Origin: Spirochaetota bacterium | GTDB lineage: Bacteria > Spirochaetota > UBA4802 > UBA5550 | Length of the DNA stretch: 34,817 nucleotides | Assembly (NCBI GenBank): GCA_003246895.1 | Contig: QKCL01000024.1 | Span: 1-34,817, forward strand | Reading direction: 5' to 3' | In this document: in pieces, positions 1 through 34,817 of the stretch | How the letters are laid out: each line of letters begins with the position of its first letter | How positions within the stretch are numbered: position 1 is the first letter of the stretch | Notes under the pieces: generated by a model | What the model was told of the DNA's origin: nothing | The model's database searches: none | Seen by the model: the letters and a program-made list of their open reading frames with translations, nothing else | Translations under genes and position numbers: made by a program

Positions 1-2
1 GT

Positions 3-194
3 ACATGTCCTCCCGAAAGTGTAGGGGGGGCCTGGGAATATGATCATGCCATTGAAGTAATTACCAATCCAACTCATGAGGAACATGATGAAGCGTTAAG
101 CTCTCTTGGACGAACAGATTTTGATCCTTCTGATTTTACGGTAGGAGAAGTAAAATTTGAAGATCCTGAAAAAATCTGGAAAAAGAGATTCTAA
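3..194 (+). CDS. pRiA4b ORF-3-like protein, C-terminal fragment (5' end outside window)
   Basis: An open frame enters from the left edge in phase 3 and ends at a TAA at 192-194, giving about 63 residues. The peptide begins TCPPESVGGAWEYDHAIEV and continues with HEEHDEAL and FDPSDF. This is the typical C-terminal signature of the plasmid pRiA4b ORF-3-like family (CPPE.xGG.W.Y, HPEHEE, DFDPE.F). The molecular role of the family is not established. The gene converges on the large surface protein that ends one base further on, and no terminator hairpin is visible between them. The missing N-terminus is due only to the window edge. Confidence 0.75.
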   Translation, partial: TCPPESVGGAWEYDHAIEVITNPTHEEHDEALSSLGRTDFDPSDFTVGEVKFEDPEKIWKKRF

Positions 195-195
195 T

Positions 196-3072
196 TTAGA
201 TAGGTGTCTTTAGTATAAAGCTGAAGACATTTTCTCCATTTTCAAAACATTTTGAGTATCTTGCACCGATATCCAGCAGCAGGAGATAGTTTGAAAGGAG
301 ATTGACTGTGGATGTAACTTCTACACCAGCAGAGGAATATGTTTTTCTGTTCTCGCCGGTGAAACCTGTTCCCCGGTCGTAGAATATATTTCCTTTCAAT
401 CTTTTAAAATAGACAAGCCTCCAGACAGGGAGTGATAATGAAATAATGGGGAATGAGTAATCTAATGAAATTTTGTAAAATTTTTCATGCCTTTCTGATT
501 TGTATCCCCTGGGGAAAAGGAACTGTTCCGGGAAAATGTAGTTTTCAAAAAGATTCTGTTCATATGCAGCAGAAATCATGAAAGAATTTGTTTCGAGAAT
601 TCCAGGGAAGTAGAGCTTTCCAGTAAGAGATATCTGCTCTCCTGAAAAATCGCTGTCATTCCTTGTGGAAAAAATTGAGGCCATAACTTCCTGTCCCCAT
701 CTGGGGCCGACACAGTTTAATGGATATTCAATATAATTCTGAAAGTTCAGGAGTCCGTTAACATATTCCAGGTTTCCATCTTTGTATATCCCGTCATAGA
801 TCGTGTGTGTGCTGTGATTCTTATCTGATATATTGATTATGCCGTATCCTGATTCAATATTAAAAGTTGAATTATTTATGCCGCTGACAATATTTAATGG
901 AAGTTTTACAGAGAAAAACAGTTTTTCCTCTTTCCAGTTCATCTGCTCATAAATCGGATCATCAGAAGTTCCTGTATCAATCTGTACTGATCTCTTTCCG
1001 TATCCGCCAGTGACAGAAAATACCGGATAGAGTCCCATGTAGAGAATACTTCCTTCAACTGCATGAGTCTTTTCATTTGTGTTATACACATAGCCCAGTG
1101 TCATGTCGGTCGTCTGAAGAACATCCCTTGAAAGAAAATAGAAATAGAAGTTTGAGTCTGTTGAGTCAAAGAATGGAATCCATCCCATTGGGTTAATAAG
1201 GTTCAGGATAGGGTAGTATTTCTCTGTTTTATACTTGGTGTCAGGGATATTGTCTCTTTTTTCAATCAGGTCAGTGTTGTCTGCATATTCCTGATTAATT
1301 ACAGATTCTATAATTCTGTCACTGTTCCTTTTAACATTTTTTATGCTTATCCATTTTTTTTTATCTATTTTTATGGAAGCTACAGTATACCCCTGTGGAG
1401 CATAATTGTTAAAAATAATTGTATTCTCCGCAGAATTTATGGAAGGGTAATATGCCCCGAATTTTGATGAGAATATCTGGTAACGCTTTCCTGTGTCCAT
1501 TTCAACAGAGTAAATATTGTCTACTCCTGAATAATCTGAAATATAAATGATATTTTTTCCGGAGTATACGGGTGTACTTATTTTCTCGGTTTTACTGCTG
1601 CCTGTAATATTTTTAGTTAGGCCTGTATTTAAATCCATTTCAGAAATACAGTAGCCTTTGTCGTCAAGGCATACAATGGCGATTTCCTTTTTGCTGTCGG
1701 AGAATGCCGGATCAGTAATCATTGAGTAACGGTCAATTATAAATGTTTTAATCAGACTTCCATCTTCAAGGTTAAAAATCCTGATTTTAAACTTTAAATC
1801 TTCTCCGTATTCTATACCGCAGGCCATTGTTCCATCCCTGGAAATATTGGCGGATATGTATTTACCATTGGTACTGAGTCTTTTAAACTTCTTAAGTTTC
1901 AGGTCATAAAATTTCAGATCAGAATAAGATCTATACCCCCATCTTGGGTCAGATGAATCCTCAATGTATATAAACTTATCTCCTCCAAAACCGAATTTTC
2001 TTTCGTTTATGAACGATGATGATAATAAACTGAATGGGAGTTGAATCAGTTTTTTCTCAATAACACCCTCAGTTGATAGTTTTACAATACATGGAACTTT
2101 GTCCCTTGAGAAAAACATGGCCCTGGCCGATTCATCATTTAACATCACAGGATTCATGAATGCACGCCAGTAATCATCATCGATTTTATGTGTTACTTTT
2201 CTGTATTGAGAGAGCTTTACATTTTTAAGCTGTTCCATCCAGATATCACGGTATGAATCCATTGCAGAATTATAAATATCACGGACATCTTCACCTGTTA
2301 TATTGTATACTGATCTGAAAAATGCGGGGAAAAGAATATATTTGCCGGTTCTGGAAAGAATTTTGTCCCAGATCTGTTTCCCATATTTCCCGCGTGTATA
2401 TGAAGTTACAAGATAACCTGATCTGTAGTAATCATTGTATGGATACAGGTCATCCGGAGTTCCCAGGAATGTCCTGTAATATGAGTATCTGATGCCGGAA
2501 AGTTCCAGTGCCCGGTGCCATAGTGTAAAGTTTGCAATGCGCCCACGGCCGTAATCAGTATGAGCCGTTTCCATGAGAACAGCATCTCCTTCAAGAAACC
2601 AGAACGGTATGTATAGTGCAGTAAAAGCGGCAGTTCCCAGGTCACCGAGCAAAATATTCCAGGTTTTTTTACCGGCTCCGTCCCGCAGCTTGTTCTGCTG
2701 GGTCATATGCCGGCCTTCATGTATGGCAAGAGTCTTTAACCATTCATTTCCTGTTAAACCTGATGGTGTTGTAAACCAGTGTGAATAAAATGGAGAAAAG
2801 GATACAAATCCGTTTGATACAGAATATGTATTTATAAGGACAACGGGAATTTTTCTTGGGCTGGTTCTCAGGCTGTTGTAGTTGTATTTTTCATAGTGAT
2901 TCAGCAGGTTTGCCACATATTGGGCTCTACTTTCAATTTCGGAAGGAAAAATTACAGTGTAGCTGCCTGCATCAATTTTTTTCCACTCAGTAAACCACGG
3001 CACCTGCTGTGAAAAAGCAGTTACTGAAATAAAAGTTAAAATGAAGACTAAAAAAAGTTTGTATTTGTGCAT
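196..3072 (-). CDS. Secreted metallopeptidase / TolB-like propeller / outer-membrane barrel protein
   Basis: 958 residues. Residues 1-21 form a signal peptide (hydrophobic core, AFS just before QQ). Residues 30-300 resemble a gluzincin (peptidase MA-like) domain: HEGRH at 118-122 fits HExxH, and E161 in FLEGDA is a plausible third zinc ligand. Residues of about 310-620 contain repeated short beta units with SRDG, DLNTG and YISDYSG motifs like a TolB/WD40-type propeller. From about residue 640 to the end the sequence alternates aromatic beta strands and resembles a surface-antigen (D15/Omp85-like) barrel, so I infer outer-membrane anchoring. The substrate is unknown. The start is the only Met ahead of the signal peptide, with no clear ribosome site. 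It sits 12 bases beyond the end of the PhzF-family gene upstream. Confidence 0.72.
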   Translation of the reverse strand: MHKYKLFLVFILTFISVTAFSQQVPWFTEWKKIDAGSYTVIFPSEIESRAQYVANLLNHYEKYNYNSLRTSPRKIPVVLINTYSVSNGFVSFSPFYSHWFTTPSGLTGNEWLKTLAIHEGRHMTQQNKLRDGAGKKTWNILLGDLGTAAFTALYIPFWFLEGDAVLMETAHTDYGRGRIANFTLWHRALELSGIRYSYYRTFLGTPDDLYPYNDYYRSGYLVTSYTRGKYGKQIWDKILSRTGKYILFPAFFRSVYNITGEDVRDIYNSAMDSYRDIWMEQLKNVKLSQYRKVTHKIDDDYWRAFMNPVMLNDESARAMFFSRDKVPCIVKLSTEGVIEKKLIQLPFSLLSSSFINERKFGFGGDKFIYIEDSSDPRWGYRSYSDLKFYDLKLKKFKRLSTNGKYISANISRDGTMACGIEYGEDLKFKIRIFNLEDGSLIKTFIIDRYSMITDPAFSDSKKEIAIVCLDDKGYCISEMDLNTGLTKNITGSSKTEKISTPVYSGKNIIYISDYSGVDNIYSVEMDTGKRYQIFSSKFGAYYPSINSAENTIIFNNYAPQGYTVASIKIDKKKWISIKNVKRNSDRIIESVINQEYADNTDLIEKRDNIPDTKYKTEKYYPILNLINPMGWIPFFDSTDSNFYFYFLSRDVLQTTDMTLGYVYNTNEKTHAVEGSILYMGLYPVFSVTGGYGKRSVQIDTGTSDDPIYEQMNWKEEKLFFSVKLPLNIVSGINNSTFNIESGYGIINISDKNHSTHTIYDGIYKDGNLEYVNGLLNFQNYIEYPLNCVGPRWGQEVMASIFSTRNDSDFSGEQISLTGKLYFPGILETNSFMISAAYEQNLFENYIFPEQFLFPRGYKSERHEKFYKISLDYSFPIISLSLPVWRLVYFKRLKGNIFYDRGTGFTGENRKTYSSAGVEVTSTVNLLSNYLLLLDIGARYSKCFENGENVFSFILKTPI

Positions 3073-3084
3073 AATGTGTTTTTA

Positions 3085-3957
3085 TTAAAGCAGTTTTCCA
3101 TCAGCGAGTATATGAACTTTACCGCCAACCTTTATTTTGTCTTCAGCGCCTCTCCCCTCAACAATGAGTTCGATGAGTGACCTTTTGTGCATTTCGTAGC
3201 CCTGTTCAATTTTAAAATCAATTTCCTCGACAGGGGAGTAGTAGAGCCTGAGATATGCCCCAAGGGCAGCTGCACCGCTTCCGGTTGCAGGATCCTCGGG
3301 TATACCTATTGTATGGGCAAATACTCTTGCATTTATGTTATTATCACTTCTGTAGGTTTCTGTGCAGAACAGGTAGAAAGGCTTCTGTTTCTCCTTTGTG
3401 AAAAAACTGCTGTAGGCGCGTCTGTCAATCCATGCCTGTTTCATGGCCTGAAGGGAAACAACCGGTACAATGATAAAGTACATTTCTGCAGCAGTTTCCC
3501 TGATGGGAGATATCTCTGAAATATCATCGGATGATAATCCAAGCATGGGAGCTATATCATTCTTATCATAATGGGCACCAAAATGTATGCCGCTGTGCCT
3601 GACCCAGGCCATCTGTCGCTCAACGTCAATCTGAACGGTTATTTTATTTCCTAAAAGTTCAATGTTTACAGTGTCAGTAGATCTTTTCAGAATCTCCTGC
3701 CATATAATATATGCGGTTCCCATTACTGAATGACCGCCGAAATTTATTTCACCTTCAGGAGTAAATATCCTTATCCGGAAGCGTTCATCATTTTTTTTGG
3801 GAGAAATAATGAATGAAGTAGCTGATATATTAAACAGGCGTGCGAGATTCTGAATTTCCTGATCCGGAAGATCATCATCGATGATGAAAGTTGCAAGCAT
3901 ATTGCCGGTATATTTTTCTGTGTGAAATACTTCGCTGATATAATACGGAATTTTCAT
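3085..3957 (-). CDS. PhzF-family isomerase-like protein (catalytic Glu replaced)
   Basis: 290 residues, normal length for the PhzF fold (two diaminopimelate-epimerase-like halves). Family motifs are visible: VFHTEKYTGN near 10-19, TPEGEINFGGHSVMGTA near 66-82 and EDPATGSGAAALGAYL near 223-238. Characterised members use a Glu in the motif SETxF to shift protons on a small substrate. Here the motif reads NISATSF, with Ala46 at that position (codon GCT), so the classic catalytic acid is missing. The protein may be inactive, use another residue, or bind a ligand. A GGAGG ribosome site lies five bases before the ATG. The gene is followed by the surface peptidase on the same strand. Substrate unknown. 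Confidence 0.85.
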   Translation of the reverse strand: MKIPYYISEVFHTEKYTGNMLATFIIDDDLPDQEIQNLARLFNISATSFIISPKKNDERFRIRIFTPEGEINFGGHSVMGTAYIIWQEILKRSTDTVNIELLGNKITVQIDVERQMAWVRHSGIHFGAHYDKNDIAPMLGLSSDDISEISPIRETAAEMYFIIVPVVSLQAMKQAWIDRRAYSSFFTKEKQKPFYLFCTETYRSDNNINARVFAHTIGIPEDPATGSGAAALGAYLRLYYSPVEEIDFKIEQGYEMHKRSLIELIVEGRGAEDKIKVGGKVHILADGKLL

Positions 3958-4069
3958 TCAATCCTCCGGTATTATTAAAGTAATACCTGTATTAAAAAGT
4001 CCAATAAAATTTAACAGACATGCTGTAAAAAAGCTTGATGCTTTCATGTAACTCTGTTAAAGGTATTAT

Positions 4070-4951
4070 ATGAAAACTTTTAGAATAATCTTTTATTTTT
4101 TATTTATTTACTCTGCCATTACCGGGTGCTCTGCTTCATGTTCAAAGAAAAGCGGTATCTGTGTTACTAAATATCCCATACTGCTTGTCCATGGTATAGC
4201 ATTCAGGGACAAGACTGTTTTGTTAAAATACTGGGGCTCCATACCAAAGACACTGAGGGACAATGGAGGCACGGTTTATCTTGGAGGCCAGGAAGCCTAC
4301 GGGACCTGTGAGGAGAATGCCGCACAGCTGAGAAAAACAGTCCTTAAAATCCTAGAAGAAACCGGAGCAGAAAAGGTAAATATCATAGCCCATTCCAGGG
4401 GCGGAATTGAGTCGAGATTTCTTGTATCTAAACTTGGAATGTCCGACAAAGTAGCTTCTCTTACCACAATCGCCACACCTCACAGGGGAAGTATCATGGC
4501 TGACCTGATTCTGAAAGGCCTGCCCGGTAAAAAATTTATAGGCATGATAATAGACATGTATGCAAAACTCATTGGTGATAAAAATCCCATGAGTATTAAG
4601 GCCGGAAGGGAACTTACAGTAGCCTATATGGCAAGATTTAATAAAATTGTTAAGAATTCAGAGAAGGTTTATTACCAGAGTTATAGCGGTAAAATTACAA
4701 AATCATATGTAAATCCAATATGGGTTGCAATGTGGCAAACCATGTATAAACATGAAGGAGATAATGACGGCCTCGTTTCTGTAACTTCAAGCAAATGGGG
4801 TAACTACCGGGGAATTGTAACGTGCAGCGGTAAAAACACGGTTTCACATGCGGATATTGTCGGTCTCCATATTCTTACAGGAGATTTTTGTTTCAAGGCG
4901 GACAAATTTTTCGTGGATATTGTCAGGGATTTGAAGAATAGGGGTTTCTGA
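4070..4951 (+). CDS. Lipoprotein triacylglycerol lipase / esterase (alpha/beta hydrolase)
   Basis: 293 residues. The N-terminus has a hydrophobic stretch ending in the lipobox-like SAITGC, so Cys20 is the probable lipidated residue. KYPILLVHG (34-42) is the oxyanion-hole motif of family I bacterial lipases, and AHSRGG places the nucleophile at Ser109. Asp in GDNDGLVSV and His in VSHADIVG complete a plausible triad. The family hydrolyses long-chain acylglycerols or related esters. It is transcribed alone, divergent from the PhzF gene and convergent with the acyltransferase that ends four bases downstream. AAAGG precedes the ATG. True substrate is not determined by sequence. Confidence 0.85.
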   Translation: MKTFRIIFYFLFIYSAITGCSASCSKKSGICVTKYPILLVHGIAFRDKTVLLKYWGSIPKTLRDNGGTVYLGGQEAYGTCEENAAQLRKTVLKILEETGAEKVNIIAHSRGGIESRFLVSKLGMSDKVASLTTIATPHRGSIMADLILKGLPGKKFIGMIIDMYAKLIGDKNPMSIKAGRELTVAYMARFNKIVKNSEKVYYQSYSGKITKSYVNPIWVAMWQTMYKHEGDNDGLVSVTSSKWGNYRGIVTCSGKNTVSHADIVGLHILTGDFCFKADKFFVDIVRDLKNRGF

Positions 4952-4955
4952 TTTT

Positions 4956-5849
4956 TTATTTCTTGAAGTGAGAATCATTTCTTTGCCAGATTTCGTTTAT
5001 CCAGTTTTGTATTTCTGATTTATAATTATCATCTTCGAGGTAGTTTCCTTTCAGATTATCAGTGAAAGGGATCTCCTCAATATAAACCTTAAAATATTTT
5101 ATTCTTCCGCACATGAAATCCCAGAGCTTTTTACTCGAGTTTTCCGGATAAACAATTGTAACATTAAGCACTCCGGTCAGGTACTCTCCCATAATCGTAA
5201 AAACATAACCGATTCCGCCTGATTTTGGCTTTAGAAGATGCCGGAATGGGGAGTTCTGGAGAATGGATTTTTTTTCAGAGTATCTTGTACCCTCAACAAA
5301 GTTGATTATTGAAACAGGCATGTCTCTGAATTTATTGCAGGCCCTAATGGTATTCTCCATGTCTTTACCTTTGAGGTGAGGTTTCTTTTCGAGGAGTTTT
5401 TTGCTGTATCTCTTCATGAAAGGGTAGTCCAGCGCCCACCATGCAAGGCCGAGTACAGGAACCCATTTTAGCTGGCTTTTAAGAAAAAATTTCGGCATGG
5501 GTATCTTGCCTGTAAAAATACTCTGTAAAATTACAATATCAATCCATGATTGATGATTTGATATGATCAGGTACCACTTTTCTCTGGAAAGTCCTGAAGG
5601 GATATCTGTATCAACTTCTATTCCGATTATTTTCTTTATGCCGGCACTGTTGTAGTACACCCAGAGCTGTGCGATATTATCCAGGGTAAAGTTTATGAAT
5701 TTTCTCACAAATTTAATTGGAATTAATAACTTAAACAGGGATAATACAAGAATAAAGGGAAACCAGAATAAGGTATTGAAAACCAGAAGAAACAAAACTG
5801 TTGTTCCCAGCAAGGCAGATCCACGGTTACTGCTGTTATTTCCTGTCAT
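4956..5849 (-). CDS. PlsC-like lysophospholipid acyltransferase (YihG/LCLAT type)
   Basis: 297 residues. A hydrophobic N-terminal segment (about 13-46) anchors it to the inner membrane. ISNHQSWID (97-104) is the NHx4D catalytic motif, with His99 and Asp104, and NFVEGTRYS is the EGTR glycerol-phosphate binding motif. Family members move an acyl chain from acyl-CoA or acyl-ACP to 1-acyl-glycerol-3-phosphate or to another lysophospholipid. A length near 300 and the WWALDYPFMKRY segment are typical of the YihG/LCLAT branch rather than of short PlsC. It is monocistronic, tail to tail with the lipase, so the pair may jointly remodel lipids; that link is inference. Confidence 0.87.
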   Translation of the reverse strand: MTGNNSSNRGSALLGTTVLFLLVFNTLFWFPFILVLSLFKLLIPIKFVRKFINFTLDNIAQLWVYYNSAGIKKIIGIEVDTDIPSGLSREKWYLIISNHQSWIDIVILQSIFTGKIPMPKFFLKSQLKWVPVLGLAWWALDYPFMKRYSKKLLEKKPHLKGKDMENTIRACNKFRDMPVSIINFVEGTRYSEKKSILQNSPFRHLLKPKSGGIGYVFTIMGEYLTGVLNVTIVYPENSSKKLWDFMCGRIKYFKVYIEEIPFTDNLKGNYLEDDNYKSEIQNWINEIWQRNDSHFKK

Positions 5850-5980
5850 ATTAAGTCCTGAAAAAATTTTATTCTATAAATATTGGCAGGTGTTTTTTTT
5901 ACAAGTTAAAAAATATATTATTGAAATAAGAATAAGTTAGGATTAGTACTATTATCATAATATAGAGGCTGTAACAAATC

Positions 5981-6385
5981 ATGAGAAGATTCAAGTGGAC
6001 AGATAAATACAGAATCGGTATTGAGGAAATTGACCATCAGCACATGGAGATTTTTGATGCAATAAATAAACTCTATGAGCATTTAACCAGTAGTTCTGGA
6101 GATAATTCAGGGTTTGAAACCGTACTTCTTAAATTGAAAAAATATATTGATAATCACTTTTCAACGGAAATGAAATATTTCGTAATTTTTAATTACCACA
6201 ATCTTTCGCATCATAATAAAGAACATCAGCAGTTTTCTGAAAAAATTATGAGTTATTGTAATATGGATATCTTGAGTAATAAAGACAAACACGATCTTTA
6301 TTATATTCTTGAAACCTGGTTTGAAAAACATATACTGAATTCTGATATGGACTTCAGGGATAGTATTAGTTTTAATAATAAGTAA
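5981..6385 (+). CDS. Bacteriohemerythrin (single-domain O2-binding di-iron protein)
   Basis: 134 residues, the usual size of a free-standing hemerythrin. The family starts with W..KYRIGIEEIDHQH. Candidate iron ligands are His21, His59 and Glu63 (NHFSTE), His78 and His82 (HHNKEH), and His117 with Asp122 (HILNSD), so the complete ligand set is present. Known members bind oxygen reversibly in the cytoplasm and serve oxygen delivery, storage or detoxification in microaerophiles and anaerobes. It is the last host gene before the dif-like site and prophage; the stop codon is 11 bases before the dif XerC arm. Confidence 0.93.
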   Translation: MRRFKWTDKYRIGIEEIDHQHMEIFDAINKLYEHLTSSSGDNSGFETVLLKLKKYIDNHFSTEMKYFVIFNYHNLSHHNKEHQQFSEKIMSYCNMDILSNKDKHDLYYILETWFEKHILNSDMDFRDSISFNNK

Positions 6386-6396
6386 ATATTTCATCA

Positions 6397-6424
6397 ACTT
6401 CCGATAAGATATATTATGTCTCAT
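6397..6424 (+). other. Probable chromosomal dif site / left prophage junction (attL)
   Basis: ACTTCCGATAA (6397-6407, XerC arm), GATATA (6408-6413, centre), TTATGTCTCAT (6414-6424, XerD arm). Compared with the B. subtilis dif (ACTTCCTAGAA / TATATA / TTATGTAAACT), the XerC arm matches at 9 of 11 bases, and the XerD arm keeps the invariant TTATGT. The bases 6408-6428 recur exactly at 17157-17177 on the other side of the prophage. The site appears intact after integration, as expected when an element inserts at dif by XerCD and recreates a working site at one end. Confidence 0.8.
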
Positions 6425-6443
6425 TAGGGTTATTTTACTAAAT

Positions 6444-6526
6444 CTTCTTGCCAATAATTCCAGCAAGAAGCGTCTATTTTCTAAACTTTCCAAGGTGAAA
6501 AAGCAAGCGCTTTTTCCGCTTTTTCC
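6444..6526. repeat. Two hairpins and a tandem 9-mer inside the left end of the prophage
   Basis: CTTCTTGC (6444-6451) pairs with GCAAGAAG (6463-6470) across an 11-base loop. AAAAAGC (6498-6504) pairs with GCTTTTT (6509-6515) across the loop AAGC, and GCTTTTTCC is then present twice in tandem at 6509-6526. The segment lies between attL and the only rightward prophage gene. It could hold terminators for convergent transcription, a packaging signal or part of that gene's promoter region (TTGACT at 6527-6532). No function can be assigned. Confidence 0.45.
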
Positions 6527-6625
6527 TTGACTTTTATCCTTTTTTTCCGCAAATTCCAAATGCTCTTACCGATATAAGAACCCTTTAAAATTTAACTAAA
6601 CATATTTTTAGCGTAAGGAGTTGTT

Positions 6626-7465
6626 ATGTCAACACAAAATCAAAAAGAATGCCAAACAGGTGGCGAAAATGTAATGCCCAGACTCGCACGGGGCCAGATG
6701 TTCCGAGAAGAAACCTTTATCTTTCCGGACAAAGACATGGAACAAAAACTTTTAAAGATCCTTGAAAAAGACTCAGAAATCCGAACCTTCAAAGAAGCGG
6801 TTTTCTTCACTGAAGTAATGAAAGAAGAATCCGGACACTATGAATGGAACACCTCTCTGAAGATGCACAACAACTTAAATGCAAAATATGACCAGGACTG
6901 TGGACTACATTTAAACCAGGATGTTCCGGACATCGAAAAATTAAGCCCTGGGAAATACAAGTTAATTCTCAAATACTACAACCCATACAAGCCCAGAAAA
7001 AATAAAGTGTTCGGCTGCGTCGATACCAAAAGTTTTATATTTGAAAAATTATACAAAGGGGCAGAAGGCGGAAAAGAACAAAACCAGGTTACATACAACC
7101 AGGCGCCAGCCCTCCCCCTGGACTCCCTGGGAAATGTAGTGCAGCAGGTTAACCGGATATTTCATGAAACAATAAATTTACACTCTGAAACGCTCACGTT
7201 CCGCGAGCAGATAGAGCAAAAGGCATTTGAAAAAGGGTACAGCCAAAGACTCAAAGAGGAAGAACTAGAAAAGAAAAACAGGGAACTGGAGGAAAGATTA
7301 AAAGTCCTGGAGAATGGAGGGGACAACAAGACCGAAGGAATAATAAATACAGTAACACAGATAATTGACAAGCTGGGAATAAAGATCCCCAAAATAGACG
7401 AGATTAACGAAATAATAAAGAAAACAACCAGTCAGACAATAGAGACAGATGCGGTCACGGAATAA
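6626..7465 (+). CDS. Prophage protein of unknown function with C-terminal coiled coil
   Basis: 279 residues, not recognised. AAGGAG six bases before the ATG supports the start. The N-terminal half (25-140) has alternating strands with VFFTEVMKEESGHYEW and PGKYKLILKYYNP, suggesting a compact alpha/beta or beta fold. Residues 190-230 (LKEEELEKKNRELEERLKVLE) form a strong coiled coil, and a short amphipathic tail follows. It is the only prophage gene on the plus strand, sits next to attL, has its own upstream region and converges on the M15 peptidase gene at a shared terminator. It could be a lysogeny-expressed cargo or regulatory protein; a virion role is also possible. Confidence 0.7.
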   Translation: MSTQNQKECQTGGENVMPRLARGQMFREETFIFPDKDMEQKLLKILEKDSEIRTFKEAVFFTEVMKEESGHYEWNTSLKMHNNLNAKYDQDCGLHLNQDVPDIEKLSPGKYKLILKYYNPYKPRKNKVFGCVDTKSFIFEKLYKGAEGGKEQNQVTYNQAPALPLDSLGNVVQQVNRIFHETINLHSETLTFREQIEQKAFEKGYSQRLKEEELEKKNRELEERLKVLENGGDNKTEGIINTVTQIIDKLGIKIPKIDEINEIIKKTTSQTIETDAVTE

Positions 7466-7499
7466 AAAAATCTGAAGGTCAAGAAATTAACTAAGAAAA

Positions 7500-7529
7500 C
7501 GGGCCGATTTACCGGCCCGCCTCTTTTTT
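7500..7529. terminator. Bidirectional intrinsic terminator between convergent prophage genes
   Basis: CGGGCCG (7500-7506), loop ATTTAC, CGGCCCG (7513-7519), then CCTC and a run of six T on the plus strand. It ends the rightward coiled-coil gene. Read leftward it overlaps the last codons of the M15 peptidase gene and is followed by an A/T-rich tract, so it may serve both directions. Confidence 0.85.
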
Positions 7530-8243
7530 AGGAGGTTTTAATTTTTGAATAATACCACTCAGTTTACTCCCCACAAATAACCCGCCACCAATAAAAAGAG
7601 CAGGCTTCACCCAAACCGGAAATATTTTAATCTCTTTCAGGGCTTTTTCAATTTGTCCAGGAAGAACTTCAGTTATAATTTTTAAATCCTTTTCAATTGG
7701 AAATTCAAAAGAACGCCATATTGCAAATTTCAAGCTATGAAGATCGGCCACCCTGTAATAATCCATTAACCAGCGTGAATAATATTTAGTGTCTACAATC
7801 CGGATAACATCAGTTGAAGAGTTATAAATATTATACTGATTTAACAGTGGAAGGATTTTCTTTCCGTAACGCTCTACCATTTCCATGCCGAAAAGAGATT
7901 CTTCCCTTAAATCAAAATGAATGTGTCTGTTATGACTGGATATGTACACAGTGTATTTAAAGGCGTCTCTAAGCCTCGTATACAGCCATAAATTGAGCCC
8001 CAAGGGGTAAACAGTGATATCTATTGCATACCCGTCTATATGCTGCCCTGAGCCTCTGTCCTGGCTTGTAACGAGTATTTTCTTAACACTCCCCATGAAA
8101 TCCTTTAAAAACTCCGGATCATTTTTAGAAAGAACAATAAGGCAGTTAAGAAGGGTAAAACCGGCCTGATTTAAAAATCCTGAATTTCTAAACTGGCCAC
8201 CCTCGAAAATATAAAATCCGTTCTTACTGCTTAAATATTTCAA
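7509..8243 (-). CDS. M15-family peptidoglycan peptidase with C-terminal membrane anchor
   Basis: 244 residues. SGQHIDGYAID (65-75) matches the SxHxxGxAxD zinc motif of M15 D-Ala-D-Ala carboxy/endopeptidases (His68, Asp75), and RHIHFD (106-111) supplies the HxH part (His109). From about residue 205 PVWVKPALFIGGGLFVGSKL forms one membrane span followed by a lysine-rich tail. In phages such enzymes cut peptide cross-links during entry or lysis; a membrane anchor fits a virion-membrane entry enzyme or an inner-membrane lysis protein. Its start overlaps the stop of the YkuD-like gene (8240-8243), implying coupled translation. It is the last gene of the leftward late block. Confidence 0.8.
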   Translation of the reverse strand: MKYLSSKNGFYIFEGGQFRNSGFLNQAGFTLLNCLIVLSKNDPEFLKDFMGSVKKILVTSQDRGSGQHIDGYAIDITVYPLGLNLWLYTRLRDAFKYTVYISSHNRHIHFDLREESLFGMEMVERYGKKILPLLNQYNIYNSSTDVIRIVDTKYYSRWLMDYYRVADLHSLKFAIWRSFEFPIEKDLKIITEVLPGQIEKALKEIKIFPVWVKPALFIGGGLFVGSKLSGIIQKLKPPKKEAGR

Positions 8244-8824
8244 AGCTCAACCTCATTTCCGGAGAAAAGAGTATATGTGAATCCGGCCTGGGCTCCATGT
8301 TCTTTATACTGGGGAGAATTAAAAACAAGCTCCATTAATTTTTTAAAATCTTCCGGAGATTGTATTACCTGGCAACCGGCCGAATATTTCCCGATATTTT
8401 CCGCCTTGATTTTTGAGTGTGCACGGTGAATATTTATCCCGAAATATCCAGAGTCAAAGCGGTCTGTATTATCATGTTTAAAATTGCGGTTTAAATCCCT
8501 CCAGACCGTGACCTCATTTCCCCACTGGCACAGCGCTGTATATCCCTTATGTTTTCCAATGACATATGCGTTTTTGTACTGGCCCAAACACAAATGCGCT
8601 ACGCCCTTAACTTTGCCAGGATTATTTGTGTAATAGACACCAGGGTCAACGGTGGCGTTAAATACATGAATTTTACCGCCGGAGGTCACAACGATTTTAT
8701 CATTGAAAATATCATCTTCAATTCGGGTTTCATTACGAAGTCCAAATATATTAAAATTATCATGAAGTGTAAACCCATGTCTAAGAAACAAATCTCGTAT
8801 TTCATCAAAATTTAAATCAATCAT
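8240..8824 (-). CDS. YkuD-like (L,D-transpeptidase-fold) cell-wall enzyme of the prophage
   Basis: 194 residues. FGINIHRAHS (128-137) followed by GKYSAGCQV (145-153) matches the HG...SxGC catalytic signature of the YkuD fold, with His133 and Cys151. Strands before it (GKIHVFNATVDPGVYY, GVAHLCLGQY, TALCQWGNEVTVWRD) resemble the beta core. YkuD enzymes make or cut L,D-peptide bonds in peptidoglycan; in phages a lytic role is likely. No signal peptide is seen, so export would need another route. GGAGGG six bases before the ATG and the terminator just upstream suggest that it and the M15 gene form a separately tuned lysis/entry pair. Confidence 0.65.
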   Translation of the reverse strand: MIDLNFDEIRDLFLRHGFTLHDNFNIFGLRNETRIEDDIFNDKIVVTSGGKIHVFNATVDPGVYYTNNPGKVKGVAHLCLGQYKNAYVIGKHKGYTALCQWGNEVTVWRDLNRNFKHDNTDRFDSGYFGINIHRAHSKIKAENIGKYSAGCQVIQSPEDFKKLMELVFNSPQYKEHGAQAGFTYTLFSGNEVEL

Positions 8825-8840
8825 TTCAAACCCTCCCTAT

Positions 8841-8876
8841 AAAAAAAGGGAGGGGCAACCCCTCCCCTTCTTTTTT
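8841..8876. terminator. Intrinsic terminator between late block and cell-wall genes
   Basis: GGGAGGGG (8848-8855), loop CAA, CCCCTCCC (8859-8866). Read leftward it is followed by seven U (8847-8841), a standard terminator for the gene ending at 8891. Read rightward it is followed by TTC and six T. Some read-through must occur if the two wall enzymes downstream share the late promoter. Confidence 0.88.
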
Positions 8877-8890
8877 AAAAACAAGTTTCC

Positions 8891-9490
8891 TTACCCCTGA
8901 ATATGGATTAAAATTTCCTCTTCAGTCGGCCAGACGGTCGACTCAATAACCGCTTTTATTTCCTCGTTTGTTTTGCATTTTTCAATCTCGTCAAGTGTGG
9001 AATGATAGATGTTTCTATACATTGCATTGAACTTGCCAAGGCTTTCAATACCGGCTGTGCCGCACAAATATTCCGGATAGCCATATGTGGCGCCGGTTAA
9101 AACATTGAGCTGTTTTTTATCTGAAAATATTTCATTTGATTTATTATCACACATTGACTTTAATGAATCAATAGCCAGCTTTTTAAAGTCGTCAAACTCC
9201 AGCAGCTCAAAAATTTCTTTTTGAACCAGTTCACCTTCCACTATTTTCAGATTGTCCGGAAGCTCCTTTTCTCCGTCCTGTATCTGCTCCACCAGGGTTT
9301 TTTCTCTGATAATAACAGTGCCGTCTTTTTCATCCAGCACCGGATTTTTAAAACTCTTATCTGTTGAAATAATGACATGTTTATCCGGATTAAATGCGTG
9401 ATAAACCTGTGCACTGGTAAGCATCTGTGAAACCGGTGCATTATTTCTGTGCACCTCTTTTTTACTTTCTTTATCATAAACGATATACAT
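8891..9490 (-). CDS. Prophage protein of unknown function, possible receptor-binding-protein chaperone
   Basis: 199 residues, not recognised by any motif. The N-terminus (MYIVYDKESKKEVHRNNAP) is beta-like, the middle acidic with TLVEQIQDGEKELPDN, and residues of about 115-199 are helical (FDDFKKLAIDSLKSMCDNKSNEI, ALTG-like LNVLTGATYGYPEYL). Small acidic proteins with this two-part plan often follow tail-fibre or spike genes and help fold them. Its place directly after the collar-domain protein (12-base gap, TGAGGT ribosome site) favours that reading, but it is inference. The gene is closed by the terminator at 8841-8876. Confidence 0.65.
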   Translation of the reverse strand: MYIVYDKESKKEVHRNNAPVSQMLTSAQVYHAFNPDKHVIISTDKSFKNPVLDEKDGTVIIREKTLVEQIQDGEKELPDNLKIVEGELVQKEIFELLEFDDFKKLAIDSLKSMCDNKSNEIFSDKKQLNVLTGATYGYPEYLCGTAGIESLGKFNAMYRNIYHSTLDEIEKCKTNEEIKAVIESTVWPTEEEILIHIQG

Positions 9491-9502
9491 ACGTGAACCT
9501 CA

Positions 9503-10651
9503 CTATTTTTTTACTTTTAAATATAAATGCACGCCAATATTTACGCCGTTTGTCTGATAATCTGATGACTGCATTGCATTTGGAGAAATTGAATCTTTAG
9601 AATCGAAAGATAAAGTACCAGCACTTTCCGTTCCTCCGGCGACGAAATTAACTCCAACATTAGGTGTATATTTCAAAGCACCAACAGAAACGGGCCCACC
9701 AACAGAACGCATATTAGCTATATAATAGGTATTCCCTGAAAATCTCTGAGTTTGCCAAGGTTGGACAGTTCCGGCATTGTCTGCGCCTTCTACGTAACCA
9801 ACACGGCTTGTATAATCGGGATCAATGACAGTATTTCCGCCGTTATCTATACGGAGGAAAAATGACCTTGCATCCGGAATATTAAATGTGCTTGCTCCAT
9901 CTCCGGAGCCGTACATTGTCCCATAATAGGCAAAGGCGTCAGGATATGCAGCCCTGGACAGCGCGCGGCCGTCTGCCATTGCAAGCCCTCGTGCCACTGC
10001 CTCTGCATCCGGAAGTTTTTTAAACGTTAAAACAGGATCTCCAATTTCAAGACCGTCTGCACTTACTGAATTAAAAAAAAAATCCCCTTCAAAGTCTATA
10101 TTATACAGAGCAGAGAAGGAGACGGAGGAAGTCATACTGGAAAGCATTTTCATTGATCCCTGAACAACGAAAACAACAAAAAAACTTATTTCATCTGATT
10201 CAATGCCCAGGTCAGATTTTAAATTATCTACATCAAAGATAATTTCTTTCTCCGCCCTGGCATCAATATTTAAGACGTTCCCAGAAACCCTGTCATTAAA
10301 GGGAACTGAAATTATTTTCGTCAAACCGGCAGAAATAAGTTCTGCTTCAAAGTTTGAAGTTTCAACATCTGTTTTACTTGAATAAACAGAATCAGGACCG
10401 GCGAAAATATGGACGTCCACATTATAGACTCCATATGTGATGTACTGGTCTTTATAATCCCCCTCATCAAGATTAAAAAATATTGACGGTGAAATCTTCA
10501 GCTTTTTTAAATCACTGACTTTCATTTTAAATGGAAAATATTTTTTTAAGAAATTTACACTTTTTCCTGAACTCTGGGCACTGTCCAGAATGGGGATATT
10601 AAGATTAAATCCTGTTTTTCCTTTTCTGCTGTTAAAATCAGTGATAAGCAT
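9503..10651 (-). CDS. Receptor-binding / spike protein with phage collar domain
   Basis: 382 residues. Residues 205-270 match the phage tail-collar fold: GDPVLTFKKLP, AMADGRALSRAAYPDAFAYYG, GSGDGASTFNIPDAR. This domain occurs at the receptor-facing ends of phage fibres and spikes. Residues 1-200 are rich in predicted beta strands and have no known domain, so the N-terminal half could plug into the capsid or be a jelly-roll. C-terminal residues 300-382 are Gly/Ser/Asn-rich, typical of tip regions. It lies between a 112-residue protein of beta character and a candidate chaperone. Because the rest of the element lacks tail genes, I read this as a vertex spike rather than a tail fibre. Confidence 0.75.
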   Translation of the reverse strand: MLITDFNSRKGKTGFNLNIPILDSAQSSGKSVNFLKKYFPFKMKVSDLKKLKISPSIFFNLDEGDYKDQYITYGVYNVDVHIFAGPDSVYSSKTDVETSNFEAELISAGLTKIISVPFNDRVSGNVLNIDARAEKEIIFDVDNLKSDLGIESDEISFFVVFVVQGSMKMLSSMTSSVSFSALYNIDFEGDFFFNSVSADGLEIGDPVLTFKKLPDAEAVARGLAMADGRALSRAAYPDAFAYYGTMYGSGDGASTFNIPDARSFFLRIDNGGNTVIDPDYTSRVGYVEGADNAGTVQPWQTQRFSGNTYYIANMRSVGGPVSVGALKYTPNVGVNFVAGGTESAGTLSFDSKDSISPNAMQSSDYQTNGVNIGVHLYLKVKK

Positions 10652-10655
10652 ATTT

Positions 10656-10994
10656 TTAGTACTCCAGTTCTATCATTAAAGACACGGTCACCTCTTCGGT
10701 GTGTCCGTTCACAAATTCATAATTAAAAACACTTGTCGGAGTGTTCAATTTTACCTTTTCATCAAAGGCGGACGAAAGTGCGTGAATATCAATTTTATCC
10801 AGGAAAGATTCGTCAGTCTCGTTATCAGAAAAAGTCATTTTAACTTTTCCAATAATTAAAGAGGTATCATTAAGAACATATACCGCCCCGACACGGGGCA
10901 GTATTCCGGATTTATTCTTGATTTTCAGATCAAGAGTGTTTCCAACGGTGGCCCCACTTGCCACCGTATAATCTCTTTGTATTAACTTTTTCAC
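10656..10994 (-). CDS. Small virion-type protein of predicted beta character, function unknown
   Basis: 112 residues. Alternating short strands dominate (VGNTLDLKIKN, GAVYVLNDTSLIIGKVKMTFSD, VFNYEFVNGHTEEVTVSLMIELEY), with no signal or membrane segment. The size and pattern could form a single small jelly-roll or beta sandwich. The gene lies four bases from the spike gene and eleven from the 178-residue protein upstream, so the three probably act together in the virion. I have no recognisable homologue; candidates are a minor capsid, penton or spike-base protein. Confidence 0.7.
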   Translation of the reverse strand: MKKLIQRDYTVASGATVGNTLDLKIKNKSGILPRVGAVYVLNDTSLIIGKVKMTFSDNETDESFLDKIDIHALSSAFDEKVKLNTPTSVFNYEFVNGHTEEVTVSLMIELEY

Positions 10995-11005
10995 ACCCTA
11001 CCCCC

Positions 11006-11542
11006 TTACAGAGAAGCAGGCTTGTAAAGCATACCCTTTACAAAGCAGATAAGCTGTGAATCCGCTTCAGTTGCCGGAACCTTGACATTGAAATCAAGTG
11101 ATTCCCGTTCCCAACGTTCGCCATCTGCACCAAGAAGAGGAATGAAACTTTTGGCTGAAATATCGCCAAATGTGTCTATTGTGTCGTCATGAAGAACGAC
11201 CGGAACGTCGAAGAATTCCAGAAGAGTCCCTTCTTTTATTTCGTTTTCCCCAATCGCCACCTTCATTGTGGCAAGAGAAAGTTTCCCAAGCATCGCCGGA
11301 GTAACCGGAGAGCCGTCTGTCTTTCTGTATGCAAAGCCGACTTTCATAATGTCGAAAATCTGACCTTCAGGAAGTCTTGCTTCACCCTGCTTCCAGTTTG
11401 TTTTTGAACCGCCGGAACCGTGATCCCCGTCAGCCTTAATAAATGCCTTTGCTTCAACCGCTGTTGAGGCGTTAAGGTCTATTGCATAATAGAAAGTTTT
11501 TTCTATTCCAAAGTATCTTTTACCAGCTATTTGAAAAATCAT
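11006..11542 (-). CDS. Candidate capsid protein of predicted beta character (178 aa)
   Basis: 178 residues without signal peptide or membrane span. Sequence blocks such as KRYFGIEKTFYYAIDL, ATMKVAIGENEIKEGTLLEFFDVPVVL, SLDFNVKVPA and SQLICFVKGMLY suggest a mostly beta fold with a long hydrophilic loop near 35-60 (GDHGSGGSKTNWKQGE). The protein is about the size of the small single-jelly-roll capsid protein of Thermus phage P23-77 (VP16). The match is one of size and predicted character only; no sequence homology is claimed. AAGGACGG lies before the ATG. In a tailless phage block this is my first choice for a capsid shell component, ahead of its 112-residue neighbour. Confidence 0.6.
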   Translation of the reverse strand: MIFQIAGKRYFGIEKTFYYAIDLNASTAVEAKAFIKADGDHGSGGSKTNWKQGEARLPEGQIFDIMKVGFAYRKTDGSPVTPAMLGKLSLATMKVAIGENEIKEGTLLEFFDVPVVLHDDTIDTFGDISAKSFIPLLGADGERWERESLDFNVKVPATEADSQLICFVKGMLYKPASL

Positions 11543-11559
11543 CTTCTTACCGTCCTTTT

Positions 11560-12045
11560 TTAGTTTTTAGATGTATGAGTTGCAAGGGCCTGCCTGTTTA
11601 TTACTCCGTTATTTGCCGGAATCGTTTTTAAAACGTTCTGCCCTGCCTCAATAAAATTGTTTGCATAATTTCTGACATTTGAACCTGTTACAACCCCGCT
11701 GACTGTATTAACCGGCGCCCCCAGTTCATATGCTGCCTTTTGGAAGAACTGCTGTGTTTTCCCGCTTGTCTTTGTTGACAGATGCGCAAACAGGTCACGC
11801 ATAAACGGAACTGACCCAATGGCCATGCCGGAAACGAAAAGGGCCTTTGTAAGTTCCTTATCATTTTTTACAACCGCACCCATGAGAGCCGGAACGACAA
11901 TTACACTTATATGTGCAAGGTATTTATATGGAATCCTCACCGCCACAAATGTCTGATATATCAGAGTGGCAAAGATTGCCAGGTATGCTTCTTTCCCTTT
12001 GAAAAGTTCAAGAAACGCATTTACATCAAAACTTTTCTTTTTCAT
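11560..12045 (-). CDS. Prophage multi-span membrane protein
   Basis: 161 residues. Hydrophobic stretches at about 21-36 (AYLAIFATLIYQTFVA), 43-58 (LAHISVIVVPALMGAVV) and 66-80 (ALFVSGMAIGSVPF) predict two or three membrane segments, followed by a polar Ala/Asn/Gln-rich C-terminal half. The function is unknown. In membrane-containing phages such proteins sit in the internal lipid vesicle; a holin or assembly role is an alternative. AAGGAG before the ATG, with five bases between it and the gene upstream. Confidence 0.65.
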   Translation of the reverse strand: MKKKSFDVNAFLELFKGKEAYLAIFATLIYQTFVAVRIPYKYLAHISVIVVPALMGAVVKNDKELTKALFVSGMAIGSVPFMRDLFAHLSTKTSGKTQQFFQKAAYELGAPVNTVSGVVTGSNVRNYANNFIEAGQNVLKTIPANNGVINRQALATHTSKN

Positions 12046-12050
12046 TTATT

Positions 12051-12644
12051 TTATCTCCTTCCTTTTTTCTTACCTTTATTCATTAACAGAAAGCCACCGG
12101 CCAGAATTGCACCAATGATAAACATTTTGCTGTTATCTTTGGTTGTGGTCTGTCCGCCTGTTGGAATCACATTTGAGGGGTTTACTATACCCCCAGAAGT
12201 ACCACCGGACTTAAAAACCTGTAAAGGGTTATAGGCATATTGAATCAGGGAATCAGTTCTGTTTTTATACAGTGCCTGGAGAACCTGTAAAATCTGCCAT
12301 TCCTCAAAACTGGCAACCGGTTTTATTTTTTCTACAAATGCGCTGTAGTTATCCGGAGTTACAAGTTCGCTCGCCTGGTATGAAAAAAGCATATAAGATA
12401 AAAGGATATGCTGCACATACCACCATGTAACCATGGTAACGCCGGATTGTTTCAGCTTGTATTGTATCTGACTTATTATAGCCTCAAAAAGTGTGATTGA
12501 CTCTGTCCTGGTCGCTCCTGAAGCAAGGCCGTATGTTCTGCTTGCTTTCTGAAGGAAAACAGAAGTAAACGGCGAATAAATATTACTGCTATTATAAAAA
12601 TTTTGCAGTGTATCAATTTTATCAATGTATCGAGTATCTATCAT
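12051..12644 (-). CDS. Prophage protein with C-terminal membrane anchor
   Basis: 197 residues. Residues 1-145 are mainly helical with aromatic patches (VTWWYVQHILLSYMLFSYQ). Residues 146-172 are a Gly/Thr/Pro-rich linker (SGGTSGGIVNPSNVIPTGGQ). Residues 174-188 (MFIIGAILAGGFLLM) form one membrane span, ending in a strongly basic tail (NKGKKKGRR). The design fits a virion membrane protein that displays its N-terminal domain on one side. No family is recognised. The gene is four bases from its neighbours on both sides. Confidence 0.65.
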   Translation of the reverse strand: MIDTRYIDKIDTLQNFYNSSNIYSPFTSVFLQKASRTYGLASGATRTESITLFEAIISQIQYKLKQSGVTMVTWWYVQHILLSYMLFSYQASELVTPDNYSAFVEKIKPVASFEEWQILQVLQALYKNRTDSLIQYAYNPLQVFKSGGTSGGIVNPSNVIPTGGQTTTKDNSKMFIIGAILAGGFLLMNKGKKKGRR

Positions 12645-12647
12645 CTT

Positions 12648-13394
12648 TTACACCCATCCAATATATACAATTTGAACCGGAGGGAGTGAGACGCTGTCAA
12701 TGTCTCCGCCGGTAACATGCGCAACCAGTACCTGGTCCAGGTATTCAGTATTTATGCCTGCATCCATGAATATGATTTTAAGCAGTTCAATAAATTCTTT
12801 CTGCTTTATTGCATCTGCTCCAATGAGTTCAAGGGCAAGTTTCAGCTGCTTCTTTATGTTCGCTTCTGATGTATCCTGGAGTATTGCAGCTATGTAATTT
12901 TCGATAGAGGGGTACTGCTGAATAAATTCCTCAAACTCCTCTTTTTTGCCGTAAGTTTCATAAACCAGTTTTGCATAGTTTATAACTTCCATTTGCATTT
13001 CCCATGCAGTCTTCCCAGCAACGTAAATCTCTCCGATAACTGGAACCGCTTCCAGGGCTTCATCTGCCATTTCAACAAGAGGCTTTATGAGAGGATTATT
13101 TTTAATTTCGTCAATCTGTTCTTTGTATGCGTCAAACTCCGTTTTTAACGGGTCATAGTATTCTGATTTTAAAGCCTGTGCTTCATCAACAACAGCTTTT
13201 ATTTCATCAATAGGCACAGTTCTGGAGAGGCTTTCAAGTTCTGCTTTCATTGCCTCCTGTTTGGCCTTTGCCTTTTCAATAAGTGATGAGACAGTTGTTG
13301 ACTGTCCGCCGATAGTTACAACGGCATCTGTCACCTGTTGAACGGCTGAAGTTACAGAACTAACGGCATGTCTTATTGCACTTCCCAATCCCAT
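12648..13394 (-). CDS. Long helical prophage protein, possible pilot / minor capsid protein
   Basis: 248 residues, predicted almost wholly helical from residue 35 on, with a coiled-coil-like stretch KAKAKQEAMKAELESLSR and a second at KSEYYDPLKTEFDAYKEQIDEI. A short apolar segment (ALEAVPVIGEIYVAGK) lies mid-protein. The Gly-rich N-terminus MGLGSAIRHAVSSV resembles DNA-pilot and minor proteins of microviruses by general character only. A role in genome delivery or in bridging membrane and capsid is inference. It follows directly on the 68-residue membrane peptide gene. Confidence 0.62.
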   Translation of the reverse strand: MGLGSAIRHAVSSVTSAVQQVTDAVVTIGGQSTTVSSLIEKAKAKQEAMKAELESLSRTVPIDEIKAVVDEAQALKSEYYDPLKTEFDAYKEQIDEIKNNPLIKPLVEMADEALEAVPVIGEIYVAGKTAWEMQMEVINYAKLVYETYGKKEEFEEFIQQYPSIENYIAAILQDTSEANIKKQLKLALELIGADAIKQKEFIELLKIIFMDAGINTEYLDQVLVAHVTGGDIDSVSLPPVQIVYIGWV

Positions 13395-13395
13395 A

Positions 13396-13602
13396 TTACT
13401 TACCTTTCTTCATGGCATTTATTAGCAAAGCAACCAGCACAACCGCAAGCAGTGAAGGGACCAGGGCAATTATTAAATCAAGGGGCACGCCCTTAATTTT
13501 GTATTCTTTCAAATTCACAAAAAATGACTTTATGGCGTCATCTGCTAGTTTCTGTTCTTTTAGCTGTTTTACAAGCTCTGATTCAGAGAAAGCAAGTCCC
13601 AT
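13396..13602 (-). CDS. Small prophage membrane protein (68 aa)
   Basis: An amphipathic helical N-terminal part (ESELVKQLKEQKLADDAIKSFF) is followed by a span at 41-61 (LDLIIALVPSLLAVVLVALLI) and a short basic end NAMKKGK. It could be a structural membrane peptide of the virion or a holin. The gene is one base from its neighbour on each side and shares codon style with the block, which supports it being real. Confidence 0.62.
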   Translation of the reverse strand: MGLAFSESELVKQLKEQKLADDAIKSFFVNLKEYKIKGVPLDLIIALVPSLLAVVLVALLINAMKKGK

Positions 13603-13603
13603 G

Positions 13604-13786
13604 CTATTTATCCTTTACACTTTCAGCTGTCTTGTTGCGGTACAATTTAAACACCTTTGGTTTTACTAATTCTAAGTTGAAGCTGAATGAAATTCTTTTG
13701 AAAAAAGAGAACACAAACGCCAGCTTTAAACGTACATTCCGGATAACTTTTTGAGATAGCTTTTCCTGTGATCTTTCTCTTTTCAT
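13604..13786 (-). CDS. Small basic prophage protein (60 aa)
   Basis: 60 residues with about 17 Lys/Arg and few acidic ones (MKRERSQEKLSQKVIRNVRLK at the start). There is no membrane span. It may neutralise packaged DNA, as the J protein does in microviruses; this is inference from charge and position. The start overlaps the stop of the protease gene (13783-13786, ATGA type) and it ends one base before the 68-residue gene. That perfect tiling is the main evidence that it is translated. Confidence 0.55.
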   Translation of the reverse strand: MKRERSQEKLSQKVIRNVRLKLAFVFSFFKRISFSFNLELVKPKVFKLYRNKTAESVKDK

Positions 13787-14181
13787 ACTTCCACCTTAAA
13801 AATTTTAACAATCGGTTTATCATATAGCTGACCGATCAGCAGCCGAGAGTCTGTAAAATCATAAGGAACACAGCTCCCATTGATATGAAGCCCAGAACAG
13901 ATATGATAAAGCCCTTCCTTAACATTTTGAAAAATGATATAAAACGGGATATTATTTTCATAAAAGTACCTTATTCCAATTCTTAACTTTTCGCCACAGT
14001 CTCCGCCGTTGTTGATTATGTCGCCTGATTCCCTGCTGAAATTCTCAAGAAACTGTTCTTTAAAAGGCACTCCAGACATAAATCCAAAAAACCTATTGAG
14101 ATCAAACGTCTTAATTTCTCCAGGAATATCTTTCTTTTTCGCTTCATCAATCAGCCCCACAGCGTACTGTGTAAAATCCAT
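13783..14181 (-). CDS. Transglutaminase-like cysteine protease of the prophage
   Basis: 132 residues. NNGGDCGEKLRIGIRYF (57-73) with Cys62, LYHICSGLHING with His93, and VPYDFTD with Asp108 give the order and spacing of a Cys-His-Asp triad in the transglutaminase/papain-like fold found in some phage proteins (GDCxxxA ... H ... DxT). Possible roles are virion protein maturation, peptide cross-linking, or cleavage of cell-wall peptides during entry. It overlaps its upstream neighbour by one base and its downstream one by four. The match rests on these short motifs, so the fold is probable and the role open. Confidence 0.6.
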   Translation of the reverse strand: MDFTQYAVGLIDEAKKKDIPGEIKTFDLNRFFGFMSGVPFKEQFLENFSRESGDIINNGGDCGEKLRIGIRYFYENNIPFYIIFQNVKEGLYHICSGLHINGSCVPYDFTDSRLLIGQLYDKPIVKIFKVEV

Positions 14182-14342
14182 TATCTGTATTTTCTCTGAA
14201 GGGTTTCCTTCTTTTTCTTGTCTGCTTCAATCTGCTTACATCTTTTATCCCAGTTCCTCATCCTGTCGTCGAACTTTTCCCAGGATTTTATTGTGGCTGA
14301 AGCTTTTGGCCTTTTGGGTCTTTTTGGTTTTTTCGTTGCCAT
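14181..14342 (-). CDS. Lys/Arg-rich small prophage protein (53 aa), first gene of late block
   Basis: Reading from the ATG at 14342 (GGAG seven bases upstream) gives 53 residues starting MATKKPKRPKRPKASA, very basic, with a helical middle and end. An upstream in-frame Met lies inside the promoter region and has no ribosome site, so I reject the longer 64-residue form. The character suggests nucleic-acid binding: DNA condensation in the virion, or late regulation. Its stop overlaps the start of the protease gene by one base. Confidence 0.62.
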   Translation of the reverse strand: MATKKPKRPKRPKASATIKSWEKFDDRMRNWDKRCKQIEADKKKKETLQRKYR

Positions 14343-14361
14343 AATGAACTCCATTAAAATT

Positions 14362-14419
14362 ATTATACTATACAAATATTATGTATTTCGCCTTAGCATA
14401 CTATACATATGTTTGTCAA
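14362..14419 (-). promoter_or_regulatory. Late-block promoter with paired ATACTATACA operator-like repeats
   Basis: Reading leftward, TATAAT occupies 14367-14362, about 20 bases before the late-block start codon. The sequence at -35 spacing is not consensus (CGAAAT). ATACTATACA (plus-strand reading) is repeated exactly at 14365-14374 and 14398-14407, 33 bp apart (about three helical turns), the first copy overlapping the -10. A TTGACA also lies at 14419-14414 but has no -10 at standard spacing. This looks like a regulated promoter where a phage or host protein binds two sites on one DNA face. Confidence 0.5.
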
Positions 14420-14553
14420 TAAAAAAATGAAAAAAAGAGGTTTTTTGCTTGCTTTTATACAGATGTTTAGTAGTTTGAGGGCATACGAATTCCTTACCCC
14501 TTTAGGCTCAAATTGAGGGATTCGAGCATGTTTGCAAATAATATTGTGGTATA

Positions 14554-14579
14554 AAGAGGCCCCGAAAGGGGCCTTCTTT
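14554..14579. terminator. Intrinsic terminator ending the Rep (early) operon
   Basis: AGGCCCC (14557-14563), loop GAAA, GGGGCCT (14568-14574), followed on the plus strand by TCTTTATT and on the minus strand by CTTTAT. It overlaps the stop codon of the leftward 65-residue gene and separates the Rep block from the late block. About 210 non-coding bases follow before the late genes. Confidence 0.8.
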
Positions 14580-14775
14580 ATTGTCTGATTCGGATCAGCT
14601 CCAGAACATCTTCCCTGGCAAATTCTTCACTGGCCTTTACTCCATTTGCGTCTATTATGTCGAACTGGTCCATTGTAGAAATTCCGATCACCAAAACTTT
14701 ACCTTTTCCGAATTCTTTATTTATTAACTCTGTCATTTTAGGCAGGTCGCCCGCTTTACCAAAATAAAACATCAT
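14578..14775 (-). CDS. Small prophage early protein (65 aa)
   Basis: 65 residues, not recognised. A hydrophobic strand KVLVIGIST flanked by a helix (LPKMTELINKEF) suggests a small alpha/beta fold; there is no Walker motif. AAGGGGG lies before the ATG and the start overlaps the upstream stop by four bases. It is the last gene of the Rep operon. It might assist replication, for example by binding Rep or ssDNA, but nothing in the sequence proves that. Confidence 0.6.
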   Translation of the reverse strand: MMFYFGKAGDLPKMTELINKEFGKGKVLVIGISTMDQFDIIDANGVKASEEFAREDVLELIRIRQ

Positions 14776-14999
14776 TGTATTTGTCCCCCTTTCTCCATCT
14801 GATTTAATTTATCTGCGAGATCGTCCATTCTATTTGAGATCTCTATTTTTTCGTTGCTCAAATCACCGATTTCAACAAAAAGCATATCTATTCTTTTCTG
14901 TACCCGCCCAAGCTCTCCGGCTGCCTTAATAAGTTCCTCTCTAAAATTTATAAGGTTTTCGGCTGTTTTTTTTATTCCATCCAGATTTATACTTCCCAC
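14772..14999 (-). CDS. Small coiled-coil prophage protein (75 aa, GTG start)
   Basis: 75 residues from a GTG at 14999, supported by GGAGG seven bases upstream. Almost the whole chain is heptad-like helix (ENLINFREELIKAAGEL, RVQKRIDMLFVEI, EKIEISNRMDDLADKLNQME), predicting a coiled-coil dimer. The TAGTG arrangement shares one base with the stop of the preceding gene, a sign of translational coupling. Function unknown; it belongs to the replication module by position. Confidence 0.6.
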   Translation of the reverse strand: MGSINLDGIKKTAENLINFREELIKAAGELGRVQKRIDMLFVEIGDLSNEKIEISNRMDDLADKLNQMEKGGQIQ

Positions 15000-15331
15000 T
15001 ATTCCGCCTCCTCCTCTGTGTTTTTCAACTTACCCAGTATGCTCGGAAGCCTGGAGCCAAACGCCCAATATGAAGCAAACTTTTCTTTCCGGATATACTC
15101 CAGCAACTCTTCCAGGTATTTCGCTTCATGTTGTGAAAGCTCAAGCGTTATATTCTCACTCAGGCTTTTTTCCTTTTCTGCAGATTCAAGGTCTTTAATT
15201 GCTCTTCCAAGACCTTCAAACCGGCCCCTAAAATAATCTTTCATCGGGTTGTTATAGTCGTATTTATCCATTGAAGTCAAAGCGTCATCTGCTCTTTCTT
15301 TTAATTTTACTATCACGTCTAAAAGTTTCAT
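14999..15331 (-). CDS. Small helical prophage protein (110 aa)
   Basis: 110 residues, helical and charged, with MKLLDVIVKLKERADDAL at the start and LSQHEAKYLEELLEYIRKEKF in the second half. AAGGAG precedes the ATG. It follows rep by 51 bases on the same strand. No domain is recognised; association with Rep or control of replication would be the position-based guess. Confidence 0.6.
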   Translation of the reverse strand: MKLLDVIVKLKERADDALTSMDKYDYNNPMKDYFRGRFEGLGRAIKDLESAEKEKSLSENITLELSQHEAKYLEELLEYIRKEKFASYWAFGSRLPSILGKLKNTEEEAE

Positions 15332-15382
15332 TTTTATTACTCCTTCATATTCTGCATTACGCAGTTTTAATTTGCGACCGAG

Positions 15383-16336
15383 TTAGTCATAAACTTCTAC
15401 AAAACTTATCTTGTTACATTCAACAACAGCTTCTTTTATTTCGATATCCGGAGGAATTGAGCCTAAAATGTGCCGTACTGCTTTATAATCCCACAGTCTG
15501 GTCATGCGTGTTTTTCTGCATTGTGCCTGAATTATAACAAGGGAATTCAGGCACAGTTGTTCACATAACCAACACCGGCCGGCCTTGAGTTTGTCCGGAC
15601 AGTCCATTTTTACGGGTTCAACCTTGCAATATCCCCTTACAAATGACCTGGACACCCTGAAAAACCGTTTATTATTCTTAACTACTCCGTACAACCCCAG
15701 TAACTTCTTTTTCTCTTCATCCGAAAGAATCGCACCATATTTGGCTTTTAAAAATATAGCCTTAACACCAGTGAACCCCTTCAGGATGTATTTCAAAACA
15801 TAGTTAACCGCACCCTTACTGTAACACGCATCAACACTTGAAATATGTGGCCATTTGTCCTGGATACTCTTTACGAGTTCAGAATCATCAATAACACCAT
15901 GTTTGAATTTTTTTTGAGTCAGAGGGTTGTATTTATAATCTATGTGGTATCTGAAACAGAATTCTGTTTTGATTAAAAGATGAGCATGGGCCACACCTTT
16001 TCCGGTGGCCTCGACAGTTATAACATAATCGGTCATCCCGACAGTTGCATCTTTCCTGAGCCGGTCCATAAAATACCTGGTATCTTCGCCGAACTCCTCC
16101 CAGCTGCTACCGTTATCGGGATAAGTCAATGTTACATGGATTAAATTACTTACATTTTCATCAACATAAGTAATATCCTGCATTCGTTGTTTTATCTCTT
16201 TTATCCGTCCGTAAACCCTGCAATCATATGCACGGTTTCCACGCTTAGGGGCCAGAACTATTTCAGAGTTATCAAACTCTAAAAAATAAGTTTTGTTAAA
16301 ATGGTTGTCCAGATAATCAATGATTTCCTTGTCCAT
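15383..16336 (-). CDS. HUH-endonuclease rolling-circle replication initiator (Rep)
   Basis: 317 residues. Motif 1 HVTLTY (67-72), motif 2 GVAHAHLLI with the HxH metal pair His117/His119, and motif 3 YVLKYILKG (179-187) with Tyr179 as the likely nicking residue in a YxxK arrangement. These are the three hallmarks of single-Tyr HUH Reps in small phages and plasmids. A C-terminal Cys cluster (C246, C255, C258, C262) may bind zinc. Rep would nick one strand at the origin, stay bound to the 5' end and start rolling-circle synthesis. No helicase domain is present, so a host helicase is needed. There is no ribosome site before the ATG, and a hairpin precedes it (16352-16375), hinting at limited expression. 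Confidence 0.88.
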   Translation of the reverse strand: MDKEIIDYLDNHFNKTYFLEFDNSEIVLAPKRGNRAYDCRVYGRIKEIKQRMQDITYVDENVSNLIHVTLTYPDNGSSWEEFGEDTRYFMDRLRKDATVGMTDYVITVEATGKGVAHAHLLIKTEFCFRYHIDYKYNPLTQKKFKHGVIDDSELVKSIQDKWPHISSVDACYSKGAVNYVLKYILKGFTGVKAIFLKAKYGAILSDEEKKKLLGLYGVVKNNKRFFRVSRSFVRGYCKVEPVKMDCPDKLKAGRCWLCEQLCLNSLVIIQAQCRKTRMTRLWDYKAVRHILGSIPPDIEIKEAVVECNKISFVEVYD

Positions 16337-16345
16337 AGAGAAAAC

Positions 16346-16375
16346 GGAAAAAGGGCCAGTAAAAAAACTGTCCCT
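16346..16375 (-). terminator. Hairpin with U-run before rep (attenuator candidate)
   Basis: AGGG-C-CAGT (16352-16360) and ACTG-T-CCCT (16367-16375) form an eight-pair stem with one internal mismatch and a six-base A/T loop. Read leftward toward rep it is followed by five U. It sits between the 71-residue gene and rep, so it could cut Rep level or terminate most transcripts. Confidence 0.55.
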
Positions 16376-16384
16376 TTAATCCTC

Positions 16385-16600
16385 TTATTTTCCGGCTGAA
16401 CGAATGAAATCAATAAGTTGAGTGCGTTTATTTTTTACCGTGGTTTCGTCTTCATTGGAGAACCAGACCCAGTTGTCCTTCCCTCCTCCGCAATCGACAA
16501 AAAACATGTGTTTATTTTTATCCTTCTTAAAAAATACGTTTGATACTTTCCTGATGTTTTCAACAACAAGAAGATTGTTACTCAGTTCACATGTTTGCAT
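16385..16600 (-). CDS. Small prophage protein (71 aa) upstream of rep
   Basis: 71 residues, supported by a strong AAGGAGG five bases before the ATG. The middle (NKHMFFVDCGGGKDNWVWFSNEDE) suggests a small beta sheet; there is no membrane span. Not recognised. In small phages the position before rep is often held by ssDNA-binding or regulatory proteins, so a small nucleic-acid-binding beta protein is possible. Confidence 0.65.
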   Translation of the reverse strand: MQTCELSNNLLVVENIRKVSNVFFKKDKNKHMFFVDCGGGKDNWVWFSNEDETTVKNKRTQLIDFIRSAGK

Positions 16601-16605
16601 GGGAA

Positions 16606-16756
16606 CCTCCTTGATTATTAATATTGTGGTCTTAGCAGTTTATTTTGAGGGGAGGAGCTTTTCACACTCCCCCCTCCGGCTGTTTTGCTCTCACCGCACT
16701 GCACACCGGCCCCTTTAAAACTGATGCGCAGTGATCTGACAGCAAAAATGCTGTCA
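16606..16756. other. Hairpin-rich non-coding segment, candidate rolling-circle origin
   Basis: A 150-base gap in an otherwise packed element. At 16609-16622 CTTGATTATTAATA resembles the phiX174 gene A cleavage region (CTTGATATTAATA) with one extra base. GAGGGG near 16646-16651 can pair with CCCCTC near 16673-16678. TGACAGC (16737-16743) pairs perfectly with GCTGTCA (16750-16756) across an AAAAAT loop. TAATATTGTGGT (16619-16630) recurs at 14539-14550, in the other large prophage gap. Nick site plus hairpin close to rep is typical of rolling-circle origins. The last hairpin could also be a terminator of the 60-residue gene. Confidence 0.45.
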
Positions 16757-16936
16757 TTTATATTCTTGTTCTAACCCCTCAACAAACTCTTTAATCTGTT
16801 TGAGGGCATCCACTCGGCCTTCATAAAAACGAATGTTTTTAAAATCCTCTGTACTGGATGCTGCATTGAAACACTGCTCCGCAATTTTCAAATCTGACTT
16901 AATTGTCAATACTAGTCTGTCATATTTTACTGACAT
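16754..16936 (-). CDS. Small helical prophage protein (60 aa)
   Basis: Reading from the ATG at 16936 gives MSVKYDRLVLTIKSDLKIAEQ and a helical remainder ending VEGLEQEYK. A GTG four codons upstream lies inside the GGGGGAG ribosome-site region, so I prefer the ATG. Function unknown. It is the second gene from the right end of the element and ends on the hairpin at 16737-16756. Confidence 0.55.
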   Translation of the reverse strand: MSVKYDRLVLTIKSDLKIAEQCFNAASSTEDFKNIRFYEGRVDALKQIKEFVEGLEQEYK

Positions 16937-16950
16937 GGTCTCCCCCACTA

Positions 16951-17109
16951 TTACATTGATTTTAAAACTTTAAGAATCTCGTCCTTAACGTCTCCCTGGA
17001 CAATTTGAATTATTTCCATTTTGGAATATGATTTTTCAGGAAGTTTTTTTTGAAGGCGGGTAACAATAAGGCTTTCAAGTTCGTTAATCATTTTGTCGAT
17101 AATATCCAT
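16951..17109 (-). CDS. Small prophage protein (52 aa), first gene at right end
   Basis: An ATG at 17109 opens 52 codons to a TAA at 16951: MDIIDKMINELESLIVTRLQ, then a lysine-rich stretch and a helical end (MEIIQIVQGDVKDEILKVLKSM). It is amphipathic and helical throughout, like small regulators or Rep partners, but is not recognised. AAGG lies ten bases upstream. The next gene starts 14 bases on. Its promoter region holds an 18-bp palindrome and the right att site. Confidence 0.55.
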   Translation of the reverse strand: MDIIDKMINELESLIVTRLQKKLPEKSYSKMEIIQIVQGDVKDEILKVLKSM

Positions 17110-17121
17110 ATGGGTTTATCC

Positions 17122-17139
17122 TTATTAAAATTTTAATAA
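17122..17139. promoter_or_regulatory. Perfect 18-bp palindrome at right end (operator candidate)
   Basis: TTATTAAAATTTTAATAA is a perfect palindrome. Flanking GGGTTTA (17112-17118) and the ACCC at 17140-17143 extend the symmetry with a short insertion. It lies 13 bases upstream of the first Rep-operon gene and seven bases from the degenerate XerC arm of attR, so it could be the operator of the early operon or a hairpin involved in att folding in single-stranded DNA. Confidence 0.5.
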
Positions 17140-17145
17140 ACCCTA

Positions 17146-17173
17146 TGTGAACATATGATATATTATGTCTCAT
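17146..17173 (+). other. Right prophage junction (attR), dif-like with degenerate XerC arm
   Basis: TGTGAACATAT (17146-17156) occupies the XerC-arm position but matches the left arm at only about four of eleven bases. GATATA (17157-17162) and TTATGTCTCAT (17163-17173) are identical to the left site, and the identity runs on through TAGG to 17177. This half-conserved structure is what XerCD-using phages show at the end that carries the phage arm. Confidence 0.78.
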
Positions 17174-17192
17174 TAGGAAATATTTTATTAAC

Positions 17193-17224
17193 TTGACATG
17201 TTTTCTTTAGATTAAAAATATATA
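17193..17224 (+). promoter_or_regulatory. Probable trkAH promoter
   Basis: TTGACA at 17193-17198 is followed by a very AT-rich tract with AATATA at 17217-17222 (18-base spacing) and TATATA at 17219-17224. It begins 16 bases after attR, so the prophage inserted without cutting the promoter of the host operon. Confidence 0.5.
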
Positions 17225-17275
17225 TATAAAAATAGTTTATATTTGAATATATATAAAATACCCGGGTTATATAAA

Positions 17276-18628
17276 ATGAATGTAGTTATTCTAGGAGCCG
17301 GAGTTGTTGGCTTTCAGGTTGCTGAAATACTTATTTCTGAGGGGCATGATGTTGTGCTCATTGAAAAAAATCCCAACAGAGCCAAATATGCCTCAAGCCA
17401 TCTTGACTGTCTTATCATAAATGAAGAGGGAAATAATATAAGGACCCTTAAAAAAGCCAACATAGAAAAGGCAGACCTTTTTCTTAGTGTCGCAGATTCA
17501 GATGAAGTAAACATGATTGCATGCGGCCTCATTGAAAGTGAATTCAATGTACCTATTAAAATTGCACGTGTCCGAAATCTTTATTACTCCAGTACCAAAA
17601 TAACAGAAAAATCATTTCTCGGAATCGATTTTATCGTAAATTCTGAAGTTGAGACGTCAAGGCTCATTGCAAATACTGTAGCCCTGGGCGCAAACAGTGA
17701 TGTAATGATGTTTGAAAATACAAATGTTCAGATGAGGAACTATGTCGTAAGCGGGAGTTCTTTCTTTAACAAAAAAAATCTGAAGGACATTAAATCCCTT
17801 ATAAGTTCAAAGAATAAATTTTTAATTGCCGGTATCTCAAGAGGTGATGAATTTATAATTCCCTCAGGAGAGACTCAAATTCTGGAAAACGATAACCTCT
17901 ATCTCCTTGCAACAAAAAAAACTCTTACCGAGATTTTTATTGAGAGCGGAAAAAAAAGTGAAAAACTCGGAAAAATTCTGATTGTGGGGGGTGGGCGTAT
18001 TGGAAGCCTAGTTGCTTCCTATCTTACACGCACAGGGAGGAAAGTAACAATAATCGACAATAATTATGAAAGATGCAAGGAGCTGTCTGAACAGTTCCCC
18101 TCCTCTCTCATTCTACATGCTGATATTTCCGATGAGGAGATATTTGAGGATGAAAAACTGTACAACTATGACCTCGTGATAACAACGACAAACAGACAGG
18201 AGCTGAATATATTAACAGCAGTATATTCCAAGAGCAAAGGGATTAAAAGGGCAATTTCACTTGTGAATCAGACAAATTATCTTCCCATGTCAAGTCAGCT
18301 TGGTATAGATGTTACAGTGAGCCCGAAGAACTGTACTGTTGATGCAATCATGAAATTTATAAGGAGAGGCAATATAAAAAGTGTACACAGTCTTTTTGAT
18401 GGAAAGGCTGAAGTTATTGAATTTTTTATTACCGACAATAGTCCTCTTTCCGGTCAGTCTCTGAAAAATATACGCTTCCCCGAAGATTGCCTTATACTGT
18501 CAGTCTTGCGGAATGATGAGAATATCATACCTGATGGAAGCTTTATTCTTCAGGGAAATGACACTGTTATAACGATTGCAAAGAAGAAATCTATTCAAAA
18601 ACTTGAAGAAGTATTTTTAACCAAATAA
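17276..18628 (+). CDS. trkA: Trk potassium uptake system NAD-binding regulator TrkA
   Basis: 450 residues from the ATG at 17276. An in-frame TTG 11 codons upstream is rejected because the Rossmann strand starts right at MNVVILGAGVVG. The protein has two RCK units, each with a nucleotide-binding N-part (GAGVVG near 6-11; GGGRIG near residue 240) and a C-part ending in the TrkA_C pattern (GQSLKNIRFPEDCLILSVLR, GNDTVITIAKK). TrkA forms a cytoplasmic ring that binds NAD(H)/ATP and gates the TrkH channel. trkH follows after 11 bases in the same operon. The length is standard for TrkA. Confidence 0.95.
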   Translation: MNVVILGAGVVGFQVAEILISEGHDVVLIEKNPNRAKYASSHLDCLIINEEGNNIRTLKKANIEKADLFLSVADSDEVNMIACGLIESEFNVPIKIARVRNLYYSSTKITEKSFLGIDFIVNSEVETSRLIANTVALGANSDVMMFENTNVQMRNYVVSGSSFFNKKNLKDIKSLISSKNKFLIAGISRGDEFIIPSGETQILENDNLYLLATKKTLTEIFIESGKKSEKLGKILIVGGGRIGSLVASYLTRTGRKVTIIDNNYERCKELSEQFPSSLILHADISDEEIFEDEKLYNYDLVITTTNRQELNILTAVYSKSKGIKRAISLVNQTNYLPMSSQLGIDVTVSPKNCTVDAIMKFIRRGNIKSVHSLFDGKAEVIEFFITDNSPLSGQSLKNIRFPEDCLILSVLRNDENIIPDGSFILQGNDTVITIAKKKSIQKLEEVFLTK

Positions 18629-18639
18629 TTAAGAAGAAA

Positions 18640-20091
18640 ATGAATATTAAATTTGTACTAAAAATAATTTCAAGACTCATTCTCATAATTTCAGTCTTTT
18701 TACTGATTCCTCTGGGTATATCTTTTTACTACAAGGAAGAGAATGCCCTTCGTGCAATAATAATTACAATTTTAATTTCTCTTTTTACTTTTATATTCAT
18801 ATCTCTTCTTTTTAGAAATGTTAAAGAGAATGCTCTTTCCACCAGAGATGGCTTTCTTTTTGTGACATTCAGCTGGATAATAATTTCATTAATTGGAGCC
18901 CTTCCCTTTTATCTTTCCGGTGCTATGCCGTCTTTCGTAGATGCATATTTTGAAACCATTTCCGGGTTTACAACAACCGGTGCTTCTGTTCTGACAAATA
19001 TTGAGGCAATGGAAAAATCACTTCTTTTCTGGCGTGCCCTCACCCATTGGCTTGGCGGTATGGGTATTGTTGTACTTTCTGTTGCATTGCTTCCATTGCT
19101 GGGTATAGGCGGGCTGCAGCTGCTCAAGGCTGAGGCACCAGGGCCGACTGTTGACAAGATTACTCCTCGGATAAAGGAAACTGCCAAGTTGCTCTGGTAT
19201 ATTTATGCCGGAATTACTCTTACTGAAACAATTCTTCTCATGGCGGGCGGAATGAATCTGTTCGATTCCTTGACTCATACATTTGCAACAGTAGCCACTG
19301 GAGGTTTTTCTCCCAAAAATACCAGCGTTGCTCATTATAACTCCGCATATATAGACATAGTCATGACCGTATTTATGGTAATGGCTGGTGTGAATTTCAA
19401 TCTTCATTTTAGGTTTCTTACTGGAAGAACTAAACAGCTATTGAGGGATTCTGAGTTCAAGGCATATCTTTTTATTTTCGCCGCAGCTACCGTTCTTGTT
19501 GCATTTAATCTTTATGGAAAAAGTTACAAGACCTTATTTGACTCTTTCAGATTCGCCGGATTTCAGGTGGCCTCGATATTAACCACAACCGGTTTCGCAA
19601 CGGCTGATTATGAGATCTGGCCATATTTCAGTCAGATGATTCTTTTCTTTCTAATGTTCATCGGTGGATGTTCCGGTTCGACAGGGGGCGGTGTAAAAGT
19701 TATAAGAATAGTATCCTTGCTGAAGCAGGGGTTGAATGAAATGAAGTACCTGCTTCACCCTAGAGGAGTATTCACATTGAGGATAAGCGGAATTCCGGTA
19801 AAAAAGGACGTTATATATGCAATTTCTGGATTCTTTTTTCTCTATATTTTCATGCTGCTCCTTACAACATTTGTTGTAGCTACATCGAATAATGATGTAT
19901 TCACATCCTTTACTACAGCATTGGCCACACTTGGAAACATCGGACCGGGTTTTGGACTTGTTGGTCCTACAGATAATTACAGCATATATCCAGCCTACGT
20001 TAAGGCATTCTTGTGCTTTTCAATGCTTGTTGGAAGGCTTGAACTCTATACGGTACTTATACTTTTCACGAGGAGATTCTGGAAAAATTAA
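18640..20091 (+). CDS. trkH: Trk potassium transporter membrane subunit TrkH
   Basis: 483 residues with about ten hydrophobic segments. Four pore-loop signatures are visible: TTTGASVL, TVATGGFS, TTTGFATADYE and TLGNIGPGF, each carrying the selectivity-filter Gly of the TrkH/KtrB superfamily. Imports K+ across the inner membrane with TrkA as gating ring. Its stop is 12 bases from the convergent end of ispF, and no terminator hairpin is evident between them. Confidence 0.96.
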   Translation: MNIKFVLKIISRLILIISVFLLIPLGISFYYKEENALRAIIITILISLFTFIFISLLFRNVKENALSTRDGFLFVTFSWIIISLIGALPFYLSGAMPSFVDAYFETISGFTTTGASVLTNIEAMEKSLLFWRALTHWLGGMGIVVLSVALLPLLGIGGLQLLKAEAPGPTVDKITPRIKETAKLLWYIYAGITLTETILLMAGGMNLFDSLTHTFATVATGGFSPKNTSVAHYNSAYIDIVMTVFMVMAGVNFNLHFRFLTGRTKQLLRDSEFKAYLFIFAAATVLVAFNLYGKSYKTLFDSFRFAGFQVASILTTTGFATADYEIWPYFSQMILFFLMFIGGCSGSTGGGVKVIRIVSLLKQGLNEMKYLLHPRGVFTLRISGIPVKKDVIYAISGFFFLYIFMLLLTTFVVATSNNDVFTSFTTALATLGNIGPGFGLVGPTDNYSIYPAYVKAFLCFSMLVGRLELYTVLILFTRRFWKN

Positions 20092-20103
20092 AACATCATA
20101 TCT

Positions 20104-20607
20104 TTAGATAGATATAAGAGAAGATGCATAGACCGCTATGCCTTCCCCACGTCCTGTGAACCCAAGTTTTTCGCTTGTTGTTGCTTTAATGCCGATCTGT
20201 TCTATTGAAACCTCAGAAAAAAAAGTTTCTGATATTTTTTCTTTCATTTTGTCTATATATGGGGAGAGTTTAGGCTTTTCACATATAATAGTACTGTCAA
20301 TATTAATTATCTGAATTCCCTTTTCCCTAATTAGCCTGTATACTTTATTAAGAAGAATTGTGCTGTCTATGTCTTTGTATGATTCATCATCATCAGGAAA
20401 TAAAACACCAATGTCCGGTAGATTCGCCGGACTCAGGATTGAATCAATTATTGCATGAATCAAGACATCAGCGTCTGAATGGCCTTTCAGACCAAGATGG
20501 TAGTCAATTGTAATACCACCTAAAACCAGAGGCCTGTTTTCTGTGAAGGAATGAACATCAAAGCCATTACCTACTCTTAAATTGTATATATTAGAGATTG
20601 AAGACAT
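20104..20607 (-). CDS. ispF: 2-C-methyl-D-erythritol 2,4-cyclodiphosphate synthase IspF
   Basis: 167 residues, normal length. RVGNGFDVHSF carries the metal-binding DxH, GHSDADVLIHAI the next ligand His, FPDDDESYKDIDS the substrate loop, and TSEKLGFTGRGEGIAVYA the C-terminal signature. It converts CDP-ME-2-phosphate to MEcPP in the MEP route to isoprenoids. Its start overlaps the end of the STAS gene by 17 bases, so the two are co-transcribed. The start is fixed by lack of other Met or GTG before the conserved RVGNGFDVH. Confidence 0.95.
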   Translation of the reverse strand: MSSISNIYNLRVGNGFDVHSFTENRPLVLGGITIDYHLGLKGHSDADVLIHAIIDSILSPANLPDIGVLFPDDDESYKDIDSTILLNKVYRLIREKGIQIINIDSTIICEKPKLSPYIDKMKEKISETFFSEVSIEQIGIKATTSEKLGFTGRGEGIAVYASSLISI

Positions 20608-20890
20608 CTGAAAGTGAGCTTAATTTCAGGACATTGAGCACCTTTGAGCTGACTTTTTCCATTTTAAGTGCCTTTTCTTTTTTCTTCTGAAGCTTAAGCA
20701 GGCTGATTAATACACCTACACCTGATGAATCAATATAATCAACATCTGAAAGGTCTATTTCAATATCTTTATCAAAGTTCTGACCGACTTCAAAAAGTTT
20801 CTGTTTAAAAGTCTTGATGGTCATCATTTCAATGTCACCATGAACTGTTATTATTACAAGATTATCATTTTCCTGAATATCTATTTCCAT
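20591..20890 (-). CDS. STAS-domain anti-sigma factor antagonist
   Basis: 99 residues from the Met at 20890, chosen because AAGGA lies eight bases upstream; a Met two codons earlier would have only a two-base gap. VHGDIEMMTIKTFKQKL is the first STAS block, and IDLSDVDYIDSSGVGVLISL carries the DSSG motif with the Ser that partner kinases phosphorylate. Members bind anti-sigma/HPK-like kinases and release a sigma factor or stressosome output. No kinase or phosphatase lies beside it here; the only neighbour in the operon is ispF. Confidence 0.92.
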   Translation of the reverse strand: MEIDIQENDNLVIITVHGDIEMMTIKTFKQKLFEVGQNFDKDIEIDLSDVDYIDSSGVGVLISLLKLQKKKEKALKMEKVSSKVLNVLKLSSLSDVFNL

Positions 20891-21004
20891 AGACATATTC
20901 CTTATTTATATACTTTTTTATAAAATACAGGGTGTTAATAATAAGTCAAATAAATTTTTTCAGCATACAACTTTAAATATTTCATTTCAACTGTTCTTGT
21001 TTGT

Positions 21005-21037
21005 TTGTTAACCTTTTCTTTTTAAAAAGGTTGACAA
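21005..21037 (+). promoter_or_regulatory. BirA operator overlapping the promoter of the FAS-like/bioF operon
   Basis: TTGTTAACC (21005-21013), 15 bases, GGTTGACAA (21029-21037). The arms are inverted repeats at eight of nine positions, and the motif and spacing match the known bacterial BirA box TTGTAAACC-N14/15-GGTTTACAA. The right arm contains TTGACA (21031-21036), a -35 element with AAGAAT at 21055-21060 (18-base spacing) as a possible -10. Biotinoyl-AMP-loaded BirA bound here would block transcription. A BirA with an N-terminal HTH is encoded at 26750-27721. Confidence 0.85.
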
Positions 21038-21073
21038 AAGGGTGACGTAAAAACAAGAATATTTCATAATGCT

Positions 21074-21373
21074 ATGAAAGAAGTGATTAATAATACCGTT
21101 TTATTTGATGAAAATGACTCTATCTATAAAGTACACTTTCCGGATTGTCCTGTTGTTCCAGGCAGTATAATTATAGATATGTTTTTAAAAGTTGTTATTT
21201 CTTCCAGGTCTGATTGCAGATATGAAGTTGGAAATTTTAATTTTATGAAATTCGTCATGCCCGGCCTTTATAGTTTTTCAATTGAATTTGAAAGTGGAGC
21301 TGCCAGATGCAGACTATACAGAGACAGTGAGCTCCTTTCTAAGGGAGTAATTGAATATGAAGCCGTCATCTAA
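21074..21373 (+). CDS. Short FabZ/FabA-like hotdog protein, predicted 3-hydroxyacyl-ACP dehydratase
   Basis: 99 residues. VHFPDCPVVPGSIIIDM (19-35) corresponds to the FabZ helix motif HFPGxPVMPGVLIIE: His20 is present, the Gly after HFP is Asp, and the catalytic Glu position holds Asp34. The rest forms the hotdog strands but is shorter than the usual 140-150 residues, so it probably needs a partner subunit. A second hotdog protein is encoded at 24301 in the same operon. The predicted role is dehydration of a 3-hydroxyacyl-ACP. First gene of a seven-gene operon; it starts 36 bases after the BirA box and lacks a clear ribosome site. Confidence 0.72.
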   Translation: MKEVINNTVLFDENDSIYKVHFPDCPVVPGSIIIDMFLKVVISSRSDCRYEVGNFNFMKFVMPGLYSFSIEFESGAARCRLYRDSELLSKGVIEYEAVI

Positions 21374-22079
21374 AAATAACAGAATTCTTATTTTAGGGGG
21401 AACCTCGACACTTGCTCTTGAACTTGCCAAAAGATTGCTTGATGGAAAATTTTTTTACCCTATTCTTACGTTTAGAAGTCAATCCGGACAAAATAGGATA
21501 AACCATACTCTTGCAGAGCATTGCGGAAAATTTGGCACTGTCCATTTTGATCTGTCTAATCCGGAAACGTTTAATGAATGTGTCAGGATTAATTCATCAT
21601 ATATAGTTGATTTTGCACATTCAGATTATGAATCACTCATAGCTTCTTCTGATCCGGATAAAGTTGCTGAATATTTTAATACTAACGTTTCTAACCGTGC
21701 AATTTTTTTGAGAGAAGTATCGAGATATATGTTGTTAGGACGCTTCGGAAGACTTGTCTATGTATCTTCTGCAGCAGCGGTAAGGCCTAATCCGGGACAG
21801 GGATTTTATGCTGCAGCGAAAACCGCATCCGAAATTCTTTATAAATCAGTAGGTTGTGAACTTTCATCTAAAGGGGTGACAACAGTCAATGTAAGACCTG
21901 GGTATATCAGAGCCGGAAGAGGAAAAGATTATCTTGAGAAACATGCATCGGTCAGTACTGACTATATTGTATCTGAAAAGGATGTTGCAGATACTATTAT
22001 TTTCCTTTTGTCAGATAGTGCGTGCAGGATTAACGCAGCAGAGATTGTAATGGATGGCGGAATGTCATCTTTAAAATAA
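21357..22079 (+). CDS. Short-chain dehydrogenase, FabG-like 3-oxoacyl-ACP reductase
   Basis: 240 residues from the ATG at 21357 (GGGAG nine bases upstream); it overlaps the previous gene by 17 bases. LILGGTSTLALELAK (11-25) is an altered nucleotide-binding loop, VYVSSAAAV supplies the catalytic Ser near 137, and FYAAAKTASE gives Tyr151 and Lys155. The C-terminus has the PGYI and GxxMxxDGG elements of FabG-type enzymes. Expected reaction: NAD(P)H reduction of 3-oxoacyl-ACP to the 3-hydroxy form. The glycine motif is GGTSTLA rather than GxxxGIG, so cofactor preference cannot be read off. Confidence 0.82.
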   Translation: MKPSSKNNRILILGGTSTLALELAKRLLDGKFFYPILTFRSQSGQNRINHTLAEHCGKFGTVHFDLSNPETFNECVRINSSYIVDFAHSDYESLIASSDPDKVAEYFNTNVSNRAIFLREVSRYMLLGRFGRLVYVSSAAAVRPNPGQGFYAAAKTASEILYKSVGCELSSKGVTTVNVRPGYIRAGRGKDYLEKHASVSTDYIVSEKDVADTIIFLLSDSACRINAAEIVMDGGMSSLK

Positions 22080-22101
22080 TGAAATTTAAAGGGGTTGAAT
22101 A

Positions 22102-22464
22102 ATGCTTCAGGAAATACAGTCAATAATAGAAGAGATACTGGATATTGACGGAAATACCGTTACTCCGGAAACATACGTTATACGAGATCTTGATGCAGAA
22201 TCAATAGATCTGCTTGAACTAGCAGTTGCTCTCAATTCAAATTTTGACGTCAAGATTATAGATGAGGATATTTTCCTTCGTTCTCTCAGGATTTATGTTA
22301 CGGAAGCCAGAGAAAATGGTGAAGATGTAATAAAGTTTCTTCTAGGAAGGTATCCTTTTATTACAGAAGAAAGAGCGGCAGAAATCCTTGATGATATGGA
22401 AAATAGCCCTGTGTTAAAAGTGAAGGATCTTATCAGTTATATTGAATGGAGAAAGTCTTTCTAG
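22102..22464 (+). CDS. Dedicated acyl carrier protein with extended C-terminal half
   Basis: 120 residues, against about 77 for a normal ACP. DLDAESIDLLELAVAL (29-44) is the phosphopantetheine site with Ser34, in an otherwise normal first half (helix I QEIQSIIEEIL). After NSNFDVKI the usual short helix III region is replaced by about 40 extra residues (FLRSLRIYVTEAREN to RAAEILDDMEN) before the final VKDLISYIEWRKSF helix. AAAGGGG precedes the ATG. A private carrier with a changed surface would keep its chain apart from the house ACP. Fits the FAS-like operon; needs a 4'-phosphopantetheinyl transferase from elsewhere. Confidence 0.85.
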   Translation: MLQEIQSIIEEILDIDGNTVTPETYVIRDLDAESIDLLELAVALNSNFDVKIIDEDIFLRSLRIYVTEARENGEDVIKFLLGRYPFITEERAAEILDDMENSPVLKVKDLISYIEWRKSF

Positions 22465-23097
22465 GTGGATTCATTTGATAAAACTCTAAGAGGCAGAAAA
22501 AGTGTTAGAAGCTACTCCGATGCTGTACCTGATGAGGATACAGTGAGAAGTATCATTGATGCGTCACTTTACTACCCTTCCCCATCGGGATCTCATAATG
22601 CAAGATTTGTCCGAATTGGCAGTTCCGATGCAAGAACTTTTATACGGGAACATATGACCAACAAGCGGGACTCTATGCTTTCAGTGATTGGTAATTCTAA
22701 AAACTCCAAAAGGCTCAGGAATTATATAAATGCATACTGGAGATATTCGGAATTCATGTTTAATAGTCCTGTGTTGATTTCTGTTGAGCAGCAAATACCT
22801 GAATCTACTTTTACAGGGGCCCTTCTTCGTGCCGGACTTGTTAGTTCAGATGAAAGTGAAATGAATAACTTTTTTATGGCCATTGGGGCATCAATCATGG
22901 CTTTCCAGCTCAAGGCTCATTCCATGGGGCTCGGGAGCTGTATACTCACTGCTCCGCTGAATTTTATGGACAGGTCTGTAATTTTGAGTGAACTCGGAAT
23001 TGATCCTGAATGCTTTCTTACCCTTGGATACCCATCAGATTCTGAGATAACTTTACGTGAAAATTATAATACTGAATCATTTTACAGGGAGATATGA
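22465..23097 (+). CDS. Nitroreductase-family FMN protein, possible enoyl reductase of the operon
   Basis: 210 residues from a GTG that directly follows the ACP stop codon. GRKSVRSYSD (10-19) is the family's FMN-phosphate motif; YPSPSGSHNARFVRI and MGLGSCILTAPLNF are the further flavin-contact regions. Family enzymes transfer hydride from NAD(P)H through FMN to nitro, enone or other acceptors. Inside this operon all fatty-acid cycle steps except enoyl reduction have a clear enzyme, so I infer that this protein may reduce the enoyl-ACP. An oxidase role on the product is the alternative. Overlaps the next gene by four bases. Confidence 0.8.
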   Translation: MDSFDKTLRGRKSVRSYSDAVPDEDTVRSIIDASLYYPSPSGSHNARFVRIGSSDARTFIREHMTNKRDSMLSVIGNSKNSKRLRNYINAYWRYSEFMFNSPVLISVEQQIPESTFTGALLRAGLVSSDESEMNNFFMAIGASIMAFQLKAHSMGLGSCILTAPLNFMDRSVILSELGIDPECFLTLGYPSDSEITLRENYNTESFYREI

Positions 23098-24314
23098 ACA
23101 TGTCTAATCGGGCAGTTATTACTTCATTCGGCATAATATCATCTCTCGGCTGTGATGAGAGTGAAATACTTGATTCGTTTATTAATAAAAGAACAAGTTT
23201 TAAAAAATCAGAATATGATGAATCAGTATCAGTATCACCCGTAAATAATTTTGCTCTAAAGGATTACACCGGACAGTTTAAGGAAAGACGATACCTTACA
23301 AGGGGTGTATCTTTTGCTCTTGCCTCTTCCATATCGGCATTTAAACGCTCCGGCCTCAAAGAGTGTGATCTTGCAGAATCGGGTTTGCTTGTGGGGACTG
23401 GACCCAATCTTGACATTACTTCAGATTTCAGAGATGTTGCTGATGGAGTACCGGATATGGCAAATCTTAATGCCCTGTGGATTTTAAAATATCTGCCAAA
23501 TACTGCAGCTTCTTCAATCGCAAAGTATCTTAAAATTCATGGAGAAAACATTACTGTCGGTACTGCCTGTGCTGCTTCTCTTCAGGCCATAGGTGAAGGG
23601 TACCGTAAAGTCAGGGATGGATACTGTGATATTGTTTTTGCAGGTGGAGGAGACAGCCGTATCTCTCCCGGCGGAATACTTTCATACAAAATGGCAAATG
23701 CACTGAATACAGCTACAGAAGTACCGGATCTATCCAGTATGCCCTTTGATTTAAACAGGAAGGGATTTGTGCCGGGTGAAGGAGGAGCTTTTGTCGTAAT
23801 TGAATCCCTGGAGCACGCAGAAAAGAGGAATGCGGAAATAATTGCTGAAATATCCGGATTCGGATCCTCCATGGATGGTCATGCCATGACAGATCCTGAT
23901 CCAGCGGGAGTTAAGGGAGAACTCGCAGTCCGAAAAGCACTTGCAGAGGCATCACTTGATCCAGGGGATATTGATTTTATATCTGCGCATGGAACAGGTA
24001 CTGCCATGAACGATTCCATGGAGTCCGGAATCATAAAGCGTGTATACGGCAACTCATCTCCGGCAATAGGAGCCTTCAAGTCATGGATAGGGCACTGCGC
24101 ATCAGCCTGCGGTGCAATGGAACTTGTACTTTCCCTGATATGTATGAAGAATGATTTTTTTCCTGAAATAAGAAATCTGTCGTCACCAGTTGATAATGAT
24201 CTTAACTTCCTTCTCAATGGCGGCAGCCATAGTTTCGGGAAGATTGCTCTTGAAAATTTCGGATTCGGCGGGCAGAACTGCTCTCTTGTTATAAAAAAGT
24301 ATGATAAAAAATGA
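23094..24314 (+). CDS. Beta-ketoacyl-ACP synthase (KAS I/II, FabF-like)
   Basis: 406 residues, full thiolase fold. GTACAASLQA places the active Cys at 159; SAHGTGTAMND gives His299; KSWIGHCASACG gives Lys329 and His334, so the Cys-His-His set is complete. The C-terminal FGFGGQNCSLV matches FabF. It would elongate an acyl-ACP by decarboxylative condensation with malonyl-ACP. The chain it prefers cannot be read from sequence; in a biotin setting it would have to accept an omega-carboxylated primer or intermediate. There is no second ketosynthase or chain-length factor. Overlaps both neighbours. Confidence 0.93.
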   Translation: MNMSNRAVITSFGIISSLGCDESEILDSFINKRTSFKKSEYDESVSVSPVNNFALKDYTGQFKERRYLTRGVSFALASSISAFKRSGLKECDLAESGLLVGTGPNLDITSDFRDVADGVPDMANLNALWILKYLPNTAASSIAKYLKIHGENITVGTACAASLQAIGEGYRKVRDGYCDIVFAGGGDSRISPGGILSYKMANALNTATEVPDLSSMPFDLNRKGFVPGEGGAFVVIESLEHAEKRNAEIIAEISGFGSSMDGHAMTDPDPAGVKGELAVRKALAEASLDPGDIDFISAHGTGTAMNDSMESGIIKRVYGNSSPAIGAFKSWIGHCASACGAMELVLSLICMKNDFFPEIRNLSSPVDNDLNFLLNGGSHSFGKIALENFGFGGQNCSLVIKKYDKK

Positions 24315-24768
24315 TGATATGAACAGTGTAATTGTAAATACAGGCCTTGATCATTTTTGTCCTCTGCATTGCATAACTCATATAACGGGTGAATACATTA
24401 GTGGAAAAATTATTTTTGTTAATTCTGAATCTTTTATAGCTTTGGAGGCCATGGCTCAGATTTCAGCATATCATACACGTTTTTTGAATGATTTTAATAG
24501 GCATTCATTCCTTCTTAAGGTAAAAAAATGTTCAGGACCGTTTAATGAAATACTTAACGGTGAATATGTTGTAGATTCAAAGATTACAGCACGAACGGAG
24601 ATGGCTTCAACACATAATGTCACGATACATTCCAGTAATAAAGTACTGTTTAAATCAGAAATAATGACAGCCTTTACAGATTACAGTGCTGATTTCCCGG
24701 AAGAAAAATTTAAAAAATATTATAGAGATGTTTTCACATGTTTAATGAAAAATGGCTTAGAAAAATAG
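24301..24768 (+). CDS. Second hotdog protein, FabZ/ApeI-like dehydratase subunit
   Basis: 155 residues. SFIALEAMAQISAY (56-69) matches the FabZ helix around its catalytic Glu (vEAmAQ), followed by FLLKVKKCSG and strands ending in a typical hotdog pattern. The HFPGxPxxPG His motif is not intact (LDHFCPLHCIT upstream is the nearest). Its N-terminal partner in the operon (21074) has the His but not the Glu, so a hetero-oligomeric dehydratase sharing residues between subunits is possible. Starts 14 bases before the ketosynthase stop and overlaps the BioF-like gene by 31 bases. Confidence 0.7.
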   Translation: MIKNDDMNSVIVNTGLDHFCPLHCITHITGEYISGKIIFVNSESFIALEAMAQISAYHTRFLNDFNRHSFLLKVKKCSGPFNEILNGEYVVDSKITARTEMASTHNVTIHSSNKVLFKSEIMTAFTDYSADFPEEKFKKYYRDVFTCLMKNGLEK

Positions 24769-25895
24769 AACTTCAAAAACAGAGCGGCCTCTACAGAAAT
24801 CCTGTCAGGATTGACAAACGGGAAGGCAAATTTATTTGTGTTGATAACAATACAGTAATAAATTTTTCTTCCAATGATTACCTCGGGCTAAGCACTTCCA
24901 GTGATTTAAAACTTGCTGCTTCAAAGAATTTTATGAAATACGGGACATCATCATCATCATCGAGGCTTGTATCAGCAAACTATTCTGTAATAAATGAGGC
25001 AGAGAAAAAATTTGCCGCTTACTTCGGTTATGACGATGCAATTTTTTTTCCGAGCGGTTTTCAGGGTAATCAGGGTATAGTGTCCGCAATTCTTGAGCAG
25101 GACGATATTGCTATATTTGACAAGCATCTGCATGCAAGCAGTATCAAGGGGCTTGTTCTCAGCAAGTGTGATTTTGTCGGATACAAGCACAACTCCATGG
25201 ATCACCTGGAAAGAAAGTGTGTTCACTACGAAAATAAATTCAAGGTCGTACTTACAGAATCCCTCTTCAGCATGGACGGAGATTTTTTAAATGTAGAAGA
25301 GTTTAAAAAATTGAAGGAGAAATACAACTTTTTCAGTGTTGTAGATGAAGCGCATTCCTTTGGAGTATCGGGCCCGGAAGGCAGAGGAATTGCAGGTGAG
25401 GTTGCAGATCTTGCGGTCGGCACATTCGGAAAAGCTCTTGGATTCTTCGGGGCATTTGCTCTCCTTCCAAAAAAAATGAAAGAATATCTTTTTAATTTTT
25501 CATCTCCCCTGATATACACAACCACGTTGCCGGAAGCCCATGCTGCTACTGCAATTGAAATTCTTGATATTGTCAGAAAATCAGATGACAAACGTAGTCA
25601 CCTTCATGCCATGTGTAAGTACATGCGGGAAGAACTTCAAGGTCTGAAGTTCACAGTTCATGGTGATGCACACATACTGTCACCTGAAATCGGGGATGAA
25701 AAACTTTCATCTGAAATGTCAAAAAGGCTGCTTGAAAAGGGTATATTTGTACTTCCTGCGAGATACCCCACAGTTCCCCTTGGCAAATCCATTCTTCGTA
25801 TCAGTTTGACTGCCCTTCACGATAAGTCTGATATTGATAAATTCGTTCAGGCAATGAGTGAAGTCATGAAGGAGATGGGCCTAGTTACTGTTTAG
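24738..25895 (+). CDS. bioF: Alpha-oxoamine synthase, BioF-like 8-amino-7-oxononanoate (KAPA) synthase
   Basis: 385 residues, the size of BioF. FSSNDYLGLS (43-52), SSSRLVSANYSV, FDKHLHASS, FSMDGDF, VVDEAHSFGVSGPEGRG and GTFGKALG with PLP-Lys232 are all standard for the family (BioF, KBL, SPT, ALAS). The reaction joins an acyl thioester with an amino acid, with loss of CO2. The BirA box at the head of the operon and birA downstream favour L-alanine plus pimeloyl-ACP to KAPA. Serine palmitoyltransferase or signal-ketone synthase is the alternative. Overlaps the upstream gene by 31 bases and the convergent hisA by 15. Confidence 0.85.
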   Translation: MFNEKWLRKIELQKQSGLYRNPVRIDKREGKFICVDNNTVINFSSNDYLGLSTSSDLKLAASKNFMKYGTSSSSSRLVSANYSVINEAEKKFAAYFGYDDAIFFPSGFQGNQGIVSAILEQDDIAIFDKHLHASSIKGLVLSKCDFVGYKHNSMDHLERKCVHYENKFKVVLTESLFSMDGDFLNVEEFKKLKEKYNFFSVVDEAHSFGVSGPEGRGIAGEVADLAVGTFGKALGFFGAFALLPKKMKEYLFNFSSPLIYTTTLPEAHAATAIEILDIVRKSDDKRSHLHAMCKYMREELQGLKFTVHGDAHILSPEIGDEKLSSEMSKRLLEKGIFVLPARYPTVPLGKSILRISLTALHDKSDIDKFVQAMSEVMKEMGLVTV

Positions 25896-26645
25896 CTTGA
25901 ATTCATCCATGTGAATTATATTTTCGAATTCAATATCTCCTCCAAAAATATCCAGGGCACTTCCAATGGTCAGGTCAATCTTTCCATTGCCGTGTCTATA
26001 TACCTCTCTTACATCTTCCGCGTTACTGACACCGCCTGCGTAAGTCACAGGAATATCCGAATACTTCGAGAGCATGGAGATCAGTTTCAGGTCAGGGCCT
26101 CCCCTCTTTCCCTCAACATCAGATGCATGAATGAGAAATTCGTCGCAGTATCCTGCCAGCATTGACAGGCTGGAATCTGAAATCTCAAAATCTGTAATGT
26201 CTCTCCATTTGTTTGTGGCAACGTAATATGATTCCTTATATGATTTGCAGCTCAGGTCCAGAACGAGCCTTTGTTTGCCTATTTTTTCAGAGGCCCTTTT
26301 CACCCTTTCAATATCAAGTTTTCCGTCTGTAAAAATGAAAGAAGTAATTATTATATGGGATGCTCCGGCGTCTAGGAATTCGTAGAAATTTTCGTCATTG
26401 AGTCCTCCGCCTACCTGAAAACCTCCCGGGAACACTCTCAGGGCATTTTTTGCTTCTTCTGAATTGCCGGGCCCAAGCATTATTATGTGACCGCCGGTAA
26501 GTCCGTGGAATTTGTAGAGTTCCGCAAAATATGCAGAATCATGTTCTGATACAAAGTTTTCAAGGGTATTGTCTCTGCCCAGTGTTTCTCCGACAATCTG
26601 CTTTACCTTACCCTCATGTAAATCGATACATGGCCTGAACTTCAT
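25881..26645 (-). CDS. hisA: HisA, eukaryotic (HIS6) type ProFAR isomerase
   Basis: 254 residues. MKFRPCIDLHEGKVKQIVG, SYFxxLYK-like AYFAELYKFHGLTGGHIIMLG, VGGGLNDENF, LVLDLSCK and the C-terminal IDLTIGSALDIFGG follow the HIS6 proteins of fungi and plants more closely than the typical bacterial HisA. The catalytic Asp pair lies in CIDLHEG and IHASDVEGKRGG. It converts ProFAR to PRFAR in histidine synthesis. No other his gene is present in the window. GGAG seven bases before the ATG supports the start; its promoter faces that of birA. Confidence 0.9.
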   Translation of the reverse strand: MKFRPCIDLHEGKVKQIVGETLGRDNTLENFVSEHDSAYFAELYKFHGLTGGHIIMLGPGNSEEAKNALRVFPGGFQVGGGLNDENFYEFLDAGASHIIITSFIFTDGKLDIERVKRASEKIGKQRLVLDLSCKSYKESYYVATNKWRDITDFEISDSSLSMLAGYCDEFLIHASDVEGKRGGPDLKLISMLSKYSDIPVTYAGGVSNAEDVREVYRHGNGKIDLTIGSALDIFGGDIEFENIIHMDEFKLNSN

Positions 26646-26665
26646 GTTTATCTCCTGTGTTAATC

Positions 26666-26720
26666 ATATTAAGAATATGTGTTATTATTGTCAACGAAGA
26701 CTGTTAAATTTTTGTTGACT
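26666..26720. promoter_or_regulatory. Divergent hisA/birA promoter region with TTGTCAAC inverted repeat
   Basis: Leftward: TTGACA (26694-26689), 17 bases, TAATAT (26671-26666), a strong promoter for hisA. Rightward: TTGACT at 26715-26720 may be the -35 of birA, but no good -10 is seen. The two -35 elements create the inverted repeat TTGTCAAC (26688-26695) ... GTTGACTA (26714-26721) with an 18-base gap. This resembles a BirA box but is spaced one base too far and lacks the CC/GG inner bases, so autoregulation is only possible. Confidence 0.5.
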
Positions 26721-26749
26721 AATGTATCATTTCAAAATGTCATCTGAAT

Positions 26750-27721
26750 ATGAAGAGCAGAGATAAAATATTAAGTCTTCTTCTCGAAAGCAGGGATCAG
26801 TGGCTCTCGGGAGAACATATCAGCAGCCTGCTAGGTATATCACGTACCGCTGTATGGAAAAATATTAATACCTTGAAGGAGATGGGGTATTCAATTGAGT
26901 CATCCAGCAGGCTCGGGCATAAACTTGTCTCATCAGTTAATGTGATGAACCAGTCTGAGCTGGTGAAACATCTTGATACCGTGTTTCTTGGACGAAATAC
27001 CCTGTTTCTGAATGAAACAGATTCAACAAACATTCAGGCGTTCCGTCTTGCTGATCAGGGTGCTGTACATGGTACTGTTGTTGTAGCCGAATCTCAGACT
27101 ATGGGAAAAGGAAGATTAAGCAGGAAATGGTTTACCGATCCCGGCAATGGACTTGCCGTTTCCATGATACTACGTCCCCAGATACAGCCCATTCTGGCTC
27201 CCAGACTCACACTCGTGACAGCCGTTGCCTTATCCGAGGTTCTTGACAGTATCGGTTTGAATTCCTATATGATAAAATGGCCCAATGATATTCTCATTAA
27301 TAACAAAAAAGCTGCCGGAATTCTTTCTGAAATGAAGGCAAATATTGACTATGTCGAATTTGTAATAATCGGAATGGGAATAAATATTAATACTGACACA
27401 TCTACTCTTCCTGATGAGATAAGGGATATTGCATGTTCAATCAGCGAAGAGCTTGACTCTGAAGTATCGCGGGTGAAATTTCTTGCTGATTTTTTAAACA
27501 GTTTCGAACGCTGTTACGACCGTTTCCTTTCGGGAGATTTTGCCGGTATTCTTGAGAAGTGGATAAAGAAGTCTGGAATATTAAATAAACAGATTAAAGT
27601 AACAATTCTCGAGAAAGAAATATTTGGAACAGTAACATCTGTGAATGAGGATGGAAATCTCATACTTGAGACAGATGAGGGAATAAAGGTAATTAACTCC
27701 GGAGATATCAATTACGTCTAG
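26750..27721 (+). CDS. birA: Bifunctional biotin--protein ligase / biotin operon repressor BirA
   Basis: 323 residues. Residues 5-65 are a winged HTH (LSGEHISSLLGISRTAVWKNINTLKEMGYSI). The ligase domain shows TDSTNIQA, VVVAESQTMGKGRLSRKW for biotinoyl-AMP binding, KWPNDILINNKKAAGILSEM and GMGININ. An SH3-like C-terminal part ends in GTVTSVNEDGNLILETDEG. It charges biotin carboxylases with biotin and, because it has the HTH, should repress biotin genes; the box at 21005-21037 is a fitting target. Its end overlaps the convergent mini-cytochrome gene by four bases. Confidence 0.95.
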   Translation: MKSRDKILSLLLESRDQWLSGEHISSLLGISRTAVWKNINTLKEMGYSIESSSRLGHKLVSSVNVMNQSELVKHLDTVFLGRNTLFLNETDSTNIQAFRLADQGAVHGTVVVAESQTMGKGRLSRKWFTDPGNGLAVSMILRPQIQPILAPRLTLVTAVALSEVLDSIGLNSYMIKWPNDILINNKKAAGILSEMKANIDYVEFVIIGMGININTDTSTLPDEIRDIACSISEELDSEVSRVKFLADFLNSFERCYDRFLSGDFAGILEKWIKKSGILNKQIKVTILEKEIFGTVTSVNEDGNLILETDEGIKVINSGDINYV

Positions 27722-27966
27722 TCTTGTCTCTTTAAGGATGTTATCTCCTTAATTTCCTGCTCTGTAAGTCCTGCTCTTTTCGCCATTCTTTTTACATTTT
27801 TTTCCCATTCCTGAACAGTATAATTTTCAGGAACTTTCAGATTATGACATCTGCTGCACTTTGCCTTGTAAATGGTTTCATTTGAAAAAAGTATGGAAAT
27901 AAGCAAACCTGCAACAAAGATAAAACTCATAGCTGTAATTGAAAATAATTTTCTTTTCATCTTCAC
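27718..27966 (-). CDS. Small membrane-anchored c-type cytochrome-like protein
   Basis: 82 residues. A single hydrophobic segment (9-28, SITAMSFIFVAGLLISILFS) serves as signal anchor. KAKCSRCHNLKVP carries one CxxCH heme site (Cys37, Cys40, His41). The remaining 40 residues are helical with Met60 in VKRMAKRAG as a possible second ligand. Small enough to be a mini electron-transfer protein on the periplasmic side; heme attachment needs a Ccm system from elsewhere. Its ATG overlaps the stop of trpR (ATGA). Confidence 0.75.
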   Translation of the reverse strand: MKMKRKLFSITAMSFIFVAGLLISILFSNETIYKAKCSRCHNLKVPENYTVQEWEKNVKRMAKRAGLTEQEIKEITSLKRQD

Positions 27967-28232
27967 TCCTTCAGTGATTTAAGAATTTTTCCAGCAATTG
28001 ATTCATCGGATTTGAGTATTCTGGATCCCCTTGTTATTTTGCACAGGCTTATTTTTAGATCAGAGGCGATGTTCCTCTGAGGGATTCCATCGTTCAGCCT
28101 TTTCAGCAGTTCCCATCTCAACACAAGGTCCTTTTTCTCTTTCTCGGTTAGCATTTCATCAAGAAATTTTTCAACATCTTCAGACCTGGAGAGTTTTGAA
28201 ATAATTTCAGATAGCTCTTTTATATTTGTCAT
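27963..28232 (-). CDS. trpR: TrpR-family transcriptional repressor
   Basis: 89 residues, the size of a compact TrpR. The core LTEKEKKDLVLRWELLKRLNDG-like region and QRNIASDLKISLCKITRGSRILK line up with the E. coli TrpR helix-turn-helix ([25 protein letters not shown]), including the ITRGS recognition turn. TrpR proteins dimerise and bind DNA when loaded with tryptophan; YerC-type relatives lack that response. No trp gene lies in the window. Fifteen bases separate it from the photolyase gene on the same strand. Confidence 0.82.
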   Translation of the reverse strand: MTNIKELSEIISKLSRSEDVEKFLDEMLTEKEKKDLVLRWELLKRLNDGIPQRNIASDLKISLCKITRGSRILKSDESIAGKILKSLKE

Positions 28233-28247
28233 TTCATATCCCTGATT

Positions 28248-29597
28248 TCATTTGTTTTCATCTTCAGTAAAACCGATCCGGGTAAAATAAGTATTCATAT
28301 TGAATTTTCTGACAAGACCCCTGTCATTCATATATCTCACTTTCCCAAAAATAGGCCTTTCTGCCCACGGCCTGTCATGTTTACCAAAACACCATTGAAT
28401 ACCCGCATAGCTGTTCGGATCATTTCCGTCAAGTGCATATTTATTATTTAGATAAATCATTATGTCAATTGCATCGTCAGGCGAATCGGTCCATTCTATA
28501 ATTTTTTTGCCCCAGTACATCCTCATATAGTTATGAATTTTCCCGAAGTTAATCAGCTCAAACTGTGCAGCATTCCAGTAGATATCATGGGTTCTGTAAT
28601 TCTCGAATTCAGATTTTGTATAAAGATATTCCCTGGGATAACTCTCATGACTGGCCAGTGTTTCTCTTGCCCACTTAGGGAGTGATGAGAGTTTGTCGTA
28701 TTCATTGTTGTAATAAACAAAATTAATACTTAGTTCACGTCTTATTATTAATTCATCAAGAAAGTGTGATATGTTCTTTACTCCTGATTCTTTCACTTTT
28801 TTTGACACTTCGACCGGAGAAATATTGCCATATCTGAGATATGGGCTAAGGGATGAGCCAAAATCTGGTCCCGGGTCGTTTCTCATTTCGTCATAGTTTT
28901 CAAGTTTTGTGTCTATAAAGTTACGTAACAGTTTAAGTGCATTGTCATAGCCGCCTGCAGTTTTTCTGGCAAGTTCTGGTGTAGAATTGCAGTGTTGAAG
29001 TAGAGGTCCAGCGGCATTTATATCAACAGTTTTGATGTTCATATCAATGGATCTGATTTTGGGGAATATTTTTTTTTCGTAATCCATGGAAGGATCAATT
29101 TTCTGCAAAATTTTTTTACGGAAAGTCGCTGCAGAATATTCTTCCTTTGGGGATACTGATTTTACGGGAACTGTAATATTGCTCTCGACCCCGTAAAAGG
29201 GAAGATTCATTTTTAGTGAAGAATTTTTTATGAGAGCTTTAAATTCATTCAAATAACCCATATCAGCAATGACCATTGAGGCATTCTCTGACATGTTCAT
29301 GATACCTGTCAGCGGATCGATGTCCCAGATAACATATTTTATTCCCATTGCTGATAGTTTTCTGAATACATCTCTCATGCTCTCAAGAAGAAAAACTGCA
29401 TGTCTGTCATAGTTTATAGTTCTGCAGTTGAATGTGGAAAATACTATTAATGGCAGCGAACTGATATTGGCTTTTTCAATAGAAAAATTCAGAGCTTTGT
29501 TGTTCTCTGCACGGAAAGAATTCTGCATCCAGTAGATTATGTACTGTCCGTTTCTTTCAGGATGGTCAGAAAGTTTCCATACAAATGCATCTTCCAT
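28248..29597 (-). CDS. phr: Class II deoxyribodipyrimidine (CPD) photolyase
   Basis: 449 residues from the Met at 29597, next to the phosphofructokinase stop. An upstream ATG at 29633 would overlap that gene and neither start has a clear ribosome site. QYIIYWMQNSFRAENNKAL is the class II N-terminal motif; LSPYLRYGNISPVEVSKKV, WNAAQFELINFGKIHNYMRMYW and ALDGNDPNSYAGIQWCFGKHDRPW carry the FAD-binding and electron-transfer regions of class II enzymes. It repairs UV cyclobutane dimers using blue light. A light-exposed habitat, at least at times, is implied. Confidence 0.93.
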   Translation of the reverse strand: MEDAFVWKLSDHPERNGQYIIYWMQNSFRAENNKALNFSIEKANISSLPLIVFSTFNCRTINYDRHAVFLLESMRDVFRKLSAMGIKYVIWDIDPLTGIMNMSENASMVIADMGYLNEFKALIKNSSLKMNLPFYGVESNITVPVKSVSPKEEYSAATFRKKILQKIDPSMDYEKKIFPKIRSIDMNIKTVDINAAGPLLQHCNSTPELARKTAGGYDNALKLLRNFIDTKLENYDEMRNDPGPDFGSSLSPYLRYGNISPVEVSKKVKESGVKNISHFLDELIIRRELSINFVYYNNEYDKLSSLPKWARETLASHESYPREYLYTKSEFENYRTHDIYWNAAQFELINFGKIHNYMRMYWGKKIIEWTDSPDDAIDIMIYLNNKYALDGNDPNSYAGIQWCFGKHDRPWAERPIFGKVRYMNDRGLVRKFNMNTYFTRIGFTEDENK

Positions 29598-29598
29598 G

Positions 29599-30900
29599 TC
29601 AGTTAAGCATGCTGTCCGGCTGTCCTGTGGCATCAATTGCAGAATACCAGAATCTGCTGTTGGGATTTATTGTTTTTCTTTTTGAAATCGCAAGTTCTAT
29701 CGGTACATGTGTGTAATTGTTATTCCACTGACCTATTATCAGATCTGTCTTGCCTGCCATTCCTGCATGTACAGCATATTGACCAAGCTGTGCACAGTAT
29801 ATTGAATCGTTTGGCACCGCAGGTGCACTCCTTATCATATAGCTTGGATCAATATATTTCATGTTTATTTCAAGGTTCTTGTTTTTGAAATATTCTACGA
29901 TTTTCTCCTTCAAAAATATGCCAATGTCCTTCAGTTTTACATTTCCTGAAGCGTCATGGGCATTATCATCTCCTTCAATATGCCTCTGCCCGGCCCCTTC
30001 GGCAAGGCAAATAACAGCATGATTCCTTTTTTTCAATCTCTCCTCAAGATGAGCAAACAGTCCATTGCTTCCGTAAAGGTCGAAATCTATCTCGGGGACA
30101 AGAACATAATTGACATCATTCATGGCAAGTGCAGCATTTGCCGCTATAAAGCCTGAATGTCGGCCCATAAGTTTAACAAGTCCGATACCAAATGGGGCTC
30201 CTGTAGCTTCAACATGTGCTGAGTTTATGGCCTTAACCGCTTCCGAATATGCTGTTTCAAAGCCGAATGATCTCTGAATATAACTGATATCATTATCAAT
30301 TGTCTTTGGAACACCTACAATCGAAATATCAAGATTGCGTTCCCCTACAATTTCAGCAATTCTATGTGCTCCGCGCAGTGTTCCGTCCCCGCCTATTGTA
30401 TACAGTATTTTTATGTTCAGTTTTTCCAGGGTATCAACCAGGCGGTTCATATCATCTGTACCGCCTCTTGATGAACCAAGTATTGTCCCGCCATCCATAT
30501 GTATATCTCTCACTTTATCCGGATTAAGTTCCATTGGATAATAAAAATTTGAAGGATTAAGTCCGTTATAACCATAACGGATACCAAGAATTTTTTTCTG
30601 ATTATACTGATAGGAGGATTCCATGACAATGGATCGGATCACATCATTTAAACCGGGACACAATCCGCCGCATGTTACTATTGCTGAAGTTATTTCTTCG
30701 GGATTGTGAAAAATACATCTCCTCGGTCCCGCCAGCTCAAAGGATTTTGTCTTTGCATCCTCACAGTCTATCTGGTCTAGCATGACATTGTATATCATTC
30801 TTCTGGAGTCATCTACAAATTCCATCTGATTTGTTTCAAAACGTTTCCTTAATGGTGAGTCAATTGTACATTCACCCAGTTTTTTTATTGTAAAATCCAT
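29599..30900 (-). CDS. pfkA: 6-phosphofructokinase, long ATP-dependent-type (plant/spirochaete-like clade)
   Basis: 433 residues, longer than E. coli PfkA (320). VTCGGLCPGLNDVIR (75-89), LGSSRGG, TIGGDGTLRGA (168-178) and GVPKTIDNDISY (196-207) form the active site; MGRHSGFIAA and EIDF follow. Gly at the GGDGT position points to ATP as phosphoryl donor, while Lys in PKTIDND is typical of the long clade that also includes PPi enzymes, so donor use should be tested. It catalyses fructose-6-phosphate to fructose-1,6-bisphosphate. First gene of the leftward pfk-phr-trpR-cytochrome cluster. Confidence 0.92.
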   Translation of the reverse strand: MDFTIKKLGECTIDSPLRKRFETNQMEFVDDSRRMIYNVMLDQIDCEDAKTKSFELAGPRRCIFHNPEEITSAIVTCGGLCPGLNDVIRSIVMESSYQYNQKKILGIRYGYNGLNPSNFYYPMELNPDKVRDIHMDGGTILGSSRGGTDDMNRLVDTLEKLNIKILYTIGGDGTLRGAHRIAEIVGERNLDISIVGVPKTIDNDISYIQRSFGFETAYSEAVKAINSAHVEATGAPFGIGLVKLMGRHSGFIAANAALAMNDVNYVLVPEIDFDLYGSNGLFAHLEERLKKRNHAVICLAEGAGQRHIEGDDNAHDASGNVKLKDIGIFLKEKIVEYFKNKNLEINMKYIDPSYMIRSAPAVPNDSIYCAQLGQYAVHAGMAGKTDLIIGQWNNNYTHVPIELAISKRKTINPNSRFWYSAIDATGQPDSMLN

Positions 30901-31071
30901 CTATTTGCACCTGTATCTGTAATTTGATAGGTAATATATACTGAATATTTATGCACATTTAAATAATAATTTCAAGTAAAACAGATTATATTATAATAAA
31001 ATTGGCCGATATTTAAATAAGATGCAGTTTTAAACCTGCTTAAAGATAAATGTTAATATACCGGTGTTTTT

Positions 31072-31887
31072 ATGTCTGTAAATGATGATTTTACTTTTGA
31101 TAATATTTTTGATGAAGGAGATGAAGATTTCTCCCTGTATGAGGAAAATTCCTCAACCGTAGAAACTGATTCCGACAGTTCTGCGACCAAGGGGAAACGA
31201 ACATCTGCGGATTTCCACCCTGATATGGACGCACTTCTCCTTACTGCTCAGTCATCCATGATTGTTGAGGCAATGAACCTGTTTTCAAACTCGGATTTTA
31301 AGCAGTCCAGTGCTGGATGTTATTCTGAAGCGATAAACGGTTTGAATCTGTTTATAAAACTTCTTGAAAGGAACCCCGGGCATTTCAAGAAACTTTCTTC
31401 CGAACTGGCGTATGATCATGATTTTGCAGAGGTAATAAACATCTGCTACAGGCATTTTGAAAATGTATCTGGAGAATTTCCCGAGTCAGATTCCCAGAAA
31501 ATCAAGGCCTTTGAAATGGTCAGGGAAATGGTAAACAGGGGATATCTTAAGTCACTAATATCCAGATCTATTATTGATATTAAGGAATTTTTTCTCTTAA
31601 GCGGCGGGCTCGATTATGCAAAGTTTGATAAGATAAATTCCCTTGAGGCGGATTCCTTTAAAAAGAAAATTTTAATTTTAATGAAGTATATAAAGATATC
31701 AATTCAGTTTGTAAAATCAGGCGATGTCATAATTAATCCTGCCTTAAAAGGACGGGATCTGAATAATTATATAGTCAATACCACGGAACTCCTATCTTAC
31801 TATTTTAGCATTATGGGGCAGGAGAAGTATTCTCTTTACTATCGAAGGCTATATGAAAATTATAAAAAATATTTTATAGTAAGGTAA
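31072..31887 (+). CDS. Acidic-headed protein of unknown function in a potassium-channel operon
   Basis: 271 residues, not recognised. Residues 1-40 are very acidic and Ser-rich (DDFTFDNIFDEGDEDFSLYEEN), probably disordered. Residues 50-270 are predicted helical, with patterns like EAMNLFSNSDFKQSSAGCYSEAINGLNLFIKLLE that hint at TPR-like helix pairs. There is no signal or membrane span, so it should be cytoplasmic. It is 12 bases upstream of the channel gene, which suggests a shared transcript and perhaps a soluble partner or regulator. A 171-base gap upstream holds no visible gene and should contain the promoter. Confidence 0.7.
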   Translation: MSVNDDFTFDNIFDEGDEDFSLYEENSSTVETDSDSSATKGKRTSADFHPDMDALLLTAQSSMIVEAMNLFSNSDFKQSSAGCYSEAINGLNLFIKLLERNPGHFKKLSSELAYDHDFAEVINICYRHFENVSGEFPESDSQKIKAFEMVREMVNRGYLKSLISRSIIDIKEFFLLSGGLDYAKFDKINSLEADSFKKKILILMKYIKISIQFVKSGDVIINPALKGRDLNNYIVNTTELLSYYFSIMGQEKYSLYYRRLYENYKKYFIVR

Positions 31888-31899
31888 GCGAATTACCAT

Positions 31900-33135
31900 A
31901 TGGATAAGCTATTTCAAATATCAGGAAAAAATAAAAAACTAAGAGCTATTTACCATAAAGTCTTCGGTAATGTAGCTTCTAAGTTTTTGATTGTCGGAAT
32001 TATTATACTTTTCAGTTTTTCCACAGCAATTTACTATATAGAAAAGGATCATATTAAATACATTCAAAACGGATCTAACCTCGAAATTGATAACCGGAAC
32101 TCCAGCAACATAAGAAATTTTCGGGATTCTCTCTGGTGGACTTTCGTTACCTCCACTACGGTAGGCTACGGTGATTACTACCCTGTATCAACTGCAGGAA
32201 GAATAACCGGTGTTCTTTTGATGTTTTTTGGAGTATCTCTTGTGGGGGTTGTTACCGGTAATATGGCTTCATTTTTTCTGGACAGACAGTTAAAGGAGGA
32301 GAGGGGTTTGAAAACTGTTAAGATAAAAAATCATTTTGCCATCTGTGGATGGAAAAGGGACATGATAAATGTTTTAAAGGATATAATTGAAAAAAATCCA
32401 GAGTTTCTTGTTTCTGAATTTGTGCTCATTAACAATAATCCTCCTGAAGATATAGACTTGATCCGTTCTGATCCGGATTTAAAAGGCTTACAGTTTGTAA
32501 GTGGGGATTTTATTGATGAATCCATATTAAATAAGGCGAACATCCAAAAAGCAAGCAAGGTGCTGATTCTAGCTGATCAGTTCAGCGGAAAATCGATTCA
32601 GGAGATTGATTCACGGACAGTAATGGGCATTATAACAATAAAGTCCATTACAAAAAACATATATTCTGCTGCAGAAATTCTTGATGCGAAATTTGAAAGA
32701 TATCTCCACACCGCCAACTGTGATGAGATAATTCTTACTACAAACTATAACAGGTCGCTTATAGCAAATGCTTCCACAGGCAGCGGAATATCGCACGTTG
32801 TAAGTGAACTCCTTGATGTAAAAAGTTCAGTGTCCATCAACACTTCTGATATCCCTGAGACTCTGATTGGCAGAACATATTCTGAATTATCTGATTATTA
32901 TTCCGGCAATAATGAGTTTATTCTTATTGGCATTCTGGAAAATACCGGAAATTTTTACCGGAGAAAACTTGAAGCAATTGGTGAGGCACAGAAGACTCCG
33001 AATATATCAACGCTCGTTGAAAACCTGAAATTGGTAAAAACACTTACTGCGAACAGGCCTGTTTTTAATCCATGTGGTGATTACATTATACAGAAAAACA
33101 GTAAATCAATTGTACTGCAGGGAAAAGGAGCGTAA
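31900..33135 (+). CDS. Two-span potassium channel with RCK domains (MthK/BK-like)
   Basis: 411 residues. First span near 27-46 (SKFLIVGIIILFSFSTAIYY), pore loop TSTTVGYGDYYP (84-95) with the TVGYGD potassium filter, second span near 102-125 with the Gly hinge (GVSLVGVVTGNMASFFL). The cytoplasmic part starts with an RCK Rossmann region (HFAICGWKRDMINVLKDI) in which the GxGxxG motif is altered, followed by VSGDFIDESILNKANIQKASKVLILAD, typical of RCK domains. Four subunits would form a ligand-gated K+ channel; the ligand is unknown. The next gene encodes a cyclic-nucleotide-binding protein and starts one base after the stop. Confidence 0.92.
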   Translation: MDKLFQISGKNKKLRAIYHKVFGNVASKFLIVGIIILFSFSTAIYYIEKDHIKYIQNGSNLEIDNRNSSNIRNFRDSLWWTFVTSTTVGYGDYYPVSTAGRITGVLLMFFGVSLVGVVTGNMASFFLDRQLKEERGLKTVKIKNHFAICGWKRDMINVLKDIIEKNPEFLVSEFVLINNNPPEDIDLIRSDPDLKGLQFVSGDFIDESILNKANIQKASKVLILADQFSGKSIQEIDSRTVMGIITIKSITKNIYSAAEILDAKFERYLHTANCDEIILTTNYNRSLIANASTGSGISHVVSELLDVKSSVSINTSDIPETLIGRTYSELSDYYSGNNEFILIGILENTGNFYRRKLEAIGEAQKTPNISTLVENLKLVKTLTANRPVFNPCGDYIIQKNSKSIVLQGKGA

Positions 33136-33136
33136 C

Positions 33137-33667
33137 ATGACATCCAAGTTCAGCGTCTTTTCTTCAGCAAATATTATAGATAAAATGAAGGAGATTGTTT
33201 TTTTCAAGCAGTACGCAAATGATGATGATACAATAAAATGTATTATCGATATTTGTGATGCAAGGGTATTTCCAAAGGGCTCAGTAATAATCAAAGAGGG
33301 AGATAAAGGGGATGAGCTCTTTATTATCCTGAAAGGAACCATAGATATAAAAAAAAGGACACTACAGAAAGAGGAATATGTAGTTAACACAATATCAGCA
33401 GATACTGGCGGTGTTTATGTAGGAGAGCTGGCTCTCATTGACCAGGATAAAAGGTCTGCGACTGTGGAAGCAAAAACCGACTGTGAATGTATTGTTCTGA
33501 AACGTGACAAATTCCTGGAATTTGGAAACATGTATCCGGATATAGGTTTAAACATTACCCGAGCCATAGCAACTCAGCTGAGTCAGAAATTGCGGAAAAC
33601 AAGTCACGATCTCATTACACTGTTCTCCGCACTGGTTGAAGAAATATCTGTAGATATTGATTTATGA
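33137..33667 (+). CDS. Stand-alone cyclic nucleotide-binding domain protein
   Basis: 176 residues from the ATG at 33137, with AAGGAG seven bases upstream; a longer frame starting inside the channel gene is rejected. VFPKGSVIIKEGDKGDELFIILKGTIDI is the first half of the cNMP fold, and VGELALIDQDKRSATVEA the phosphate-binding cassette with Glu97 and Arg106, so cAMP or cGMP binding is likely. No HTH or enzyme domain follows, only a helical end. Co-transcription with the channel suggests it gates or senses for that channel in trans. Overlaps the convergent methyltransferase gene by six bases. Confidence 0.88.
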   Translation: MTSKFSVFSSANIIDKMKEIVFFKQYANDDDTIKCIIDICDARVFPKGSVIIKEGDKGDELFIILKGTIDIKKRTLQKEEYVVNTISADTGGVYVGELALIDQDKRSATVEAKTDCECIVLKRDKFLEFGNMYPDIGLNITRAIATQLSQKLRKTSHDLITLFSALVEEISVDIDL

Positions 33668-34795
33668 TCTTGGCGGCAATTGACCAAAATATTGATATAA
33701 ATATGTCTTTATTTTTCCATTATAAAGTTTTCTGTTTTTTGTTGCCTTCTTTTTGACAATTTTTTCAAAATTTTCTATTGATGTCAAAATGAAGAATGAC
33801 CACGTCTCAAGTTCCCTTATTGTATCTCCCATATCTCTGTATAAAGTTTCGATATCAGAGTTTAGTTCAAGCCTCTCGCCATAGGGAGGATTCGTTATTA
33901 TGCATCCGTATTTTTTTTTCGTACTGAGCTCACGGAATGACTTTCTCTGAAATATTATATCTGAACCAACACCGGCTTTTTCTGCGTTCTCCACAGCTGT
34001 TCTGAATGTTCGCAGGTCTACATCATATCCGAATATCTCGGGCTTGTTGTTTTCTATCAGATCTCTTGCTTCGGTAAGTGCATCATTCCATATTTTTTGT
34101 GGAATATTGGGCCATTGTCTTGACTGAAATTCCCTGTTTAGTCCCGGGGCAATATTATTTGCTATCATGGCCGCTTCTATGAGAATTGTACCTGAACCGC
34201 AGAATGGGTCTATTAGCTGCCTGTTGCTTCTCCACCTGCTTAAATAAACCAGAGCTGCGGCAGTTGTTTCTCTGAGGGGGGCGATGCCGCTTTTCTCCCT
34301 GTAGCCCCTTTTGTGGAGTCCTGCGCCAGATGTGTCTATGGCAAGTGTAGCCACATCATTTAAAAGTGAAATTTCTATCTTGTAGTGCGGTCCATTCTCT
34401 TCGAACCAGTCAACCTTGTGCTTTCTTTTAAGTGACTCAATTATCGCCTTTTTAACGATGGACTGGCAATGGGAAACACTCTTAAGTTTCGATTTCACCG
34501 ATTTTCCTGTAACGTGAATAAATGCATTTTTAGGAATGAAGTTCTCCCAGTCCACTGACAGTGTTCCCTGGAAAAGATCCTCAAAATCATGTGCTTCAAA
34601 TGATCTCATCTTTAAAAAGACACGTTCCGCACTTCTCAGCCATATATTTGATTTAACGAGATCTGTGAAATCCCCTGTATACTCAATTGTTCCGTTTGAA
34701 ATTTTATGATCGTTGATTCCAATTTTTTTTAATTCTCCGGCTACGACAGATTCAATACCGAATGCAGATGTTGCTATAAGATTTAGTTTGGACAT
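33662..34795 (-). CDS. rlmL: THUMP-domain 23S rRNA guanine-N2 methyltransferase (RlmL-like)
   Basis: 377 residues, the size of the single-domain relatives rather than the 700-residue E. coli RlmKL fusion. Residues of about 45-160 form a THUMP RNA-binding domain (HVTGKSVKSKLKSVSHCQSIVKKAI). LIDPFCGSGTILIEAAM is the SAM-binding motif and CIITNPPYGERL the catalytic NPPY of N2-guanine methylases. The likely product is m2G in 23S rRNA (G2445 in E. coli numbering); the tRNA enzyme TrmN is closely related and not excluded. AAGGA five bases before the ATG supports the start. Confidence 0.88.
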   Translation of the reverse strand: MSKLNLIATSAFGIESVVAGELKKIGINDHKISNGTIEYTGDFTDLVKSNIWLRSAERVFLKMRSFEAHDFEDLFQGTLSVDWENFIPKNAFIHVTGKSVKSKLKSVSHCQSIVKKAIIESLKRKHKVDWFEENGPHYKIEISLLNDVATLAIDTSGAGLHKRGYREKSGIAPLRETTAAALVYLSRWRSNRQLIDPFCGSGTILIEAAMIANNIAPGLNREFQSRQWPNIPQKIWNDALTEARDLIENNKPEIFGYDVDLRTFRTAVENAEKAGVGSDIIFQRKSFRELSTKKKYGCIITNPPYGERLELNSDIETLYRDMGDTIRELETWSFFILTSIENFEKIVKKKATKNRKLYNGKIKTYLYQYFGQLPPRS

Positions 34796-34817
34796 GTCAT
34801 TCCTTCTATTTGTTGCA

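Follow-up and report, generated by a model that had tools for sequence, protein, structure and literature searches.

A putative Desulfovibrio-type pimeloyl-ACP module with a predicted BirA box in a Spirochaetota bacterium

The BioC-BioH route of E. coli builds pimeloyl-ACP by fatty-acid-type elongation of a chain with a methyl-ester-masked carboxyl, using the general type II enzymes, and hands it to BioF. The BioZ route of alpha-proteobacteria bypasses BioC and BioH through a condensing enzyme to which a free carboxyl is no obstacle. BioZ is of the FabH type, condenses glutaryl-CoA with malonyl-ACP (PMC7645780), and functions without a private ACP set. A further pathway, known from sulfate reducers, was predicted in Desulfovibrio (Rodionov 2004, PMC545781); the comparative-genomic proposal for Desulfovibrio bio operons mentioned in the original prediction for our locus is real. 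The corresponding operon, DVU2558-DVU2565, is BirA-controlled and comprises FabZ-like, FabG-like, ACP, KAS and second FabZ-like genes and bioF, and BioC and BioH have not been reported there. In transposon fitness assays of D. vulgaris, mutants of the cluster, including both FabZ-like genes, grow poorly without biotin (Trotter 2023, PMC10102598). Published biochemistry for any member of this pathway was not found in the literature.

Gene content and relatives of the operon

The window, i.e. the whole stretch of 34,817 nucleotides that was analysed, carries seven genes most of which overlap or abut the adjoining gene, the widest gap being 22 nt. The gene list of the overlapping operon proposed originally was correct, and families were assigned as follows:

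21005..21037, + strand: BirA box, TTGTTAACC-N15-GGTTGACAA, fitting the consensus TTGTAAACC-N14/15-GGTTTACAA
21074..21373, + strand: hotdog A, short FabZ/FabA-like subunit with a weak FabA/FabZ-like family match (E 0.001)
21357..22079, + strand: FabG-like SDR, SDR family match, presumed 3-oxoacyl-ACP reductase
22102..22464, + strand: private acyl carrier protein (ACP), PP-binding, 120 aa
22465..23097, + strand: nitroreductase-family flavoprotein, GTG start, Pfam Nitroreductase E 5e-23
23094..24314, + strand: FabF-like ketoacyl-ACP synthase (KAS), ketoacyl synthase family, Cys159-His299-His334
24301..24768, + strand: hotdog B, FabZ Glu motif kept, HFPGxPVxPG loop absent, hotdog by predicted structure
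24738..25895, + strand: BioF (8-amino-7-oxononanoate synthase), bioF family, PLP Lys232, distinct clade tied to the cluster

Relatives of the cluster were located by a BioF profile search of genomes, since KAS as a direct query gave no match. In two Desulfobacterota loci (L072, L075), bioB-bioA and bioD enclose the identical seven genes in identical order, and a third locus (L077) has them in the same order after bioB. The BioF and KAS proteins of these three clusters are 51-59% and 54-56% identical, respectively, to those of the operon, and the SDR is 43-48% identical to the SDR of Desulfobacterota clusters. KAS shares 51-56% identity with the KAS of Desulfobacterota clusters, compared to at most 38% with that of the relatives sampled within its phylum. 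KAS proteins of the same phylum, such as those of G051 and G090 (38%), were rejected as cluster relatives; that of G090 adjoins fabD- and fabG-like genes and thus belongs to ordinary fatty-acid genes. Two distant members of the Spirochaetota carry the cluster, this genome being one of them.

The order FabZ-like, FabG-like, ACP, KAS and second FabZ-like beside bioF, with a BirA site upstream, agrees with the Desulfovibrio type, as does the lack of a detectable BioC. Our operon differs from that type in containing the nitroreductase gene, whereas D. vulgaris has the unlinked and distantly related DVU1220, in the location of bioB and bioD-bioA elsewhere in the genome, and in its Spirochaetota host, for which no discrete FabF or FabD was found. 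A nitroreductase gene inside the cluster is shared with Syntrophobacter, Desulfobacter, L072, L075 and L077. In L072 and L075, the seven genes have bioB and bioA before them and bioD behind them, whereas here they stand by themselves.

BirA boxes, remaining biotin genes and BioF

The consensus used for the BirA box was taken from PMC545781, and the predicted box upstream of the seven genes is a perfect one. As a control, the window was shuffled 40 times with a first-order Markov model preserving dinucleotide frequencies. Not a single BirA-like site with 0-2 mismatches appeared in these shuffles, and sites with 3 mismatches occurred at a mean of 0.5 per window. The pattern TTGTNAACC-N13..17-GGTTNACAA has just two occurrences in the whole 3.57 Mb genome, and a reversed control pattern has none. 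The right half of the box includes a -35-like TTGACA hexamer (21031-21036), and AAGAAT follows 18 nt beyond it at 21055-21060. The second perfect box of the genome precedes bioD-bioA, and bioB has a 1-mismatch box in front. The scan proposed for further sites additionally yielded a weak candidate in front of birA:

26688..26721, + strand: weak BirA-like box, 3 mismatches, N16, in the hisA-birA gap
26750..27721, + strand: birA, HTH domain plus biotin-protein ligase

The birA gene lies 0.9 kb downstream of the operon, with hisA in between on the opposite strand. The weak box is a possible site of birA self-control. In the relatives L072, L075 and L077, boxes with 0-1 mismatches lie in front of the bio genes; such boxes were also found in the cluster loci L175 and L176.

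bioA, bioB and bioD are thus all present in the genome, each under a BirA box and apart from the seven-gene operon, whose bioF is the sole real bioF. Family searches of the genome (95.7% complete) for BioC and BioW gave no match for BioW, and the top BioC match reached 93 bits, below the cut-off of 185. This best BioC-like match (L013) was rejected: it is a generic methyltransferase, encoded close to genes of the small heat-shock type. A second bio operon with its own bioF and bioC/H or bioW would have spoken against the original prediction; no second bioF, BioC or BioW was found.

BioF retains the PLP Lys and the DEAH and HAS motifs. Among PDB entries, it matches E. coli BioF best (273 bits), followed by Kbl and serine palmitoyltransferase. 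The score of 327 bits is below the NCBIfam TIGR00858 cut-off of 426, a cut-off passed in just 5 of 13 control genomes with a match, and is read as the mark of a divergent BioF clade. The cluster BioF proteins group together on a long, strongly supported stem (SH-aLRT 99), with weak support for the branching inside this clade. The BioF proteins of two members of the same phylum, G075 and G066, were rejected as cluster members, their neighbourhoods reading from sequence as bioB-bioF-bioH-like and bioA-bioF-bioG/bioC-like.

Alpha-oxoamine synthases also occur beside fatty-acid-synthase-like genes in pathways for sphingoid-like and prodigiosin-type lipids. Together with the score below the family cut-off, this might suggest another alpha-oxoamine of such a kind as the operon product. 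Against this stand the BirA box, the embedding of the cluster in bio operons elsewhere, BioF as the nearest solved relative, and the retention of bioA, bioB and bioD in a genome with no other bioF; together they make such a product very improbable. Since the same gene order occurs in bio operons of Desulfobacterota, bioF is the only one of the genome, and BioC and BioW were not found, the interpretation as a biotin pathway is well supported. It is a known kind of route and not new in kind. From the original pathway reading, the biotin pathway, the private ACP, the terminal BioF, BirA control and, as judged from the BioC and BioW searches, the lack of methyl-ester masking are supported; the nitroreductase as a new component is not, because nitroreductase genes in the biotin clusters of Syntrophobacter and Desulfobacter were already reported by Trotter et al. 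2023 (PMC10102598).

Enzymes of the proposed elongation cycle

Neither hotdog protein has the FabZ dyad of His and Glu as conserved residues of a single chain. Hotdog A has an invariant His21 within HFPxxPVVPGS, and the FabZ Glu position is not conserved, being Asp35 here. Hotdog B, without any Pfam or NCBIfam match, carries Glu49 in ALEAMAQ, corresponding to the FabZ Glu motif, and keeps the FabZ-like E-x-[LM]-AQ. In cluster alignments, the His was conserved in all 8 hotdog A and the Glu in all 12 hotdog B sequences, and the acid position of hotdog A was occupied by Asp or Glu in 3/8 and by His or Gln in 5/8. When the hotdog B profile is aligned with a FabZ-like protein, the HFPGxPVxPG loop falls into a gap of 14 residues, which is exactly where hotdog A aligns to a FabZ-like protein; direct profile comparison of the two aligned nothing useful. 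AlphaFold2 models (pLDDT 92.5 for A and 78.4 for B) have a FabZ-type fold. The top structural match of hotdog A is the ApeI chain 6qsr_A (Z 13.6, rmsd 1.8, 96 aligned), and hotdog B matches FabZ with Z about 14-15 and the ApeP chain 6qsr_B with Z 13.6.

Two unequal FabZ-like chains, one short and one longer, also constitute the ApeI:ApeP dehydratase heterocomplex (PDB 6qsr), which in contrast acts in aryl polyene synthesis on another substrate. Judged by these sequence features, hotdogs A and B appear to be complementary halves of one FabZ active site like the ApeI:ApeP heterodimer, and the models are consistent with a predicted heterodimeric dehydratase. The complementary pair had been overlooked in the original prediction. 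Alternatively, hotdog A alone may be the dehydratase, with hotdog B as a thioesterase or proof-reader removing incorrect chains from the private ACP. The fold of hotdog B indeed matches Arthrobacter-type 4-hydroxybenzoyl-CoA thioesterases, which use a lone Glu at the FabZ Glu position, and three of the hotdog A sequences have an acid at the dyad position. We consider this division of labour unlikely, since hotdog B keeps E-x-[LM]-AQ and misses precisely the loop that hotdog A provides, the other five hotdog A sequences lack the acid, and the two proteins match both chains of a known dehydratase heterocomplex.

Catalytic residues are intact in KAS, ACP and BioF. The ACP has Ser34 in AESIDL and a conserved C-terminal extension ending in xVLKVKDLISYI. 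KAS is presumed to be the condensing enzyme for the omega-carboxyl chain. A conserved Lys/Arg near its acyl pocket was considered as carboxyl binder and dropped, because the alignment did not put the residue firmly in the pocket. A glutaryl (C5) primer and a single elongation round, with the route otherwise as proposed below, would have a precedent in BioZ, a condensing enzyme using glutaryl-CoA with malonyl-ACP (PMC7645780), and would lessen the specificity problem. But BioZ is a KAS III enzyme taking CoA primers, KAS here belongs to the FabF-like class with ACP-bound primers, and the operon is without a glutaryl-activating gene, so that we regard the C5 primer as unlikely and prefer malonyl.

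The operon contains no malonyl transferase, and the only FabD homologue of the genome is part of one giant multidomain synthase, so that the operon by itself does not account for loading of the ACP. In family searches of the genome, no FabF or FabD homologue was found beyond the operon and this giant synthase, and a pathway drawing on type II fatty-acid enzymes therefore looks unavailable to the host. This property of the host was likewise overlooked originally.

The nitroreductase shows the conserved predicted FMN-type start R[RK]S[IV]R of its superfamily. With only two Cys, it could not accommodate a [4Fe-4S] cluster like the one predicted for DVU1220. Its closest curated family is the FbiB C-terminal domain (E 1e-10), which reduces a C=C bond beside a carboxylate in F420 synthesis. 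The gene is located between ACP and KAS in 7 of 9 readable clusters, including both clusters of the phylum of the window. It is missing from clusters L074 and L174, and was not found in the rest of the L074 genome, which is incomplete; thus, the nitroreductase cannot be the sole means for its step. The protein is a candidate enoyl-ACP reductase, which to our knowledge would be the first in the nitroreductase superfamily.

The two clusters lacking the gene would also fit a host enoyl-ACP reductase acting at this step, with another role for the nitroreductase, e.g. in redox balancing. A promiscuous fatty-acid enoyl reductase was offered as an alternative by Trotter et al., who found a biotin phenotype for the unlinked DVU1220 (PMC10102598). 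The position in most clusters and the FbiB relationship argue against this explanation, and in a host without discrete FabF and FabD the presence of a discrete FabI-like enzyme cannot be taken for granted. We therefore hold it for possible, if rather unlikely, and retain the nitroreductase as the candidate reductase.

Proposed route and its meaning

On the basis of gene content and order, linkage to bio genes, BirA boxes, catalytic residues and the searches for BioC and BioW, the operon is very probably a self-contained Desulfovibrio-type module from pimeloyl-ACP to KAPA, repressed by biotin-loaded BirA at the predicted box 21005-21037. Malonyl groups would be loaded on the private ACP, and KAS would join a malonyl primer, or less likely a glutaryl primer, to malonyl-ACP, the distal carboxyl staying free. 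The SDR would then reduce the 3-keto group, a heterodimer of hotdogs A and B, with A contributing the His and B the Glu, would remove water, and the flavoprotein may reduce the enoyl bond. Starting from malonyl, two such rounds would result in pimeloyl-ACP, which BioF would couple to alanine yielding KAPA. Biotin would be completed by BioA, BioD and BioB, whose genes lie at other loci of the same BirA regulon.

New in this study are the Spirochaetota carriers, the separation of the module from bioB, bioA and bioD in this genome, the host without discrete FabF and FabD, and the split hotdog dyad. Seven genes standing alone in a genome without FabF and FabD provide a natural definition of the parts of the module and a clean set for reconstitution. 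Tentatively, and with somewhat more doubt than confidence, we suggest that in this bacterium without discrete type II enzymes the seven transferred genes may form an independent minimal dicarboxylic-chain synthase, with an enoyl-ACP reductase of the nitroreductase superfamily, a catalytic dyad split over two genes, and a private ACP that receives malonyl from its own KAS or, in trans, from the acyltransferase of the giant synthase. If true, this would bear on how a condensing cycle copes with an unmasked carboxyl at the chain end and would explain biotin synthesis in bacteria without type II fatty-acid synthesis.

The BirA box, its operon and the biotin regulon

Pattern matching in the window found both arms of the BirA box at 21005-21037 to be perfect. 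Perfect sites occur only twice in the whole 3.57 Mb genome and the reversed control pattern not at all, while 40 shuffled windows contained no site with 0-2 mismatches. A TTGACA hexamer lies inside the right arm and is followed, after 18 nt, by a poor match to a -10 element, so bound BirA would cover the promoter, if this promoter is real. The seven genes that follow overlap, abut, or are separated by at most 22 nt. Hotdog B had no match in family searches; its AlphaFold2 model is a hotdog fold. The original observation of a BirA box heading a tight seven-gene operon of the named families was thus confirmed, the box being far beyond chance. Between bioF and birA, hisA (window 25881-26645, minus strand) is of the 'hisA_euk' type, above the NCBIfam cut-off, and not the usual bacterial HisA.

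The genome searches proposed with the original prediction recovered bioA, bioB and bioD, all at BirA boxes outside the window. The second perfect box was:

L007 (a locus of the same genome) 1501-1534: perfect BirA box between divergent cobT and bioD, the latter followed by bioA

Owing to this position, transcription of cobT may be affected as well. A one-mismatch box precedes the bioB ORF start by 20 bases, and a three-mismatch box lies in the hisA-birA gap. Family searches of this genome (95.7% complete) yielded no BioC above the cut-off and no BioW, and the only real bioF is that of the window. Hence, the genome encodes de novo biotin synthesis, for whose first stage no candidate other than this operon was found. 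The bioA of this genome (L009:5634-6929) matches those of some Gammaproteobacteria, Bacteroidota and Verrucomicrobiota-type loci at 55-61%, but those inside the Desulfobacterota clusters at just 35-38%. Its biotin genes therefore seem to be of mixed origins.

The window also carries a small element assigned by gene content:

Window 7509-16336, minus strand: small integrated phage-like element

It encodes a G2P/ORF2-type rolling-circle Rep (Pfam E 1e-10), a tail-collar-domain protein, an endolysin-like protein and several membrane or unknown proteins. Such a combination of rolling-circle Rep and tail-collar protein is reminiscent of small tailless or ssDNA phages.

Relatives carrying the module

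A BioF profile search across 84,980 species picked out seven loci with 51-60% identity, after which values fell to 40% or less. All seven belong to deltaproteobacterial or Desulfobacterota assemblies, or to MAGs labelled merely Proteobacteria or Pseudomonadota. In the tree, the cluster BioF proteins group as a single clade, set off by a long stem (SH-aLRT 99, length 1.37). Three clusters (L072, L075 and L077) share the order bioB, (bioA), hotdog A, SDR, ACP, nitroreductase, KAS, hotdog B, bioF, with bioD downstream, adjacent in L072 and L075 and about 8 kb away in L077; birA is divergent in L075. BirA boxes with 0-1 mismatches precede bio genes in all three and also lie within cluster loci L175 and L176. 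In a Desulfobacterales cluster, hotdog B and bioF are separated by an inserted 121-aa ORF (L074:3574-3936; VEMRDFRELKVWEKAHLL...), which resembles proteins of the 23S rRNA intervening-sequence type.

Within the phylum of the window, 2 of 393 genomes have the module, its own and G316 from another family. G316 keeps the gene order; its SDR and ACP genes are separated by some 6 kb of unrelated genes, and the stretch read (L155, L172) contained no BirA box with up to 3 mismatches. The clusters of two other bioF-carrying genomes of the phylum look BioC/BioH-type.

The FAS-like genes of Desulfovibrio bio operons had already led Rodionov et al. (2004, PMC545781) to predict a new pimeloyl pathway. Transposon fitness showed that D. 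vulgaris needs its cluster when biotin is missing; the authors of that work (Trotter et al. 2023, PMC10102598) also proposed a private ACP without methyl esters and found similar clusters in further Desulfobacterota as well as in Desulfurispirillum. The elongation to pimeloyl on a private ACP that the original prediction envisaged is thus essentially an already published hypothesis with genetic support. Its nitroreductase is not a new component, since nitroreductases in some clusters were noted as possible enoyl reductases in the latter study (PMC10102598). A literature search reaching few subscription journals found no paper on the cluster in spirochaetes. Comparative evidence and the published genetics in a relative make this explanation well supported.

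Putative dehydratase, enoyl reductase and ACP

The dyad of FabZ is His-Glu, and in hotdog proteins residues from both dimer subunits make up the active site (PMC2698920). In 8 clusters, hotdog A has the invariant His of an HFPxxPVVPGS-type motif, the FabZ Glu position being Asp, His, Glu or Gln. Across 12 clusters, the Glu of an E-x-[LM]-AQ-type motif is invariant in hotdog B, which lacks the HFP loop. Profile alignment with a FabZ-like protein runs through the HFPGxPVxPG loop in hotdog A, whereas hotdog B shows a 14-residue gap there. Structurally, hotdog A came closest to the ApeI:ApeP dehydratase heterocomplex, chain A (Z 13.6, rmsd 1.8, 96 aligned); one FabZ and an uncharacterised protein tied with it within 1 Z unit. 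Hotdog B matched chain B of this entry (Z 13.6, rmsd 3.2, 117 aligned) as well as FabZ proteins (Z up to 15.3). The best reading of motifs and models is that a hotdog A-hotdog B dimer would form one active site. The main rival reading takes hotdog B for a thioesterase.

The nitroreductase gene lies between ACP and KAS in 7 of 9 readable clusters, counting G398, where it is split over contig ends; it is missing in L074 and L174. The protein keeps the R[RK]S[IV]R start of its family and has only two cysteines. Hence, it should not carry a [4Fe-4S] cluster, in contrast to the prediction for DVU1220, a D. vulgaris nitroreductase unlinked to the biotin cluster. Among NCBIfam models it comes closest to the FbiB C-terminal domain, a domain that reduces a C=C bond adjacent to a carboxylate; the solved proteins most related to it are a BluB-like flavoprotein and further nitroreductases. 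As every other step of the cycle is already in the operon, enoyl reduction would be its natural role, making it the putative enoyl reductase. In the private ACP, a C-terminal extension of about 60 residues past the PP-binding domain (window 22282-22464) is strongly conserved, including R91, I95, D98, P103 and a KVKD motif.

A host with no discrete FabF or FabD found

In family searches of the draft genome for FabF and FabD, the former gave only the operon KAS and domains of one protein, the latter only a part of the same protein:

L184 (contig C22 of the same genome) 2956-15213: 4,086-residue synthase with KS, KS, AT, six ACP and KR domains

It adjoins a phosphopantetheinyl transferase gene, and its domains suggest a synthase of the polyunsaturated or polyketide type. 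No FabF-type match was obtained from several well-covered genomes of this family and order, which include G001, G004, G009 and G011 and span several families. This suggests that type II fatty-acid synthesis was lost in much of the order. The BioC/BioH route borrows general type II fatty-acid enzymes (PMC7645780) and would have little to borrow here. For a pathway of a known kind, this case offers a host that is informative and a split-site dehydratase that could be tested. A self-contained module would be a sensible solution for a host in which family searches found no discrete FabF or FabD.
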